The notes under the pieces are model-generated. The model was not told where the DNA came from, made no database searches, and saw only the letters and a list, made by a program, of their open reading frames with translations. DNA of 64,000 bases from Capillimicrobium parvum (GTDB lineage Bacteria > Actinomycetota > Thermoleophilia > Solirubrobacterales > Solirubrobacteraceae): assembly GCF_021172045.1 (NCBI RefSeq), contig NZ_CP087164.1, positions 5,642,001-5,706,000 of the forward strand. Direction: 5' to 3'. Below are positions 1-64,000 of this stretch, in pieces. The position numbers were made by a program, and so were the translations under genes. Every line of letters begins with the position of its first letter. Positions within the stretch are counted from its first letter, which is position 1.

Positions 1-1403
1 TCGTCGAGCCCCCCCGCGTCGAGCCCGAGCGCGGCGGCCGCCTCGGCGCCCGCCAGCGTCCCCGACAGCTCGGCGGTGTCCGCGCTCTCGTGGCCGGCGA
101 CCGCGCCCGCCGCGTGGACGCTGGGCGGCAGCGCGTCTGCGACGAACCGGCCGGTGGCCTGGTCGAAGCGGGCGCGCGCCCCCGACTGCAGCAGCAGCGA
201 GGTCGCCGGCGCGGCGCCTGCGGAGACCGCGAGCAGGTCGCACTCGATCCGCTCCTCGGTGCCGGCGACCGCCTGTCCGCGGTCGTCGACGCGGGCGAGC
301 GCGACGCCCTCGACGCCCTTGCGCCCGAGCGCCCGGACGGGCGTGAAGCCCTGGACGACCCGCAGGCCGAGCTCCTGGGCGCGCGCGGTCCGCGCGGTGG
401 GCTCGGTGCGCAGGTCGGCGATCGCCGCGACCGGGATCCCCGCCGCGTGCAGCGCCAGCGCGGCGTCGAGCCCGTCGTCGCCGACCGCGGCGACCACGGC
501 CCGCTCGCCGACCCGCAGGCCGTACAGCGCGGCCATGCGGCGCGCGCCGCCCGCGAGCATGACGCCGGGCAGGTCGTTGTCGGCGAAGACGAGCGGCTGC
601 TCGATCGTGCCCGTCGCCGCGACGAACCGCGCGGCGCGGATCTGGTGCAGCGTGCTGTCCTGCCAGACCGGCACGAGGCCGTCGAAGAAGCCGAGCGCGG
701 GCGCGCGGCTGAGGATCTCGACGCCCGCGGCCCGGGCCCGCTGCGCCAGCTCGCGGGCACGGTCGCCCCCGCCCTCGGCCAGCAGCCGGCCGCCCGGCTC
801 TGCGTCCTCGTCGCACAGGACGACGTCGGCGCCCGCCTCGGCGGCCCGCAGCGCCGCGGCCAGGCCGGCGATCCCGCCACCGACGACGAGCACGTCGCAG
901 TGGCGCCGGCGGTACTCGGTGCGCCACTCGCGCTCCTCCTGGCGCTTGGGCAGCTTGCCCAGGCCGGCGGCGTGGCGCAGGACCTTCTCGTAGACCGGCC
1001 ACATCCGCCGCGGGCGGATGAACGTCTTGTAGTAGAAGCCCGGCGGGGTGAACGGCCCGGCGAACTTGTCGGTCGCCGACATCACGTCGAAGTCGAGCGA
1101 CGGCCACGCGTTCTGGTGCTCGACCTTCATGCCCGCGACGATCGGCTCGCTGCAGGCGCGGATGCCGGGGCGCCCGTCGACGGTGACGAGCGAGTTCGCG
1201 CAGTGGCCGCAGCCGCAGATCTCGCCGCGCGGCCGGTGGTACTTGAAGGAGCGGGAGAAGACGCGCTGGCCGGAGGCGAACAGCGCCGAGGCGATCGTGT
1301 CGCCCGCGAAGCCGGTGACGGGCTTGCCGTCCCAGGTGAACGGGACGGGCCGCGAGCGGTCGATGCGCTCGCCGGGCTGGACGGGCAGGCGGGCCGTGCT
1401 CAT
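1..1403 (-). CDS. soxA: Sarcosine oxidase alpha subunit, N-terminal part (runs off the left edge)
   Basis: Large subunit of the heterotetrameric sarcosine oxidase family, which oxidatively demethylates sarcosine to glycine and passes the carbon to tetrahydrofolate. About 467 residues are present; the C-terminal half lies outside the window. The N-terminus has the family signature [11 protein letters not shown] (residues 51-61), followed by a ferredoxin-like segment with Cys63, Cys65, Cys68 and Cys84, and then a dinucleotide-binding motif, [17 protein letters not shown], near residue 161. The ATG overlaps the soxD stop (ATGA), so translation is probably coupled. The cysteine-bearing first domain resembles opine oxidase/HcnA-type relatives as I recall them, so an opine- or glycine-oxidising role cannot be excluded. 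Confidence 0.85.
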
Positions 1404-1780
1404 CGACCGACCACCCCCGATCCCGGTCCGCCGCCCGCAACGTCGGTGGTCGTGCCCACCGCCCCGCCGCCGGGCATGCCGGTCGCCGCGTCCACCGCGG
1501 CGAGCGTCCCCGCGTCGGCGGCGGGCGCCTCGTCAGGCAGCGCCGTCCACTTCACGTCGTTCGTGCGGGTGTCGCGCTCGGCCAGGAACCACGCCCGGCA
1601 GCCGGAGCGGTGCACCCACCACTCGCGCTGGACCCCCGCGACGTTGCGGCGGAAGTAGTTGTAGGCGTTGAGCTCGCGCCGGCTGGGGCGGGCCTTGGGC
1701 CGGGGCGACACCTCGCCTCCGTAGCCGAAGTCGGTGACCTCGCGGACACCGCAGTTTGGGCAGGTGAGAAGGAAGGACAT
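1400..1780 (-). CDS. soxD: Sarcosine oxidase delta subunit
   Basis: Small zinc-binding subunit of heterotetrameric sarcosine oxidase, 126 aa. The expected pattern is visible: CPNCG at residues 7-11, then WWVHRSGC with His57 and Cys61 as the likely remaining zinc ligands. It extends about 30 residues beyond the conserved core in an Ala/Gly-rich tail. An AGGAG Shine-Dalgarno sequence lies just upstream of the ATG (tgacaggagaccATG on the minus strand). It is the first gene of the visible soxD-soxA unit. soxB, normally upstream of soxD, is not here: the neighbouring gene is the divergent purU. Confidence 0.9.
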
Positions 1781-1880
1781 GGTCTCCTGTCAGAGCACGC
1801 GGTTGGGGGGCCACGTCGACGTCCGTCACGCTACGACGGGCGCGGAGAGGGGGCACCTCTCGATCGAGGGGGATCTCCGC

Positions 1881-1951
1881 CCTGCCCGGGCGGGTTTCGG
1901 GCAGGTGGCTGCCGACGACCTGCCCGGTCGGCGGGCAAAGACCCTCCCGCC
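1881..1951 (+). promoter_or_regulatory. Mutually exclusive hairpins ahead of purU
   Basis: CCTGCCCG occurs at 1881-1888 and again at 1919-1926; its exact complement CGGGCAGG at 1898-1905 lies between them and can pair with either copy but not both. A separate stem GGCGGG (1930-1935) / CCCGCC (1946-1951) with a 10-nt loop follows. This could be an attenuator. If purU is transcribed from the TACCGT box at 1981 the element would lie upstream of that mRNA, so it may instead belong to a longer transcript or to the divergent sox leader. I could not match it to glycine or THF riboswitch consensus sequences. Confidence 0.3.
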
Positions 1952-1980
1952 AGGGGGCGCACGGGCAACGCCGTGACCCC

Positions 1981-1986
1981 TACCGT
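1981..1986 (+). promoter_or_regulatory. -10 box TACCGT, leaderless promoter of purU
   Basis: TACCGT ends 7 nt before the GTG at 1994. This is the TANNNT-to-start spacing seen at many genes of this window and favours GTG 1994 over the in-frame GTG at 1985. Confidence 0.5.
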
Positions 1987-1993
1987 GCGGGGG

Positions 1994-2901
<908 letters not shown>

Positions 2902-2902
<1 letters not shown>

Positions 2903-3747
2903 TGGCGGCCGAGATCATCGACGGCAAGGCGGTCGCGCTGGCCGTCCGCGAGGCGGTCGCCGCCGACGTCGCGACGCTCGAGCGCCCGCCGGGCCTGGCG
3001 ACCCTGCTCGTCGGCGACGACCCGGCGTCCGCGATCTACGTCGCCAACAAGCGCAAGCAGTGCGAGGCCGCGGGCATGCGCGACCTGCACCAGCACCTGC
3101 CCGGCGACATCGCCCAGGACGAGCTCGCCGCGATCGTCGAGGCGCTGAACGCCGACCCCGACGTCACCGGCATCCTCCTGCAGCTGCCGCTGCCGGACCA
3201 TCTCGACGCGGCGCCGCTGATCGCGAGCATCCATCCCGACAAGGACGTCGACGGGCTGACCGAGGTCAGCGCGGGCCGCCTCGTCCTCGGCAAGCCCGGG
3301 CTGCGCCCGTGCACGCCGTCGGGCGTCATCGAGCTGCTCGACGCCTACGGCGTGCAGATCGAAGGCGCGGAGGCGGTCGTCGTCGGCCGCTCCGACCTCG
3401 TCGGCAAGCCGCAGGCCCAGCTCCTGCTCGCCCGCAACGCCACGGTCACCATGTGCCACTCGCGCACGCGCGACCTGCCGTCCGTGTGCCGCCGCGCCGA
3501 CATCCTCGTCGCCGCGGCGGGCGTCCCGCGCCTCATCGGACCGGACTCGGTCAAGCCCGGCGCGACGGTCATCGACGTCGGCATGCACCGCACCGACGAG
3601 GGACTGTGCGGCGACGTCGACTTCGACGCCGTGAGCGAGGTCGCCGGCAGGATCACCCCGGTGCCCGGCGGCGTCGGCCCGATGACGATCGCCATGCTGC
3701 TGAGAAACACCGTGACTGCCGCGCAGCTCGCAGCGGTCACCGCCTGA
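2902..3747 (+). CDS. folD: Bifunctional methylene-THF dehydrogenase / methenyl-THF cyclohydrolase
   Basis: Interconverts 5,10-methylene-THF and 10-formyl-THF. 281 aa, the usual FolD length. Visible family hallmarks are [13 protein letters not shown] with the catalytic Tyr and Lys, GILLQLPLP with the conserved Gln, [13 protein letters not shown], the nucleotide-binding segment [12 protein letters not shown], and the C-terminal [16 protein letters not shown]. The start is fixed by the one-base overlap with the purU stop. Together with soxDA and purU it completes a route from sarcosine through methylene-THF and formyl-THF to formate. Confidence 0.97.
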
Positions 3748-3771
3748 CCGCGCCCGGACGTGTGGGTGTCC

Positions 3772-3790
3772 ATGCCCGCTGAGCGGGCGT
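3772..3790. terminator. Hairpin between convergent folD and the PfkB gene
   Basis: GCCCGC (3774-3779), loop TGA, GCGGGC (3783-3788), extendable by one G-U and one A-T pair. It lies between the ends of two convergent genes and could serve both. There is no U-tract. Confidence 0.45.
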
Positions 3791-3867
3791 GAACAGCCCA
3801 AACGTCCTTCCGCCAACGCTGGACGACGCTCAGACGGCGGCGGCGCCGGCGTGTTGCGGAATTCCGC

Positions 3868-4764
3868 TCAGACGCTGATCGACAGGCGCGTCATGCCCTC
3901 CAGGGCCTGGACGCGCTCCTCGATCTCCTCCTCGGTCAGCCGGACGACGCGCTCGGTGCCGAACTCCTCGACGTTGTAGGACGCCAGCGCGGTGCCGTAG
4001 GCCATCGCCGTGCGGTACTCGCCCGGGTTCTTCGCCAGGTAGCCGACGAACCCGCCGGCGAACGTGTCGCCCGCGCCGGTCGGGTCGACGACGGTCTCCA
4101 GCGGATAGGCGGGCAGGCTGAAGTACTCGTCCTTCGTGATCAGCGCGGCGCCGTACTCGCCCTGCTTGGCCACGATCACGCTCGGGCCCATGTTGAGCAC
4201 CTCGCGGGCCGCCGACACGAGGTTCGGCTTCTCCGTGAGCTGGCGCAGCTCGGCGTCGTTGAGGATCACGCAGTCGACGCCGGAGATCGTCTTGACGAGG
4301 CTGGCGCGGGCGATCTCGATCCACAGGTTCATCGAGTCCATCGCGACGAAGCGCGCGCCCGTGCACTGGTCGCGCACCGCGCGCTGCACGTCGGGCTGGA
4401 TGTTCGCGAGGAACAGCACCTCGGCCTGGCGCGAGGCCTCCGACAGCTTCGGGTCGAACGTCTCGAACACGCCGAGCTGCGTGTCGAGCGTCTCGCGCGT
4501 GTTGAGGTCCCAGCCGTACTCGCCGTGCCAGAAGAACGTCTTGCCGCCGGCGACGCGCTCGACGTCCTCGGTCACGGTGCCGCGCAGCGCGAGCGTCTCC
4601 ATGTCCTCGAAGTCGTCGCCGACCGGGCCGACCGCGCGCACCTCGTCGAAGAACGACGCGGCCAGGGCGAAGTGGGTCGCCGCTCCGCCCAGCATCCGCT
4701 CACGCTCGCCGAACGGCGTCCTGACGCGGTCATAGGCAATCGATCCAACAACGGTCACGCTCAT
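3868..4764 (-). CDS. PfkB-family sugar/nucleoside kinase
   Basis: 298 aa kinase of the ribokinase/PfkB superfamily. The N-terminal substrate-binding glycines are in GSIAYDRV and MLGGAATHFALAASFF, and the C-terminal signature DPTGAGDTFAGGF (from residue 227) carries catalytic Asp233. The substrate cannot be read from sequence. It does not look like the mycobacterial adenosine kinase. It is the last gene of the minus-strand methyltransferase operon and its ATG overlaps the stop of the preceding gene (ATGA). That linkage makes adenosine, or another nucleoside released from S-adenosylhomocysteine, an attractive but unproven substrate. Confidence 0.85.
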   Translation of the reverse strand: MSVTVVGSIAYDRVRTPFGERERMLGGAATHFALAASFFDEVRAVGPVGDDFEDMETLALRGTVTEDVERVAGGKTFFWHGEYGWDLNTRETLDTQLGVFETFDPKLSEASRQAEVLFLANIQPDVQRAVRDQCTGARFVAMDSMNLWIEIARASLVKTISGVDCVILNDAELRQLTEKPNLVSAAREVLNMGPSVIVAKQGEYGAALITKDEYFSLPAYPLETVVDPTGAGDTFAGGFVGYLAKNPGEYRTAMAYGTALASYNVEEFGTERVVRLTEEEIEERVQALEGMTRLSISV

Positions 4765-6521
4765 ATGCGGGTCACTTTCACGAGATAGGCCACCATGACG
4801 TCGGAGGTCCCGATCCTCAGGTGGTAGGCGTCGGAGAGCCCCTCGACGCGTTCGATCTGCTCCTGGCTCTCCTGGAAATGCTCGGTGAACGGGAAGAAGG
4901 CGAAGTCGACGACCTCGCTGTGGAGCCCGTTCTGCTCCAGCAGGTCCTGCGTGCGCTCCTGCGACAGGATCGACAGCAGCATGAGGTACGCCTCGCCGTC
5001 GTCGGTCAGCGCCGCCGGCAGCGTGCCGATGAGGTGGTCGACCATGTTACGGCCCCAGTAGTCGATCGGCCGGTGCGACGACGCCTGCTGGAACGGGTCG
5101 ACAGGGGTCTGGTAGAGGCTCGCCACGATCGTGTCGTAGCGCTCCTCCGGAACCCATGGGAACAGGTCCACCGCCTGGGCGGTCACCCGCTCAGCGACGC
5201 CGTTGCGGAAGGCGTTGGTCAGCGTGTCGTCGACCGCGGCGGTGTCGACGTCGATGCCGTGGACGTGCTCCGCGCCGTTGAGCGCGAGCTGCACGGTCTG
5301 CAGGCCGGTGCCGCAGCCGACGTCGAGACAGCGGCGCCCCTTGCCGATGCCGTTCTCGAACAGGTACTGCCAGACGAGGAACGAGCCCTGGGTCGGCGTG
5401 AAGGTCGAGCCGTCGACCATGAGGTCGGGGAACGGCAGCGGGAACATCGGCCGGCCGCGCGGGTCGGTCCACGGCGAGTGGTGGCGGCGCGGGGTGCGGT
5501 TGAGGCCGTCGTCGCCGGCCTCGGGCTCCTCCCGCCGGCGGCGGCCGGGCTTCGTGCCCTCGAGGCGGACACGCGCCGCGGCGATGTGATCGGGGCTGAC
5601 GCCGCAGCAGCCGCCGATGATGTCCGCGCCCTCCGAGCGCCAGCCGAGCGCCATCTCGGCGTACTCCTCGCCGCCGATGCCCTCCTGGAACTGCCAGCCG
5701 GCGTTCGTGTAGTAGCCGAGGTTCGGGTACACGCCGAGCGGCATATCGGTGAAGTCGCGCAGGAAGGACAGCATCCCGGCCACGTGGTCCGGCGGGATGC
5801 AGTTGATCAGCAGCGCGCCGACGCCCATCTCCTCGAAGCGGCGGGCCGCGCGGCCGAACGCGTCGCCCTCGGGCCCGCCCCAGTGCTGGCCGTAGACGCC
5901 GCACAGCCCGTGGCGGCAGCGGCGGAACGACAGCCAGACCGGCAGGCCGGTCTCGAGCAGCCGCTCGACGGTCTGATACAGCGAGGAGGAGACGAGCGAC
6001 AGGGTCTCGACGAGGATCAGGTCCGGCGGCTCGTCGGCGAAGGCGCGGCTGAGTAGGCGGACCGTCTCCTGCCCCTCCTCACCGTCGACGTCGGCGTTCA
6101 GCGAGAACGCGACGGCGGTCCTGCCCTCGCGACCGCCCTCGGCCACGGCCTGGCGCGCGACGCGCACGCCGCGGCGGGCGATCTCCAGCCAGTGCACGGG
6201 CTCGGAGCTGTCCTCCCACGGACGCACCCCGCCCTCGCCCACCGCGGACGCCAGGCCCCACGTGTCGGTCGTGATGACGTCGCAGCCCGCGTCGACGTAG
6301 CGCCGGTGCACCGCACGCACCTCCGCCGGCGAGTAGGCGAGCGCGCGCACGCCCCACAGCTGCTCGCTGTGCGGGCCCTCGGTCAGCAGGTCCTGCGGCA
6401 GCTCGGTGGCGATGCCGCCGTCGAGGATCACGCAACGCTGCTCGGACAGCGCCTCACGGACGGCGTCGTACGCCGACGCGGTCGCGAAGCTCACGTCCGA
6501 CTCTCCCATGAAGCCGGCCAA
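4761..6521 (-). CDS. Homocysteine S-methyltransferase fused to a class I SAM-dependent methyltransferase (copy 1)
   Basis: 586 aa fusion. Residues ~20-320 form a homocysteine-binding/BHMT-like barrel: DGGIATELP at 34, then zinc ligands Cys241 (in LLINCIPPDHV) and Cys305-Cys306 (in IIGGCCGVSP). After an Arg-rich linker (~325-365) a Rossmann methyltransferase follows with motif I LDVGCGTG (residues 399-406), the acidic end of strand 2 in HGIDVD, and VASLYQTPVDPFQ where N6-type enzymes would have NPPY. The first half should make methionine from homocysteine; the second uses SAM on an unknown acceptor. TTG at 6521 is chosen because AGAAGG lies 7 nt upstream; ATG 6509 is the alternative. Confidence 0.85.
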   Translation of the reverse strand: MAGFMGESDVSFATASAYDAVREALSEQRCVILDGGIATELPQDLLTEGPHSEQLWGVRALAYSPAEVRAVHRRYVDAGCDVITTDTWGLASAVGEGGVRPWEDSSEPVHWLEIARRGVRVARQAVAEGGREGRTAVAFSLNADVDGEEGQETVRLLSRAFADEPPDLILVETLSLVSSSLYQTVERLLETGLPVWLSFRRCRHGLCGVYGQHWGGPEGDAFGRAARRFEEMGVGALLINCIPPDHVAGMLSFLRDFTDMPLGVYPNLGYYTNAGWQFQEGIGGEEYAEMALGWRSEGADIIGGCCGVSPDHIAAARVRLEGTKPGRRRREEPEAGDDGLNRTPRRHHSPWTDPRGRPMFPLPFPDLMVDGSTFTPTQGSFLVWQYLFENGIGKGRRCLDVGCGTGLQTVQLALNGAEHVHGIDVDTAAVDDTLTNAFRNGVAERVTAQAVDLFPWVPEERYDTIVASLYQTPVDPFQQASSHRPIDYWGRNMVDHLIGTLPAALTDDGEAYLMLLSILSQERTQDLLEQNGLHSEVVDFAFFPFTEHFQESQEQIERVEGLSDAYHLRIGTSDVMVAYLVKVTRI

Positions 6522-6548
6522 CCGCGCACCTTCTCTCCATACCCTCGG

Positions 6549-6634
6549 GGTCCCAACGGGACCATGATTGCGCCCACCGGGAGGGGGCTACACCACCCGA
6601 GGGGGTGGTCTTGCCTGGCCGTTGGGCAGGCAAG
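6549..6634 (-). promoter_or_regulatory. Structured leader with three hairpins before the copy-1 methyltransferase gene
   Basis: In the 142-bp gap between the LuxR gene and the downstream methyltransferase the minus strand holds three perfect stems: CTTGCCTG/CAGGCAAG (6634-6627 with 6617-6610), directly abutting ACCACCC/GGGTGGT (6609-6603 with 6598-6592, 4-nt loop), then GGTCCC/GGGACC (6563-6558 with 6554-6549, 3-nt loop). The ribosome site follows. The pattern suits a cis-regulatory leader. I could not match it to SAM, SAH or cobalamin riboswitch consensus. Confidence 0.4.
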
Positions 6635-6663
6635 GGGGGTGGAGCGGGCGGCGGCGAGCACGG

Positions 6664-7617
6664 TCATGCGCCGGGCGGCCCGTCCCCGCGGCGCAGCGTC
6701 AGGCGCAGGTACCGCGAGGTCGCCTCGGCGCGGTTGGCGGCGTGCAGCTTGCGCAGGATGTTCTTCACGTGGAACTTCACCGTGCCCTCGGACACGACGA
6801 GGCTGCGCGCGATCCCGCCGTTCGTCTCGCCCTTCACCATGAGCTCGAGCACGTCGAGCTCGCGGCGGGTGAGCAGGTCGCGCAGCGCGGACTCGTTCGG
6901 GGCGGCGCCGCGCGAGGGCTCGTCGTCGCCGCCCGGCTCGCGGTCGGTGGCCAGGGTCACGGCCCGATCGGACAGCTCGCTCGTGCGCGCGTCGGCCCAG
7001 CTGGCGACCTGGCGCATCTCCTGGCGCTGGTTGCGCAGGCGCCGGCGCAGGACCGCCCGTTCGAAGACGAGGGCGAAGCCACCGGCCAGCGCGCCGAGCC
7101 CGTCGCGCTCGAGCTCGCCGAGCGGCGGCCCGCCGCGGGCGGGATCGCGATCGCCGTGCAGGAAGCCGATCACCCTCGCCTCGAGAACGATCGGCGCCGT
7201 CAGGTAGACGTCCCAGCCGAGGATGTCCGCGTAGGCCCGGCGCCCGCGCGGGTCGCCGTCGGCGCGCGCCACCAGCTGCGGCCGCCGGCGGCGCAGCACC
7301 TCGCCCTCGACGAGCGGGTAGTCGATCGGCACCGGCGCCTCGCGCAGCCGCGCGAGGGTGGCCTCGGCTCCGTCCGGATCGCGCGGGGCGTGGAGCGCCT
7401 CGGCGTGCAGCGCGGCGTCCTCGACGCGGCTGAGCAGCACGCGGTCGAGGTCCAGGGCGGCGGCGGTCTCGACCGGCCCGCGCTCGAGGATCTCGCTCAC
7501 CGGGCCGAGCTCGGCCAGGCGCTCGAGCGCCGTCCAGACGCCCTCGAGCGCGGCCACCCGCCGGCGGCACGCGTCGAGCGCATCGGCGGCCGCGACGGCC
7601 TCCTTGCCGAGCGTCAT
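6664..7617 (-). CDS. GAF-like sensor protein with LuxR-type DNA-binding domain
   Basis: 317 aa regulator. Residues ~20-190 look like a GAF domain (segments SEILERGPVETAAALDLDRV and YLTAPIVLEARVIGFLHGDR). A putative coiled segment rich in Arg, Glu and Gln follows around 190-215, then a LuxR/GerE helix-turn-helix at ~249-310 with LTRRELDVLELMVKGETNGG and VSEGTVKFHVKNILRKL. No receiver domain is present, so it probably senses a ligand directly. Its ATG overlaps the stop of the upstream methyltransferase copy (ATGA), so it is made together with the enzymes it likely controls. Confidence 0.8.
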   Translation of the reverse strand: MTLGKEAVAAADALDACRRRVAALEGVWTALERLAELGPVSEILERGPVETAAALDLDRVLLSRVEDAALHAEALHAPRDPDGAEATLARLREAPVPIDYPLVEGEVLRRRRPQLVARADGDPRGRRAYADILGWDVYLTAPIVLEARVIGFLHGDRDPARGGPPLGELERDGLGALAGGFALVFERAVLRRRLRNQRQEMRQVASWADARTSELSDRAVTLATDREPGGDDEPSRGAAPNESALRDLLTRRELDVLELMVKGETNGGIARSLVVSEGTVKFHVKNILRKLHAANRAEATSRYLRLTLRRGDGPPGA

Positions 7618-9377
7618 CGGCGCTTGGCCCACGGCGCGGTCCCGTTGCCCGGCTGGTCGCCCGAGCGGCGGACCTCGAGCAGGTAGGCGACCACGACGTC
7701 GTGCTCGGACAGGCGCAGGTGGTAAGCGTCGGAGAGCTCCTCGACGCGCTCGATCTGCGCGACGCTCGGCTCGAAGGCGGACGAGAAGTGAAACAGGTCG
7801 TAGTCGACGACCGTGGCCGTGAAGCCCGCGGCGCTCAGGAGCTCCTCGGTGCGGTGCTGGGACAGGATCGAGAGCTGCACCACGTAGGCGACGCCCTCGG
7901 GGGCCAGCGCCTGCGGCAGCTTGGCGATGACCTGGTCGAACGCGTTGCGCCCCCAGTAGTCGAGCGGCCGGTGCGTCGAGACGCGCTGGAACGGGTCGAC
8001 CGGGACCTGGTAGAGGCTGGCCACGATGACCTCGTAGCGCTCCTCGGGCACCCACGGGTACAGGTCGACCCGCGCGATCGACATGCGGTCGGACACGCCG
8101 TTGCGGAATGCGTTCTCGTGCGTGTTGGCCACGGCGCGCTCGTCGACGTCGATCGCGTGCACGTGCGCCGCGCCGTTGAGCGCGAGCTGGACGCCGAGGA
8201 TGCCGGTCCCGGCGCCGACGTCCAGGCAGCGCTGGTGGGCGCCGATGCCCTCCGCGTAGAGGTAGCGCCAGGCCAGGAAGCTCGCCCCGCCCGGCGCGAA
8301 CACGCCGGGGGCGCAGACGAGGTCGGGGAACTCGAGGGGGTACAGGAGGCGCTCGCGGCGGTCGCGCCACTGCGACGGCTCCGGCGTGACCGGGACCGCC
8401 ACGTCGGCCGTGGCGCCGGCGGCACGCCGCCGGCCCGGCCGCGTCCCGTCGAGGCGCTCGCGCGCCGCGGCGATGTGGCCGGGCGTCACGCCGCAGCAGC
8501 CGCCGATGATGTCCGCGCCCTCCTCGCGCCAGCGCAGCGCCATCCGCGCGTACTCGTCGCCGCCGATGCCCTCCTCGAACTGCCATCCGGCGCTCGTCAG
8601 GTATCCGAGGTTCGGATACACGCCGAGCGGCATGTCGGTGAAGTCGCGCAGGAACGAGATCATGCCGTCGACGTGGTCGGGCGGGATGCAGTTGGCCAGC
8701 AGCGCGCCGATGCCCATCTCCTCGAAGCGGCGCGCGGCGCGGCCGAACGCGTCGCCCTCCGGACCGCCCCAGTGCTCGCCGTAGACCCCGCAGAGCCCGT
8801 GCCGGCAGCGGCGGAACGACAGCCAGACCGGCAGGCCGGTGTCGAGCAGGCGCTCGATCGTGTCGTAGAGCGACGGGCGTACCAGCGACAGCGTCTCGAC
8901 GAGCAGCATGTCCGGCGGCTCGTCGGCGAACACGCGGGAGAGCAGGCGGATCGTCTCCTGGCCCTCGTTGGCATCGACGTCGCCGTTGAGCGAGAAGGCC
9001 ACCGCGGCGGCGCCGTCGCCGACCGCCTCGCGGGCCAGCGTGACGCCGCGGCGGGCCACGTCCATCCAGTGCACCTCGCGCGACGTCTCCCACAGGCGCG
9101 GCCCGTTGGACATCAGCGCGCTCGGCAGGCCCCAGGTGTCGGTGGAGATGACGTCGCAGCCCGCCTGGACATAGCGGCGATGGACGTCGCGGACCGCGTC
9201 GGGGTCGTCGACGACCGCCCGCACGCCCCACAGCCGGTCGTCGCTCTCGCGCATGCCGGGCAGCTCCGTGCCCACGCCGCCGTCGAGCACGACGCAGCGC
9301 TCCGCCCGCAGCAGCTCGCGCACGCGCTCGTACGCGGGCTGGCGCCCGACCTCGGCCTGCGATGCACTGCTCCCCAT
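7614..9377 (-). CDS. Homocysteine S-methyltransferase fused to a class I SAM-dependent methyltransferase (copy 2)
   Basis: 587 aa, same architecture as the copy at 4761-6521 and near-identical over the barrel core (for example WLSFRRCRHGLCGVYG in both). Zinc ligands are in LLANCIPPDHV and IIGGCCGVTP; the SAM motif is LDVGAGTGILGVQLAL. It is the promoter-proximal gene of the operon copy 2 - GAF-LuxR - copy 1 - PfkB. ATG 9377 is chosen because a TAGACT box ends 7 nt upstream; the frame is open another 50 codons but that stretch is not family-like. The tandem pair implies duplication with retention, perhaps for two methyl acceptors or donors. Confidence 0.85.
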   Translation of the reverse strand: MGSSASQAEVGRQPAYERVRELLRAERCVVLDGGVGTELPGMRESDDRLWGVRAVVDDPDAVRDVHRRYVQAGCDVISTDTWGLPSALMSNGPRLWETSREVHWMDVARRGVTLAREAVGDGAAAVAFSLNGDVDANEGQETIRLLSRVFADEPPDMLLVETLSLVRPSLYDTIERLLDTGLPVWLSFRRCRHGLCGVYGEHWGGPEGDAFGRAARRFEEMGIGALLANCIPPDHVDGMISFLRDFTDMPLGVYPNLGYLTSAGWQFEEGIGGDEYARMALRWREEGADIIGGCCGVTPGHIAAARERLDGTRPGRRRAAGATADVAVPVTPEPSQWRDRRERLLYPLEFPDLVCAPGVFAPGGASFLAWRYLYAEGIGAHQRCLDVGAGTGILGVQLALNGAAHVHAIDVDERAVANTHENAFRNGVSDRMSIARVDLYPWVPEERYEVIVASLYQVPVDPFQRVSTHRPLDYWGRNAFDQVIAKLPQALAPEGVAYVVQLSILSQHRTEELLSAAGFTATVVDYDLFHFSSAFEPSVAQIERVEELSDAYHLRLSEHDVVVAYLLEVRRSGDQPGNGTAPWAKRR

Positions 9378-9384
9378 GGACCGC

Positions 9385-9390
9385 AGTCTA
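9385..9390 (-). promoter_or_regulatory. -10 box TAGACT, leaderless promoter of the methyltransferase operon
   Basis: On the minus strand TAGACT is followed by 7 nt and the ATG at 9377. It is divergent from the glycoside hydrolase gene. Confidence 0.5.
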
Positions 9391-9501
9391 GGTCCCGGTA
9401 GAGTGGCCGCGCTGTGGCGACAGGGGGCCCGGCCGGACGCCGTTTCGGGCTCACCGCGACGACAGGGGCGCATCGTCCGCCCCAGGAGATTCGATTCCCC
9501 C

Positions 9502-10884
9502 ATGCTTGCACCCCGCGCGCGCTTCATCCGGTTGTGCCTGTGCGCGCTCGTCGCCGTGGCCGCGACGGGCGCCCTGGCCGCCCCCGCCCCGGCCGCCGTA
9601 CCGCCCGACTTCTACTCCGTCAGCGTCAACACCATCTTCAACCCGGACGGGACGCTGAAGCCCAACGGCGACGCGCAGCTCGCGGCGCTGCAGGCGACCG
9701 GCGTGACCGCCGCCCGCATGGACGCGTCGTACGCCGCCGTGCAGCCGCTGGGCACCGGGCCCGGGTTCCCGCCCTCGTTCGTCGTGCTCGACCGCATCGC
9801 GACGGCGCTCGCCTCGCACGGCCTGCGCTGGGAGCCGACGCTCGGCTATGCACCGCTCTGGGACCGGCCGGATCCGAGCACCGACAAGACGCCGCCGTCG
9901 AACCCGGCCGCGTTCGCCGCCTACGGCGCGGCGGTCGTCGCGCGCTACGGGCCCAGCGGGTCGTTCTGGGCGGCCAACCCGGGGCTGCCCGTGCTGCCGA
10001 TGGAGCTCATCGAGGTCTGGAACGAGCCGAACCTGCCCGCGTACTGGCGCCCCGCCCCGGACGCGGCGCGCTACGCCCGGCTGTACCTCGCGACGCGGAC
10101 CGCGATCCACGCCGTCGCGCCCGGCGTCAAGGTCGTCACCGGCGGGCTCAGCCCGTACGAGAAGCCGGTGAACTTCCTGGCGCGGATGAAGCGCGACCAG
10201 CCGCAGCTCATGGGCAACCTCGACGGCGTGGGCTTCCACCCGTACGCGGCGGGCGCGCCCGGGGTGATCGCCCAGGTCGCGGCGCTGCGCACCGGGCTCA
10301 ACCGGCTCGGCGGGCGGGCGGTGTCGATCGCCGTGACCGAGGTGGGCTGGCCGCTGCCCAACCGCAGCCCGACCCGGAACTTCGCGCTGCCCGACAGGAC
10401 GCGCGGCGGGGCGACGGGGCTCATGGCCGACGCGATGGGCTCCGGCAACTGCAACGTGTCCGGCATGACGCTGTTCAACTGGACGTCGGCGATGAGCAAC
10501 CCGGTCGAGCAGGAGGACTGGTTCGGCATCGAGCGCCCGGACCTCACGCCGACCCGGTCGGTGGGCGCCTACTCGGGCGCGGTGCGCCGCAACCAGACGC
10601 CGGGCTCGGTGGCGACCTGCGGCGGGCGCGGGTCGGCGCGGCTCGCGCTCGGCCTGCGGCTCAAGGCCAAGCAGGCCAAGAAGCGTCGGTGCGCGACGGC
10701 CACGGTCACCTACCGCGGCCTGCCGCTGAACCACGTGCGCGTGGCGATGCAGGCCAACCGCCGCACCATCCACCCGCTCACCGGCCACCGCGGGATCGCG
10801 CGTCTGTGCTTCCGCGGCAAGCCGAGGATCTCGGCCCGGGCCGCCGTGGGCGACTGGGCGCGCTCGGCGAAGCGCACGGTGTAG
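9502..10884 (+). CDS. Secreted clan-A glycoside hydrolase
   Basis: 460 aa. A signal peptide covers about residues 1-33 (two arginines, a hydrophobic stretch, then an Ala-rich cleavage region before VPPDFYSV). The TIM-barrel catalytic residues of GH clan A are visible: acid/base Glu175 in VWNEPN and nucleophile Glu280 in AVTEVGW. A C-terminal ~85-residue basic beta-rich domain follows, including RGLPLNHVRVAMQAN, Ig-like in appearance. The GH family is unclear (GH39 or GH5-like). An AGGAG lies 13 nt before the ATG. It probably acts on extracellular or cell-surface polysaccharide. Confidence 0.8.
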   Translation: MLAPRARFIRLCLCALVAVAATGALAAPAPAAVPPDFYSVSVNTIFNPDGTLKPNGDAQLAALQATGVTAARMDASYAAVQPLGTGPGFPPSFVVLDRIATALASHGLRWEPTLGYAPLWDRPDPSTDKTPPSNPAAFAAYGAAVVARYGPSGSFWAANPGLPVLPMELIEVWNEPNLPAYWRPAPDAARYARLYLATRTAIHAVAPGVKVVTGGLSPYEKPVNFLARMKRDQPQLMGNLDGVGFHPYAAGAPGVIAQVAALRTGLNRLGGRAVSIAVTEVGWPLPNRSPTRNFALPDRTRGGATGLMADAMGSGNCNVSGMTLFNWTSAMSNPVEQEDWFGIERPDLTPTRSVGAYSGAVRRNQTPGSVATCGGRGSARLALGLRLKAKQAKKRRCATATVTYRGLPLNHVRVAMQANRRTIHPLTGHRGIARLCFRGKPRISARAAVGDWARSAKRTV

Positions 10885-10893
10885 GCGGCGACG

Positions 10894-10937
10894 CCGCGGC
10901 GGCCCGGTGATCCGGGCCGCCGCGGGGCCGCGGCCCC
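10894..10937. terminator. Strong hairpins between the convergent hydrolase and sigma factor genes
   Basis: A 14-bp perfect stem, CCGCGGCGGCCCGG (10894-10907) against its complement (10912-10925) with loop TGAT, partly overlaps a second stem GGGGCC/GGCCCC (10924-10937). A third, weaker stem CCGTCC/GGACGG follows near 10945-10967. This is a likely bidirectional terminator. Confidence 0.65.
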
Positions 10938-10990
10938 GCGCTCCCCGTCCGCGGGAAGGACGGAGAGCGCACGCTCAGCGCGGCAGGGAG

Positions 10991-11827
10991 CTACGCCGCG
11001 TTGAGCGCCTGGGCCTCGGGCAGCTGGCGGAGCTTGCGCAGCGCCTGCTCCTCGAGCCTGCGCACCCGGTCGGCGGAGAGCTTGAGCTCCCGCGCGACCT
11101 GGTGCATCGTCCGCTCAGGCTGGCCATCGAGCCCGAACCGCATCTGGATCACGCGCCGCTCGCCGCCCGGGAGGTTCTCCAGGGCGGAGTCGATCGCGTG
11201 ACGGTCCATGACGGCGGCGGTCTCGTCGAAGGGGGTCGGGCTGGCGCGGTCCTCGAGGAAGTCGCCCAACTCGGCCTCGTCGTCGCCGACGGGCGCGTGC
11301 AGGGAGACGGTGGCCGGCAGCTCGCCACGCACGATCTCGATCTCGTCGAGCGTCAGGCCGAGCTCCTCGGCCAGCTCCTCGTTGCTCGGATCGCGGGCGT
11401 GCTTGAGCACGAATCGCCGCTCGGCGCGCTGCACGCGGTGCAGTCGCTCCGCGATGTGCACGGGCAGCCGGATCGTCCGGCCCTTGTCGGCCAGCGCGCG
11501 CGCCAGGGACTGCCGGATCCACCAGACCGCGTAGGTGCTGAACTTGAAGCCCTTGCGGTGGTCGAACTTCTCGACCGCGCGGATGAGGCCGACATTGCCT
11601 TCCTGGATGAGGTCGAACAGCGTCAGCCCGCGGTCCTGGTAGCGCTTGGCCAGCGAGACGACGAGGCGAAGGTTCGCCGTCATCATCCGCTCCTTGGCCG
11701 CGAGGTCACCGCGCTCGATGCGCTTGGCGAGCTCGATCTCCTCGTCCGCGGTCAGCAGCTTGTGGCGCCCGATCTCCTCCAGATACAGCGTCAATGCCTC
11801 GTCGTGGTCGTACATGGACCAGAGCAT
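10991..11827 (-). CDS. Sigma-70 family RNA polymerase sigma factor (RpoD-like, group 2)
   Basis: 278 aa. Region 1.2 is in [14 protein letters not shown], region 2 in [17 protein letters not shown] and [18 protein letters not shown], the -10-recognition helix in [17 protein letters not shown], region 3 follows, and region 4 helix-turn-helix is in [19 protein letters not shown]. It lacks the long acidic region 1.1 and the non-conserved region of a housekeeping SigA, so it is probably an alternative principal-like (HrdB/SigB-type) factor. ATG 11815 is a possible later start. No anti-sigma gene is adjacent. Confidence 0.93.
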
Positions 11828-11864
11828 TCACGCCGACCCTGAGGGCGTCGTGAAGCGAAGGTAA

Positions 11865-11952
11865 GGCCCCGCTCAGTGCAAGCGCGCGCCCGCGCCCAGG
11901 GTCAGTGAGGCCCCGTTCGGTGCAAGCGCGCGCCCGCGCCCAGCGTCAGTGG
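11865..11952. repeat. 44-bp tandem duplication at the 3' end of the L,D-transpeptidase gene
   Basis: Two 44-bp units (11865-11908 and 11909-11952) differ at a handful of positions. The second contains the stop codon and last codons of the transpeptidase gene, and the first is its non-coding copy downstream. It is one of four such duplications in the window. Confidence 0.85.
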
Positions 11953-13091
11953 ATCAGGACGCGCGCGCCGAGCGGCACCCGCGGATACAGGTCGATGACG
12001 TCGGAGACGTGCATGCGGATGCAGCCGTGCGAGGCGCGCGTGCCGATCGACCAGTCCTCGGCGGTGCCGTGGATGCCGACCCCGTTGACGATGCCGAGCC
12101 ACCGGGCCTTCAGCGGGTTGTCCGGCGCACCCCCGGGGATGACCTGGCCGGCGAGCGACCCCGCCCAGTCCGACAGCGGCACGTGCCAGGCGGGGTCGAC
12201 CTGCCTGCTCGTGATCCGGTACAGGCCCGCGGGCGTGTCGAGCCCGGCCATGCCGACCGCGATCCCGTAGCTCTTGACGAGGCGCAGGTTCTTGAAGAGG
12301 CGCAGGCGGAACCCCCCGCGGTCGACGGTGACGATCGTCGAGTTGGCGCGCCGCAGCGAGCGGACGGTGACGGGCGGGTCGAGGCCGACGAGCGGCTGGC
12401 GCAGCGCGTCGCGCCTCGCGAGCGGGTCGATGAGGACCTTGCCGACGCGGCCGGCGAGGCGCGACGCGTCGATCGTGAAGCCGCGCTTGGCCGTGTGGAC
12501 CCTCATCCGCGTCACGCCGATGCGCAACGTCGCGCTGCGCGGGCGGCGGGTGACCGAGCCGGAGACCTCGTTCGCCCAGGCGCGGACCGCGGGCCGCGAG
12601 TACGTGGCGGCGACCGGGACCTGCAGGCCGGCGCCGGCGCCGCCGGCGGCCCGGCGCGTCGGGGCGGTGGTGGTCGGCGTGGTCGTCGGCGTGGTCGTGG
12701 CCGGCGTGGGCGTGGCCGGCGTCGTGGGCGCCACCGGGACGACGACGGGCGGCGGCGGGGGCGCGGTACCGGCGTCGCGGGACGCGTAGTAGGCGCGGCG
12801 GGCGGTCCGCAGCGCGTCGAGGCGGACCTTGGCGCGCGTGCCGTCGACCTGGAACCGGCGATGGCCCACGCGCACGGTCACCGGCGCGAGCAGACGCGGC
12901 GTGACCTCCTGGTCGAGCTTCCCCGCCGCTGCGGTGATCGTGAGGTTCGACAGGTCGACGCCGCCGGCGGTCGTGCCGGGGCCGATGATCGAGGTGTCGT
13001 CCGCGGTCTGCGCGCCCGCCGGGGCGGCGGCCAGAGCCAAGGTGAGGGTCAGCGGGGCGATTGCGGCCCAGAACGTCCGTGCGCCAGTCAT
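11946..13091 (-). CDS. Secreted L,D-transpeptidase (YkuD domain)
   Basis: 381 aa. The signal peptide is about residues 1-27 (ends ...AAPAGAQT). A putative peptidoglycan-binding region follows, then a Pro/Thr/Ala spacer around residues 112-148, a second basic domain, and the C-terminal YkuD domain with IHGTAEDWSIG and the catalytic SHGCIRM motif (Cys357). It should form 3-3 cross-links or attach proteins in the cell wall. A TACATT box 9 nt before the ATG suggests a leaderless transcript. Confidence 0.92.
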   Translation of the reverse strand: MTGARTFWAAIAPLTLTLALAAAPAGAQTADDTSIIGPGTTAGGVDLSNLTITAAAGKLDQEVTPRLLAPVTVRVGHRRFQVDGTRAKVRLDALRTARRAYYASRDAGTAPPPPPVVVPVAPTTPATPTPATTTPTTTPTTTAPTRRAAGGAGAGLQVPVAATYSRPAVRAWANEVSGSVTRRPRSATLRIGVTRMRVHTAKRGFTIDASRLAGRVGKVLIDPLARRDALRQPLVGLDPPVTVRSLRRANSTIVTVDRGGFRLRLFKNLRLVKSYGIAVGMAGLDTPAGLYRITSRQVDPAWHVPLSDWAGSLAGQVIPGGAPDNPLKARWLGIVNGVGIHGTAEDWSIGTRASHGCIRMHVSDVIDLYPRVPLGARVLIH

Positions 13092-13100
13092 CCGGCGGCC

Positions 13101-13106
13101 AATGTA
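13101..13106 (-). promoter_or_regulatory. -10 box TACATT of the L,D-transpeptidase gene
   Basis: It lies 9 nt before the ATG at 13091 on the minus strand and fits the leaderless pattern. Confidence 0.45.
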
Positions 13107-13140
13107 GTCAGCCGCGGCCCCGCATCCTGCAAGTCCGCCG

Positions 13141-13245
13141 TCAGGCGCAGGAGCGGCCGGTCACGCGACGACGGACGGCGTCCCACACGTCGGCCGTGGC
13201 GTCGGCGACGGGCCGGGGATCGGTCGCCCACATCGGTCGGCTCAC
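13141..13245 (-). CDS. Possible small protein coupled to the ROK kinase gene
   Basis: 34 codons from a GTG that overlaps the kinase stop (GTGA). The product starts VSRPMWATDPRPVAD and ends with RRRVTGRSCA. It has no recognisable domain. The case for it is the translational overlap, which is the rule in this genome, and use of the gap before the next gene. It could equally be chance read-through. Confidence 0.3.
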   Translation of the reverse strand: MSRPMWATDPRPVADATADVWDAVRRRVTGRSCA

Positions 13246-14213
13246 GGGCCGACGAGCATGGCGGCGCCGAGCGCGCCGCCGTAGTCGCCGAGCGCCGCGA
13301 CGGCCACCGCGGGCGGGCGGTCGTCGTTGAAGAGGTGCGGCCGCATCGCCTCGGCCAGGCGCGCGGCCGCGGCGTCGCCGAAACGGACGCCCAGCCCGCC
13401 GCCGAGGACGACCGCCTCGACGTCGAGCAGGTTGATCGCCGAGGCGACGCCGGCGCCCAGCGCCAGGTAGGCGCGCTCGAAGAGATGCTCGGCGAGCTGG
13501 TCGCCGTGCTTGAGCGCCCGCTCCCAGACGCCGCTGGTGAGCCGGTCGCGCCCCCGCTCCTTCATGATCTTGAAGAGGTCGGTGTGCTCGCCCTCGTCGT
13601 GGCGCCTGCGCGCTTCGACCTCCATCGCCTTGCGCCCGGCGTAGGCCTCCATGCACCCGTGCCGCCCGCACGGGCAGAGGGCGCCGCCGCGCTTGACGAC
13701 CATGTGGCCGATCTCGCCGGCCGCGGCGCGGCCCTCCCACTCCTTGCCGTCGAGGATGAGGCCCCCGCCCACGCCGGTGCCCCAGAAGACGCCGAGCAGC
13801 GACCCGTACGGCTTGCCGGCGCCGAGCTCGAACTCGGCCCGCGTCGCGACCGACACGTCGTTGCCGATCGCCACGGACGTTCCGAGCGCGGCGCCGAGCA
13901 TCTCGGCGACCGGCACCGCGCCGGTCCAGTTCGGCAGGTTGCCGGCCTGCGCGATCGTCCCCTGCCTGGCGTCGATGTCGCCCGGCGAGCCGAGCCCCAC
14001 GCCCCCGAGCTCGTCGGCGTTCAGGCCGGCCCCGACGCACGCCTGGCGCATCACGTCGGCGAGCGCGTTGATGACGTCCTGCGGACCGCCGGTGGTCGGC
14101 GTCGGCTGGCGCGCCTCGCCGAGGACCTTGTGGTCGGCGTCGGCGACGATCGCCTGGATCTTGGTCCCGCCGAGGTCGATGCCGCCGCGCGGCCTGGTCT
14201 CAGGCTCGACCAT
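13242..14213 (-). CDS. ROK-family sugar kinase (glucokinase-like)
   Basis: 323 aa. The phosphate-binding motif GIDLGGTKIQ is near the N-terminus, the catalytic Asp region is in AIGNDVSVATRAE, and the ROK zinc motif GEIGHMVV...CPCGRHGCMEAY is complete. It probably phosphorylates glucose or another hexose with ATP, although ROK specificity cannot be read with certainty. Its ATG lies inside the 3' end of the upstream SDR gene (14-bp overlap), so the pair form one transcript. Confidence 0.9.
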   Translation of the reverse strand: MVEPETRPRGGIDLGGTKIQAIVADADHKVLGEARQPTPTTGGPQDVINALADVMRQACVGAGLNADELGGVGLGSPGDIDARQGTIAQAGNLPNWTGAVPVAEMLGAALGTSVAIGNDVSVATRAEFELGAGKPYGSLLGVFWGTGVGGGLILDGKEWEGRAAAGEIGHMVVKRGGALCPCGRHGCMEAYAGRKAMEVEARRRHDEGEHTDLFKIMKERGRDRLTSGVWERALKHGDQLAEHLFERAYLALGAGVASAINLLDVEAVVLGGGLGVRFGDAAAARLAEAMRPHLFNDDRPPAVAVAALGDYGGALGAAMLVGP

Positions 14214-14892
14214 AGACGGGCACGTGCGCGCCGCTGGTCGGCGACGACGCGTCGGAGCACAGGAAGCGGATGACGCCGGCGATCTCCTCCGGCTTGACCC
14301 AGTTGTCGAAGTTGGCGTTCGAGTTCGCCGCCCGGTTGCCGGGGGTGTCGATGATGCTCGGCAGGATCGCGTTGACCCGGATGCCGTCCTTGCGGTACTC
14401 GGCCGACATCGCGTCGACCAGCGCGAGCACCGCGGCCTTCGAGGAGATGTAGCCCGCGGCGCCGGCGAAGGGGCGCACGGCGGCGCGGGTCGACACGCAG
14501 ACGATCGCGCCGCTGCCCGCCTCGAGCATGTGGGGCAGCGAGGCGGCGCAGACGAGGTAGGCCGGGCGCAGGTTGAGGCGGAACTGCGCCTCGAAGTCGC
14601 CGATGGGGGTCTCGTGGACGCGGCCGCCCTCGGAGAAGCCGCCGACGAGGTTGACCGCCGCGGCCAGGGGCGCCCCGGCGTCGTGCGTCGCGCGGGCGAC
14701 CACCGCGGCGACCGAGGCCTCGTCGAACAGGTCGGCCTGGATGAGCTCCAGGCCGTCGCGCCGCTCGACCCGGTCGAGCTCGCGCTCGTCGACCCACGGC
14801 ACGACGACGCGCCATCCGTCGTCGAGGAACGCGCGCGTCACCGCGCTGCCGAGCCCGCCGGTGCCTCCCGTGACGATCGCGGTGCGACCCAT
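14200..14892 (-). CDS. Short-chain dehydrogenase/reductase
   Basis: 230 aa Rossmann oxidoreductase. The cofactor motif TGGTGGLGSAV is at the N-terminus, NLVGGFSEG takes the place of NNAG, the catalytic Ser is in VCVSTRAAV, and Tyr and Lys are in AGYISSKAAV. The substrate is unknown. ATG 14892 is supported by a TAGATT box 8 nt upstream. It is co-transcribed with the ROK kinase and divergent from the YhaM-like gene. Confidence 0.88.
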   Translation of the reverse strand: MGRTAIVTGGTGGLGSAVTRAFLDDGWRVVVPWVDERELDRVERRDGLELIQADLFDEASVAAVVARATHDAGAPLAAAVNLVGGFSEGGRVHETPIGDFEAQFRLNLRPAYLVCAASLPHMLEAGSGAIVCVSTRAAVRPFAGAAGYISSKAAVLALVDAMSAEYRKDGIRVNAILPSIIDTPGNRAANSNANFDNWVKPEEIAGVIRFLCSDASSPTSGAHVPVYGRA

Positions 14893-14900
14893 GCGCCGGG

Positions 14901-14943
14901 AATCTACCTCCTGCGGGGATTCGTCCGCGGGCGTGTCTACGTT
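14901..14943. promoter_or_regulatory. Divergent leaderless promoters: SDR (TAGATT) and YhaM-like gene (TACGTT)
   Basis: TAGATT reads on the minus strand at 14906-14901, 8 nt before ATG 14892. TACGTT reads on the plus strand at 14938-14943, 6 nt before ATG 14950. Confidence 0.5.
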
Positions 14944-14949
14944 TGCGCC

Positions 14950-15939
14950 ATGTTCGTCCGGAACCTCACCGACGGATGCGAGGTCGACCAGGTCATGCTG
15001 GTCCGTGAGGCCGAGGTGCGCCAGAAGCGCGACGGCCGCGAGTTCCTCAAGCTGACCCTGGCCGACCGGACCGGCCGGGTGACCGCGACGATCTGGGACG
15101 GGGCGGCGGAGCTCGGGCGTCACGTCCAGCCCGGCGTGGCCGTGCGGGTCATCGGGCGCTTCGGCTCGCATCCCCGCTACGGCGCCGAGATCGTCGTCCG
15201 GGCGCTGCGCCGCCCGGCGGAGGGCAGCTACGACCCGGCCGACCTCCTCGACGGGCCGCCGAAGCCCGCCGAGCAGATGGAGGCCGAGCTACGCCAGCTG
15301 ACCGCCACGGTCCGCGACCCGTTCCTCGCCGAGCTGCTCGACCGGCTCATCGGCCCGTCGGGGCGCTGCTGGCCGGCGTACCGCGAGGCGCCGGCGGCGA
15401 AGACCTACCACCAGGCCTACCGCCACGGGCTGCTCGAGCACTCGCTCACGGTCGCGCAGGCGGTCCACGCCGTCAGCAACACGTTCCCGGGCATCGACCA
15501 CGACGTCGCGGTCACCGGCGCGCTGCTGCACGACATCGGCAAGCTCGAGGCCTACGCCACGGACGGCCTGCGCATCGAGATGACCGACGCGGGGCGCCTG
15601 CAGGGCGAGATCGTGCTCGGCTACACGCGCGTCCTGCGCACGATCGGCGCGATCGAGGGCTTCCCCGACGACCGCGCCGAGGCGCTGCTGCACATCGTGC
15701 TCAGCCACCACGGCTCGCTCGAGCACGGCTCCCCGGTGGTGCCGTGCACGCGGGAGGCGACGCTCGTGCACTTCGTCGACAACCTCGGCGGCCGCCTCGG
15801 CTCGTTCGACCGGCTCGAGAAGGAGCTGCAGGAGGGCGAGTGCTGGTCGGGCTTCGACCGGGCGCTCGGCGGCGGTGCGTACTTCGCGGCCGGGCGCGAC
15901 CGCGTGCCCTGCGAGCCCGCGGCGGCCGAGGCCGCGTAG
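14950..15939 (+). CDS. OB-fold/HD-domain 3'-5' exoribonuclease, YhaM-like
   Basis: 329 aa. An N-terminal OB-fold nucleic-acid-binding domain covers ~1-90 (segments FLKLTLADRTGRVTATIWDG and VIGRFGSHPRYGAEIVV). A linker and an HD phosphohydrolase domain follow with metal ligands in HGLLEHSLTV, LLHDIGKLEAY, LSHHGSLEHG and HFVDNLGGRLG. This arrangement is that of YhaM/CbfI nucleases, which trim RNA or single-stranded DNA from the 3' end. Confidence 0.88.
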   Translation: MFVRNLTDGCEVDQVMLVREAEVRQKRDGREFLKLTLADRTGRVTATIWDGAAELGRHVQPGVAVRVIGRFGSHPRYGAEIVVRALRRPAEGSYDPADLLDGPPKPAEQMEAELRQLTATVRDPFLAELLDRLIGPSGRCWPAYREAPAAKTYHQAYRHGLLEHSLTVAQAVHAVSNTFPGIDHDVAVTGALLHDIGKLEAYATDGLRIEMTDAGRLQGEIVLGYTRVLRTIGAIEGFPDDRAEALLHIVLSHHGSLEHGSPVVPCTREATLVHFVDNLGGRLGSFDRLEKELQEGECWSGFDRALGGGAYFAAGRDRVPCEPAAAEAA

Positions 15940-15946
15940 CCCACGC

Positions 15947-15965
15947 CGCCGCCCGGCGGGCGGCG
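15947..15965 (+). terminator. Hairpin after the YhaM-like gene
   Basis: An 8-bp GC stem (15947-15954 with 15958-15965) with loop GGC lies just past the stop. No U-tract follows. Confidence 0.45.
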
Positions 15966-16028
15966 ATAGCGGACGGCGCGGACGGGTACCCACGCCTTCG
16001 ACGAACGAGACGAAAGGATCCGCGCCCC

Positions 16029-16343
16029 ATGGCCAAGAGCAGGCAGTCGGACCTCGTGGACACCCTTCGCGCCCGCGGCCTGCGAAAGCGGGTCGCCACG
16101 ACCGTCGCGGACGCGGTCGAGGGCGGGCGCAAGCGCGCGAAGGACCCACAGAAGACGGTGCGTGAGGTGCTCGCGGACCTCAAGCGTGCGTCGCAGGAGA
16201 TCGAGGACCGGGCCGCGGGCGGGCCGGCGAAGCGCAAGGACGCGGCAAGGAAGGCCGCGGCGACACGGCAGCGCAACGCCGCCAAGCGCAGCGCGGCGGC
16301 GAAGAAGGCGGCGCGGACGAGGAAGGCCAACGCCCAGGGCTGA
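16029..16343 (+). CDS. Small histone H1-like Lys/Ala/Arg-rich protein
   Basis: 104 aa. The first half looks helical (SDLVDTLRARGLRKRVATTV, then TVREVLADLKRASQEIED). From about residue 65 the protein is nearly all Lys, Arg and Ala (KRKDAARKAAATRQRNAAKR and similar), like eukaryotic H1 tails and bacterial nucleoid proteins. It probably binds DNA without specificity. GAAAGGA lies about 10 nt before the ATG. Exact family unknown. Confidence 0.75.
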   Translation: MAKSRQSDLVDTLRARGLRKRVATTVADAVEGGRKRAKDPQKTVREVLADLKRASQEIEDRAAGGPAKRKDAARKAAATRQRNAAKRSAAAKKAARTRKANAQG

Positions 16344-16357
16344 CGGGCGGCCTCAGC

Positions 16358-17035
16358 TCACGCGCTCCACCGCCGCCCCGCCCCCCGGGACGGCGGGTGC
16401 GCGCCCGACGGGGTCCCGAGCGAGACCTCGCCCCGCTCGAGCGCCAGCGCGATCGCATGCACGCGGTTGCGCGCCTGCAGCTTGCGGACCGCGTTGCGGA
16501 CGTGGGTGCGCACGGTCTCGACCGACACGCCGAGCTCGCCGCCCGCGGCCTCGGCCGTCAGCCCCTCGGCCATGAGGTGCATCACCTCGCGCTCGCGCGG
16601 CGAGAGCTGGGAGACGCGGGTGACGGTGCGCTCGGACTCGAGGACGCGGTCCAGGCGGGGGTCGACGTACGTGCCGCCCGCCGCGACCTGCGCCACCGCC
16701 GCGACCAGCTCGTGCACCGGCCCGGCCTTCAGCACGTAGCCGGCGGCCCCCGCATCGAGGCCCGCGTACAGGAGATCGGCGTCGGCGTCCTCGGTGTAGA
16801 GCACGACCCGCAGCGTGCGGTGGCGGGCGATGAGCTGGCGGGCCAGCTCGATCCCCGAGGCATCGGGCAGCCCGATGTCGACGAGCACGACGTCCGGCCG
16901 GGCATGCTCGACCACGTCGAGCGCGGCCGCGGCGTTGCCGGCCGTGCCGACGACTTCGAGCTCCCCGCCCACCATGAGCGCCTCGAGCCCTTCCCGCAGC
17001 GCCTCGTGGTCATCGACGATGGCCAGCCGGGTCAC
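16358..17035 (-). CDS. NarL/FixJ-type response regulator (orphan)
   Basis: 225 aa. Receiver domain with the acidic pair in IVDDHEALREG, the phosphoacceptor Asp in VLVDIGLPDASG and the conserved Lys in YVLKAGPV. The LuxR-type DNA-binding domain has LSPREREVMHLMAEGLTAEA and VSVETVRTHVRNAVRKL. The GTG start is supported by a TATCGT box 9 nt upstream. No histidine kinase is encoded nearby. It is divergent from pafBC. Confidence 0.92.
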   Translation of the reverse strand: MTRLAIVDDHEALREGLEALMVGGELEVVGTAGNAAAALDVVEHARPDVVLVDIGLPDASGIELARQLIARHRTLRVVLYTEDADADLLYAGLDAGAAGYVLKAGPVHELVAAVAQVAAGGTYVDPRLDRVLESERTVTRVSQLSPREREVMHLMAEGLTAEAAGGELGVSVETVRTHVRNAVRKLQARNRVHAIALALERGEVSLGTPSGAHPPSRGAGRRWSA

Positions 17036-17044
17036 GTCGGTCCG

Positions 17045-17113
17045 ACGATAGACGGTTGTCCCGCAAAGAGCGGGAAAAGCCCCCGGCCCGACGCAGCCCG
17101 CGCCCCCTATCGT
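17045..17113. promoter_or_regulatory. Divergent leaderless promoters: response regulator and pafBC
   Basis: TATCGT reads on the minus strand at 17050-17045 (9 nt before GTG 17035) and on the plus strand at 17108-17113 (9 nt before ATG 17123). The two boxes are identical. Confidence 0.5.
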
Positions 17114-17122
17114 TGAGCACCG

Positions 17123-19183
17123 ATGGCCAAAGACACCGAGAAGCTGATCAGGCAGCTCTCGCTCATCTCCTACCTCATGGCCGAGCGGCGCCCGGTCACC
17201 GCGACCGAGATCCGCCGCGACGTCGAGGGCTACAGCGGCATGAACGAGGACGCCTTCGCGCGGCGCTTCTACGCCGATCGCGCCGAGCTCGAATCGCTCG
17301 GCATCGCCCTCACGGTCGACAAGCCCGCCGACGGCATCGCCGAGCAGGAGAACTACTCGCTGCGGCCCGAGAACTTCCACCTGCCCGCGATCGAGTTCTC
17401 CGACGCCGAGCTCGCCTCGCTGCAGACCGCGCTCGCGCTGCTCGACGGCGAGTTCGCCTATGCCGAGCCGCTGCGCCTCGCGCTGCAGCAGATCTCGTGG
17501 GGCCGCCCGAGCCCGCTGCGGGCTCCCGACCAGGGCTCGGTCGCGCTGGGCCTCACCGCCTCCGCCGGCGGCCACGAGCTCTCGCAGCGCCTCGCCAAGG
17601 TCGAGACGGCGATCTTCCGCCACAAGACGATCACGTTCGACTACTACACGATGCAGCGCGACGAGGTCAGCCACCGCAAGGTCGACCCGTACCACCTGCT
17701 CTACCGCGACGGGCAGTTCTACCTGCTCGGCCGCTCGCACGAGCGCGACGCCCTGCGCGTCTTCCGGCTGTCGCGCATCCGCGGCAAGGTCGCGTACGCG
17801 ACGAAGGCCGAGCACGACTTCAAGCGCCCGGTCGACTTCGACCCGCGCCCGTACGCGCATCGCGCCGCCTGGCAGATGGGCGACGCGGAGGCCACCGCCG
17901 AGGTGTGGATCTCCGAGCGCATCGCCTGGCAGATCAAGCGCCACTTCGGCCGCTACGGCCGCGTCGAGCCCGTCGCCGACGGCGCCATCGTCCTCTACAC
18001 CGACTACGCCGTCTCCCGGCTCATCGCCGCCTGGGTCCTGAGCCTCGGCGAGCACGCGCGCGTCCTCGGCCCACCCGACCTCGTGGACGAGGTCGCCCAG
18101 CGCGCGGCGCTGGTCGGCGAGCGTCACACCGGCACGTTCGAGCTGGCCGAGTGCGTCGGCTCCGGCCCGCCGCCGGCCGCCGCCGAGGCCGAGTCCAACG
18201 GCGCCGGCCGGCGCGAGACGGCGATCCGCCCCGAGCGCTTCGCCCGGCTCGTCACGCTCGCGTCCGTCCTCATCGAGGCGGGCCGCGCCGGCCGCACGCT
18301 GCAGCGCGATGACGTGATCGAGCTCCTGCAGGTCTCCGAGGCCGAGCTGCGCGAGGACATCAACGTCCTCAACGTCGTCAACTTCGGCGGCGGCTCCTAC
18401 GTGCTCTACGCCGAGCTGACCGACGACGGCGAGATCGAGGTCGACCCCGAGCCGTACTCCGACAACTTCGCCCGCCCTGCCCGTCTGCTGCCGGTCGAGG
18501 CCAAGGCGCTCATCGCCGCCATCGACCTGATCGGCGAGCACATCCCCGAGGGCTCCCTGGCCGGCGCGCGCGAGAAGATCGTCGCCGCGCTCGGCGAGGA
18601 CCCGACCGAGGGCGGCCTGCACATCGCGTCGGCGGGTGGCGACGACTCGGAGATCGCCAAGGTCGTCTCCGGCGCGATCGCCGGCCGGCGGCTCATCGAG
18701 CTCGAGTACTACAAGGCCAACGAGGACGAGTTCTCCTCCCGGACCGTCGAGCCGTACGCGCTGACCAACGGGCTCGAGGGCTGGTACGTCGCGTCCTACG
18801 ACCCGAGCGCCGAGGGCGACGGCCAGCGCCACTTCCGTCTCGATCGCATCAAGCACGTGACCGTGCTCGACGAGCGCTTCACGCCCCGCCCCGAGGTCGA
18901 CCCGGCCGCCGCGGTCGAGGGCTGGCTGCGGACCGGCGAGGTGGAGGCCTCCCGGATGGCCCGGCTGTGGATCGCCCCGGAGCGCGCCCGCTGGGAGCGC
19001 GAGGCGCGCCGCGTGACCGAGGAGCTCGCCGACGGGGCCATCGTCGTCGAGCTGCCGTTCAAGGGGCTGGACTACCTGGTGCGCGAGGTCCTCAAGGGAG
19101 CCGGCGAGTCCGTCGTGCTCGAGCCCGCCGACGCCCGCGACGCCGTCCGGGAGGCCGTCAGCCGGCTCGCGCCGGTGCGGTGA
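17123..19183 (+). CDS. pafBC: Fused PafB-PafC WYL-domain transcriptional regulator
   Basis: 686 aa, two regulator units in one chain. Unit 1: an N-terminal winged helix (SLISYLMAERRPVTATEIRR), a WYL domain around residues 165-235 (ITFDYYTMQRDEVSHRKVDP) and a WCX extension. Unit 2 starts near residue 370 with a second helix-turn-helix (LASVLIEAGRAGRTLQRDDV), a WYL domain (LIELEYYKANEDEFSSRTVE) and a terminal WCX. PafBC activates the LexA-independent DNA-damage response of actinobacteria; in most species it is two adjacent genes, and fused forms are known. Repair genes in this window (the UDG, lhr and the Nei homologue) are possible targets. Confidence 0.92.
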   Translation: MAKDTEKLIRQLSLISYLMAERRPVTATEIRRDVEGYSGMNEDAFARRFYADRAELESLGIALTVDKPADGIAEQENYSLRPENFHLPAIEFSDAELASLQTALALLDGEFAYAEPLRLALQQISWGRPSPLRAPDQGSVALGLTASAGGHELSQRLAKVETAIFRHKTITFDYYTMQRDEVSHRKVDPYHLLYRDGQFYLLGRSHERDALRVFRLSRIRGKVAYATKAEHDFKRPVDFDPRPYAHRAAWQMGDAEATAEVWISERIAWQIKRHFGRYGRVEPVADGAIVLYTDYAVSRLIAAWVLSLGEHARVLGPPDLVDEVAQRAALVGERHTGTFELAECVGSGPPPAAAEAESNGAGRRETAIRPERFARLVTLASVLIEAGRAGRTLQRDDVIELLQVSEAELREDINVLNVVNFGGGSYVLYAELTDDGEIEVDPEPYSDNFARPARLLPVEAKALIAAIDLIGEHIPEGSLAGAREKIVAALGEDPTEGGLHIASAGGDDSEIAKVVSGAIAGRRLIELEYYKANEDEFSSRTVEPYALTNGLEGWYVASYDPSAEGDGQRHFRLDRIKHVTVLDERFTPRPEVDPAAAVEGWLRTGEVEASRMARLWIAPERARWEREARRVTEELADGAIVVELPFKGLDYLVREVLKGAGESVVLEPADARDAVREAVSRLAPVR

Positions 19184-19251
19184 CGGGAACCGCGCATCCG
19201 GCCGGCGCGCTGGAGCGTCCGGCGCGGGATGGCTAGCCTCCCCGCGTCGTC

Positions 19252-19767
19252 ATGAGCCGCCGTGACCAGATCCGCATGTCCGCAGACGAGGTGCGCGCGT
19301 TCCTCGACGGCGAGCGCACCGTGACCTGCGCGACGATCGGCCGCGACGGCCGGCCGCACCTGATGCCGCTCTGGTACGTCCGCGGGCAACATCTGCCTGC
19401 CGACGGACCCTGGGGGCCCGCATCGCAGAATGGTCGGGGCGAGCATCTGTGGGCGTGGACCTACGCGAAGTCGCAGAAGGTGCGCAACCTCGACCGCGAC
19501 CCGCGCGCCACGCTGCAGGTCGAGGCCGGCACGGAGTACCACCTGCTGCGCGGCGTCATGCTCGAGACGGACGCCGTCGTCCACCGCGATCTCGATACGG
19601 TCACGGCGCTCGGACTGGAGATCTTCGCCCGCTACGGCGACGGAGGCGAGCTGTCGGACGACGCACGCGCGGCCGTGACCGCGCAGGCCGCGAAGCGGGT
19701 CGGCCTGCAGTTCATCGAGCGCAACCGGGTCACCTGGGACCACCGCAAGCTGGCAGGGGTGTATTAG
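19252..19767 (+). CDS. PPOX-family flavin/F420-binding oxidoreductase
   Basis: 171 aa split-barrel protein of the pyridoxamine-phosphate-oxidase-like family: TVTCATIGRDGRPHLMPLWY, then LWAWTYAKSQKVRNLDRDPR, typical of actinobacterial F420- or FMN-dependent members. Between these strands, where close relatives as I recall them run straight on, there is an extra ~18-residue segment rich in Gly and Pro (about residues 46-63), so the loop may be functional or a recent in-frame insertion. It ends 5 bp before rmlA. Confidence 0.82.
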   Translation: MSRRDQIRMSADEVRAFLDGERTVTCATIGRDGRPHLMPLWYVRGQHLPADGPWGPASQNGRGEHLWAWTYAKSQKVRNLDRDPRATLQVEAGTEYHLLRGVMLETDAVVHRDLDTVTALGLEIFARYGDGGELSDDARAAVTAQAAKRVGLQFIERNRVTWDHRKLAGVY

Positions 19768-19772
19768 CAACC

Positions 19773-20849
19773 ATGACCGCGTTGAAGGGCCTGATCCTCT
19801 CGGGTGGCAAGGGCACGCGCCTGCGCCCCATCACCCACACGAGCGCCAAGCAGCTCGTGCCGGTCGCCAACAAGCCTGTGCTGTTCTACGGCATCGAGGC
19901 GATGGCCGCCGCGGGCATCGAGCAGGTCGGCATCATCATCGCCCCGGAGACGGGCGACGAGATCCGCGCCGCCGCCGGCGACGGCTCGCGGTTCGGCGTC
20001 GAGATCACCTATATCGTCCAGGACGAGCCCGCGGGCCTGGCCCATGCGGTCCTCACCGCCGAGCCGTTCCTCGGCCGCGATCCGTTCGTGATGTACCTGG
20101 GCGACAACCTCCTGCAGGGCGGCATCAAGGAGCTCGTCGCCCAGTTCGAGTCCGCCAACCCCGAGGCGCTGATCCTCCTGACGCCGGTGCCGGACCCCGA
20201 GCACTACGGCGTGGCCGAGCTCGACGGCGACCGCGTCGTCGCGCTGGCCGAGAAGCCGCCGGAGCCGAAGACGAACCTCGCGCTCGTCGGCGTCTACCTG
20301 TTCTCGCCGGTCATCCACGACGCGGCGCGAGCGATCGAGCCGTCCGCCCGCGGCGAACTGGAGATCACCGACGCGATCCAGCATCTCGTCGACAAGGGCG
20401 CGCGCGTGGAGCCGCACATCGTCGAGGGCTGGTGGAAGGACACCGGGCGCCTGGACGACATGCTCGAGGCCAACCGGCTCATCCTCGACAACCTCCAGAC
20501 GCGGGTCGAGGGCGAGCTCATCGAGTCGACGGTCGAGGGGCGCGTGGTGATCGAGAAGGGCGCGGTGCTCGAGCGCTCGGCGGTCCGCGGGCCGGCGATC
20601 ATCGGCGCGGGGACGCGGCTCATCGACTGCTACGTGGGGCCGTACTCGGCGATCGCGGAGGACTGCGTCGTCGAGGCGGCGGAGATCGAGCACTCGATCC
20701 TGCTCGCCGGATCGAAGGTGCGCCACCTCGAGGGGCGGATGGAGTCGTCGCTGCTGGGCCGCAACGTGACGATCAGCCGCGACGAGGGCCGTCAGCCCCG
20801 GGCGTACCGGTTCATGGTCGGCGACAACTCGGAGATCGGGATCCTCTAG
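19773..20849 (+). CDS. rmlA: Glucose-1-phosphate thymidylyltransferase, long form
   Basis: 358 aa. Makes dTDP-glucose from dTTP and glucose-1-phosphate. The nucleotidyltransferase signature LILSGGKGTRLRPITHTSAK is at residues 6-25; YLGDN and EKPPEPKT hold metal and sugar contacts. The C-terminal ~110 residues form a left-handed beta-helix (VVIEKGAVLERSAVRGPAII and repeats), the 'long' RmlA type seen in actinobacteria. It is the first gene of rmlA-rmlD-rmlB. Confidence 0.93.
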   Translation: MTALKGLILSGGKGTRLRPITHTSAKQLVPVANKPVLFYGIEAMAAAGIEQVGIIIAPETGDEIRAAAGDGSRFGVEITYIVQDEPAGLAHAVLTAEPFLGRDPFVMYLGDNLLQGGIKELVAQFESANPEALILLTPVPDPEHYGVAELDGDRVVALAEKPPEPKTNLALVGVYLFSPVIHDAARAIEPSARGELEITDAIQHLVDKGARVEPHIVEGWWKDTGRLDDMLEANRLILDNLQTRVEGELIESTVEGRVVIEKGAVLERSAVRGPAIIGAGTRLIDCYVGPYSAIAEDCVVEAAEIEHSILLAGSKVRHLEGRMESSLLGRNVTISRDEGRQPRAYRFMVGDNSEIGIL

Positions 20850-20851
20850 GA

Positions 20852-20941
20852 ATGGCGAAGGTGCCTGCACTCACCACTCAAACGGCGCTGCCGGCTCCTG
20901 GCCACCTTCGGCGGGCCCCCGAGCGAGGTGACACGAAGTGA
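20852..20941 (+). CDS. Possible bridging small ORF between rmlA and rmlD
   Basis: ATG two bases after the rmlA stop, 29 codons (begins MAKVPALTTQTALPAP), ending in a TGA that overlaps the GTG of rmlD (GTGA). Its main role may be to carry ribosomes across the 88-bp gap; no domain is recognisable. CGAAGGTG/CACCTTCG in the gap could also pair. Confidence 0.3.
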   Translation: MAKVPALTTQTALPAPGHLRRAPERGDTK

Positions 20942-21774
20942 AGCTCCTGATCACCGGCGCCGGCGGGATGCTCGGCCACCGCGTCTGCGAGCGGGCCACC
21001 GCGCTCGGCCACGACGTCGCCGCCTGCAAGCGCGCCGACCTCGACATCACCGACCCCGACGACTGTCTGCGGGTCGTCGAGGACTTCGGTCCCGAGGCGA
21101 TCGTCAACTGCGCGGCATGGACCGACGTCGACGGCGCCGAGAGCGACCTCGACGGCGCGATGGCCGCCAACGGCACCGGCGCCGGCAACATCGCCCGCGC
21201 CGCCGCGGACGTCGGCGCGCGCATCGTCCACGTCTCGACCGACTACGTCTTCAACGGCGACAAGGCCGAGCCGTGGCTCGAGAGCGACGCGGTCGACCCG
21301 CAGTCGGTCTACGGGCTGACGAAGCTGCGCGGCGAGGAGCAGGTCGCCGACGCGACGCCGCGCCACGCGATCGTGCGGACCGCCTGGGTCTTCGGCGTCG
21401 GCGGCGGCAACTTCGTCGACACGATGCTGCGCCTCGGCGCCGAGCGCGACGAGGTCAGCGTCGTCACCGACCAGGTCGGCTGCCCCACCTGGACCGGCCA
21501 CCTCGCCGACGCGCTCATCGAGGTCGCCGAGCGCGACGACTTCGGCATCCATCACATCGCGGGCCAGGGCGCGTGCTCCTGGAACGAGCTGGCGCTCGAG
21601 ATCTTCGACCAGGCGGGCATCAGCTGCCGCGTGCTGCCGACGACGAGCGAGGCGTTCAAGCGCCCGGCGCCGCGGCCGGCCTTCAGCGTGCTGGGCACCG
21701 AGCGCCCGGACCCGATCGTCCTGCCGCCGTGGCAGCAGGGGGTCGCCGGACATCTAGCGGAAAGGAAGGCCTGA
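20938..21774 (+). CDS. rmlD: dTDP-4-dehydrorhamnose reductase
   Basis: 278 aa extended SDR that makes dTDP-L-rhamnose from the 4-keto precursor. It has the NAD(P) motif LLITGAGGMLGHRVCE, STDYVFNGD, the catalytic pair in VYGLTKLRGE, and TAWVFGVGGGNFVDTML. It starts at a GTG overlapping a short upstream ORF and ends in a one-base overlap with rmlB (TGATG). Rhamnose is probably for cell-wall or surface polysaccharide. Confidence 0.92.
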   Translation: MKLLITGAGGMLGHRVCERATALGHDVAACKRADLDITDPDDCLRVVEDFGPEAIVNCAAWTDVDGAESDLDGAMAANGTGAGNIARAAADVGARIVHVSTDYVFNGDKAEPWLESDAVDPQSVYGLTKLRGEEQVADATPRHAIVRTAWVFGVGGGNFVDTMLRLGAERDEVSVVTDQVGCPTWTGHLADALIEVAERDDFGIHHIAGQGACSWNELALEIFDQAGISCRVLPTTSEAFKRPAPRPAFSVLGTERPDPIVLPPWQQGVAGHLAERKA

Positions 21775-22769
21775 TGAGACTGCTCGTATGTGGAGGGGCC
21801 GGCTTCATCGGCTCGAACTTCGTCCGGCTGCGGGTGCGCGACGAGGGCGACGAGGTCGTCGTCCTCGACAAGCTCACGTACGCCGGGCGGCGCGAGAACC
21901 TGCAGGACCTGCCCGACGTCGAGCTCGTCGTCGGCGCGATCGAGGACGGCGACGCCGTCGACCGGGCGATCGGCGACGGCGTGGACGCGATCGTGAACTT
22001 CGCGGCCGAGACCCACGTCGACCGCTCGATCTCCGAGCCCGACGCGTTCGTCAAGACCAACGGCCAGGGCACGTACGAGCTGCTGGAGGCCGCGCGCCGC
22101 CATCAGGTCTCCCGCTACGTGCAGATCTCGACCGACGAGGTCTACGGCTCGATCGAGGAGGGCTCCTTCACCGAGGAGTCGCCGATCCAGCCGTCGAGCC
22201 CGTACAGCGCGAGCAAGGCCGGCGCCGACCTGCTCGTCTCCAGCTACTTCCACACGTACGGCCTCGAGACGCTGATCTGCCGGGGCTCGAACAACTACGG
22301 GCCGTGGCAGTACCCGGAGAAGCTCATCCCCCTGATGGTCCTGAACGCCATGCACGGCGACCCCCTGCCGGTCTACGGCGACGGCATGCAGGTGCGCAAC
22401 TGGCTCTACGTCGAGGACTTCGGCCGCGGCATCGGCCACGTGCTCGCGCACGGCCGGCCCGGCGAGGCCTACAACGTCGGCGGCCCGGACGAGTGCCCGA
22501 ACATCGAGGTCGTCAACCGCATCGTCGAGCAGACGGGCGCGGACCCCTCGATCATCGAGTACGTCACCGACCGGCCCGGCCACGACCGCCGCTACAGCCT
22601 CGGCTCCGAGAAGGTCCGGGCGCTGGGCTGGGAGGCGCAGGTGCGCTTCGAGGAGGGCCTGCGGCGGACCGTGCTGTGGTACCGCGACAACGCCTGGTGG
22701 TGGGAGCCGATCCGCTCCGGCGACTACCGCGAGTACTACGAGCGCCAGTACGGGCGCAAGCTGGGCTGA
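21774..22769 (+). CDS. rmlB: dTDP-glucose 4,6-dehydratase
   Basis: 331 aa extended SDR converting dTDP-glucose to dTDP-4-keto-6-deoxyglucose. It has CGGAGFIGSNFVRL, FAAETHVDRSI, the catalytic STDEVYGSI and PYSASKAGADLL, and the family segment RGSNNYGPWQYPEKLIPLM. Translation is coupled to rmlD. The 3,5-epimerase gene rmlC, needed between the RmlB and RmlD steps, is not in this operon. Confidence 0.95.
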   Translation: MRLLVCGGAGFIGSNFVRLRVRDEGDEVVVLDKLTYAGRRENLQDLPDVELVVGAIEDGDAVDRAIGDGVDAIVNFAAETHVDRSISEPDAFVKTNGQGTYELLEAARRHQVSRYVQISTDEVYGSIEEGSFTEESPIQPSSPYSASKAGADLLVSSYFHTYGLETLICRGSNNYGPWQYPEKLIPLMVLNAMHGDPLPVYGDGMQVRNWLYVEDFGRGIGHVLAHGRPGEAYNVGGPDECPNIEVVNRIVEQTGADPSIIEYVTDRPGHDRRYSLGSEKVRALGWEAQVRFEEGLRRTVLWYRDNAWWWEPIRSGDYREYYERQYGRKLG

Positions 22770-22778
22770 GCGGCCGCC

Positions 22779-23198
22779 TCACGCGGCGATCGACACGAGC
22801 CGCCAGGCCTGGCCGTCCTTGCGGAAGCTGAGCGTGCGCAGCGCGTCGTTGCCGTCGAACGTCGACTCGACGCGCGCGGTGGCGGTGTTCCCGGTGACCT
22901 TGACCGACTTCACCGTGAGGTCGAAGGTGTTGGCGTCGGAGATCTGGTCGTCGACGACGTCCTGGCAGTCGCGGTTGCCCTGCTTGAGCTTCGCGGCGAC
23001 CTCCGGGGCGAAGATCGACGTGCAGATCTCCTTCGCGTCCTTGTCCGATCCGGCGTTGCCGAGGTCGTCGACGACCTGGGCGACGGCCTTCTGTTCGCCG
23101 TTGAAGTCCTTGGCGGACTTGTTCTTCGTCTGGCCCGAGCAGCCGGCCAGGACGACGACGGCCAGGGCGGCGAGGATGGCGGGGGGCGCGAATCGCAC
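22779..23198 (-). CDS. Small predicted lipoprotein
   Basis: 139 aa. N-terminal lipoprotein signal with lipobox VVVLAGC and Cys as the likely mature residue 1, then a charged domain ending in TLSFRKDGQAWRLVSIAA, which resembles SnoaL/DUF4878-like export proteins that fold as an alpha+beta cone. Function unknown. The GTG start is supported by TAGGCT 7 nt upstream. It is divergent from the TetR gene, which may regulate it. Confidence 0.75.
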   Translation of the reverse strand: MRFAPPAILAALAVVVLAGCSGQTKNKSAKDFNGEQKAVAQVVDDLGNAGSDKDAKEICTSIFAPEVAAKLKQGNRDCQDVVDDQISDANTFDLTVKSVKVTGNTATARVESTFDGNDALRTLSFRKDGQAWRLVSIAA

Positions 23199-23205
23199 GG
23201 CCGGG

Positions 23206-23219
23206 AGCCTATCTACACT
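23206..23219. promoter_or_regulatory. Overlapping divergent -10 boxes: lipoprotein and TetR
   Basis: TAGGCT reads on the minus strand at 23211-23206 (7 nt before GTG 23198) and TACACT on the plus strand at 23214-23219 (6 nt before GTG 23226). The 27-bp gap must hold both promoters and any TetR operator. Confidence 0.5.
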
Positions 23220-23225
23220 GCGCTC

Positions 23226-23861
23226 GTGAACCGTCCACCCTCGATTCCGCGCGGCCGCCACGCTCCGCCGCTCGAAGTCCGGCTCGAGGTGCAGCGCGAG
23301 CGGCTGCTCAACGCGGCGGCCGCCGTGTTCGCCGAGCAGGGCTACGCCAAGGCGACCGCCGAGGCCATCAGCCGCGAGGCGGGGATGTCGAAGGCGACGT
23401 TCTACGAGCACTTCACGAACAAGGAGGACGCGATCCTCGCGCTGTTCGACGAGTCCGCCGAGCAGCTCGTCCGGCGGATGGCGCAGGCCACGGGCCAGGT
23501 CGCCGCGGCGCCCGAAGCGCAGATCCGCGCCGGCGGGCGCGCGTTCCTGCAGGCGCTCGCGGAGGATCCGCAGCGCGCCCAGACGCTGCTGGTCGAGATC
23601 ATCGGTGCCGGCCCGCGCGCCGTGGAGCGCCGCGACGCGATGCTCGAGCGCTTCGCTTCGCTCGTCGAGGCCGAGAACGCGGCCGCCCATCACAAGCACG
23701 GCACACCGCGCTTCCGCTCGCCGCACGACGCGTTCGCGATCGTGGGGGCGACGGTCGAGCTGTGCTCGCGCCAGCTGCGCCTCGGCGAGCCCGAAGACCT
23801 GATGGAGCTCGAGCCGGTCATCGAGCGCCTCGCCCTTGGCCTCCTCGAGACCTCTCGCTGA
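23226..23861 (+). CDS. TetR-family transcriptional regulator
   Basis: 211 aa. N-terminal helix-turn-helix in [20 protein letters not shown], preceded by [19 protein letters not shown]. The C-terminal ligand domain is not assignable. The downstream glycosylase begins within its last codons, so the two genes are co-expressed. Confidence 0.9.
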
Positions 23862-24510
23862 CCTCGAGGCGCGCATCGCGACCTGCCGGGCGTGCCCGCG
23901 GCTGGTCGTGTGGCGCGAGGAGGTCGCGCGGGTCAAGCGGGCGGCGTTCGCCGACCAGGAATATTGGGGCCGGCCGGTCCCGGGCTTCGGCGACCCGGAG
24001 GCGCAGGTGTTCGTGCTCGGCCTGGCGCCCGCGGCGCACGGGGCCAACCGCACCGGCCGGGTGTTCACCGGCGACCGTTCGGGCGACTGGCTGTTCGCCT
24101 CGATGCACCGGACCGGGTTCGCCAACCAGCCGACATCGGTGTCGATCGACGACGGGCTGCGGCTGACCGGCGCGTGGATCGCGGCGGCGGTGCGCTGTGC
24201 GCCGCCGGCGAACAAGCCGACTCCGCAGGAGCGCGACCGCTGCCTGCCGTACGCCGTGGAGGAGCTCGAGCTGCTGGACCGGGTGCGCGTCATCGTGTGC
24301 CTCGGCGCGTTCGCGTGGGACGCGGCGCTGCGAATCCTCGGGCCGGTCCGGCCGCGGCCGCGCTTCGGCCATCTCGCCGAGGCGGAGGTCGCGGGCCGGG
24401 TGCTGCTGGGCAGCTTCCACCCGTCGCAGCAGAACACGTTCACGGGCAAGCTGACCGAGCCGATGACCGACGCGGTGTTCCTCCGGGCACGCGAACTGAC
24501 GTTCTCCTAG
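23836..24510 (+). CDS. Family 5 uracil-DNA glycosylase (UDGb type)
   Basis: 224 aa. Removes uracil and related deaminated bases. The family-5 motif [19 protein letters not shown] is present, [12 protein letters not shown] is motif 3, and iron-sulfur cysteines are in [19 protein letters not shown] and the following RDRCLPY and VIVCLGAFA segments. TTG at 23836 is the best start, overlapping the TetR gene by 26 bp. Placed before lhr, it belongs to a repair neighbourhood. Confidence 0.88.
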
Positions 24511-24584
24511 GCCGCGTAGAATGCGGCAAGTGGTCCGTCTCGTAACCATCGGTCTGAAAGGTGGGTCGTCGGCGCCGCCGGGCG

Positions 24585-24693
24585 AGGACGCAGACCCGAA
24601 GGAATCCCCCTGGGATTTCGAGTGGTCGAGGACGCCGCATGGCGGTGATCGACGGCCCGCATTTCGGGTCGATGGTTGCGAGATGGGCCACTA
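24585..24693 (+). repeat. Dispersed ~107-bp hairpin element, copy 1
   Basis: Non-coding leader between the uracil-DNA glycosylase gene and lhr. It matches 48006-48112 at about 83% by hand count, with an identical 28-nt core (24610-24637). It contains an 8-bp stem GGAATCCC (24601-24608) / GGGATTTC (24612-24619) with a 3-nt loop; one of the two differences in the first 53 nt falls in that loop and none in the stem. Confidence 0.75.
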
Positions 24694-27600
24694 GTGGACG
24701 CTCTCGGTTCCTTCTCGCCCCGCGTCCGCGACTGGTTCACCTCCGCGTTCGCCGCTCCGACGGCGGCGCAGGAGCAGGCGTGGCCGGCGATCGCCTCGGG
24801 CGAGCACGTCCTGCTGTCGGCGCCCACCGGCTCGGGCAAGACGCTCGCGGCGTTCCTGTGGGCGCTCGACAAGCTCTCCCAGGAGCCGGGCGAGGGCGCG
24901 ACGCGGCTCGTCTACGTCTCGCCCCTGAAGGCCCTGTCCTACGACATCGAGCGCAACCTGCGTGCCCCGCTGCGCGGCATCGGCGCGGACCTGAAGGTCG
25001 GCATCCGCACCGGCGACACGCCGCAGCGCGAGCGCGCGGCGATGCGCCGCAAGCCGCCGGACATCCTCATCACGACCCCGGAGTCGCTGTACCTCATCCT
25101 CACGTCGCAGGCGCGCGAGATGCTGACCGGCGTGGAGGCCGTGATCGTCGACGAGATCCACGCGGTCGCGTCGACGAAGCGCGGGTCGCACCTGGCGCTG
25201 ACGCTGGAGCGCCTCGAAGAGGCGTCCTCGAACGAGGTCCAGCGCATCGGCCTGAGCGCGACGCAGAACCCGCTGGAGGAGGTCGGGCGCTTCATGGTCG
25301 GGCCCCGGCGCCGGTGCCGGGTCGTCGACGCGGGCATCCGCAAGCCGCTCGACATCCGGATCCAGGTGCCGGTCGAGTCGATGGTCGAGCCCGATGCGAG
25401 CCCGGGCGCGGATCTCGATCCGCTGGCCGGGGGAACCGAGGCGACGCGCCGCTCGATCTGGCCGGCGATCTACCCGCAGATCCTCGAGCTCGTCCGCGAG
25501 CACCGCTCGACGATCGTGTTCGTCAACAACCGGCGCGGCGCCGAGCGGCTCGCGCTGCGTCTGAACGAGCTCGCCGACGAAGACATCGCGCGCGCCCACC
25601 ATGGCTCGCTGGCGCGCGAGGAGCGCACCGTCGTCGAGGAGATGCTCAAGGCGGGCGAGCTGCCGTGCCTGGTCGCCACGTCGTCGCTCGAGCTCGGCAT
25701 CGACATGGGCGCGGTCGACCTGGTGCTGCAGGTCGAGTCGCCGAAGTCCGTGGCGCGCGGCCTGCAGCGCATCGGGCGAGCGGGGCACAACGTCGGCGAC
25801 ACATCCAAGGGCCGGATCTTCCCGAAGTTCCGCAGCGACCTGCTCGAGTGCGCGGTCGTCACGCGGCTCATGCGCGAGGGGCGGATCGAGCCGACCGTCG
25901 TGCCGCGCAACGCGCTCGACGTGCTCGCCCAGCAGATCGTGGCGATCGCGGCCAGCGCCCCGGACGAGGAGCCGGTCTCCGTCGACGACCTGTACGCGCT
26001 CGTCACGCGCACGCACTCCTACGCCGAGCTGCCGCGCACGCTGCTCGAGAACGTCCTCGACATGCTCGACGGCCGGTACCCGTCGGCCGAGTTCGGCGAG
26101 CTGCGGGCCCGGATCGTTTGGGACCGCGTGGCCGGAACGGTCCGGCCGCGCAAGGGCGCGCGCCAGCTGGCGATCACGAACGCCGGCACGATCCCGGACC
26201 GCGGGCTGTTCAGCGTGACGCTGCCCGACGGCCGCCGCGTCGGCGAGCTCGACGAGGAGATGGTCTACGAGGCGCGGCCGGGCCAGACGTTCCTGCTCGG
26301 GGCCTCCTCCTGGCGCATCGAGGAGATCGGGCGCGACCGCGTGGTGGTCACGCCGGCGCCCGGCGTCCCGGGCGCGGTGCCGTTCTGGAAGGGCGACGGC
26401 GTGGGGCGTCCGAAGGAGCTCGGCATGGCGATCGGCGCGTTCGCGCGCTGGGCGGTCGACCAGCCCGCCGAGGTGCTCGAGCGCGACTACGACCTCGACG
26501 AGCTCGCAGCGAAGAACCTCCTCGACTTCCTGCGCGAGCAGCAGGCGGCGACGCGGGTGCTGCCGAGCGATCGCACCGTGGTGATCGAACGCTTCCGCGA
26601 CGAGATCGGCGACTGGCGCCTGTGCGTGCTGTCGCCCTACGGCGGCCGGGTGCATGCGGCGTGGTCGCTCGCGCTCAGCGCCCGGATCCGCGACCGCTTC
26701 GGCCTGGAGTCCGACGCGATCTGGTCCGACGACGGCATCATCGTCCATCTGCCCGACGCGGACGAGCCGCCCGGCGCCGACCTCGTGCTCGTGGAGCCGG
26801 ACGAGATCGAGGACCTCGTCGTGGGCGAGCTGGGCGCGAGCGCGCTGTTCGGCGCGCGCTTCCGCGAGAACGCCGGGCGCGCGCTGCTGATCCCGCGCGC
26901 CTACCCGGGCCGGCGCACGCCGCTGTGGCAGCAGCGCCTGAAGTCGCAGTCGCTGCTCGAGGTGGCCAAGCGCTACGCCGACTTCCCGATCATCCTCGAG
27001 ACCTACCGCGAGTGCCTGCGCGACGTCCTCGACCTGCCCGGCCTGATCGAGCTGCTCACGGCGCTGCACCGGCGCGACCTCTCGCTCGTCGAGGTCGAGA
27101 CGCCGACCGCCTCGCCGTACGCGTCGTCGCTGCTGTTCGACTACGTCGCCACGTACATGTACGAGGGCGACACGCCGAACGCCGAGCGCCGCGCGGCGGC
27201 GCTCTCGCTGGACCGCGACCTCCTGCGCGAGCTGCTGGGCCAGGAGGAGCTGCGCGACCTCATCGACGCCGACGCGCTCGAGCAGGTCGAGGACGACCTG
27301 CAGCACCGCTCGCCGCGCACGCAGGCCGACTCGCGCGATGCGCTCGCCGACGTGCTGCGCCGGCTCGGCGACCTGACGCCCGGCGAGGTGCGCGGCCGGG
27401 TCCTGCCCGGGCTGGACGCGGCGGCGATGCTCGACGCGCTGGCCGGGGAGCGGCGGGCGGTGCGCGTGCGGGTCGCCGGCGAGGAGCGCTGGATCGCCGC
27501 CGACGACGCCGGGCTGTATCGCGACGCGCTCGGCGTCGTCGCGCCGAGCGGGCTGCCCGAGGCGTTCGTCGCCGACGTGCCGGACGCCCTGGCGCGGCTC

Positions 27601-29085
27601 GCGGCGCGGTACGCGCGGACCCACGGGCCGTTCACGACGGCGCAGCTGCGCGAGCGCTACCGGGTGGATCCGTCCGCGGCGCTGGGCGCGCTGGAGGCCG
27701 CGGGCGAGCTGGTGCGCGGCGAGCTGCGGCCCGGCGGGTCCGAGCGCGAGTGGTGCGACGCGGAGGTGCTGCGGCGCCTGCGCCGGGCGTCGCTGGCGGT
27801 CCTGCGCAAGGAGATCGAGCCGGCCGACCAGCGGGCGTTCGCGGCGTTCCTGTCCTCCTGGCAGGGCGTCGATCGCCATCCCGCGGCGGGCGCGGGCATC
27901 GACCGCCTGCGCGAGGTGCTCGTGCCGCTGCAGGGGCTGGCGCTGCCCGCCGAGGTGTGGGAGCGCGACGTGCTGCCGCGCCGCACCGGCGCGTACTCGC
28001 CGACGTGGCTTGACCAGCTGTGCGCGTCGGGCGAGGTCGTGTGGGTCGGGGCCGGCTCGCTCGGGCGCTCGACGGGCCGCGTGGCGCTGTACTTCCGCGA
28101 GGACGCCGAGGCGATCGGGCCGCCGCCGCGCCGGGACGGCGAGGCCCCCGACCTGCCCGAGCACCGGGCCGTGCGCGAGCGGATCGCCGCGGCGCCGTGC
28201 TTCTTCACCGACCTGCTCGCCGAGCTCGAGCTGTCGCCCGAGCAGGTGCAGGAGGCGCTGTGGGACCTCGTGTGGGCGGGCGAGGCGACGAACGACGCCT
28301 GGGCGCCGCTACGGGCCCCGCGGCTGACGCTGGCCCGCGCGCAGCGGTCGCGCGAGCGGGCCTCGACGCGGCGCTTCGGCTCCCGGCGGCGCGGGGCGAC
28401 CGCGACCGTCCAGGGTCGCTGGTCGCTGACCGCCTCGATCTTCCGCGCGCAACTTGATCTGACCCCATCCACCCAGCGTCGCCGCACCATCGCCGAGCTG
28501 CTGCTCGAGCGCTACGGGATCGTCACCCGCGAGCAGGTGCTCGCCGAGGGCGTTCCCGGCGGCTTCTCCACGCTCTACGACGCGCTGTCGGCGCTCGAGA
28601 CGCTGGGGATCTGCCGGCGCGGCTATTTCGTCGAAGGGCTCGGCGGCGCGCAGTTCGCCCTGCCCGGCGCGGTCGAGCGGCTGCGCGCCCAGCGCGATCC
28701 GGCGACCGGCAGCGCCGCCCCGATCGTCCTCGCCGCCACCGATCCCGCCCAGCCCTACGGAGCCGCGCTGCCGTGGCCGCGGCGCGAGGGCGAGCCGACC
28801 TCGCGGGCGCGCCGCGTGCGCGGCGCCTACGTCGTGCTGGCCGGCGCCGCGCCGGTCGTGTTCGTCGAGAAGGGCGGCCGGGGGCTGCAGGTCCTGGTGG
28901 CGGCCGACGACCCACGGCTGCGCGACGCGCTCGAGGCGCTCGCCGAGTTCGTCCGGGCCGGACGTGCGGGCAAGCTCTCCCTGGAGAAGGTCGACGGCGA
29001 GCCGGTGGTCGGCTCGGACCTCGAGGCGCTGCTGATCGAGCTCGGCTTCCGCCCCGGCCCGCGCAAGCTGACCCTCAGCGCCTGA
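24694..29085 (+). CDS. lhr: Large DEAD/H-box helicase, Lhr type
   Basis: 1463 aa, full Lhr length. Superfamily 2 ATPase core: Walker A APTGSGKT at residues 43-50, TTPES, DEIH at 153-156, SATQNPLEEVG, VFVNNRRGAERLAL, and motif VI in RGLQRIGRAGH. The long C-terminal part has the Lhr winged-helix/beta-barrel and Lhr-CTD-like region and an Arg-rich segment near residue 1230. Lhr is a 3'-5' helicase linked to DNA crosslink or uracil repair; mycobacterial lhr sits beside a Nei glycosylase gene. GTG 24694 is chosen; TTG 24676 is also in frame but inside the repeat element. Confidence 0.93.
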   Translation: MDALGSFSPRVRDWFTSAFAAPTAAQEQAWPAIASGEHVLLSAPTGSGKTLAAFLWALDKLSQEPGEGATRLVYVSPLKALSYDIERNLRAPLRGIGADLKVGIRTGDTPQRERAAMRRKPPDILITTPESLYLILTSQAREMLTGVEAVIVDEIHAVASTKRGSHLALTLERLEEASSNEVQRIGLSATQNPLEEVGRFMVGPRRRCRVVDAGIRKPLDIRIQVPVESMVEPDASPGADLDPLAGGTEATRRSIWPAIYPQILELVREHRSTIVFVNNRRGAERLALRLNELADEDIARAHHGSLAREERTVVEEMLKAGELPCLVATSSLELGIDMGAVDLVLQVESPKSVARGLQRIGRAGHNVGDTSKGRIFPKFRSDLLECAVVTRLMREGRIEPTVVPRNALDVLAQQIVAIAASAPDEEPVSVDDLYALVTRTHSYAELPRTLLENVLDMLDGRYPSAEFGELRARIVWDRVAGTVRPRKGARQLAITNAGTIPDRGLFSVTLPDGRRVGELDEEMVYEARPGQTFLLGASSWRIEEIGRDRVVVTPAPGVPGAVPFWKGDGVGRPKELGMAIGAFARWAVDQPAEVLERDYDLDELAAKNLLDFLREQQAATRVLPSDRTVVIERFRDEIGDWRLCVLSPYGGRVHAAWSLALSARIRDRFGLESDAIWSDDGIIVHLPDADEPPGADLVLVEPDEIEDLVVGELGASALFGARFRENAGRALLIPRAYPGRRTPLWQQRLKSQSLLEVAKRYADFPIILETYRECLRDVLDLPGLIELLTALHRRDLSLVEVETPTASPYASSLLFDYVATYMYEGDTPNAERRAAALSLDRDLLRELLGQEELRDLIDADALEQVEDDLQHRSPRTQADSRDALADVLRRLGDLTPGEVRGRVLPGLDAAAMLDALAGERRAVRVRVAGEERWIAADDAGLYRDALGVVAPSGLPEAFVADVPDALARLAARYARTHGPFTTAQLRERYRVDPSAALGALEAAGELVRGELRPGGSEREWCDAEVLRRLRRASLAVLRKEIEPADQRAFAAFLSSWQGVDRHPAAGAGIDRLREVLVPLQGLALPAEVWERDVLPRRTGAYSPTWLDQLCASGEVVWVGAGSLGRSTGRVALYFREDAEAIGPPPRRDGEAPDLPEHRAVRERIAAAPCFFTDLLAELELSPEQVQEALWDLVWAGEATNDAWAPLRAPRLTLARAQRSRERASTRRFGSRRRGATATVQGRWSLTASIFRAQLDLTPSTQRRRTIAELLLERYGIVTREQVLAEGVPGGFSTLYDALSALETLGICRRGYFVEGLGGAQFALPGAVERLRAQRDPATGSAAPIVLAATDPAQPYGAALPWPRREGEPTSRARRVRGAYVVLAGAAPVVFVEKGGRGLQVLVAADDPRLRDALEALAEFVRAGRAGKLSLEKVDGEPVVGSDLEALLIELGFRPGPRKLTLSA

Positions 29086-29198
29086 CGTTCGGCCGTCCAC
29101 GCCCGCTCACCGGGCATCGGCGCCCGCACGTCCGATGTCCTCAGCGCCTGACGTTCGGCCGTCCACGCCCGCTCACCGGGCATCGGCGCCCGCACGTC
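29073..29198. repeat. 66-bp tandem duplication at the 3' end of lhr
   Basis: Unit 1 starts at 29073 inside the last lhr codons and includes its TGA; unit 2 starts at 29139. They are identical for about 60 bp. Each carries a short GC inverted repeat (GCCCGC...GCGGGC-like), so the duplication also doubles a possible terminator. Confidence 0.85.
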
Positions 29199-29252
29199 TC
29201 GATGTGGGGCCGGCCGCGGAGCGTCGGCGGCTCGCGGCGCCGCCCCGGCGCC

Positions 29253-29573
29253 TCACCGCGGTGGCGCTCGCGCCCGCGCTGCCACGCGCGGGGCGCTCAC
29301 GAGCCGCCCGGTGACGACCGCCGTCGTCCGGCGGCGCCCCTGCGGCGCCGCCACGCTCCCCTCGGATGGCGTCAGGGCAGGCATGGCGCCGCGGCTGTCC
29401 TGCCCGCGGGCCACGATGCTGCGCTCTGACGCGTGTCCCGGGACCGCCGCCTGGCCCCACGCGCTGGGCGTGGCGTGCTGGGCTGCGGTCCGGACGGGCG
29501 CTCCGACATGCCATATGCCGGCCGGCGTCAGGGCCGCCGCGACGAGGAGGGGAAGCGCTCCGGACACGCCCAC
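29253..29573 (-). CDS. Doubtful small exported protein in the lhr-bioA gap
   Basis: 106 codons from a GTG; the first ~20 residues (MGVSGALPLLVAAALTPAGI) look like a signal peptide, but the remainder is low in order and Ala/Pro/Arg-rich. There is no clear ribosome site or -10 box. The gap 29199-29739 otherwise holds only GC-rich sequence and the inverted repeat at 29617. In GC-rich DNA such frames arise by chance, so this is a weak call. Confidence 0.2.
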   Translation of the reverse strand: MGVSGALPLLVAAALTPAGIWHVGAPVRTAAQHATPSAWGQAAVPGHASERSIVARGQDSRGAMPALTPSEGSVAAPQGRRRTTAVVTGRLVSAPRVAARARAPPR

Positions 29574-29616
29574 ACCATGCCGGGCGCGCCTTCGGCGAAC
29601 ATGAAGATCCTGTCAA

Positions 29617-29642
29617 CAAGGGCCTACCGGGATAGGCCCTTG
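29617..29642. promoter_or_regulatory. Perfect 10-bp inverted repeat upstream of the biotin operon
   Basis: CAAGGGCCTA (29617-29626) and TAGGCCCTTG (29633-29642), 6-nt spacer CCGGGA. It is 98 bp before bioA and over 500 bp after lhr. It could be a terminator for a transcript entering from lhr or an operator for the biotin genes. It does not resemble the BirA, BioR or BioQ sites I know. Confidence 0.45.
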
Positions 29643-29723
29643 GCGCCGAGAACCCGGAGCCCGCGGCCTGGACATCCCCCAGCGCATCGTCGAATGCCAC
29701 GGCGCCCGGCGACCCGCGGCCGC

Positions 29724-29729
29724 TAGGGT
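29724..29729 (+). promoter_or_regulatory. -10 box TAGGGT of the biotin operon
   Basis: It ends 10 nt before the bioA GTG; leaderless-type spacing. Confidence 0.45.
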
Positions 29730-29739
29730 CCTGGCGGCC

Positions 29740-31005
29740 GTGCCGCACGTGACCGACAGGCCCGACGTCCTCGATCTCGACGCGCGCCACGTGTGGCACC
29801 CGTACGGCCCGATGCCCGCCACGACGGCACCGCTGCAGGTGGTCGCCGCCGAGGGCGTGCGGCTGCGCCTGGCCGACGGCCGCGAGCTGATCGACGGCAT
29901 GGCCTCCTGGTGGTGCGCGGTCCACGGCTACCGCCACCCCGCGCTCGACGCCGCCGCGCACGAGCAGATCGACCGCATGGCGCACGTCATGTTCGGCGGA
30001 CTGACCCACGAGCCGGCGGTGCGCCTGGCGCAGCGCCTCGTCGAGCTGACGCCCGATCCGCTGCAGCACGTGTTCTTCTCCGACTCCGGGTCGGTCGCCG
30101 TCGAGGTGGCCCTGAAGCTGTGCCTGCAGGCGCGGCCCGGCCGCCGCCGCATGCTCACCGTCCGCGGCGGCTACCACGGCGACACGTTCGGCGCGATGTC
30201 GGTCTGCGATCCCGTCGGCGGCATGCACGCCCTGTTCACCGGCGCGCTGACCGAGCAGGTCTTCGCCGACCGCCCGCCGCGCGTGCTCGACGACGCCTAC
30301 GCCGACCACCTGCGCGTGCTCGTCGACCGCCACGCGCACGAGCTCGCGGGCGTCATCGTCGAGCCGGTCGTCCAGGGCGCGGGCGGCATGTGGTTCTACG
30401 ACCCGTCGGTCCTGCGCCTGCTGCGCGAGCTGTGCGACCGCCACGGACTGCTGCTCGTCGCCGACGAGATCGCCACCGGGTTCGGCCGCACCGGCACGCT
30501 GTTCGCGTGCGAGCACGCGGGCGTGATCCCCGACGTCCTGTGTCTGGGCAAGGCGCTCAGCGGCGGATACCTCACGCTCGCCGCCACGCTGACGACCACG
30601 GACGTGGCGACCGGCCTCGAAGAGGGCACGCTCATGCACGGCCCCACGTACATGGCCAACCCGCTCGCCTGCTCGGTGGCGTTGGCCTCGACCGGGCTCA
30701 TCGCCGACGGCGGTTGGCGCGACGACGTGCCCCGCATCGAGCGCGGCCTGCGCGCCGGCCTCGCGCCGGCGCGCGCGATGCCGGGGGTCGCCGACGTCCG
30801 CGTCCTCGGCGCGATCGGCGTCATCGCGCTCGACGCGCCCGTCGACGTGGCCGCGGCGCAGGCGGCGGCGGTCGAGCGCGGCGTGTGGCTGCGCCCGTTC
30901 CGCGACCTGGTCTACGCGATGCCGCCCTACGTCATGGACGACGACGACCTGGCCGGCGTGACCGCCGCGATGGTGGCCGCCGCGGCGGCCGGAGCCGCGG
31001 CGTGA
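29740..31005 (+). CDS. bioA: Adenosylmethionine-8-amino-7-oxononanoate aminotransferase
   Basis: 421 aa class III PLP aminotransferase that turns KAPA into DAPA using SAM as amino donor. Family features: HVWHPYGP near the N-terminus, [40 protein letters not shown], Asp242 in [12 protein letters not shown] and the Schiff-base Lys271 in [10 protein letters not shown]. First gene of bioA-bioD-bioB-bsaP-bioF; its stop overlaps bioD (GTGA). Confidence 0.96.
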
Positions 31006-31676
31006 GGGTCGTGGCCATCGCCGGGACGGACACCGGCGTGGGCAAGACGATCGTCACCGCCGCGCTGGCCGCCCGCGCCCGCGCCCGCGGCGAGCGGGTC
31101 GCCGTCGTCAAGCCCGCACAGACCGGCGTCGGCGCCGGCGAGCCCGGCGACGTCGACGACGTGCGGCGCCTGAGCGGGGTCGACGACGTCCACGAGCTCG
31201 TCCGCCTCGGCGAGCCGCTGGCTCCCGCCACGGCCGCCGCCCGCGAGGGCCGCGCGGGCGTGTCGGCCGAGGCGATCGCCGCGGCGGTCCGCGAGCTCGA
31301 CGGCCGCGACCTCGTGCTCGTCGAGGGCGCCGGCGGCCTCCTCGTCCGCCTGGGCGAGGACGGCTCGACGCTCGCCGACGTCGCGGGACGCCTCGACGCG
31401 GCGGTGGTCGTCGTCGCGCGCGCCGGCCTGGGCACGCTGAACCACGCCGCGCTGACCTGCGAGGCGCTCGCCGCCCGCGGCCTGCGCTGCCCCGGCGTCG
31501 TCATCGGCGCGTGGCCCGCAGCCCCCGATCTCGCCGCATGCTGCAACCTACGGGACCTGCCCGCGTATACCGGCAGGCCCGTCCTGGGACGCGTTCCCGA
31601 GGGGGCGGGCCGGCTGGAGCCCGGTGCGTTCTTCGACGGAGCACGTGAATGGATCACCACGGAGGAACCGATATGA
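31002..31676 (+). CDS. bioD: Dethiobiotin synthetase
   Basis: 224 aa ATP-dependent carboxylase closing the ureido ring. P-loop [10 protein letters not shown] at the N-terminus, VVKPAQTG with the catalytic Lys, [11 protein letters not shown]. It starts at a GTG overlapping the bioA stop, and its own TGA overlaps the bioB start. Confidence 0.95.
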
Positions 31677-32668
31677 CCGACATCCTCGACATCGCCCGCG
31701 AGCAGGTGCTCGAGCGCGGCGAGGGCCTCGACGAGGCGCAGATCCTCGAGGTGCTGCACCTGCCCGACGAGCGCGTCGACGACGCGCTCGCCCTGGCCCA
31801 CGAGGTGCGCATGCGCTGGTGCGGCCCCGACGTCGAGGTCGAGGGCATCGTCAGCCTCAAGACGGGCGGCTGCCCCGAGGACTGCCACTTCTGCTCGCAG
31901 TCGGGCCGCTTCGAGACGCCGGTGCGCGCCGCGCGGCTCGACATCCCGTCGCTCGTCGAGGCGGCGCGCCAGACCGCGCAGACCGGGGCGACCGAGTTCT
32001 GCATCGTGGCCGCCGTGCGCGGCCCCGACGACCGGCTCATGGCGCAGGTGCGCGACGGCATCGAGGCGATCCGCGCCGCCGTCGACATCAACATCGCCTG
32101 CTCGCTGGGCATCCTCACCGAGGCGCAGGCCGACGAGCTGCAGGAGATGGGCGTCCACCGCTACAACCACAACCTCGAGGCGGCGCGCTCGCACTTCCCG
32201 GAGGTCGTCACCACACACACGTGGGAGGAGCGCCGCGAGACGATCGAGCTCGTGCGCGAGCGCGGCATGGAGGTCTGCTGCGGCTGCATCATCGGCATGG
32301 GCGAGACGCTCGAGCAGCGCGCCGAGCTCGCCGCCCAGCTCGCCGACGTACAGCCCGACGAGGTCCCGATGAACTTCCTCGACCCGCGGCCGGGCACGCC
32401 GTTCGCCGACCTGCCGGCGGTCGAGGCCCAGGACGCGCTGCGCGCGATCGCGGCGTTCCGGCTGGCGATGCCCCGGACGATCCTGCGCTTCGCGGGCGGC
32501 CGCGAGCTGACGCTCGGCGACCTCGGCGCCCGGCAGGGCGTGCTCGGCGGGATCAACGCGGTGATCGTCGGCAACTACCTGACGACGCTCGGCCGCGACC
32601 CGCAGGACGACCTCGACCTCCTGGCCGAGCTGTCGATGCCGGTCAAGGAGCTGAGCAAGACGCTGTGA
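31673..32668 (+). CDS. bioB: Biotin synthase
   Basis: 331 aa radical-SAM enzyme inserting sulfur into dethiobiotin. The radical-SAM cluster motif is Cys67-x3-Cys71-x2-Cys74 ([13 protein letters not shown]). The positions matching the usual [2Fe-2S] ligands are also kept: Cys110 in TEFCIVAA, Cys143 in IACSLGIL, Cys202 in [12 protein letters not shown], and Arg in [15 protein letters not shown] ribosome site is 7 nt upstream of the ATG. It is followed directly by its auxiliary protein gene. Confidence 0.96.
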
Positions 32669-32892
32669 GCGCGCAGGCCACAGCCCCGGATCAGCGGCTG
32701 GCCGCGGGACCGTACTGCGACGGCTGCGGCCGCCCCGCGGACGAGGGCGACCACGGACGCTGCCGGGCGCGGCGCGCGGCGACCGACCCGCCGCGCTGGT
32801 GCACCGCGTGCGGGCGCAAGCTCGTCGTGCAGGTGCTGCCCGTCGGCTGGACGGCGAGGTGCGTGAAGTGCGGGCCGCTGCCGCCGAGCTAG
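32665..32892 (+). CDS. bsaP: Biotin synthase auxiliary protein, BsaP-like
   Basis: 75 aa, GTG overlapping the bioB stop (GTGA). Seven cysteines in pairs: Cys18/Cys21 (YCDGCG), Cys33, Cys46/Cys49 (WCTACG) and Cys66/Cys69 (RCVKCG). In mycobacteria a small cysteine-rich protein encoded directly after bioB, BsaP, is needed for BioB activity and binds an iron-sulfur cluster. Gene order, size and cysteine content match that protein. The assignment rests on context and pattern, not on an alignment. Confidence 0.78.
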
Positions 32893-32894
32893 GG

Positions 32895-34106
32895 GTGGCG
32901 ACCGACGCCCGCACCGCCCACGGTGCCGTACTGAGGGCTGCGTCGGGAGGCGGGCCCCCGAGCGGCGTGTCGGCCGTGGTCGAGGACCTGCGGGCCGCGG
33001 GCCTGCTGCGCGAGCTGCGCACCGTCGAGAGCGCCCAGGGCGCGCACGTGCGCCTCGACGGCCGCGACGTGCTGCTGCTGTGCTCGAACGACTACCTCGG
33101 CCTCGCCGAGGATCCGCGGGTGCGCGACGCGGCGGCGCGGGCCGTGCACGAGTGGGGCGCGGGCGCCGGGGCGTCGCGCCTGGTCTCGGGCAACATGACG
33201 CCGCACCGCGAGCTCGAAGCCGAGCTCGCCGCGTTCAAGGGCACCGAGGCGTGCGTGCTCTTCGGCTCAGGCTTCCTGGCGAACACGGGCGTCGTCGCGG
33301 CGCTGGCCGGACCGGGCGAAGTGGTCGTGTCCGACGCGCTCAACCACGCCTCGATCGTCGACGGCTGCCGGCTCGCGCAGGCCGAGACGATCGTCTACCC
33401 GCACGCCGACCTCGACGGCCTGGCCGCCGCGCTGGACCGCGCGGCCGGCCGCCGGGCCACGATCGTCACCGACTCGGTCTTCTCCATGGACGGCGACGTC
33501 GCGCCGCTGCACGGCATCGTCGAGCTCGCCCGCCGCCACGGCGCCCGGGTGATCGTCGACGAGGCGCACGCCACCGGCGTCATCGGGCCGGCCGGCCGCG
33601 GGCTCGTCGCCGAGCTGGGCCTCGAAGGCGAGATCGACGTCGTGGTCGGCACGCTGTCCAAGGCCCTGGGCAGCTACGGCGCCTTCGCGTGCTGCAGCGC
33701 CGAGCTGGCGACGTTCCTCGTCAACCGGGCTCGGACCGTGATCTTCTCCACCGGCCTGCCGCCGTCGTGCGTCGCCGCGGCCGGCGAGGCGCTGCGGATC
33801 CTGCGCAACGAGCCCCGGGTCGTCGGCCGGCTGCACGCCAACGCGCGGGCGCTGCGCGCCGAGCTCGCCGCGCAGGGCTTGGCCGTCGAGCCCGGCGACA
33901 TGCCGATCGTGCCGCTGGTCATCGGTGATCCCGAGGCGGCGATGGGCCTGTGCGAGGCCGCGCTCGACCGGGGCGTGTTCGCCCAGGCGATCCGCCCGCC
34001 GACGGTCCCCGACGGCACGTCGCGCCTGCGGCTCGTGGCGATGGCGAGCCACACCGAGGCCGAGCTGCGCGACGCGGCCCGGGTGCTCGGCGCGCTCACC
34101 GGCTGA
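32895..34106 (+). CDS. bioF: 8-amino-7-oxononanoate synthase
   Basis: PLP-dependent enzyme joining L-alanine and pimeloyl thioester to give KAPA. LLLCSNDYLGLAEDPRV, GSGFLANTGVVAALA, VDEAHATGVIGPAGRG and the Schiff-base Lys in GTLSKALGSYG are all present. GTG 32895 lies 2 nt after the bsaP stop and gives 403 aa; GTG 32967 gives 379 aa, closer to the family norm. No pimeloyl-forming genes (bioC/bioH/bioI/bioW) are in the window. Confidence 0.93.
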   Translation: MATDARTAHGAVLRAASGGGPPSGVSAVVEDLRAAGLLRELRTVESAQGAHVRLDGRDVLLLCSNDYLGLAEDPRVRDAAARAVHEWGAGAGASRLVSGNMTPHRELEAELAAFKGTEACVLFGSGFLANTGVVAALAGPGEVVVSDALNHASIVDGCRLAQAETIVYPHADLDGLAAALDRAAGRRATIVTDSVFSMDGDVAPLHGIVELARRHGARVIVDEAHATGVIGPAGRGLVAELGLEGEIDVVVGTLSKALGSYGAFACCSAELATFLVNRARTVIFSTGLPPSCVAAAGEALRILRNEPRVVGRLHANARALRAELAAQGLAVEPGDMPIVPLVIGDPEAAMGLCEAALDRGVFAQAIRPPTVPDGTSRLRLVAMASHTEAELRDAARVLGALTG

Positions 34107-34121
34107 CGCGCGGCCCGCGCC

Positions 34122-34127
34122 TACCCT
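34122..34127 (+). promoter_or_regulatory. -10 box TACCCT of the Nei-type glycosylase gene
   Basis: It ends 7 nt before GTG 34135; leaderless-type spacing. Confidence 0.5.
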
Positions 34128-34134
34128 GGGGAGC

Positions 34135-34911
34135 GTGCCGGAGGGCGACACGATCCACTACGCGGCGAGCCGGATCCGGCCGATCCTCGAGGGCGTCGTG
34201 CCCGACGAGCTCGCCACGCCGCACCCGCGCTTCGCCGCCGACCGCTGGCCGCAGCGGCTCGCCGGCCGCGCCGTGGCCTCGGTCGACGCGATCGGCAAGC
34301 ACCTCTTCCTGCGCTTCGAGGGCGACCTCGTCATCCACTCCCACCTGCGCATGACCGGCAGCTGGGGCACGTACGCGCCGGGCCGGCCCTGGCGCCGCTC
34401 GCCGCGCCGGGCCTGGTTCGTCGCGCGGGCCGCCGGCGGCGAGGTGGTGCAGTTCGACGGCCCGGTGCTCGAGCTCATGACCGCCGCCCGTGCCCGCGCC
34501 GACCAGCGCATCGCCGGCCTCGGCCCCGACATCCTCGCCCCCGAGCTCGACGAGGACCGCTTCCTGCGCCGCCTGCGCGCCGACGACCCCAGCCGTCCCA
34601 TCGGCGACGCGCTGCTCGACCAGCGCACGATCGCGGGCATCGGCAACCTCTGGAAGTGCGAGGGCTGCTTCGCCGCCGGCGTCGATCCGTGGCGGCCCGC
34701 CGGGCAGGTCTCCGACGAGGAGGTGCTCGCGATCGTCCGCGAGACGCGCCCGCGGATGCAGCGCTCCGCCCGGGACGGCTACCAGAAGCGCTTCGAGCGC
34801 GTCTACGGGCGCAGCGGACGGCCGTGCCCGCGTTGCGGTGCGCGCATCCGCCGGCGCGGCCAGTGGGAGGACAACCGCCCGACGTTCTGGTGCCCGGGGT
34901 GCCAGACGTGA
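34135..34911 (+). CDS. Fpg/Nei-family DNA glycosylase/AP lyase
   Basis: 258 aa. The chain begins (V)PEGDTIHYAASRI; after initiator removal the N-terminal Pro and Glu are the expected catalytic residues, and the PEGDT form is Nei-like. HSHLRMTGSWGTY and LLDQRTIAGIGNLWKCE are family motifs. The C-terminal zinc finger has CPRCG and CPGC. It excises oxidised bases. Mycobacterial nei homologues adjoin lhr; here the biotin operon lies between. It overlaps the next gene (GTGA). Confidence 0.92.
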   Translation: MPEGDTIHYAASRIRPILEGVVPDELATPHPRFAADRWPQRLAGRAVASVDAIGKHLFLRFEGDLVIHSHLRMTGSWGTYAPGRPWRRSPRRAWFVARAAGGEVVQFDGPVLELMTAARARADQRIAGLGPDILAPELDEDRFLRRLRADDPSRPIGDALLDQRTIAGIGNLWKCEGCFAAGVDPWRPAGQVSDEEVLAIVRETRPRMQRSARDGYQKRFERVYGRSGRPCPRCGARIRRRGQWEDNRPTFWCPGCQT

Positions 34912-35624
34912 CCGTGGAGCCTCGCAGCCGCCCGCGGCGCGTCGGCCACAAGGGCGCCGACCACATCGCGCCCGGCAACACCGCCGCCTCGTTCGACGCC
35001 GCGCTCGCGCACGGTGTCGACATGATCGAGTTCGACGTGCTGTCCGAGCACCAGGACGGCACCGGCGGGCTCTACCTCGCCCACGACTACACCGCCCTGC
35101 GCTCCGGCGCCGCGATGACGCTCGAGGAGGGGCTCGCGCACCTCGCCGGCGAGACGTTCGCCGCCGTCGAGCTCGACGTCGACCTCAAGCTGCGCGGCTA
35201 CGAGCTGCAGGTGCTCGACGCCCTGCGCCGGCACGGGCTCGTCGACCGGGTCCTCGTCTCGACGATGGAGACCGACAGCCTCGCCCTGCTGCGCGCCGCC
35301 GAGCCGCGGCTGCGGCTCGGCTGGTCGGTGCCGAAGCTGCGGCGCGACCCGATGCGCTCGCCCTGGAAGCGCCCGGCGGCGATCGCGGTCGGCGTGGCCT
35401 ACCGCGCGGCGCTGCCGCGCTACGCCGCCGCCGCGGTGCGGGCGGGCCGCGTCGACGCGCTCATGGCGCACTGGCGCCTCGTCACGCCCCGCCTCGTCGA
35501 CCATCTGCACGCCGCGGGCGGCGAGGTCTTCGTCTGGACGGTCGACGACCGCGAGCAGATCGCCCGGCTCGAGGCGCTCGGCGTCGACGGGGTCATCTCG
35601 AACGACCCCCGGCTCTTCGGCTGA
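34908..35624 (+). CDS. Glycerophosphodiester phosphodiesterase
   Basis: 238 aa TIM-barrel enzyme (GDPD family) releasing an alcohol and glycerol-3-phosphate. The first catalytic segment is GHKGADHIAPGNTAASF; metal ligands are in DMIEFDVL and LAHDYTAL, and the C-terminus has VWTVDDREQIARLEALGVDG and ISNDP. No signal peptide, so cytoplasmic. GTG start overlaps the upstream stop. Confidence 0.9.
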   Translation: MTVEPRSRPRRVGHKGADHIAPGNTAASFDAALAHGVDMIEFDVLSEHQDGTGGLYLAHDYTALRSGAAMTLEEGLAHLAGETFAAVELDVDLKLRGYELQVLDALRRHGLVDRVLVSTMETDSLALLRAAEPRLRLGWSVPKLRRDPMRSPWKRPAAIAVGVAYRAALPRYAAAAVRAGRVDALMAHWRLVTPRLVDHLHAAGGEVFVWTVDDREQIARLEALGVDGVISNDPRLFG

Positions 35625-35629
35625 GGCGC

Positions 35630-36127
35630 TCAGCCGCGCAGGACGCAGGCGGCGGCCGAGAACGTCTTCGGATCGGCGCCGGCGGTCGACCGGTGGCCCT
35701 TCTCGGTGATCCGCCGCGAGTGGCGCACGACCTTGTTGGCCACCCGCCACTGGAAGTCGACCACGCCGCGCAGCCGCAGCGTCTCGCCGGCGGCGGGCTT
35801 CTCGTAGCGGAAGATCTGGCCGGCCTGGCGCGTCGCCTTGCCGCTGCCGATCTTCACGAACCCGGAGTTCCCGCCGGTGCCGAGGATGTTGTGCCAGAGC
35901 TTGTCGGCCGGATCGCGCCACTGCACGCGGAAGCGCATGTACAGGCGCACGCTCTTGCGCGGGAGCCCGGGCATCGAGGCACGGATCCCGATCGCGGATG
36001 GGTGCTTGGCCGTATCGCAGATGTTCACCGTGGCCCACAGCGGGACCTTCGGCGGCCTGGGTGCGGCCGCGGCGACGGGGGTGAGCGCGAGCGCGAGCAG
36101 CATCGCGGCGACGAGCGTGCGAGCCAT
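35630..36127 (-). CDS. Secreted protein of unknown function
   Basis: 165 aa with a clear signal peptide (about residues 1-22, ending VAAAA). The mature part has WATVNICDTAKHP and a C-terminal AAACVLRG, so one disulfide is possible, and appears beta-rich. I do not recognise a named family. ATG 36127 is supported by TAAGGT 7 nt upstream. Confidence 0.65.
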   Translation of the reverse strand: MARTLVAAMLLALALTPVAAAAPRPPKVPLWATVNICDTAKHPSAIGIRASMPGLPRKSVRLYMRFRVQWRDPADKLWHNILGTGGNSGFVKIGSGKATRQAGQIFRYEKPAAGETLRLRGVVDFQWRVANKVVRHSRRITEKGHRSTAGADPKTFSAAACVLRG

Positions 36128-36134
36128 CCGGATC

Positions 36135-36140
36135 ACCTTA
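36135..36140 (-). promoter_or_regulatory. -10 box TAAGGT of the secreted-protein gene
   Basis: On the minus strand, 7 nt before ATG 36127. Confidence 0.45.
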
Positions 36141-36199
36141 GGGTCATCGGCCATCGCAGAAGCCGCTGCATCGCGCTGCCTGGCATGCTGGGAGGGGTG

Positions 36200-36895
36200 A
36201 TGGGTCCGACCACCGAGGAGGCCGTGGCGCTGCTGCATGGCGTTCCCGTGTTCGAGACGCTCGGGGACGCCGACCTGCTGCGCATCGCCCAGGTGGCGGT
36301 CCCGCGCTCGTTCCAGGCCGGCGACGTCATCTTCCGCGAGGGGGACGCGAGCGACACGTGCTACGTCGTGGGCGACGGCCACGCCCGCGCGATCCGCGAG
36401 CACCCGGACGGCCGCACGATCACGCTCGCGCACTTCGGCCCGGGCGACATCTTCGGTGAGCTGGCGATCTTCGACGACGAGCGGCGCTCCGCCACCGTGG
36501 AGGCCCTCGACGACCTCCGGGTCATCGGAATCACCGGCCCGGACTTCCGCCGCCTGCTGAGCGAGCACCCGGAGCTGTCGGCCAAGATCGTCATCTCGCT
36601 GGGACGCCGGCTGCGCGAGGCCAACGAGCGCCTGAGCCGCCAGAGCTTCCAGACCGTCCAGAGCCGGGTCGCCACCGTCCTGGCCGAGCTCGTCGCCGAC
36701 GCCCAGCGCGAGGGCGCCCGCGAGCGCGACGTCCTGGTGACGGTCACGCAGGCCGACATCGCGCAGCTGGCGGGGTCGTCGCGCGAGTCGGCCAGCCGCT
36801 TCCTCGCGGTCCTCGAGCGCGCCGGCGTCATCGCCCAGGGCCGCGGCCGCATCACCGTCCACGACCCGGAGGCGCTCGGTGGGTACGTCTACTGA
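36200..36895 (+). CDS. Crp/Fnr-family transcriptional regulator
   Basis: 231 aa. Cyclic-nucleotide-binding fold with FQAGDVIFREGD and the phosphate cassette FGPGDIFGELAIFDDERRSATV (conserved Gly-Glu-Leu, then Arg-Ser-Ala), a C-helix, and a winged helix-turn-helix with TQADIAQLAGSSRESASRFL. No Fnr-type N-terminal cysteines, so a cAMP-type ligand is more likely than an iron-sulfur cluster. GGAGGGG precedes the ATG. It overlaps the NUDIX gene by 17 bp. Confidence 0.92.
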   Translation: MGPTTEEAVALLHGVPVFETLGDADLLRIAQVAVPRSFQAGDVIFREGDASDTCYVVGDGHARAIREHPDGRTITLAHFGPGDIFGELAIFDDERRSATVEALDDLRVIGITGPDFRRLLSEHPELSAKIVISLGRRLREANERLSRQSFQTVQSRVATVLAELVADAQREGARERDVLVTVTQADIAQLAGSSRESASRFLAVLERAGVIAQGRGRITVHDPEALGGYVY

Positions 36896-37301
36896 GTTCT
36901 CCGCCGGCGGGGTCGTGGTGCGCGGGGGTGAGACGATCGTCATCGTCCCGACCCGCCGGGCCGCCAGCGGCCGGGCCGTCCTGGCGCTGCCCAAGGGCCA
37001 CGTCGACCCGGGCGAGACGGCGCCCGAGGCCGCCACCCGCGAGGTCCGCGAGGAGGCCGGCGTGGAGGCCGAGCTCGTCGAGAAGCTGGGCGACGTGCGC
37101 TACTGGTACCAGCGCAACGGCATGCGGATCGCCAAGGTCGTCTCGTTCTACCTGTTCGACTACCGCGGGGGCGATCCGGCCGATCACGACGCCGAGGTCG
37201 AGGTCGCGCGCTGGGTCCCGCTCGAGCAGGCGGCGCGGGAGCTGAGCTACCGCGGCGAGCGCGAGATGGTGCGCAGGGCGCTCGAGCGCGTCCGCAGATA
37301 G
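36879..37301 (+). CDS. NUDIX hydrolase
   Basis: 140 aa. The Nudix box GHVDPGETAPEAATREVREE (with following AGV) is intact. Substrate unknown: members clean nucleotide pools or hydrolyse dinucleoside polyphosphates; the early SAGGVVV and the LALPKGH segment resemble the Ap4A/MutT-like class. GTG start inside the end of the Crp gene. Confidence 0.9.
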   Translation: MGTSTEFSAGGVVVRGGETIVIVPTRRAASGRAVLALPKGHVDPGETAPEAATREVREEAGVEAELVEKLGDVRYWYQRNGMRIAKVVSFYLFDYRGGDPADHDAEVEVARWVPLEQAARELSYRGEREMVRRALERVRR

Positions 37302-37304
37302 ACT
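37299..37304 (+). promoter_or_regulatory. -10 box TAGACT of the ASCH gene
   Basis: It overlaps the stop codon of the NUDIX gene and ends 8 nt before TTG 37313. Confidence 0.45.
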
Positions 37305-37312
37305 GGCGCCCC

Positions 37313-37711
37313 TTGCAGGTCCTGAACTTCTACTCGCGCATCTTCGCCGACCAGCTCAAGCGCGGCCGCAAGACGGCCACCATCCGCCTGGGCGACAAGT
37401 CGCACAAATATCGCAAGAACCAGCTGGTCCTGGTCACGATCGGCTACCAGTACTCGCCGCGCGAGCGGATCTTCGAGGCGGTGATCGACCAGGTCGAGGT
37501 CAAGCGGGTCAAGGAGCTGTCCCCGCGCGACATCGAGCACGACAACCCCGAGTTCCGCCGCCACGAGGAGATGATCCACTTCCTCGAGCAGATCTACGGG
37601 CGGGCGGTGACCATGGAGGACGAGGTCACCGTGGTGCGCTTCAGCCAGATCGTCGACTCGCCCAGCGAGTTCACCGATCGCAAGCTGGGCATCGGCGGCG
37701 CGCAGAACTAG
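37313..37711 (+). CDS. ASCH-domain protein
   Basis: 132 aa, start at TTG. The small RNA-binding-like ASCH fold is indicated by LNFYSRIFADQLKRGRKTAT followed by IRLGDKS and YRKNQLVLVTIGYQ, with a basic groove. Likely RNA- or nucleotide-binding in a translation-related role, but the exact job is unknown. It ends head-to-head with the membrane protein gene (4-bp overlap of the ends). Confidence 0.8.
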   Translation: MQVLNFYSRIFADQLKRGRKTATIRLGDKSHKYRKNQLVLVTIGYQYSPRERIFEAVIDQVEVKRVKELSPRDIEHDNPEFRRHEEMIHFLEQIYGRAVTMEDEVTVVRFSQIVDSPSEFTDRKLGIGGAQN

Positions 37712-38832
37712 CCGGATGCGCGGACCGCGTCCGGCCGCGCGGGCTGGGGTGCGGCCGCCGGCGCGGGCGCGAGCTGGGCGAGATCGTTCTCGCGGTCGCC
37801 CTTCTGCATCAGGTTGATGCTGATGAGGAGCAGCAGGTCGACGCCGAGCCCGAAGACGGCGCCGAACTGCGACTCGATGAACGCAAAGCTACGGGTGAGG
37901 AAGATCGAGACGAGCAGGGCGCGCTCGAACCAGCGGTAGGCCGCCCCGCGGTCGCCCTGGCGCAGCCGCACGACGCCGATCGCCACGAGGATCCCCGACA
38001 CGGTGCTCGAGACGAGGTTCAGCCAGTTGATCACCGACAGCTGGCTGATGTCGTCGCTCACCGCCCCGCTGCGCGCGCCGCCCAGATGCAGGCCGATCGA
38101 GAGGACGAGCTCGAACGTGAAGACGAGGCTCAGGACGCCCCACAGCACGATGACCGCGGTGACGAGCCGCGTGAACCTCTGCGTCTCGGCGAAGTTGAGG
38201 TAGGCGTCGCGCACGCGGCTCCAGGTGCGTTCGGGCCAGCGCGGCCGGGGCGCGGGCAGCGCCTCCACGCGGGCGAGCATCTCGCGGATCGGCGCGACGA
38301 GCGGATCGGTCTGGTCGGCCTGCTCGAGCAGCACCAGGGCGCGCCGACGCTCGCGCTCGTCGAAGTCGTGGCGCGCGGCCTCGGCGACGAGGTCGAGCGC
38401 GTTCGAGACGAGCTCGATCTGGGTCAGCCCGCGCCGGCGCTCGAGCCCGCGGATGACCAGGTACAGCCCGACGAAGACGAGGTAGATCAGCGCCGCGGCG
38501 GGCTTGAAGAAGTAGTTGTTGTCCGAGGTGATGAACTTGCCGAGCTCGTCGATGAAGAAGCCGAACCCGATGCCGCCGACGACAGCGGCCGGGCGGCGGA
38601 TCGAGCGGTTGAGGTAGACGAGCAGCATCCCGATCGCGATGACCATGAAGATGCCGCCGTAGAGCAGGTGGGCGATGTGGAGCCCGTGCCCGCCGAGCTG
38701 CGGGTAGTTCGTCGCCCAGAGCTGGGTGCGGATGACGAGCACGGTCGCCACCCCCGCGACGAGGAAGGTCTGCAGCAGCGTGCCGAAGTCGGCGTCACGC
38801 GCGGGATGGCGCAGGAGTCGGATCCTCACCAC
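37708..38832 (-). CDS. Multi-spanning membrane protein of unknown function
   Basis: About 374 aa. Roughly eight hydrophobic segments in two blocks (about residues 17-140 and 225-345) flank a cytoplasmic-looking helical region with ERERRRALVLLEQADQTDP. The N-terminal block contains GGIGFGFFIDELGKF. Starts at one of two adjacent GTG codons (38832 or 38829). No family name is offered. Confidence 0.7.
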   Translation of the reverse strand: MVRIRLLRHPARDADFGTLLQTFLVAGVATVLVIRTQLWATNYPQLGGHGLHIAHLLYGGIFMVIAIGMLLVYLNRSIRRPAAVVGGIGFGFFIDELGKFITSDNNYFFKPAAALIYLVFVGLYLVIRGLERRRGLTQIELVSNALDLVAEAARHDFDERERRRALVLLEQADQTDPLVAPIREMLARVEALPAPRPRWPERTWSRVRDAYLNFAETQRFTRLVTAVIVLWGVLSLVFTFELVLSIGLHLGGARSGAVSDDISQLSVINWLNLVSSTVSGILVAIGVVRLRQGDRGAAYRWFERALLVSIFLTRSFAFIESQFGAVFGLGVDLLLLISINLMQKGDRENDLAQLAPAPAAAPQPARPDAVRASG

Positions 38833-38868
38833 CGGAAACCTAACGCCCGTCCTCCGGTGAAGAAGTCG

Positions 38869-38895
38869 TTGGCACTCTTGAGCCCAGAGTGCCAA
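38869..38895. promoter_or_regulatory. CIRCE element 1 (HrcA operator)
   Basis: TTGGCACTC, 9-nt spacer, GAGTGCCAA: a perfect inverted repeat fitting the CIRCE consensus (TTAGCACTC-N9-GAGTGCTAA). It overlaps the likely -35 region of groES. Confidence 0.95.
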
Positions 38896-38907
38896 CGTTG
38901 CTAGGAT
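38878..38907 (+). promoter_or_regulatory. Likely groESL promoter between the CIRCE elements
   Basis: TTGAGC (38878-38883) and TAGGAT (38902-38907), 18-nt spacing. The -35 falls in the spacer of CIRCE 1, so bound HrcA would block polymerase. Confidence 0.5.
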
Positions 38908-38917
38908 TCCTCTCGGT

Positions 38918-38944
38918 TTGGCACTCTCGAAGGGGGAGTGCCAG
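38918..38944. promoter_or_regulatory. CIRCE element 2 (HrcA operator)
   Basis: TTGGCACTC, 9-nt spacer, GAGTGCCAG: one mismatch from symmetry. It would lie in the transcribed leader, 27 bp before the groES ATG. Confidence 0.93.
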
Positions 38945-38971
38945 CGGAATGTCACAACCGGAGGTCCACAC

Positions 38972-39265
38972 ATGAAGCTCAAGCCCCTGGGCGATCGGCT
39001 GATCGTGCAGGCGATCGAGGAGGAGCAGACGACCGCGAGCGGTCTTGTCCTCCCCGACACCGCCAAGGAGAAGCCCCAGAAGGGCAAGGTCCTTGCCGTC
39101 GGCGACGGCAAGTACGACGAGGATGGCGAGAAGCGCATCCCGCTCGACGTCGCCGTGGGCGACGAGGTCCTGTACTCCAAGTACGGCGGCACCGAGATCA
39201 AGGTCGACGGCGAGGACCTGCTGGTCCTGCGCGAGTCCGACGTCCTCGCCAAGGTCGAGTCCTAG
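38972..39265 (+). CDS. groES: Co-chaperonin GroES
   Basis: 97 aa, normal length. [11 protein letters not shown] at the start, a mobile loop around residues 16-32 ([19 protein letters not shown]), and the C-terminal [14 protein letters not shown] ribosome site 7 nt upstream of ATG 38972. Under two CIRCE operators with groEL, so heat-shock regulation by HrcA is expected; hrcA itself is not in the window. Confidence 0.98.
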
Positions 39266-39281
39266 GAGAAGCAACGAGAAC

Positions 39282-40907
<1,626 letters not shown>

Positions 40908-40972
40908 GCCGCGAGCAACGTTCGACCGAAGGTCCGAGCTTGCGAGGACCGGACGGCGAAACTCGCTCACTT

Positions 40973-41000
40973 CGAGGGCCCGGCACATGCCGGGCCCTCG
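40973..41000 (+). terminator. Terminator of groESL
   Basis: A 13-bp perfect inverted repeat (40973-40985 with 40988-41000) separated by only CA, 66 bp after the groEL stop. A weaker stem GGTCC/GGACC precedes it near 40931-40950. Confidence 0.7.
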
Positions 41001-41020
41001 TGCGTTCGGGGGCCGGGCCG

Positions 41021-41175
41021 GGCTGGTCAAGCTCGGCCGCGGTCGTGTCGCGCAGACGGCGTGGAGCGCCGTGAACGCGACGGGATCGGCCGTGCCGGGG
41101 CTGGCCAGCTCGGCCGCGGTCATGTCGCGCAGACGGCGTCGAGCGCCGTGAACGCGACAGGATCGGCCGTGCCGG
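41021..41175. repeat. ~77-bp tandem duplication downstream of groEL
   Basis: Two units, about 41021-41098 and 41099-41175, differ by a few substitutions and one base of length. The second abuts the epimerase gene remnant at 41176. No function is evident; the rest of 40908-41266 is the groESL terminator and this repeat. Confidence 0.8.
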
Positions 41176-41265
41176 TCAGGCCGGGAAGCGGTGCTGCGGG
41201 GCCCAGCCGAGCTCGGCACGGGCCGTCGCGTTCGCCGCTCCGCGCAGGTCGCTGGAGAACGCCGC
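41176..41265 (-). pseudogene. 3' remnant of an NAD-dependent epimerase gene
   Basis: On the minus strand a ~30-codon stretch reads AAFSSDLRGAANATARAELG then WAPQHRFPA and stops at 41178-41176. The DLRGxANAxAxxELGWxP pattern is the usual C-terminus of NAD-epimerase/dehydratase proteins. Nothing upstream matches: the preceding frame is interrupted by the ArsC-like gene, so this looks like a leftover 3' end. Confidence 0.45.
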
Positions 41266-41266
41266 G

Positions 41267-41602
41267 CTAGAGGATCTCGAGCACCCGTTCGACCGGCCGC
41301 GCGAGAACGGCCCGGTCGCCGTTGACCACGATCGGCCGCTGGAGCAGCTCGGGGCGCGCCACCATCGCCGCGACGATCGCCTCCTCGTCGCCGGCGGCCG
41401 CGAGCTCGCCCGCGCCGTCCTCGCGCATCCGCAGCGCCTGGCTGGGGCGCAGGCCGGCCTTGCGCAGCAACTCGCGCAGCTCATCCTCGCGCAGGCCTTC
41501 GACGTGGTACTCGACCCGCTCGGCGTCGACGCCCCGCTCGGCGAGCAGCGCCGAGAGCTGGCGACACGTGGTGCAGGTCCGCTTCTCGTAGACGGTGACC
41601 AT
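41267..41602 (-). CDS. ArsC/Spx-family thioredoxin-fold protein
   Basis: 111 aa. TVYEKRTCTTCRQLSALLAE at the N-terminus holds the active cysteine (TCTTC); later RPIVVNGDRAVLARP and the conserved Arg positions match the ArsC/YffB family. It may be an arsenate reductase or a glutathione/mycothiol-linked reductase. There is no ars gene beside it. Divergent from the MerR-like gene by 22 bp. Confidence 0.85.
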   Translation of the reverse strand: MVTVYEKRTCTTCRQLSALLAERGVDAERVEYHVEGLREDELRELLRKAGLRPSQALRMREDGAGELAAAGDEEAIVAAMVARPELLQRPIVVNGDRAVLARPVERVLEIL

Positions 41603-41624
41603 CGCGTCAGGAGAATATGCGCCC

Positions 41625-42044
41625 ATGGCGTCCCGTGCCCACGGTGAGCTGCTGGCCCGCGACGTCGGGGAGCTCGTCGGCGTGTCCGGCACCACCGTCG
41701 GCCAGTGGGCCCGCCGCGGCCTGATCCGCTCGTCGCAGTCCGACGCCGACCCGCGCGTCTACGGCGTCGAGGACGTCGGCGAGGCATCGGTGGTGGCGGA
41801 GCTGCTGGCGCGCGGTCTCGGCCACCGCGCGGTGCACTGCGCCATCGAGCGCCTGCGCGGCAACGGTCCGTGGCCGCTCAGCGAGGCCTGGCTGGCCACG
41901 ACCGACGAGGCCCGCCCGCGGCTGGTCCTGCGCGAGAACGGCGCGAAGTACGCGCTCGACGCCCGCGGCTGGCAGCGCCTGGCCGTCGTGCCGCCGCTGC
42001 GCGAGGTGCGCGTGCGGCTGCACGCCGCACCCCCGACCGCCTAG
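41625..42044 (+). CDS. MerR-like DNA-binding protein
   Basis: 139 aa. N-terminal winged helix of the MerR kind: LLARDVGELVGVSGTTVGQW, ARRGLIRSSQ, and DPRVYGVEDV in place of the usual wing. The C-terminal half is not an effector domain I recognise. It ends in a 4-bp tail-to-tail overlap with the M48 protease gene. It may regulate the adjacent ArsC-like gene. Confidence 0.75.
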   Translation: MASRAHGELLARDVGELVGVSGTTVGQWARRGLIRSSQSDADPRVYGVEDVGEASVVAELLARGLGHRAVHCAIERLRGNGPWPLSEAWLATTDEARPRLVLRENGAKYALDARGWQRLAVVPPLREVRVRLHAAPPTA

Positions 42045-43276
42045 CCGCTGTTGCGCGCCGCCCACGCGCGCGCCATCTCGATGCGCTCCCGGCCGCTCGG
42101 ATGGGAGTCGAAGAGGACGTGCCACCAGCCCGGCGGATCCGGGTCGGCGAGCGCCTTGACGGTGAACCCCCGGAACAGCCCCTCCATCGCCTTCGGGTCG
42201 CGCGTCGCCTGCAGGGCGGTCCAGTCGGCCTCGGCCTCGTAGCGCCGCGACGACGCGTTCTGCAGCGGGCCGGTGACCAGGTTGAGCACCACGACGACGA
42301 ACAGCGCGAGCGGCACCGCGGCCGCCTCGCCGAGCCCGCCGCGCCCGCGCGTGAAGAGCGCGACGATGAGCGCGGTCGGCAGGATCACGAGCGCGAACCA
42401 GCCGATCCCCTTGCCGAGATGGCGGCGCACCTGGTGGCCCAGCTCGTGGGCGACGACCACCCGCACCTCCGAGCGCGGGAAGCGGTCGGCCAGCGTGTCC
42501 CAGAGCACGACGCGCCGGCTCGGGCCGAGGCCCATCGCGTAGGCGTTCGGCTGGTCGGTGAACTCGTGGACCTGCTCGATGCGCACGGGGATGCGCCCGT
42601 CGAGACCCTCGCGCTCGCTCATCTGGCGGCTCTGGGCCTGCACCCAGTCCGGCGCGGGGTCGAGGTTCGGCGACAGGTACGGGGAGACGAACGTGAACAG
42701 GGCGTACAGGCCGACGAACACCGCCGCGGCGGGAATCCACCAGCGCTGGCGCAGCAGCCGGGCGAAGCCCATCGCGACCAGCAGGGCGAAGCAGACGAAC
42801 AGGAACGTCCCGCCGAGCCCGGCGAGGTCCTCGAAGACCGCCTCCGCGTAGCCGACCTTCACGACGTCGTGCCGGCGCAGCCACCACAGGTCGACGACCG
42901 TGAACGGCAACTGGACGAGCCAGACGATCGCCAGGCCGAGCATGCCCAGCAGGAAGCCGGTGCCGATCGGGCCGGCCGCCGAGTCGCGGGCGAAGCGCGC
43001 CCCGCGCCACGCGTAGAGCCCGAGCGTGACGAGCAGCACCACGATGCTCAGCAGCGCGCTGACGCGCAGGAACGCCTCGAAGGACCTGGCGCGGTCGACG
43101 GCGCGAGCACCGAAGGTCTCGTTCACGTCCACCGGAGGATCGGGCAGGTCGCCGGGAACGATCGTGTGCCACAGCCTCGTCCCCGCGTAGACGCCCACGA
43201 TGACGAGCACCGCGACGGACGTGACGGCGAGCGCGCGGCGAGCGGCGGGCGGGAGGCCGCGCCGCCCGTCCCGCAC
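42041..43276 (-). CDS. M48-family membrane metalloprotease (Ste24/CAAX-protease-like)
   Basis: 411 aa. One N-terminal membrane segment and about four more before the catalytic domain; zinc motif HELGH in VVVAHELGHQVRRH, third ligand Glu in YEAEADWTAL, and further segments around it. The C-terminus FDSHPSGRERI is typical of the family. Likely membrane-protein quality control. GTG start overlaps the TAG of the upstream DUF4389 gene by one base. Confidence 0.9.
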   Translation of the reverse strand: MRDGRRGLPPAARRALAVTSVAVLVIVGVYAGTRLWHTIVPGDLPDPPVDVNETFGARAVDRARSFEAFLRVSALLSIVVLLVTLGLYAWRGARFARDSAAGPIGTGFLLGMLGLAIVWLVQLPFTVVDLWWLRRHDVVKVGYAEAVFEDLAGLGGTFLFVCFALLVAMGFARLLRQRWWIPAAAVFVGLYALFTFVSPYLSPNLDPAPDWVQAQSRQMSEREGLDGRIPVRIEQVHEFTDQPNAYAMGLGPSRRVVLWDTLADRFPRSEVRVVVAHELGHQVRRHLGKGIGWFALVILPTALIVALFTRGRGGLGEAAAVPLALFVVVVLNLVTGPLQNASSRRYEAEADWTALQATRDPKAMEGLFRGFTVKALADPDPPGWWHVLFDSHPSGRERIEMARAWAARNSG

Positions 43277-44673
43277 TACGGGGCCTCGGGGGCGTCCGGG
43301 CGCCACGTCGTCGGGGCCGGAGCCACCGGCGGCGCCCAGCCGGGCGGCGCCGCGGCCTCGGGGGCGAGCGGCGGGATCCGCTCGGGCGCGGAGGGCGCGC
43401 CCGCATCCGGCCCGGGCTCGACGAAGCCCGTGGCGAGCGTCGGGCCGCTGTACGGGTAGCGGTCGGTGAGGATCCACAGGTACGCGTTGACCTGCGCGCC
43501 GTAGCGGACGCAGAACGCGACCACGTCGCGCAGCCCCGCCGGCATCCTCGCGGTGAAGAGGGCGACGACCCAGCCGCCCACGCCGCACACGAGCAGCACC
43601 GTGCCGAGCGCGCTGCTGACCATGAGGGCCGGGACGGCGAGGACGATCCGGAAGAACGTGACCGCGCGGTGCTGCGGCGCCGGCGGGTCGATCTCGAGCT
43701 CGTACGGGTACGTGCCGGGATGGCCCATGAAGCCCGGGAACGGGTTGGCGGCCAGGAACAGGAAGGCGTACACGTGGGTCTGGTAGCGCAGGTACGCCGA
43801 GACGAACCGGTGCAGCCCGCCCGGCACCTGGCCCGCGAACAGCGCGCACAGCCAGTTGACGATCACCGCGAAGAACACGACGACGCCCCACAGGATCAGC
43901 CAGACGAGGTGCGGGAGCACGAGCAGCGCCCGGAACAGCACGATCATCCGGGCGCGCCGGCGATCGTCCTCGAGCCGCGCGCGGATCGGGTGGTCGGGCT
44001 GCGGCGCCGGGTTCGTCAGAGCGGGCGAGCTGTCCGGGTACCGGCTCGACAGCAGCGCGAAGTAGCCGTAGGCCTGCGCCGCGTAGCCGATGCAGTACAG
44101 CGCGAGGTCGCGCAGGCCGCGGGGGCTGCGGCCGCGCACGAGGCACGAGAACCAGAGCAGCACCGCGATGGTGGTCAGCACGCCGGTGGCCTGGAGGGCG
44201 AACCCGGTGGTGTCGCTCTCGCTGCCCGACGATCTGCTCCCGCTCCCCCCTCCGCCGCCGCCGACCAGCACGGCGGCGAGGATCAGCGGCGGCAGCGCGA
44301 GGAACAGCCGCAGCAGGATCGTCCACCGCGGCTGGCGCTCGGGCCCCGCGATCTCGACCTCGACCGCGTACTTGCCCGGGTCCCCGACGAAGCCCGGATA
44401 CGGGTCCGCGGCAAGGCTCACGTAGGAGTACAGCTGCGCCGAGTAGCGCACGTACAGCGCGTAGAAGCTGTGCAGGCCGCTCGCGGGCAGGCCGGTGCAC
44501 AGCGCCCAGATCCAGTGGAACGGGAGCAGGATCGCGGCGCCGACGCCCCACAGCGCCCACCAGATGAAGTGCGGGATCGCCAGGATCAGGCGGAAGAACA
44601 CCGTGACGCGGGTGCGCTCCAGCGAGTCGTCGCGCAGGACCAGCTGGACGGGACGGCGGCTGTTGTCGGGCAT
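43276..44673 (-). CDS. Duplicated DUF4389-type membrane protein
   Basis: 465 aa with two similar halves (about residues 1-215 and 235-430). Each has paired membrane segments and repeated short motifs such as FFRLILAIPHFIWWALWG and RYSAQLYSYVSLAADPYPGF in one half, and FRALLVLPHLVWLILWGVVV and RYQTHVYAFLFLAANPFPGF in the other. The tail is Pro/Ala-rich. Function unknown. GTAGGAG ribosome site before the ATG. Confidence 0.8.
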   Translation of the reverse strand: MPDNSRRPVQLVLRDDSLERTRVTVFFRLILAIPHFIWWALWGVGAAILLPFHWIWALCTGLPASGLHSFYALYVRYSAQLYSYVSLAADPYPGFVGDPGKYAVEVEIAGPERQPRWTILLRLFLALPPLILAAVLVGGGGGGSGSRSSGSESDTTGFALQATGVLTTIAVLLWFSCLVRGRSPRGLRDLALYCIGYAAQAYGYFALLSSRYPDSSPALTNPAPQPDHPIRARLEDDRRRARMIVLFRALLVLPHLVWLILWGVVVFFAVIVNWLCALFAGQVPGGLHRFVSAYLRYQTHVYAFLFLAANPFPGFMGHPGTYPYELEIDPPAPQHRAVTFFRIVLAVPALMVSSALGTVLLVCGVGGWVVALFTARMPAGLRDVVAFCVRYGAQVNAYLWILTDRYPYSGPTLATGFVEPGPDAGAPSAPERIPPLAPEAAAPPGWAPPVAPAPTTWRPDAPEAP

Positions 44674-44706
44674 AGAGGCTCCTACCCTCTCATGCCTTCG
44701 CGTCGC

Positions 44707-45486
44707 TCACATCGACGCGGCCTGGCGCTCGGCCTCGTCCTCGTCGATCGTCAGCGCGACGTGCAGGGTGTTGCCCGTCACGCGCGGCTGGTCGCCCACC
44801 GGCACGAGATCGCGGTCGAGCTCGACCACGTGGTTCTCCAGGCGGCCGATGCCGTCGACCTCGACCGCCACGACGTCGCCGATCTCGACGGGCCGCGAGT
44901 GGGCCGGTGTGCCGGTGAGCAGCACGTCGCCCGGCTCGAGCGTGATGAGCCGCGACAGGTCGGCGATCTGGTAGGCGAACGAGAACAGCAGGTCGGTGCC
45001 GGTGTGGCCCTCCTGCGCCAGCTCGCCGTTGACGTACGTGCGCAGCGTGAGGTCGTCGGGGTCGACGTCGCCGGCGTCGACCAGCGCCGGTCCCAGTGGG
45101 CAGAACCCGTCCTGGCCCTTGACGCGCAGCATCGAGCCGCGGTCGGCGTGGCGGAAGTCGTGCACGCCCCAGTCGTTGGCGACCGTGTAGCCCCGCACCA
45201 CCTTCAGCGCGTCGGCCTTCGAGACGTTCACGCAGCGTTCGCCGATCACGACGGCGATCTCGCCCTCGTAGTTGAGGAAGCGGCAACCGCGCGGCCGCGC
45301 CACCGGCGCGCCGTGCGCGCTGAGCGACGACGGCGGCTTGAGGAACCAAGCGGGCACCTCGGGCGCGCGCGCCATCTTGTACTCCTCCACGCGCGACCGG
45401 TAGCTGAGGTGCGTGGCGAGGATCTTCGACGGGACGTCGATCGGCGCCAGCCAGGTCCCGTCCTCGGTGCGGCGCTCATGCCTCAT
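44707..45486 (-). CDS. Fumarylacetoacetate hydrolase-family enzyme
   Basis: 259 aa. FAH fold with the metal-binding segment FLNYEGEIAVVIG, VANDWGVHDFRHAD, and the C-terminal EPGDVLLTGTPAHSRPVEIGD. These enzymes cleave or decarboxylate C-C bonds in ring-cleavage products. Last of the minus-strand series LLM - amidase - decarboxylase - FAH, each joined by a 4-base overlap. Its partner at 55951 has a different sequence. Confidence 0.88.
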   Translation of the reverse strand: MRHERRTEDGTWLAPIDVPSKILATHLSYRSRVEEYKMARAPEVPAWFLKPPSSLSAHGAPVARPRGCRFLNYEGEIAVVIGERCVNVSKADALKVVRGYTVANDWGVHDFRHADRGSMLRVKGQDGFCPLGPALVDAGDVDPDDLTLRTYVNGELAQEGHTGTDLLFSFAYQIADLSRLITLEPGDVLLTGTPAHSRPVEIGDVVAVEVDGIGRLENHVVELDRDLVPVGDQPRVTGNTLHVALTIDEDEAERQAASM

Positions 45487-46295
45487 CGGACCGGCATCTC
45501 CCTGTCGTGCTGGGCGACGACCTCGCCGCCGTGGACGGTGTAGCCGAAGGAGAAGCGAAAGCCCCGGCCGACCTCGATCGGGGCGATCGCCGCCAGGTCC
45601 TCCAGCGTGTCGTCGTAGAGGCGCAGCTCGGCGTCGCCCTCCCAGATCTCGGTGGCGTGGCGGTCGAAGCCGCCGGAGCGCACGAGCTCGAAGACGTCGG
45701 GCCGCGTGCCGTCGTAGGCGGGGAAGTGGCGCGTGTTGTGCATCGGCGGGTCGTTGACGGTCGGGCCGGTCTGCGAGACGCCGCGCAGCGTCACGACGGC
45801 GCGCGCGACCTGCCGGTCGTTCGCCGCGCACGTGGCGCCGAACCGGGCGCCCGGCTCGACCTTGGGCGCCGCCCGGCCCACCGGGAAGGTGCGCGTCATG
45901 TGGATCGAGCCGAGCTTCTTGGGGAAGCCCTGGATCCACCCGCGGTACATGGCGAAGTCCTTGTCGACCCAGATGTAGACGCAGCGGCTGACGGGCTGAC
46001 CCTGGAACGTCGCGCCGACCACCAGGAAGAACTCCCGGTACTGCGACTGGATCGGGTCGACGAGCTCGTGGCCGTCGTCGCTGCACGACTGCCAGTCGGC
46101 GAAGATCGCCGCCATCATCCCCGCGCGGTCGTCGTCGTGCGGCTCCAGCTCGGGCGGCAGCAGCGCGGCCACCGCGTCCGGGTCGGTGCGGTACTCGACG
46201 ATCAGGAAGTCGCCGGAGTAGTGCCACGGCGGCGGCGGAACGATCGACGCGCGGCCGTCGGGTGACAGCGGGGCGGTGTAGCCCTTCAGGGTCAT
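45483..46295 (-). CDS. Acetoacetate decarboxylase-like protein
   Basis: 270 aa, ADC family (beta-cone). Characteristic segments are VAALLPPELEPHDDDRAG, FFLVVGATFQGQPVSRCVY and GFPKKLGSIHM, which holds the likely Schiff-base Lys. ADC relatives act as decarboxylases or as aldolase/dehydratase-type enzymes, so the reaction is open. Coupled on both sides (ATGA). Confidence 0.85.
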   Translation of the reverse strand: MTLKGYTAPLSPDGRASIVPPPPWHYSGDFLIVEYRTDPDAVAALLPPELEPHDDDRAGMMAAIFADWQSCSDDGHELVDPIQSQYREFFLVVGATFQGQPVSRCVYIWVDKDFAMYRGWIQGFPKKLGSIHMTRTFPVGRAAPKVEPGARFGATCAANDRQVARAVVTLRGVSQTGPTVNDPPMHNTRHFPAYDGTRPDVFELVRSGGFDRHATEIWEGDAELRLYDDTLEDLAAIAPIEVGRGFRFSFGYTVHGGEVVAQHDREMPVR

Positions 46296-47008
46296 GGTGT
46301 CGCGGTGCTCCTCACGAAGGCCTCGAACAGCAGTCGCTGGTCCGGCTCGGACATCTTCTCGGGATGCCACTGCACGCCCACGAGAAACGGCCCGTCGCCC
46401 TCGATCGCCTCGACGAGCCCGCCGGCGGCCCGGCCGGTCACGGCGAGCGTGCCGGCGTCGGCGATGGCGTGGTGGTGGATGGTGTTCACGTCGACGCGCC
46501 CGGCGCCGAAGATCGCGCGCACGCGCGAGCCCTCCGCCAGCTCGACGGGATGGCGCTCGGCCAGGATCTCCTCGGGCGTCAGCTCGGCGATGTCGCGGTG
46601 CGCGGCGACCGCCGGCAGGCGCTGGGCGAGCCGGCCGCCCGCCGCCACGGCGAGCAGCTGCGCCCCGCGGCAGACGCCGAGCACCGGCAGCTCGCGCGAC
46701 CGCGCCTCGCGGACGAGCTCGAGCTCCCAGGCGTCGGCCGCCGGGTCGGCGTCGGCGACGTTCTCCGGCGCCGCGCCGTAGGTCGAGGGGTCGACGTCGC
46801 CGCCGCCCGACAGCAGCAGCCCGTCGAAGCCGTCGAGCGCCTCGGCTGCAGACGCCCCGGCGCGCGGCACGATCATCGGTAGGGCCCCTGCATCCGCGAC
46901 CCGCTCGGAGTACGCGGGATCGAGCGCGTCGAGCACGGTGCGCTCGGCCAGGTAGGTCGGCACCACCCGCCGCCACGGCGTGATCGCGATCCGCGGGCGC
47001 CGGCTCAC
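46292..47008 (-). CDS. PuuD-like gamma-glutamyl hydrolase (class I amidotransferase fold)
   Basis: 238 aa. GLLLSGGGDVDPSTYG, nucleophile Cys in LGVCRGAQLLAVAAGG, and the His-Glu of VGVQWHPEKM: the peptidase C26 pattern of gamma-glutamyl-GABA hydrolase. In polyamine catabolism PuuD removes the glutamyl group placed by PuuA-type ligases. GTG start overlaps the LLM stop. One of three such hydrolases in the cluster. Confidence 0.88.
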   Translation of the reverse strand: MSRRPRIAITPWRRVVPTYLAERTVLDALDPAYSERVADAGALPMIVPRAGASAAEALDGFDGLLLSGGGDVDPSTYGAAPENVADADPAADAWELELVREARSRELPVLGVCRGAQLLAVAAGGRLAQRLPAVAAHRDIAELTPEEILAERHPVELAEGSRVRAIFGAGRVDVNTIHHHAIADAGTLAVTGRAAGGLVEAIEGDGPFLVGVQWHPEKMSEPDQRLLFEAFVRSTATP

Positions 47009-47946
47009 GCCATCGCCTCCACGCGCGCGGCCAAGCGGCGGCACAGGGCCGGCACCTCGCCCGGGTCGTCCGTGAACATCGACGGCTTGAAGCAGATCGT
47101 CGTGTAGCCGGCCTCGAGCTGGGCCGGGATCGCCTCCGCCGCCTCGTCGAGGTCGCCCGGATGCTCGTCGTCGGGAAAGCGCGGCCGGATGCCGCCGACG
47201 ACCTCGAGCTCGGCGAAGTCGCGCCCGGCCGCGGCCATCGCGGCGCGCAGGGGCGCGATCTGCTCGGCGGTGGGCTGGCCGAACGGGTGCAGCCCGTGCC
47301 CGTACTCGACGAGCCGCCGGAGGATCCACGGCGCCACGTCGATGCCGCCGAACCACATGCGCGGCCCGTCGGGGCGGTACGGCTTGGGCTCGAGGTAGAC
47401 GTCGTCGAAGGCGTAGTGGCGCCCATGGAACGCGGCGGGCGTCTGCGTCCACGCCGCCCGCCATGCCGCGAGATGCTCGTCGAGCAACTCGCCGCGGCGC
47501 TCGAACGGGACGCCGAGCGCCTCGTACTCGTCGCGGTGCCAGCTGACCGTCGGCTGCACGACGAGCCGGCCCTCTGAGACGAGGTCGAGCGCGGCGAGCT
47601 GGTGGGCGAGCAGCAGCGGGTGGCGCAGCGGCGCGATGATCGCCGCGCCGATGGGCCGCAGCCGCTCGGTCACCGCCGCGATGGCGCTCATGAGGACGAT
47701 CGAGTCCGGCCACGGCGTCGCCGGGTCCTGGTTGCCGGGCGCCGCGTAGTCGCGCGGGTTGCCCATGATCCCGTTCGCGCCCGAGCTCGGCCCGAGGACG
47801 ACGTGCTCGCTGAGCATCACGCCGTCGATGCCGGCGTCCTCGGCCTCCTGCGCCATGCGCACGAGCGCCCGCAGGTCGCGCGGCGGCGTGAGCGTCCAGT
47901 TCTCGGTGAGGACGAGGACGAGCCTCGGCGCGCCGCGCCCGCTCAC
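47005..47946 (-). CDS. LLM-class F420/FMN-dependent oxidoreductase
   Basis: 313 aa TIM-barrel flavin-type oxidoreductase: LVRMAQEAEDAGIDGVMLSE, GEAHRPTVS-type segment VVQPTVSWHRDEYEALGVPF, and PRMWFGGIDV. Cofactor could be F420 or FMN. It may oxidise the amine or its conjugate. GTG 47946 is the likely start; the open frame reaches 48006 into the repeat element. Confidence 0.85.
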   Translation of the reverse strand: MSGRGAPRLVLVLTENWTLTPPRDLRALVRMAQEAEDAGIDGVMLSEHVVLGPSSGANGIMGNPRDYAAPGNQDPATPWPDSIVLMSAIAAVTERLRPIGAAIIAPLRHPLLLAHQLAALDLVSEGRLVVQPTVSWHRDEYEALGVPFERRGELLDEHLAAWRAAWTQTPAAFHGRHYAFDDVYLEPKPYRPDGPRMWFGGIDVAPWILRRLVEYGHGLHPFGQPTAEQIAPLRAAMAAAGRDFAELEVVGGIRPRFPDDEHPGDLDEAAEAIPAQLEAGYTTICFKPSMFTDDPGEVPALCRRLAARVEAMA

Positions 47947-48005
47947 CCTGGTGGTCGTTCCCGTGACGTGCGGCCGGAAAGGGCGTCCAGCGGCGCCGGC
48001 TGCCA

Positions 48006-48112
48006 AGGACGCAGACTCGAAGGAATCCCTCTGGGATTTCGAGTGGTCGAGGACGCCGGCAGACGGTGATCGATGGATGTCATTTCCGGGCGGGCGTTGC
48101 GGGATCGGCCAC
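48006..48112 (+). repeat. Dispersed ~107-bp hairpin element, copy 2
   Basis: Same element and orientation as 24585-24693. The stem is at 48022-48029 / 48033-48040, loop TCT; the 28-nt identical core is 48031-48058. Its right part overlaps the last ~10 codons of the cytochrome P450 gene (minus strand), so the P450 C-terminus and stop codon appear to be supplied by the element. Confidence 0.75.
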
Positions 48113-49366
48113 AGGCTCGACCCGGACGGGCAGTCGCTTGAGCCCGTTGGTGAAGTTCGACCGTAGCCGCACCGCCGGGCCGGCCAGCTCGACCTTCGCC
48201 ACCCGCTCGACGAGCTCCTCGAGGAAGACCTTGAGCTCCAGCCGCGCGAGATGCATGCCGAGGCACTGGTGCGGGCCGCCCCGCCCGAAGGTCAGGTGGT
48301 CCTTCGGCGCCCGCCCGAGGTCGAGCCGGTTGGGCTCCGGGTACTTGTCCGGGTCGCGGTTGCCGGCGGCGAACCAGACGACGACCTTGTCGCCGGCGTT
48401 GATCGGCTGCTCGCCGATCGTCGTGTCGACCGTGGCGGTGCGGCGGAAGAACCAGACCGGCGAGGAGAAGCGCAGCAGCTCGTCGACGGCACTGTCGATC
48501 ATCGACCGGTCGGCGCGCAGACGCGCGTACTCGTCCGGATGCTCGGCCAGGGCCTTCGTGCCGAGCGCGATGGCCTGGCGCGTCGTCTCGTTGCCGGCCA
48601 CGATCATCAGCGCGAACATGTTGTCGAGCTCGCGCGGGGTCAGCGGCCGGCCGTCGACCTCGCCGGTGGCGATCCGCGACATCACGTCGTCGCGCGGGCA
48701 CTCCCGGCGCTCGGCGTAGTGCGCGCGGCCGAGCGCACAGAGGTCGTCGGCCCACGGCGAGCCGAACGGCTTGTACTTGTCCTCCTCACGCTCGCCGGTG
48801 TACGCGAGCTCGCCGACGAACTCCGGCTCGGTGTCGATGAGCAGGCGGTCGCCGAGCGCGACGAGCTGCGGCAGCTCCTCGTCGGGCAGGCCCATGAGCC
48901 GGGCGAGCACGCGGATCGGGATCGGCGCCGCGAGCTCTTCGACGAGGTCGAACTCGCGCTGCGCCAGCGCGCGATCCATGAGCGCGGTGACGAGCGCGCG
49001 CAGCCACTCCTCGTAGCGGTCCACCGCTCCGGGGGTGAAGCTCGTCGAGATCATCCGGCGGTAGCGGCCGTGCTTGGGCGGGTCGAACTCGAGGAAGTTG
49101 CGCCGAGCCTCGAGCACGTCCTCGGGCAGGTCCTCGATGGTCGCCGCGCCGCCGACCTCTGACGAGAACGTCTTCGTGTCACGCAGGACCGCGTGCACGT
49201 CGGCGTACTTCGTCACGGCCCAGAACCCGCGCCCGTCCCGCTCAGGATGGAAGTGGACGGGCGCCTCGCGCTGCAGCAGCTCGAACACCTCCCACGGCTC
49301 GTGATCCTCGAAGAGGTCGTAGTCGAGCAGGTCGACCTGCCCGAGGTCCTTCGCCGCGGCGGGCAT
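48080..49366 (-). CDS. Cytochrome P450
   Basis: 428 aa soluble bacterial P450. I-helix VAGNETTRQAIALG, ExxR in VDELLRF with the partner Arg downstream, and the heme loop FGRGGPHQCLGMHLARLEL with the axial Cys. AGNETT resembles the CYP125/142/153 group, but substrate is not readable. No ferredoxin or reductase gene lies beside it. The start overlaps the permease stop by one base (TGATG). Confidence 0.93.
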   Translation of the reverse strand: MPAAAKDLGQVDLLDYDLFEDHEPWEVFELLQREAPVHFHPERDGRGFWAVTKYADVHAVLRDTKTFSSEVGGAATIEDLPEDVLEARRNFLEFDPPKHGRYRRMISTSFTPGAVDRYEEWLRALVTALMDRALAQREFDLVEELAAPIPIRVLARLMGLPDEELPQLVALGDRLLIDTEPEFVGELAYTGEREEDKYKPFGSPWADDLCALGRAHYAERRECPRDDVMSRIATGEVDGRPLTPRELDNMFALMIVAGNETTRQAIALGTKALAEHPDEYARLRADRSMIDSAVDELLRFSSPVWFFRRTATVDTTIGEQPINAGDKVVVWFAAGNRDPDKYPEPNRLDLGRAPKDHLTFGRGGPHQCLGMHLARLELKVFLEELVERVAKVELAGPAVRLRSNFTNGLKRLPVRVEPVADPATPARK

Positions 49367-50859
49367 CAGAGCGGCACGACGGCGGACGGCTCCTTGCCCT
49401 CGCCCTCGCCGATCTCCATGTGGTCCGCCGCGTAGGCCGCCGCGGCGCGCACCCGGTCCGGACGCGTGAAGCGCAGCCAGAGGTACCAGAGCAGCGAGAG
49501 CGCCATGCCGCCCCACCAGAACCACACGGCCTGGTTGTTCGGGTAGCCCGGGAACGGATCGAGCGAGCCCTTGAACGCGAGGACCGGCGCCGCGAGACCG
49601 ACGAGCACGACGACGAGCCTCCACCAGACACCCGGTCCCTTGCGGCTGTCCCAGACCAGCTTGAACGCGACGATCGCGAGGAACACGTAGATGGTCTCGA
49701 CGAGGAAGCTGCCCGCAGTGGCCGCGATGCCGAAGGTGACGAGGATGTTCTCGTCGGCGGTCGGCGCGTAGCTGGTCAGGCCGCCCCACACGAGGATGAG
49801 CACGCCCCACACGCCGAGCGCGACGATGCCCGCCACCGGCGTGTTGTGGCGTGACGTCTTCGCCATGACCTTCGGCAGCAGGCCATCGCGGCCCAGGGCG
49901 AACAGCAGCCGCGGCGCCGTCACCATGATCGCGATCGCCAGCGACAGCGCGTCGAGCACGACCGCGAGGTCGATGAGGACGCTCAGCCACTTGCCGACGT
50001 ACTGCGCCGCGAGGTCTCCCATCGGGCTCGGCGAGCCGCCCCAGGCGCCCTTGTCGAGCGCCGCGTGGCCGAAGCCGATCGTCGCCGCGTACGTGACGAC
50101 GAGGTAGAACAGGCCGCTCAGCGCGACCGTGCCGATGACCGCGATCGGGATCGCCTTCCTCGGCGCGTGCATCTCCTCGGCCACCGACGCCGCCGCCTCG
50201 AAGCCGACGAACAGCAGGATCGCGAAGAGGATGCCGTTGAAGACGGCGTTCGTCGACGTCTCGCCGGGGTCGAACACCGAGAGCGTGTTCCCGGCATCGC
50301 CGCCCTGCACGATGATCGAGATGGCCAGGATGAGGAACGGGATCGCCGACAGCCCGGCCAGGACGAGGACGCCGCGGACGGCAAGGCGGACGCCGAAGTA
50401 GTTGAGCAGGCAGGCGATGACGAGTCCCGCCGTGCCGCCGACCCACCAGGGGATCGTCGTGTCGAGGTGGGCGGCGAAGAAGCCCTGCAGCAGGAAGCAC
50501 AGACCGATGTAGATGCCGCCCGATCCGAGGAACAGGAGGCCGAGGAGGTAGATGCCGCCCGAGAAGATGCCGAAGCCGTTGTTCACCGAACGCGCGAGGT
50601 ACTCGTACATGGCGCCGGCACCGACGTACCGGCGCGCGTAGACCGAGACCACGTACGCGACGGCGAGCGCGCCGATGCTGCCCAGGAGCACCGACAGCGG
50701 CGTGTTGAACCCCGCCACGTTCGCGACGAGGCCGGTGACCGCGCCGGCCGAGAAGATCGGTCCGACCGCGAGCGCCTGACCGACCGCGTGGACGGTGGTC
50801 AGCCTGCGCGGGCCGAGCTCGCCACCGCGCGCACCGGACCCTCCGACTTGCTCTGCCAT
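49366..50859 (-). CDS. APC-superfamily amino acid/amine permease
   Basis: 497 aa, about 12 membrane segments. GPIFSAGAVTGLVANVAG and GAGAMYEYLARSVNNGFG near the start and FVGFEAAASVAEEMHAPRKA in the middle are APC hallmarks (the last is the TM6-7 loop). It would import the amine handled by the downstream genes. GAGGAGAG ribosome site before the ATG; an operator-like dyad is 56 bp upstream. Confidence 0.9.
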   Translation of the reverse strand: MAEQVGGSGARGGELGPRRLTTVHAVGQALAVGPIFSAGAVTGLVANVAGFNTPLSVLLGSIGALAVAYVVSVYARRYVGAGAMYEYLARSVNNGFGIFSGGIYLLGLLFLGSGGIYIGLCFLLQGFFAAHLDTTIPWWVGGTAGLVIACLLNYFGVRLAVRGVLVLAGLSAIPFLILAISIIVQGGDAGNTLSVFDPGETSTNAVFNGILFAILLFVGFEAAASVAEEMHAPRKAIPIAVIGTVALSGLFYLVVTYAATIGFGHAALDKGAWGGSPSPMGDLAAQYVGKWLSVLIDLAVVLDALSLAIAIMVTAPRLLFALGRDGLLPKVMAKTSRHNTPVAGIVALGVWGVLILVWGGLTSYAPTADENILVTFGIAATAGSFLVETIYVFLAIVAFKLVWDSRKGPGVWWRLVVVLVGLAAPVLAFKGSLDPFPGYPNNQAVWFWWGGMALSLLWYLWLRFTRPDRVRAAAAYAADHMEIGEGEGKEPSAVVPL

Positions 50860-50914
50860 GAGCCTCTCCTCATCTCCCCATGGTCGCCACAGCGCCTCGT
50901 GCGGGGCACCGTTT

Positions 50915-50929
50915 TGTGTACATTACGCA
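50915..50929. promoter_or_regulatory. 15-bp dyad upstream of the permease gene
   Basis: TGTGTACATTACGCA, symmetric in TGNRTANNNTAYNCA. It matches the dyad at 55540-55554 at 11 of 15 positions; over a 20-bp frame the two agree at 16. Read on the minus strand it contains TAATGT, a possible -10. Probable GntR operator. Confidence 0.55.
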
Positions 50930-50990
50930 TTCCTCGCGCGAGCGGTCAAGCGCCATGTCCGACCCCCGGCGGCTCGTGCGACGGTCGCGT

Positions 50991-52358
50991 TCACAGCCGC
51001 GGCGAGTACTCGGCGAACTCCCAGTCGGTCACCCAGGCGCGGTAGCGGTCGAGCTCCGCGGCCTTGATGACCTCGAACGTCTCGATCACCCCTGCGCCGA
51101 GCGCGTCGTGGATGACGCGGTCCTGGCGCAGTGCTTCCAGCGCGTCGCCGAAGGACGTCGGCAGCGGACGGCCCTGCACCTCCTCCGGGAGGTCGTAGAT
51201 CATGCCCTCGATCGGCGCCGGGGGCTCGAGCTCGCGGCGGATGCCGTCCAGCCCGGCGGCGAGCGCCGCCGTGTAGGCCAGGTACGGGTTCGCCGTGCCG
51301 TCGCCGAGGCGCAGCTCCATCCGCGTCGCGTCGCCGCGCTCCTTCGGGACCCGGACGAGCACCATGCGGTGGTCGTGGCCCCAGCTCGCGCGCGTCGGCA
51401 CGAGCGCCTCGGCGGTGATGCGCCGGTACGCGTTCACCGTGGGGTTGAAGAACACCATGATCGCCGGCGAGTGCTCGATCAGCCCGGCGATGAAGTGGCG
51501 CGCGACGGGGGCCAGCCCGTCGTCCGCGGCCGGATCGCAGCAGACGTTCTCACCGTCGTCGTCGCACAGCGACACGTGCAGGTGGAAGCCCGAGCCCTCG
51601 TCGTCGTTGAACGGCTTGCCCATGAACGTGGCGAGCAGGCCCTCACGCGCGGCGATCTCCTTGACCATCGACTTGAAGCGGAACGCGCGGTCGGCGGAGT
51701 CGAGCGCCGGCCCGTGGCGCAGGTTGATCTCGTACTGCGAGCGGCCGTACTCGTGGGCGGCGGCGAGCGCGCCGAGACCGAGGTCGACCGTGGCCTGGAG
51801 CATGCGCGCCAGGACGCCGCGCGGGTCCGCGATGCCGCCGACGGTGTAGACGGGGGTGTCCTGGTGGGCGTAGTGCCTGTAGCCCCGCGGCGCCTGCGGA
51901 TCGGGCTCGCAGAGGTAGAACTCGAGCTCCGGGCCCAGGATCGGCGCCAGGTCGAGGCGCGCGAACTCGGCGAGCACCGCCTTCAGCCGCCCGCGGGAGT
52001 CCAGCGGGTGCGGATCGCCGGTGTGCGGGTCGGTGAGGTCGGCGATGCACCCCGCCACCTCCGGCTCCCACGGCAGTCGCACCAGGGTCGAGAGGTCCGG
52101 CTTGGCCTGGAGGTCGGGAAACCCCCGCTCGAAGCCGGCGATCACGTTGTGGCGCAGGTCCACGGTCATGACCGCCTCGACGAAGCCGATCCCCTCCTCG
52201 GCCACGTGACCGAACGCGTCGATCGGGATGTCCTTGCCCCGGTTGATCCCGTGCAGGTCGGCGTACTGGAGCCGCACCGTGCGGATGCCCGCCGCCTTCA
52301 GGTCCTCGGGGCTGAGCGCCGCGCCGACGCCGGCCTCCGGAAGCGTGTCGTGAGTCAC
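50991..52358 (-). CDS. Glutamine-synthetase-like gamma-glutamyl ligase (copy 1)
   Basis: 455 aa member of the GS type I fold outside true glutamine synthetases. Glutamate/metal residues in ILGPELEFYLCEP, HEYGRSQYEINLRHG, EGSGFHLHVSL; substrate loops FNPTVNAYRR and RMELRLGDGTANPYLAY. PuuA, GlnA4 and IpuC-type enzymes with this look attach glutamate to polyamines or alkylamines. Closest in style to the second copy at 58941. GTG 52358 has AGGAGAG just upstream. Confidence 0.85.
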   Translation of the reverse strand: MTHDTLPEAGVGAALSPEDLKAAGIRTVRLQYADLHGINRGKDIPIDAFGHVAEEGIGFVEAVMTVDLRHNVIAGFERGFPDLQAKPDLSTLVRLPWEPEVAGCIADLTDPHTGDPHPLDSRGRLKAVLAEFARLDLAPILGPELEFYLCEPDPQAPRGYRHYAHQDTPVYTVGGIADPRGVLARMLQATVDLGLGALAAAHEYGRSQYEINLRHGPALDSADRAFRFKSMVKEIAAREGLLATFMGKPFNDDEGSGFHLHVSLCDDDGENVCCDPAADDGLAPVARHFIAGLIEHSPAIMVFFNPTVNAYRRITAEALVPTRASWGHDHRMVLVRVPKERGDATRMELRLGDGTANPYLAYTAALAAGLDGIRRELEPPAPIEGMIYDLPEEVQGRPLPTSFGDALEALRQDRVIHDALGAGVIETFEVIKAAELDRYRAWVTDWEFAEYSPRL

Positions 52359-52377
52359 TGGTTGCTCTCCTCCTCGA

Positions 52378-53154
52378 TCACGGCCCGAAGGCCAAGCTGG
52401 CGGCATCGACCACCGCCGAGCCGCCGTCCACGGTGACGACGGCGCCGTTGACGTAGGTCGACTGCGGGCCGGCGAGCCACGCGACCAGGCCCGCGACCTC
52501 GTCGGGCTCGCCCGGCCGGCGGGCCGGCACCGGCGCGGTGGCCAGCTCGTAGGCGCCGTCGCGGCCGGTCCCGCGCAGGCCGCCGAGCTCGTCCATCGCC
52601 CGGTCGGCCATCTCCGTGCGGATCCACCCGGGGCACACGCAGTTGGCCCGGACGCCCTGTGGGCCGTGGTCCACTGCGATGCATTGGGTCAGCATGATGG
52701 CGCCCGCCTTCGACGCACCATACGCGGCGGACGCCGGCGCCGCCCGCAGCCCGGCGAGCGAGGCGACGGTGACGATCGCCCCGCGCGCCTCGACCAGGTG
52801 CGGCAGGGCCGCCCGGCAGGTCAGGAAGACGCCGGTCAGGTTCGTGGCGAGCACTCGCTCCCAGCGCTCGAGCGTCTGCTCGGCCACCGTGCCGCCCGCG
52901 CCGGTGCCCGCGCAGCAGACGAGCGCGTCGAGCCGCCCGAAGCGCTCCACCGCGCCGGCCACCGCCGCGGCGGGACCGGCCGGGTCGGCGACGTCGGCCA
53001 CCACGGCGCGGCCGCCGACCTCGGCCGCGAGCGCCTCGAGCGGCTCGGGCCGCCGGCCGGCGACGCACACGCTGAAGCCGTCGGCCGCCATCCGGCGCGC
53101 GACGGCCGCGCCGATCCCGGTGCCGCCGCCGGTGATGAGCGCGGTCGGCGCCAC
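52378..53154 (-). CDS. Short-chain dehydrogenase/reductase
   Basis: 258 aa classical SDR: ALITGGGTGIGAAVARRM, CCAGTGAGG in place of NNAG, the Ser of TVASLAGLR, and Tyr-Lys in AAYGASKAGAIML. FabG-like C-terminus with YVNGAVVTVDGG. It would oxidise a hydroxy intermediate of the pathway. Lies between the HpaB and ligase genes and is co-transcribed. Confidence 0.9.
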   Translation of the reverse strand: MAPTALITGGGTGIGAAVARRMAADGFSVCVAGRRPEPLEALAAEVGGRAVVADVADPAGPAAAVAGAVERFGRLDALVCCAGTGAGGTVAEQTLERWERVLATNLTGVFLTCRAALPHLVEARGAIVTVASLAGLRAAPASAAYGASKAGAIMLTQCIAVDHGPQGVRANCVCPGWIRTEMADRAMDELGGLRGTGRDGAYELATAPVPARRPGEPDEVAGLVAWLAGPQSTYVNGAVVTVDGGSAVVDAASLAFGP

Positions 53155-53158
53155 CCCG

Positions 53159-54625
53159 TTAGTCCTCGAGGAACTGCTCGACCAGCGCCTCCGGCAGCGT
53201 CTTGTCGGCGATCGTGTAGGCCAGCGCCGTCATCCGCCACGAGTCCGAGAGGTAGAAGCGCTCGTAGAGCTCCCCGCGGCCGCCGAGCTCGGAGCCGACG
53301 AAGTCCCACGCGAGCCGGAAGAGCCGGATGCGGCGCTCCGCGTCGGCGCCGGCGGACTGGAAGTACAGGTCGATGTCCTCGCGCAGCGGGCCGTCGAGGT
53401 CCGCGCGGCTCGGCGTCGCCATGTAGCCGCCGCCGCCGATCAGCTGCAGGTACTCGTTGGCGCGCGGCAGCCACTTGGGCATCTCGCCCCGCAACGCGAC
53501 GAACGGGCGCTCGTCGGGACAGCAGACGCCGCCCTCGTCGACCTGCGCGCCCGCCTCGGCGGCCACGAGCGCCGACCGCGACAGCTCGACCATGTTCCAC
53601 ACCTGGCCCAGCTTCTCCTGGATGTGGTCGAAGCGGACGACCCCGGTCGCGTTGGCGATCATGTGGCCCAGGCCGAGCGCGAAGTTCAGCTTCGTCCAGG
53701 CCCGGGTGAACGCCTGGTGCATGATGTGCCCGCGCCAGCCCGTGTCGGTGATGACCTCCGAGTAGCCGTCGGTGTCGCCGTCGAGGAAGACGCGCTCCTT
53801 CGGGATCTCGACGTCGTCGAAGATCACGACCGCGTCCATCTCGTCGAAGCGCGACGACAGCGGGTAGTCGTACGGGTCGCGCGCCCGCGAGTAGCTGTCG
53901 CGGCAGATGAACTTGAGCCCCGGCGTGGCGATCGGGATGGCGAACGCCAGCGCGTAGCGGCCGTCCTGCGGGCGGATGTCCGAGCCCGGGTAGACGAGCA
54001 GCTCGTCGGCGAACGGCGCGAGCGTGGCCAGCATCCGCGCGCCGCGCACGACGATCGCGCCGTCGGTCTCGTCCACCTTGTGCAGCGCGACCTTGCCCAT
54101 CGCCTGGTCGGCCTCCGCCTGGCGGCGGTCCACCTGCGGGTTCATGAGCGCGTGCGTCGTCGAGAGGTCGTGGTCGCGCATGTACTCCTGGTAGGCGACG
54201 AGGTTCGCGGCGCCCTGCTCGTTGCCGCGCCGCGCCCACACGTCGGCGCGCCCGGCGAAGCAGGCGAACGTCACGTTGAGGTAGTCGGGCGTGCGGCCCA
54301 TCGTCCCGCCGGACAGCGCGGCGACGATCTCGATCGCCCGCCGGCGCCTGACCAGGTCCTCGGGCGTGCGCGGGACGACGTGCGTGACGTTGATCGGCAG
54401 CGACGGGTCGGCCGGCGACGGGACGAGCATCTCGCCGGCGTGCTCGTGCTGGACGTCGAACACGCGCGCCATCGACAGCGCGGCGTCGTGCAGGTCGGGA
54501 TGGTCGAGCGGGTTGGCGATCTTCTCGCCGCGCAGCCAGATCTCCCGCCCGCCCGCGCGCAGCCCGTCCAGGAACTGCTCGCCGGTGCGCGCGCCGGTCG
54601 CGCGCTCGGTGGACATGGACGCCAT
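53159..54625 (-). CDS. HpaB-type flavin-dependent aromatic monooxygenase
   Basis: 488 aa, 4-hydroxyphenylacetate 3-hydroxylase family. GTMGRTPDYLNV, PIATPGLKFICRDSYSRARD and FDDVEIPKERVFL are family segments (FADH2-binding). It should hydroxylate a phenolic ring to a catechol. The flavin reductase (HpaC) that supplies FADH2 is not in the window. ATG 54625 overlaps the dioxygenase stop (TGATG). Confidence 0.88.
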   Translation of the reverse strand: MASMSTERATGARTGEQFLDGLRAGGREIWLRGEKIANPLDHPDLHDAALSMARVFDVQHEHAGEMLVPSPADPSLPINVTHVVPRTPEDLVRRRRAIEIVAALSGGTMGRTPDYLNVTFACFAGRADVWARRGNEQGAANLVAYQEYMRDHDLSTTHALMNPQVDRRQAEADQAMGKVALHKVDETDGAIVVRGARMLATLAPFADELLVYPGSDIRPQDGRYALAFAIPIATPGLKFICRDSYSRARDPYDYPLSSRFDEMDAVVIFDDVEIPKERVFLDGDTDGYSEVITDTGWRGHIMHQAFTRAWTKLNFALGLGHMIANATGVVRFDHIQEKLGQVWNMVELSRSALVAAEAGAQVDEGGVCCPDERPFVALRGEMPKWLPRANEYLQLIGGGGYMATPSRADLDGPLREDIDLYFQSAGADAERRIRLFRLAWDFVGSELGGRGELYERFYLSDSWRMTALAYTIADKTLPEALVEQFLED

Positions 54626-55536
54626 CAGTCGTCTCCCGGGGGTAGTGGGTGGCCCTGCGCCTCGAGGCCGAGCCGCTCGTGCTCCACGGCGGCGGCGTCG
54701 AAGCGGAAGTACGAGCGCGGGGGCAGGATCCCCCACGTGTTGGAGCTGTGCACGTCGTCGGGCCACTCGCGCGGCTCGTGGTCGGGGCCGATCTGCTCCA
54801 TGTCGCAGTACAGCTCGACGAGCAGGCCCTCCTCCGGGATGCGCACGTAGGCGGCGAGGTTCTGGCCGAGCGCGTGGCGCAGCGGCCCCCACGCCAGCCA
54901 GCGGCCATGCTGGGCGAGGTGGTCGAGCGCGACGCGCAGCTCGCCCCAGTCGGTCAGCTCGAACGCGACGTGATGCAACCGCGCGCGGCCGGCGCGGACG
55001 AGCGCGACCGTGTGGTGGTCGGCGTCGACGCGCAGCCACGTGCCGGCCTGCTCGAGGCGGTCGGTCAGCCGCATGCCGAGCACGTCGGCGTAGAAGGCGG
55101 TGGCCGCCGGGAGGTCGGCGCTCAGCGTGTTGATGTGGCCGAGGCGGCGGGGATGGAAGCCGGCGAGCGTGGTCGTCGAGCGGGCGATCGCGGGCCGGCC
55201 GTCGGGGTCGGGCTCGCAGGGGAGCAGCTCGATCCCGTGGCCGTCGGGATCGGCGAGCCGCAGGGCGCCCTCCGCGCGCTCATGGGCGACGCCGTGGGCG
55301 TCGAGGCGGGCGGCCGCGTCGTCGAGGCTCACCCCGCGGGCCAGCTCGAACGCGGTGTGGTCGGCCCCCGGCTCGCCGCCGACGAGCTCGAGCGAGTAGC
55401 GCTCGTAGGCACAGGCCAGCGTCACGCGCCCCGGGGTCCGATCGCGCGGGGCCAGCCCGAACTGGACCGCCCACCGCTGCGCCGCCTCCTCCGGGTCCGC
55501 CGCGCGCAGGCAGACGTGGTGGATCCGCCGCAGCAT
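54625..55536 (-). CDS. Extradiol ring-cleavage dioxygenase (VOC family)
   Basis: 303 aa type I extradiol enzyme with two VOC domains. C-terminal iron ligands His in RRLGHINTL, His in RLHHVAFEL and Glu in LLVELYCDMEQI. It would cleave a catechol such as that made by the adjacent HpaB-type enzyme. The ATG is preceded by a TAACGT box 8 nt away, inside the dyad at 55540. First gene of the dioxygenase-HpaB-SDR-ligase operon. Confidence 0.88.
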   Translation of the reverse strand: MLRRIHHVCLRAADPEEAAQRWAVQFGLAPRDRTPGRVTLACAYERYSLELVGGEPGADHTAFELARGVSLDDAAARLDAHGVAHERAEGALRLADPDGHGIELLPCEPDPDGRPAIARSTTTLAGFHPRRLGHINTLSADLPAATAFYADVLGMRLTDRLEQAGTWLRVDADHHTVALVRAGRARLHHVAFELTDWGELRVALDHLAQHGRWLAWGPLRHALGQNLAAYVRIPEEGLLVELYCDMEQIGPDHEPREWPDDVHSSNTWGILPPRSYFRFDAAAVEHERLGLEAQGHPLPPGDD

Positions 55537-55539
55537 CTT

Positions 55540-55554
55540 TGGATACGTTATGCA
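55540..55554. promoter_or_regulatory. 15-bp dyad in the dioxygenase/decarboxylase divergent promoter
   Basis: TGGATACGTTATGCA, dyad TGNRTANNNTAYNCA, overlapping the minus-strand -10 TAACGT (55550-55545) of the dioxygenase gene and 28 bp before the plus-strand gene. The sister copy is at 50915-50929. A bound regulator would shut both directions. A GntR site is the likely reading. Confidence 0.6.
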
Positions 55555-55582
55555 TTCTCGAAATCGGGGTCAAGGAGGCACG

Positions 55583-55954
55583 GTGTCGCAGGAGAGCAGT
55601 CGCAGGGAGCGTGGCCTGGCCCGCCTGGCGCAACTCGGCGACGAGCCGGGAGGCGACGAGTTCCTCGCGCGGATGGGCGTGCTCGGCGACTGGGTCGTCG
55701 ACTTCGCGTTCGGCGACGTGCACACCCGCCCGGGCCTCGATGCGCGTGAGCGCGAGCTCATCATCGTCGCCGTGCTCGTCGCCATCGGCTCGAGCGATCC
55801 GCAGGTGCGCGCGCACATTCGCGCGCTCCGTGCGATCGACGTGCCCTACGACGAGATCGAAGAGTGCATCCTGCAGGTCACGCCCTACGCCGGGGTCCCG
55901 CGCGCGATCAACGCGATGAAGGTCCTCCGGGACGAACAGGAGAACGATCAGTGA
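55583..55954 (+). CDS. Carboxymuconolactone decarboxylase-like protein
   Basis: 123 aa, CMD/AhpD superfamily. RELIIVAVLVAIGSSDPQVR and EECILQVTPYAGVPRAINAM are typical. No CxxC peroxidatic motif, so the PcaC-like branch (decarboxylation or isomerisation of lactones) is likelier than AhpD. AAGGAGG ribosome site before GTG 55583. Stop overlaps the FAH gene (GTGA). Confidence 0.85.
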   Translation: MSQESSRRERGLARLAQLGDEPGGDEFLARMGVLGDWVVDFAFGDVHTRPGLDARERELIIVAVLVAIGSSDPQVRAHIRALRAIDVPYDEIEECILQVTPYAGVPRAINAMKVLRDEQENDQ

Positions 55955-56781
55955 AGGCCATCCGCTTCGCCGGGCCGGACTCGGAGCCGCGCATCGGCGT
56001 CCTCGACGGCGACACGATCCGCGACGCCGGACCGGCCGGGCCGCAGGGCTTCGTCCCTACCCCCGAGGCGTGGGCGGCGCTCGACGCCGCCTCCGGCGCG
56101 TCGCACGCGCTCGACGAGGTGCGCGTGCTGCCGCCGGTCGTGCCCGGCAAGATCGTCGCGATCGGCCTGAACTACCGCTCGCACGCCGAGGAGTCCGAGC
56201 TCGACGTGCCGGCCGTGCCGGTGGTCTTCGCGAAGTTCCCGTCGTCGATCATCGGCCACGGCGACGACATCGTCATCCCGCGCGAGGAGACCCGGCCCGA
56301 CTTCGAGGGCGAGCTGGCCGTCGTCATCGGCCGGCGCACGTATCGCGCCGACGCCGAGAGCGCGCTGCAGGCGATCGGCGGCATCACCGCGCTGCACGAC
56401 GTCTCCGGGCGGCGGGCGCAGCTGGAGACCCCGCTGCGGCAGTTCACGCTCGGCAAGAGCTTCGACACCTTCACGCCGATGGGTCCCGCGATCGCGTCGC
56501 TCGACGGCATCGACCTCACCGACGTCGCCGTGCGCACCACGATCTCCGGCGAGGTGATGCAGGACGCCAACACCCGGGACCTGATCTTCCCCGTCGTCGA
56601 CCTCGTGGTCTACCTGTCGCAGGGCCTGACGCTCGAGCCCGGCGACGTCATCGCCACCGGCACCCCGGGCGGCGTCGGCGACTCGCGCGACCCGCGCCGC
56701 TACCTGCGCGAGGGCGACGTGGCGGAGATCGAGGTCGGCGGCGTCGGCACGCTGCGCAACGGCGTGCGGATGGAGGCCTGA
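55951..56781 (+). CDS. Fumarylacetoacetate hydrolase-family enzyme (HpaG/HpcE-like)
   Basis: 276 aa. Metal residues in DFEGELAVVIGRR, ALHDVSGRRAQ, GKSFDTFTPMGPAI, and EPGDVIATGTPGGVGDSRDP. The fold family includes decarboxylases and C-C hydrolases of 4-hydroxyphenylacetate degradation. It pairs with the CMD-like gene and shares the promoter region of the extradiol dioxygenase. Confidence 0.9.
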   Translation: MKAIRFAGPDSEPRIGVLDGDTIRDAGPAGPQGFVPTPEAWAALDAASGASHALDEVRVLPPVVPGKIVAIGLNYRSHAEESELDVPAVPVVFAKFPSSIIGHGDDIVIPREETRPDFEGELAVVIGRRTYRADAESALQAIGGITALHDVSGRRAQLETPLRQFTLGKSFDTFTPMGPAIASLDGIDLTDVAVRTTISGEVMQDANTRDLIFPVVDLVVYLSQGLTLEPGDVIATGTPGGVGDSRDPRRYLREGDVAEIEVGGVGTLRNGVRMEA

Positions 56782-56817
56782 ACGGGCGTGCGCGGCGGCT
56801 CCGAGGCGGCCTCTACG

Positions 56818-57471
56818 TCAGATCGCGGCGAGCAGGCGCTCGAGCGCGTGCTCGAGGTGGCGGCGGGTGAGCGCCTCGGCGCGGCCCGCGTCGCCGGCCT
56901 CGATCGCGGCCATGATGGCCTCGTGCTCGTCGGCGTCGAGGTGCATGTCCGCGGGCGTGGCGACCTGCCGCGCGTAGATCGGCTCGCCGATGCGCGAGAC
57001 CCAGAGGATCTCGGCGAACTGCATGAGGAACGCGTTGCCGGACGCCTCGACGAGCGCGAGGTGGAACTCGCGGTTGGCGTCGAAGCTGTGGCCGACGTCG
57101 GGGATGAGATGGCGATGGGTGGCGATCGCGGCGCGCATCCGCTCGACGGACGCCTCGCGCTCGGCCGCGATGCGGGCCGCGCCGGGCTCGATGACCATGC
57201 GCGCCTCGGTGGGCGAACGCATGTCGGCGCCCTGGATGTCGGCCACGCGGGCGCCGCGGTTCGTCTGCATCTGGACGAGCCCCTCGGCGGCCAGCCGGCG
57301 CAGCGCCTCGCGGACCGGCGTACGCGACACGCCGAGGTCGGCGGCCAGATCCTCCTGGTGCAGGCGGCTGCCGCGCGGGAGCTCCCCGTCGATGATCCGC
57401 TGCCGGATGGCGACGTAGACATGGTCGACCACGCTGGCGATCGACAGCGGCTCCACGGGATTCGCCGACAC
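56818..57471 (-). CDS. GntR-family regulator, FCD type (1)
   Basis: 217 aa. Winged helix-turn-helix LHQEDLAADLGVSRTPVREA followed by LRRLAAEGLVQ, and an all-helical FCD ligand domain with metal-type residues in DANREFHLALVEASGN and DEHEAIMAAIEAGD. GTG 57471 is supported by TACCCT 6 nt upstream. A candidate for binding the dyads at 50915 and 55540. Confidence 0.9.
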   Translation of the reverse strand: MSANPVEPLSIASVVDHVYVAIRQRIIDGELPRGSRLHQEDLAADLGVSRTPVREALRRLAAEGLVQMQTNRGARVADIQGADMRSPTEARMVIEPGAARIAAEREASVERMRAAIATHRHLIPDVGHSFDANREFHLALVEASGNAFLMQFAEILWVSRIGEPIYARQVATPADMHLDADEHEAIMAAIEAGDAGRAEALTRRHLEHALERLLAAI

Positions 57472-57477
57472 GAGGAC

Positions 57478-57483
57478 AGGGTA
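57478..57483 (-). promoter_or_regulatory. -10 box TACCCT of GntR gene 1
   Basis: Minus strand, 6 nt before GTG 57471. Confidence 0.45.
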
Positions 57484-57498
57484 ACCGCCGCGCCCGGT

Positions 57499-58152
57499 TT
57501 GATCCTGCAGCACGGAACCGACGGCCCGCCCGGCCGCCTGGGCGAGTGGCTCGCCGAGCGCGGGATCCCCTACGAGGTGCACCGGTCCGACCAGGCGCCG
57601 CCGCCGGAGGACGTCGTCCGGCGCCCGTGGATCGCGTCGCTCGGCTCCGAGCTGTCGGCGACCACCCCCGCCCCGTCGTGGCCCGCGGACGAGATCGACG
57701 CGATGCGCCGCGCCGTCGACGCCGGCGTGCCCGTGCTCGGGCTGTGCTTCGGCGGCCAGGCGCTCAGCCTCGCGCTCGGCGGCCGGGTGGAGCCCGCGGA
57801 CCCGCCGGAGATCGGCTGGGTGCCGGTCGACCCCGGCGACGGGATCGTCACCTCCGGCCCGTGGTTTCAGTGGCACTTCGAGCAGCTCACCGTGCCGCCG
57901 GGCGCAGTGGAGCTGGGGCGCAGCGCGGCGGGCCCGGCGGCGTTCCGGATCGGGCCGCACCTGGGGACGCAGTTCCACCCCGAGGCGACGCCGGCGATCG
58001 CGTGCCGCTGGACCGAGCTCGCCGGGCACACGGTGCCGTGGCTGGACGCCGGCGAGCTCGTGCGCCAGAGCGAGGTGGTCGGCGGCGACGCCGTGCGGGC
58101 GCAGGCGTTCCGGCTGTTCGACGCATGGTGGGCGATGGGCGCCGGCGCGTAG
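57499..58152 (+). CDS. Class I glutamine amidotransferase-like hydrolase
   Basis: 217 aa, TTG start. Cys nucleophile in VLGLCFGGQALSLALGG and His-Glu in GTQFHPEA; closer to GMP-synthase-type amidotransferases than to PuuD. The AtdA2 protein of aniline catabolism, a hydrolase of gamma-glutamylanilide, is of this broad kind. Divergent from GntR gene 1. Its 3' end is duplicated downstream. Confidence 0.82.
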   Translation: MILQHGTDGPPGRLGEWLAERGIPYEVHRSDQAPPPEDVVRRPWIASLGSELSATTPAPSWPADEIDAMRRAVDAGVPVLGLCFGGQALSLALGGRVEPADPPEIGWVPVDPGDGIVTSGPWFQWHFEQLTVPPGAVELGRSAAGPAAFRIGPHLGTQFHPEATPAIACRWTELAGHTVPWLDAGELVRQSEVVGGDAVRAQAFRLFDAWWAMGAGA

Positions 58153-58235
58153 CGGCCGGCGGCGGCGCCGTGCGGGCGCAGGCGTTCCGGCTGTTCGACG
58201 CGTGGCGGGCGATGGGCGCCGGCGGGTAGCGGCCG
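58082..58235. repeat. 77-bp tandem duplication of the amidotransferase 3' end
   Basis: Unit 1 is 58082-58158 and encodes the last residues VRAQAFRLFDAWWAMGAGA; unit 2, 58159-58235, would read VRAQAFRLFDAWRAMGAGG and a second stop. They differ at a few positions. The duplicate lies between the gene and the end of the opposing GntR gene. Confidence 0.9.
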
Positions 58236-58237
58236 GC

Positions 58238-58963
58238 CTACGCGCCGCGCAGGACCTGCTCGAGCTCGCGCTGCGCGATGGCGACGTGCGCCTCCATCGC
58301 GGCGCGCGCCCCGTCGCCGTCGCGCGCCTCGATCGCCTCGACCACGGCGAGGTGCCCGGCGCGCGTGGTCTCGAGCACGACGTGCCAGGGCAGGGCGTCG
58401 CTGAGGGAGAACATGCGCTCGCGCGCGTCGGCGACCGCGCGGAGCAGGACGGCGTTGCCGGCCGCGTGCGCGACCGCGAGGTGAAACGCGGTGTCCGCGC
58501 GGCGGAAGGCGCGCGGGTCGTCCTCGGGCAGGGCGTCGAGCGCCGCCCGGAGCGCCGCGTGCTCGGCCGGGCCGGCCCGCTCGGCGGCCAGCCGCGCCGC
58601 GCCGCCTTCGATGACCGCGCGGAACTGCGACAGGTCGGCGAGCTCGTCGAGGCGGGCGAGCAGCCGGGCGCGCAGCATCGCCTCGTCCGGCGCGGCGACG
58701 ACCGCCCCGCCCTGGGCGCCGCGGGTGCGCACGAGGTGGCCCGAGCCCTCCAGGCGGGCGAGCGCCTCGCGCAGCGTCACGCGCGAGACGCCGAGCTGCG
58801 CGGCGAGATCGCGCTCGCTGGGCAGCCGCTCGCCGGTGACGAACATGCCGGAGTGGATCGCGCGCTCGAGGCGGTCGGCGCAGACCTCGTGCGCGGCGGG
58901 GATGCGCAGCGGCACGAGCGTCGTGGCCGCGGCGAGCGCCTCAGAGGTGGTGGGCGTACTCAT
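58238..58963 (-). CDS. GntR-family regulator, FCD type (2)
   Basis: 241 aa. Helix-turn-helix LPSERDLAAQLGVSRVTLRE and a helical FCD domain with RRADTAFHLAVAHAAGNAVL. Its ATG lies within the end of the ligase gene (23-bp overlap), so it is expressed with the ligase and alcohol dehydrogenase. Candidate for the dyad at 61461-61479. Confidence 0.9.
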   Translation of the reverse strand: MSTPTTSEALAAATTLVPLRIPAAHEVCADRLERAIHSGMFVTGERLPSERDLAAQLGVSRVTLREALARLEGSGHLVRTRGAQGGAVVAAPDEAMLRARLLARLDELADLSQFRAVIEGGAARLAAERAGPAEHAALRAALDALPEDDPRAFRRADTAFHLAVAHAAGNAVLLRAVADARERMFSLSDALPWHVVLETTRAGHLAVVEAIEARDGDGARAAMEAHVAIAQRELEQVLRGA

Positions 58964-60266
58964 CGCGCTCCCAGTCGGTCACCCGCGCCAGCTCGGCGTG
59001 CCACCGATCGAGCTCGTAGCGCTTGATCATGGTGTAGGTCGCGCACAGCTCCTCGCCGATCGCGTCGACGAGCAGGCGGTCGGCGGCGAGCGCGTCGAGC
59101 GCGGCACCGAGCGTCTTCGGCAGCTGCGGGCCGAGCCGCTCGTCGCCGAGCTCGTACGGGTTGCCGGACACGGGCTCGCCCAGGGCGAGCTCGCGCGCGA
59201 GGCCGTCGGTGCCGGCGGCGATGACCGCGGCGACGGCGAGATGGATGTTCGCCGTGCCGTCCCCGGTGCGCAGCTCCAACCGCGCGGCCTCGCCGCCCTC
59301 GGCCGGGACGCGGACCGCGGCGAGCTTGTTGTCGACCCCCCAGTTGACGTGCGTGGGCGCGAGGCTCTCGACGATGAAGCGGCGGTAGGCGTTGACCGTC
59401 GGGTTCAGGAAGGCGGTGAGGGCGGGCAGGTGCGCGAGCACTCCCGCGGCGAAGTGCCGCGCGGCGGCGCTCAGTCCGTCGGGCGCGGCAGGGTCGGCGA
59501 AGGCGTTGGCGCCGTCCTCGCCCGTGCACGAGACGTGCAGGTGCAGGCCCGAGCCCTCGTCGTCGTCGCGCAGCTGGCCCATGAACGTCGCGAGCAGGCC
59601 GTGCCGGGCCGCCACCTCCTTGGCCATCGCCTTGAAGCGGAACGAGCGGTCGGCGGACTCGAGCGCCTCGCCGTGGCGGAGGTTGATCTCGTACTGCCCG
59701 CGCCCGTACTCCTGCGAGGACACGATCGGCTGCAGGCCGAGGTCGCGGGCCGTGCGCAGGATCTCCCGCACGACGCCGCCCGGGTCGGAGACCGGCCCGC
59801 ACGTGTAGACCGACGAGTCGTGGGCCACGTAGGAGCGCCAGGTCCGCGGCTCGACGAGGTAGAACTCGAGCTCGGGGGCCACCACCGCGCCGAGGCCGTG
59901 GCGGGCGAGGCCGGCGATCGCCTGTCTGAGCGCGTACCGGGGATCGAGCGGGAACGGCCCGTCGAGGCGGCGGGTGCCGGCCAGGCACCACGCGACGGCC
60001 GGGTCGCCGGGCATCCGCACGAGGGTCGCCGGCTCCGGGATCGCCCAGAAGTCGCGGAAGCCGTGCTCGAAGCCGGCGATGACGTTGTGGCGCAGGTCGA
60101 TCGTCATGACCGCCTCGGTCTGCGCGATCCCGTGCGCGCGCACCGCGTCGTAGGCGTCGATCGGGACGTCCTTGCCGCGGCAGACGCCGTGCAGGTCGGC
60201 GTAGGAGACGCGGACGAGCTCGACGCCCGCCTCGCGCAGCGACGCGGCGTCAGGCGGCTCCGGCAT
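58941..60266 (-). CDS. Glutamine-synthetase-like gamma-glutamyl ligase (copy 2)
   Basis: 441 aa, same subfamily as the gene at 50991 and clearly homologous along its length (for example LRHNVIAGFE and EYGRxQYEINLRHG in both). Active-site segments VVAPELEFYLVEP, EGSGLHLHVS, FLNPTVNAYRRF and RLELRTGDGTANIHLA. Overlaps the alcohol dehydrogenase stop by 17 bp. Two ligases suggest two amine substrates or two stages. Confidence 0.85.
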   Translation of the reverse strand: MPEPPDAASLREAGVELVRVSYADLHGVCRGKDVPIDAYDAVRAHGIAQTEAVMTIDLRHNVIAGFEHGFRDFWAIPEPATLVRMPGDPAVAWCLAGTRRLDGPFPLDPRYALRQAIAGLARHGLGAVVAPELEFYLVEPRTWRSYVAHDSSVYTCGPVSDPGGVVREILRTARDLGLQPIVSSQEYGRGQYEINLRHGEALESADRSFRFKAMAKEVAARHGLLATFMGQLRDDDEGSGLHLHVSCTGEDGANAFADPAAPDGLSAAARHFAAGVLAHLPALTAFLNPTVNAYRRFIVESLAPTHVNWGVDNKLAAVRVPAEGGEAARLELRTGDGTANIHLAVAAVIAAGTDGLARELALGEPVSGNPYELGDERLGPQLPKTLGAALDALAADRLLVDAIGEELCATYTMIKRYELDRWHAELARVTDWERDEYAHHL

Positions 60267-61437
60267 GGCGCTCCTCCTCTGGGGCGGCTCGGTGCTCGAT
60301 GGCGAGCGCGCGGCGGTAGGCGCCGGCGATGTCCTCGGGCGTCCACGGGCCGGGCTCGACCGGGATCCACGCGCGCTGGGCGACCTCGGCGAGCGGCTCG
60401 ACGTCGGCCCCGGTCACGCCCTGCGCGGACAGGGTGGGGCAGCCGACGGCGGCCAGCAGCGCGCGCACCGCGCGCACGGCGCGGGTGCCGTCGGCGCTGC
60501 CGTCGGCGGGGGCGCCGAGCGCGTCGGCGATCCGCTCGAAGCAGCCGGGCACCGCGAGACGGTCGTGCTCCATCGACTCGGCGAGCACGAGCGCGACGCT
60601 CAGCCCGTGCGGGATGCCGTGGCGCACGCCGAGCGCGTGGCCGAGGGAGTGGTCGGTGCCGGCCTCCGAGAGGTTCATCGCGAAGCCCGCGAGCAGGCTG
60701 GCGCAGGCCATGCGGCTGCGGGCGCCCGCGTCGGCCCCGTCCGCCACGACGGCGGGCAGCGCGTCGCGCACGAGGCGCAGCGACTCGAGCGCGAGGGCGT
60801 CGGCGACCGGCGTGCGGGTGGCGGCGACGATCGCGCCGATGGCCTGGGCGAGCACGTCGAGGCCGCCGTACAGCGACGGCGCGGGCGGCAGCGAATGCGT
60901 GAGCCGCGGGTCGACGAGGCAGTCCTGGGCCCGGTTGTGCGGGCTCGCCGCACCGCACTTGAGCTCGCGCTCCGGGTCGACCATGACGACGCCGCCGGTG
61001 ACCTCGGAGCCGGTGCCCGCGGTCGTCGGCAGGGTGACGAGCGGGATCCCGGGCGGCGGGACCGGCTCGGGCTCGCCGGGCCACGCGAAGCGCCGGATCG
61101 ACCCGCCGGCGGTCGCGACCAGGCGGGCGCCCTTGGCGGTGTCGAGCACCGACCCGCCGCCGATGGCGACGACCGCGTCGTGCCCGGCGACGTCTTCGCC
61201 GGCCGCATCGACCGACGCGATCGTGGGCTCGCCCGCGGCGACGACGCGCAGCGTGGTGCCGGCGGGCAGCGCCGCCGTCACGGCCGGAAGCCGGGCGACG
61301 GCGGCGTCGACGAACGCGATCGGCCGGCCGGCGCCCAGCGACTCGAGCACCGCCGGGAGCTCGCCGGCGACGCCGTCGCCGAAGCGCACGCGCACCGGAA
61401 GCTGGCTGGAGAAGGGCTGCAGCGGATCGAGCGCCAC
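60250..61437 (-). CDS. Iron-containing alcohol dehydrogenase family protein
   Basis: 395 aa. NAD-binding GGGSVLDTAKGARLVA, and metal ligands in TDHSLGHALGVRHGIPHG with the Asp upstream in the segment RAQDCLVDPRLTHS. Family includes maleylacetate reductase and lactaldehyde/alcohol dehydrogenases. GTG 61437 is favoured by a TAGGGT box 8 nt upstream; GTG 61458 is possible. First gene of the dehydrogenase-ligase-GntR operon. Confidence 0.85.
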   Translation of the reverse strand: MALDPLQPFSSQLPVRVRFGDGVAGELPAVLESLGAGRPIAFVDAAVARLPAVTAALPAGTTLRVVAAGEPTIASVDAAGEDVAGHDAVVAIGGGSVLDTAKGARLVATAGGSIRRFAWPGEPEPVPPPGIPLVTLPTTAGTGSEVTGGVVMVDPERELKCGAASPHNRAQDCLVDPRLTHSLPPAPSLYGGLDVLAQAIGAIVAATRTPVADALALESLRLVRDALPAVVADGADAGARSRMACASLLAGFAMNLSEAGTDHSLGHALGVRHGIPHGLSVALVLAESMEHDRLAVPGCFERIADALGAPADGSADGTRAVRAVRALLAAVGCPTLSAQGVTGADVEPLAEVAQRAWIPVEPGPWTPEDIAGAYRRALAIEHRAAPEEERHAGAA

Positions 61438-61445
61438 GGCGCTTG

Positions 61446-61479
61446 ACCCTATAGGCACCGTGGTCTACGTTCAATACCA
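61446..61479. promoter_or_regulatory. Divergent promoters and 19-bp dyad between the dehydrogenase and amidase genes
   Basis: TAGGGT on the minus strand (61451-61446, 8 nt before GTG 61437) and TACGTT on the plus strand (61466-61471, 8 nt before ATG 61480). TGGT (61461-61464) ... ACCA (61476-61479) frame a dyad over the plus-strand -10. Distinct from the 15-bp dyad used at 50915 and 55540, so probably read by GntR 2. Confidence 0.55.
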
Positions 61480-62196
61480 ATGGCGCTCCCGCTCATCGGC
61501 ATCACCGCGCGCCGGGTGCGCGCCGCGGACCTGTACCCGCAGGACGCCGCGCTGCTCGGCGAGGAGACGGCGGTCGTGCACTTCGGCGGGCTCGCCGCCC
61601 AGGTGCGCGCCGCGGGCGGCCTGCCCTTCCTGCTCGCGTTCGCCGCCGACGACCCCGAGGCGCTCGTCGAGCGGCTCGACGGCCTGCTGCTCTCCGGCGG
61701 CGAGGATGTCGACCCCGCCCGCTCGGGCGCGAGCGGCGCGCGCGTCACCAGCCCGGCGCGCGATGCCGCCGAGCTCGCCCTGCTCGACGCGGCGCGGACG
61801 GCGGCGCTGCCCGTGCTCGGCGTCTGCCGCGGGATGCAGCTGCTCAACGTGGCGCTCGGCGGCACGCTCGTCGACGGACTCGACGAGCACGACCGCCGCC
61901 ACGCGCCGTTCGATCAGCCCGGCCATCGGATCGCGTGCATGCCCGGCACCGAGACCGCCGCCCTCTACGGCGCCGAGACCGAGGTCAACAGCGTCCATCG
62001 CCAGGGCGTCGGCACGCTCGGCGCCGGCCTGCACGCCGCCGCGCACGCGCCCGACGGGCTCGTGGAGGCGCTCGAGCACGCCGACGAGCCGCTGCTCGGC
62101 GTGCAGTGGCATCCGGAGTACCACCCGATGCCGGACCCGGCCTTCCGGTGGCTCGTGGCGGCGGCCGCGGAGCGCGCGTGGACGACGTCGAGCTGA
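61480..62196 (+). CDS. PuuD-like gamma-glutamyl hydrolase
   Basis: 238 aa. GLLLSGGEDVDPARSG, nucleophile Cys in VLGVCRGMQLLNVALGG, conserved NSVHRQGV, and His-Glu in LGVQWHPEYHP. Stronger PuuD resemblance than the copy at 46292. It overlaps the aldehyde dehydrogenase gene by 19 bp. Leaderless promoter at 61466. Confidence 0.9.
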   Translation: MALPLIGITARRVRAADLYPQDAALLGEETAVVHFGGLAAQVRAAGGLPFLLAFAADDPEALVERLDGLLLSGGEDVDPARSGASGARVTSPARDAAELALLDAARTAALPVLGVCRGMQLLNVALGGTLVDGLDEHDRRHAPFDQPGHRIACMPGTETAALYGAETEVNSVHRQGVGTLGAGLHAAAHAPDGLVEALEHADEPLLGVQWHPEYHPMPDPAFRWLVAAAAERAWTTSS

Positions 62197-63599
62197 CCGA
62201 GCTGGTCGCGGGCCGGCTCGGCGCGCCGTCGGTGGCGCTTCTCGAGCAGCTCGAGGACCCCAACGACGGGCGGCCGCTCGGGCCGGCGCGAGGGAGCGAT
62301 CCGGCCCGCGTCGAGGGGGCGCTGGCCGGCGCCGCGGACTCAGGCTGGGCGCGGCTGGCCTTCGACGAGCGCGCCGGCGCCCTGGAGCGCCTCGCCGACG
62401 CGCTCGACGCGCGCGCCGGCGCGGTCGCGCGGGCCGAGGCGATCGACACCGGCGTGCCGATCTCGGTCACGGAGGCGATCGCGGGATCGCTCGGCGACGT
62501 CGTGCGCGGCGCGGTCGCCACCGCGCGCGAGGCGGGTGACGAGCGCACGCTGCCCGCCGGCGGGCGCCGCGTGGAGCTGCTGCGCCGGCCGTGGGGACCC
62601 GCCGCGCTGCTGACCCCGTGGAACGCTCCCGCCCCGGTGGCGGTGTCGAAGGTCGCCCACGCGCTCGCCGCCGGCTGCCCGGCGATCCTCAAGCCCTCCG
62701 AGCACGCACCGCAGGCGGCGGGCCACATCGCGCGCGCGGCGGCCGAGGCGGACCTGCCGGCCGGGGCGCTGGCCGTCGTCCACGGGGGGCCGGACGTGGC
62801 GCTCGCGCTGGCGGGCGACGCGCGCATCGCGGTCGTCTCGCTCACCGGCGGCCTCGCGGCGGGGCGCGCGGTGGCCGCGGCGGCGATGCCGCGGATGGCC
62901 GCGCTGCAGCTCGAGCTCGGGGCGTCGAACCCGGCGATCGTGTGCGCCGACGCGGACGTGGCGCAGGCCGCGGCGGCGCTGGCCGCCGGCGCGACGAAGC
63001 TCAACGGCCAGTGGTGCGAGGCGCCGCGCCGCGTGTTCGTCGCGGTCGCGCGCCACGACGACCTCCTCGATGCGCTGCGGGCGGCGCTCGTGCAGGTTCG
63101 CGTGGGTGGCTCGCTGGACCCTTCGAGCGCGATGGGCCCGCTCGCCCGCCGGGCGCACCGCGACCACGTGCTCGCCCAGGTCCGCGCGCTGGGCGGCGAC
63201 GCGCTCGCCACGGCGCCCGTGCCGGACGGCGGCGCGTTCCTCTCGCCGACGATCGTCGCGTTCGCCGACCGCACCGTGCGCGAGGAGATCTTCGGGCCGG
63301 TCCTGACGCTGCACGCGGTCGGTGGCGACGAGGCGGCGCTCGCGGCCGCCAACGCAACCGGCGACGGCCTCGCCGCCTACGTGTTCAGCGCCGACGCCGA
63401 CCGCGCGTTCGCGCTCGGGCGCGAGCTGCGCGCCGGCGAGGTCCGCATCGGCGGCACGCACCTGCTGGACCTCGCGCCTGCCGCGGCGCAGTCGTTCTGG
63501 GGGACGAGCGGCATCGGCGGGCACGGCGCCCGCGAGGCGCTCGAGGCCTACCGGGGGACGCGCGTGGTCGGCGTGGACGACCCGGGTCTGCCGATCTGA
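62178..63599 (+). CDS. NAD(P)-dependent aldehyde dehydrogenase
   Basis: 473 aa. PWNAPAPVAVSKVAHALAAG and CPAILKPSEHAP (cofactor contacts), catalytic Glu in LELGASNPAIV, catalytic Cys in NGQWCEAPRRVF, and EEIFGPVLTL. With PuuD and a gamma-glutamyl ligase it matches the PuuA-PuuC-PuuD logic; an amine oxidase of PuuB type is not visible. Shares the amidase promoter. Confidence 0.93.
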   Translation: MDDVELTELVAGRLGAPSVALLEQLEDPNDGRPLGPARGSDPARVEGALAGAADSGWARLAFDERAGALERLADALDARAGAVARAEAIDTGVPISVTEAIAGSLGDVVRGAVATAREAGDERTLPAGGRRVELLRRPWGPAALLTPWNAPAPVAVSKVAHALAAGCPAILKPSEHAPQAAGHIARAAAEADLPAGALAVVHGGPDVALALAGDARIAVVSLTGGLAAGRAVAAAAMPRMAALQLELGASNPAIVCADADVAQAAAALAAGATKLNGQWCEAPRRVFVAVARHDDLLDALRAALVQVRVGGSLDPSSAMGPLARRAHRDHVLAQVRALGGDALATAPVPDGGAFLSPTIVAFADRTVREEIFGPVLTLHAVGGDEAALAAANATGDGLAAYVFSADADRAFALGRELRAGEVRIGGTHLLDLAPAAAQSFWGTSGIGGHGAREALEAYRGTRVVGVDDPGLPI

Positions 63600-63600
63600 G

Positions 63601-63770
63601 CCAACCCGGGGGGCTCGGCGCGGGCTCGGGGCTCGGCGCGGGGCGGGCGGGCTCGGCGCGGGCTCGGGGCGGGCGGGCGCGGCGCGGGGCGGGCGGCGCG
63701 GGGCGGGCGGCGCGGCGCGGCGCGGGGCGGCTCGGCGCGGGGCGGGGCGGGCGGGCTCGGCGGCCCCGGT
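63601..63770. repeat. Low-complexity G/C-only stretch
   Basis: About 170 bp made of variants of GGCTCGGCGCGGGGC and shorter GGCGCGGGGC blocks, almost free of A. It separates the aldehyde dehydrogenase gene from the MarR gene. No gene; replication-slippage-prone. Confidence 0.9.
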
Positions 63771-63851
63771 CCTGTCGCGTTCAAGGCGCCTGACGCCGGA
63801 AACGCGCCGGCCGCCCCACGCGTTCGCCGGCAGCGGCGCTTGACGCCAGCT

Positions 63852-63867
63852 CGTTAGGGTCCTAACG
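63852..63867. promoter_or_regulatory. 16-bp palindrome before the MarR-like gene
   Basis: CGTTAGGGTCCTAACG: two perfect 7-bp arms and a GT spacer. TAACGT (63863-63868) within it could be the -10, 11 nt before the ATG. Position and TTAG/CTAA half-sites suit an autoregulatory MarR operator. Confidence 0.6.
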
Positions 63868-63879
63868 TTCTTGCTCGAC

Positions 63880-64000
63880 ATGGCACCCGAGCCCGCCACC
63901 GCGCCGCTGTTCGTCCCGGAGGAGGCCGACGTCCTGGCCCGCGTCGCCGGGATGGACATCGACCACGCCGCGATGGCGGCCGCCTCGAACATCTGGCGCG
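63880..64000 (+). CDS. MarR-family regulator, N-terminal fragment (cut by the right edge)
   Basis: Only 40 codons are present. DHAAMAAASNIWR at the end matches the usual first helix of MarR proteins (AxxAxSNIYR). The palindrome just upstream supports an autoregulated repressor. Substrate unknown. Confidence 0.6.
   Translation, partial: MAPEPATAPLFVPEEADVLARVAGMDIDHAAMAAASNIWR

What the first reader, a model, noticed from the sequence alone, without database searches (positions are those of the whole stretch)
4761..9377. Tandem homocysteine methyltransferase - SAM methyltransferase fusions with a GAF-LuxR switch and a PfkB kinase
Two ~586-residue proteins each join a zinc-dependent homocysteine S-methyltransferase (Cys241, Cys305, Cys306 in copy 1) to a Rossmann SAM methyltransferase (LDVGCGTG). 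Consuming SAM and regenerating methionine in one chain would be a self-contained methyl cycle. The operon also makes a ligand-sensing GAF-LuxR protein and a PfkB kinase that might use the nucleoside released from S-adenosylhomocysteine. I know of no described operon of this design.
Basis: partly seen in the sequence, partly recalled or inferred. Interest (0 to 1): 0.75.

Follow-up and report, generated by a model that had tools for sequence, protein, structure and literature searches.

The report
Fused methyl-in, methyl-out enzyme operon
Some soil actinobacteria carry one protein that joins an enzyme making methionine from a methyl donor to an enzyme spending methyl groups from S-adenosylmethionine, often encoded beside the rest of the methyl cycle and a demethylating oxidase, which suggests an undescribed route for burning or balancing methyl groups.

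Summary
Two 586/587-aa proteins (66% identical) each join a homocysteine S-methyltransferase domain (HMT, PF02574; three zinc cysteines invariant in 42 homologues) to a class I SAM-methyltransferase domain (MT). They are overlapped or followed by a GAF-LuxR regulator and a PfkB kinase. A third copy lies elsewhere in the genome. The full-length fusion occurs in 40 of 399 sampled genomes of the class and in scattered others of the phylum. No model in Pfam or NCBIfam matches the full length, and no paper was found that describes it.

Across 45 loci the fusion lies beside SAM synthetase (16 loci; 0.17 expected by chance), the same PfkB (12), SAH hydrolase (5), FolD/PurU, and a sarcosine-oxidase-type demethylase (5, this window included). 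It is therefore probably not a self-contained cycle but the entry (donor to methionine) and exit (SAM to acceptor) of a methyl cycle whose remaining enzymes are encoded next door. The MT domain is HemK2-like but has lost NPPY; its [YP]Q motif resembles methionine S-methyltransferase MmtN.

Leading mechanism: the MT domain N-methylates an amino acid that the SOX-type enzyme then oxidises (about 0.4). Main rival: an S-methylmethionine cycle (about 0.22). Substrates are untested.

The parts
4761..6521 (-). Fusion copy 1 (F1): HMT domain ~19-325, linker ~331-345, HemK2-like SAM-methyltransferase domain ~350-586
   Evidence: Pfam; AF2 model pLDDT 85.5, pTM 0.59; MT domain alone pLDDT 92.3; conservation
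7614..9377 (-). Fusion copy 2 (F2), 587 aa, 66% identical to F1
6664..7617 (-). GAF-LuxR regulator; ATGA overlap with the F2 stop; homologue beside the fusion in 17 of 45 loci
3868..4764 (-). PfkB-family kinase, probable adenosine/nucleoside kinase; ATGA overlap with the F1 stop; homologue in 12 of 45 loci
6522..6663 (-). Gap before F1; folds better than shuffles (z -3.06), no Rfam match, function unknown
2902..3747 (+). FolD, methylene-THF dehydrogenase/cyclohydrolase (convergent)
1973..2902 (+). PurU-like formyl-THF deformylase (ACT + Formyl_trans_N)
1400..1780 (-). SoxD-like delta subunit of a SOX-type demethylase
   Evidence: PF04267 1.6e-24
1..1403 (-). N-terminal part of the SoxA-like alpha subunit (952 aa); continues left of the window, followed there by SoxG-like, SoxB-like and MetK (L112 7405-13404)

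Best explanation
The fusion is a bifunctional methyl gate on the methionine/SAM cycle. The N-terminal zinc TIM barrel moves a methyl group from a small onium donor (glycine betaine-, DMSP- or S-methylmethionine-like) to homocysteine, making methionine. MetK converts methionine to SAM. The C-terminal domain transfers the SAM methyl to a small acceptor, most likely an amino acid nitrogen (glycine giving sarcosine, or glutamate giving N-methylglutamate). SAH hydrolase returns homocysteine and the PfkB kinase removes the adenosine. The SOX-type tetramer then oxidises the N-methyl group to methylene-THF, and FolD and PurU carry it on to formate. The GAF-LuxR protein switches the genes with an unknown ligand. 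Shown here: domains, conserved residues, gene linkage and distribution. Inferred: every substrate, the direction of flux, and the regulator's role.
For: HMT: the homocysteine-site Asp34/Glu172 and Zn Cys241/305/306 are conserved, and Trp56 is invariant. Trp56 aligns with the Trp of MmuM (SLW) and is absent from the corrinoid-dependent MetH chains in the same alignments, fitting a direct onium donor. Structure matches are MetH, BHMT and MmuM barrels, Z 25-30. MT: SAM-site motifs are conserved, with HemK2/N6AMT1 at Z 22. NPPY, present in the nearest stand-alone relatives for which a motif was retrieved, is lost, so a HemK-type protein-glutamine substrate is unlikely. Linkage in 45 non-redundant loci: MetK in 16 (9 of them within 50 bp of the fusion; 0.17 expected), PfkB in 12, SahH in 5, PurU in 8, FolD in 5, SOX-type in 5, and MetK plus the complete SOX-type set beside this window. 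A dedicated MetK, SahH and kinase suits a high-flux small-molecule methyltransferase better than macromolecule modification. SoxD occurs in 28 of 40 fusion genomes against 69 of 358 others (odds ratio 9.8; not corrected for phylogeny). Genomes G052, G375, G251 and G286 have the SOX-type genes beside the fusion but no close MgsC relative and no type III glutamine synthetase above cut-off, so its N-methyl substrate needs another source. Other loci add betaine ABC transporter parts, a second HMT, MetE-like proteins or formate dehydrogenase.
Against: The acceptor is a guess from neighbours. 12 of 40 fusion genomes lack a detected SoxD, two of them nearly complete (G222, G133). 19 of 45 loci show none of the methyl-cycle, C1 or regulator neighbours, although several of these are short contigs. 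The MT motif IV resembles methionine S-methyltransferase MmtN rather than a known glycine N-methyltransferase. The window genome G000 has methylamine-pathway genes (GmaS, MgsC) at 0.50 Mb and no other divergent SoxD, so its window SOX-type set may serve methylamine instead. The window SoxA and SoxB score below the curated sarcosine-oxidase cut-offs.
Confidence: 0.4

Rival explanations
1. S-methylmethionine cycle in one chain: the MT domain is a methionine S-methyltransferase (SAM + Met to SMM) and the HMT domain uses SMM + homocysteine to give 2 Met. With MetK, SahH and the kinase this completes the plant-type SMM cycle, which buffers SAM and methionine.
For: MmtN (Met S-methyltransferase) is a Foldseek hit at E 9.3e-12 and Z 17.3-17.4 over 205-209 residues, more residues than N6AMT1. 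Motif IV VAxL[YP]QxPxDP resembles MmtN VIVGCLPQVGEPD, with Gln invariant. By sequence the best single solved match for the HMT half is MmuM. HMT genes sit next to group II mmtN in archaea and CPR bacteria, where an SMM cycle was predicted (PMC9135737). F-MetK-PfkB-SahH clusters contain exactly this enzyme set.
Against: 17% structural identity to MmtN, against about 30% between MmtN groups. Cys121 of MmtN is not conserved, and Glu127 maps only with a one-residue insertion. It leaves the SOX-type, FolD, PurU and betaine-transporter neighbours unexplained, and gives only a futile cycle.
Confidence: 0.22
2. Betaine-type demethylation with SAM overflow: the HMT half is the betaine or DMSP entry enzyme, and the SOX-type set demethylates the remaining N-methyl compound. 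The MT half disposes of excess SAM onto some other small acceptor, unconnected with the SOX-type enzyme.
For: OpuAC and betaine-type ABC permeases in 4 loci, and choline-dehydrogenase-like and BHMT-like neighbours. Bmt enzymes are known to use betaine and DMSP directly (PMC12366255).
Against: No dimethylglycine-demethylating enzyme was identified in the clusters; transporters occur in only 4 of 45 loci, none of which carries the MetK or SOX-type neighbours.
Confidence: 0.2
3. The MT domain modifies a macromolecule (protein or RNA) as HemK2, PrmA or RsmC do, and the HMT half merely regenerates methionine.
For: Best structural matches are HemK2/KMT9, PrmA and RsmC; best profile hits are PRK14968 and PrmA.
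Against: NPPY is lost in all 42 homologues. Duplicated copies, patchy distribution and catabolic C1 neighbours do not fit a housekeeping modification.
Confidence: 0.1
4. Secondary-metabolite or other unknown function, with the neighbours only supplying SAM.
For: 19 of 45 loci lack the methyl-cycle, C1 or regulator neighbours.
Against: No biosynthetic gene cluster was recognised around the fusion in the loci read.
Confidence: 0.08

Closest known systems
MmuM / BHMT / Bmt homocysteine S-methyltransferases (PF02574)
   Same: Zinc TIM barrel, NC...GGCCG cysteines, homocysteine-site Asp/Glu, onium-site Trp (as in MmuM)
   Different: Fused to a SAM-methyltransferase; carries an invariant loop W-SFRRCRHG-CGVYG-HWGGPEGD; scores far below the MmuM and BHMT curated cut-offs
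HemK2/N6AMT1-KMT9 and PRK14968 methyltransferases
   Same: Closest fold (Z 22), GRN...D motif, SAM motif I
   Different: NPPY replaced by [SATCNG][LV]xQ; no Trm112 partner seen
MmtN / plant MMT methionine S-methyltransferases and the SMM cycle (PMC9135737)
   Same: Fold; LPQ-type motif IV; HMT genes adjacent to mmtN in group II organisms
   Different: There two separate genes; low identity; SOX-type, FolD and PurU are not part of that cycle
SAR11 betaine/DMSP/methylamine C1 oxidation (PMC3160333)
   Same: BHMT, SOX-type tetramer, FolD, THF-linked oxidation, OpuABC
   Different: No HMT-MT fusion described there, and no MetK-SahH-kinase block
Liver BHMT - MAT - GNMT - SAHH - adenosine kinase - sarcosine dehydrogenase route (own knowledge)
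   Same: Same logical order as the proposed pathway
   Different: Separate enzymes; GNMT is a different methyltransferase family
N-methylglutamate pathway (GmaS, MgsABC, MgdABCD)
   Same: The window SOX-type tetramer groups with sets from genomes holding GmaS/MgsC
   Different: Several fusion genomes have the tetramer but lack close GmaS/MgsC relatives

Membership tests
Homocysteine S-methyltransferase superfamily (PF02574) | Profile match over the whole barrel | tested here: met
   4.8e-39 and 5e-38, residues 31-317 and 29-308
Homocysteine S-methyltransferase superfamily (PF02574) | Three zinc-ligand cysteines | tested here: met
   C241, C305, C306 in 42 of 42
Homocysteine S-methyltransferase superfamily (PF02574) | Methyl transfer to homocysteine | not testable with these tools
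   needs assay
MmuM (NF007020) / BHMT (NF005718) proper | Curated score cut-off (215 / 338 bits) | tested here: not met
   102-106 and 49-53 bits
Cobalamin-dependent methionine synthase MetH | Folate, cobalamin and activation domains | tested here: not met
   only the barrel matched; C-terminal half is a class I methyltransferase
HemK/PrmC/MTQ2 N5-glutamine methyltransferases | NPPY motif | tested here: not met
   absent in 42 of 42; present in stand-alone relatives L119-L121
MmtN/MMT methionine S-methyltransferases | GxGxG SAM motif | tested here: met
   GCGTG and variants (definition from PMC9135737)
MmtN/MMT methionine S-methyltransferases | SAM/Met-binding residues C121, E127, R132, E250 (R. 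indicus MmtN) | tested here: inconclusive
   C121 replaced by S/A/T/C/N/G; Gln124 equivalent invariant; E127 maps to D475 only with a one-residue insertion; R132 and E250 could not be placed without coordinates
MmtN/MMT methionine S-methyltransferases | About 30% identity between groups | tested here: not met
   17-18% in structural alignment
Heterotetrameric sarcosine oxidase (TIGR01372/TIGR01373) | Curated cut-offs 1164 / 529 bits | tested here: not met
   window SoxA 786 and SoxB 465 bits; a canonical SoxA elsewhere in the genome gives 1235
Adenosine kinase (PfkB) | PfkB fold family | tested here: met
   7.6e-26
Adenosine kinase (PfkB) | Phosphorylates adenosine | not testable with these tools
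   specificity inferred from linkage with SahH and MetK; nearest solved chain 3kd6, 1.4e-78, recalled from memory as a nucleoside kinase with AMP

The most novel reading that the evidence does not exclude
A previously undescribed route of methyl-group oxidation in soil actinobacteria. Methyl groups from onium compounds are funnelled through methionine and SAM onto an amino acid and burnt by a SOX-type enzyme, with a single fused protein acting as both entry and exit of the SAM cycle.
Probability: 0.3. Interest if true: 0.8.

Novelty: new variant of a known kind. Interest (0 to 1): 0.57.

Why it matters
If confirmed, this is a gene-encoded link between the methionine/SAM cycle and C1 oxidation, handled by one bifunctional enzyme. 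It would explain how abundant, mostly uncultured Thermoleophilia and related soil actinobacteria may use methylated compounds, and it gives a testable marker gene. It would also provide a compact catalyst that both makes methionine from a cheap methyl donor and spends SAM, which is useful for SAM-recycling biocatalysis.

Tried and rejected
Rfam scan of 1-14000 for SAM/SAH riboswitches: no family match, only chance hits. The 143-nt stretch before F1 folds unusually well (z -3.06), but only a 37-nt stretch recurs in one congener, so no regulator is claimed. Papers on an HMT-MT fusion, or on HMT + SOX + SahH + betaine together: none describing this system. A search with a plant MMT fragment written from memory found none in 149 genomes of the phylum; this is uninformative without a positive control. 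The full-length model has pTM 0.59, so no claim of channelling or domain arrangement is made. The 52-bp DNA match at 5281389 in the genome was taken as a chance match and not followed. My first reading of the SOX genes as plain sarcosine oxidase was dropped after the cut-off test and the tree. Domain fusions in other phyla could not be searched: the 'of' option needs a G handle, and the single genome-contig scan returned only actinobacterial fusions. The structure search did not list a glycine N-methyltransferase, but that absence is not evidence.

Full report
CHECK. Both fusion genes, the GAF-LuxR gene and the PfkB gene are at or next to the stated coordinates. Pfam supports PF02574 in the N-terminal halves and class I methyltransferase models in the C-terminal halves of both copies. 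The GAF assignment is borderline. Overlapping ATGA junctions join copy 2 to LuxR and copy 1 to PfkB; LuxR and copy 1 are 142 nt apart.

DISTRIBUTION. The window lies in a 5.95-Mb single-contig genome with a third full-length copy at 3.53 Mb (60% identical to copy 1), plus a separate stand-alone HMT and a MetH-sized open frame, so the fusion is unlikely to be the sole methionine synthase. Full-length or contig-cut fusions occur in 40 of 399 genomes of the class and 9 of 396 drawn from the phylum, at 55-74% identity and without internal stops. Named public records that carry it are MAGs of Thermoleophilia, Solirubrobacterales, Solirubrobacteraceae and Actinomycetota. The fusion is therefore a real, uncommon, conserved architecture. 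No NCBIfam or Pfam model covers its full length.

HMT HALF. In 42 non-identical homologues Cys241/305/306, Asp34, Glu172 and Trp56 are invariant or nearly so. In the profile alignments Trp56 falls on the Trp of E. coli MmuM, while the Thermotoga and Thermus MetH chains have a gap or Phe there. I read this as a site for an onium donor rather than methylcobalamin; the role of this Trp in BHMT is from my own knowledge. The fold matches MetH, BHMT and MmuM barrels (Z 25-30). A loop, W-SFRRCRHG-CGVYG-HWGGPEGD (about 196-223), is almost invariant yet poorly modelled (pLDDT ~57 over 201-220) and is not seen in the MmuM or MetH alignments shown.

MT HALF. AF2 gives pLDDT 92 for the domain alone. The closest folds are HemK2/N6AMT1 (Z 22); PrmA, RsmC and MmtN follow at 17-19. 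The NPPY motif of the nearest stand-alone actinobacterial relatives is replaced in all 42 fusions by [SATCNG][LV]xQ, with Gln471 invariant. Some members read LPQ, close to MmtN GCLPQ. MmtN Cys121, Glu127, Arg132 and Glu250 bind SAM or Met; only a partial correspondence could be shown.

CONTEXT. A simple codon-bias gene caller with BLAST clustering was used on the fetched loci and reduced to 45 non-redundant loci. Counts: GAF-LuxR in 17, MetK in 16 (9 of them within 50 bp of the fusion; about 0.17 expected by chance for 0.61 Mb at one metK per 3.5 Mb), PfkB in 12, SoxG-like small GCV_T in 9, PurU in 8, SoxA in 5, FolD in 5, SahH in 5, betaine ABC parts in 4 and a second HMT in 4. Left of this window run SoxD, SoxA, SoxG-like, SoxB and MetK, and in the window FolD and PurU. 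SahH, SoxA and SoxB family identities are; for window SoxA and SoxB only below the curated cut-offs. The third copy sits with a GAF-LuxR gene, two MTHFR-family genes and metK.

SOX-TYPE TETRAMER. SoxD (PF04267) is found in 28 of 40 fusion genomes and 69 of 358 others of the class (Fisher odds ratio 9.8, p 1e-10). Relatedness was not corrected for, so the p-value is only indicative. The window tetramer is not a canonical sarcosine oxidase by NCBIfam cut-offs. It groups with sets in genomes that have GmaS/MgsC (G032) and with sets in genomes that lack close relatives of them (G052, G375, G286, G251). G000 itself has GmaS and MgsC at 0.50 Mb, so there the tetramer may serve methylamine. In the genomes lacking them its N-methyl substrate must come from elsewhere; the neighbouring MT domain is a candidate source. 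This is an inference.

MECHANISM. The gene set fits a pathway donor-CH3 to Met (HMT), Met to SAM (MetK), SAM to N-methyl amino acid (MT), SAH to Hcy + adenosine (SahH), adenosine to AMP (PfkB), and N-methyl to methylene-THF to formate (SOX-type, FolD, PurU). It explains every neighbour. The SMM-cycle alternative explains MetK, SahH and the kinase and fits the MmtN-like motif, but not SOX, FolD or PurU. No substrate could be tested. Nineteen loci have none of these neighbours and twelve fusion genomes no detected SoxD, so the full pathway is not obligatory.

VERDICT. It is a new domain architecture and gene neighbourhood built from known enzyme families: a new variant of a known kind.

Noticed in passing
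L093:1552-3651(+), also L089 and L095 and a short form in L075: Another protein beside the fusion: a ~700-aa chain with a SAM-methyltransferase domain at ~413-542 behind an N-terminal half that looks MetE/UROD-like by eye (no Pfam match there). Possibly a second, independent fusion on the same theme.
   Followed up: partly
L085:7387-8355(-): Stand-alone HMT (322 aa, 43% identical to the HMT half) directly downstream of a full fusion; it keeps SFRR but lacks the RHG-CGVYG-HW loop.
   Followed up: partly
window 6522-6664(-): 143-nt stretch before F1 folds with z -3.06 into a multi-branched structure; no Rfam family.
   Followed up: partly
window residues 196-223 of F1 (about 5853-5936): Almost invariant loop with two extra cysteines (C202, C207) and H213, low model confidence; could be a second metal site or a donor-binding lid.
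   Followed up: no
L009:2367-5066: HypD/HypE-type hydrogenase-maturation genes close to the third fusion copy (named by eye).
   Followed up: no
L091, L094 (and L100 in part): Fusion next to a second HMT (BHMT-like), NAD formate dehydrogenase and an OpuAC/permease betaine-type ABC transporter.
   Followed up: partly
G000:C1:503697-506329: MgsC-like and type III glutamine synthetase (GmaS-like) genes of the N-methylglutamate pathway, while the only divergent SoxD of the genome lies in this window.
   Followed up: partly
window 51003-52301 and 58953-60245 (-): Two glutamine-synthetase-family genes (below the type III cut-off) in the same window.
   Followed up: no
window 9502-10884(+): Divergently transcribed predicted secreted protein (460 aa) sharing the upstream region of F2.
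   Followed up: no
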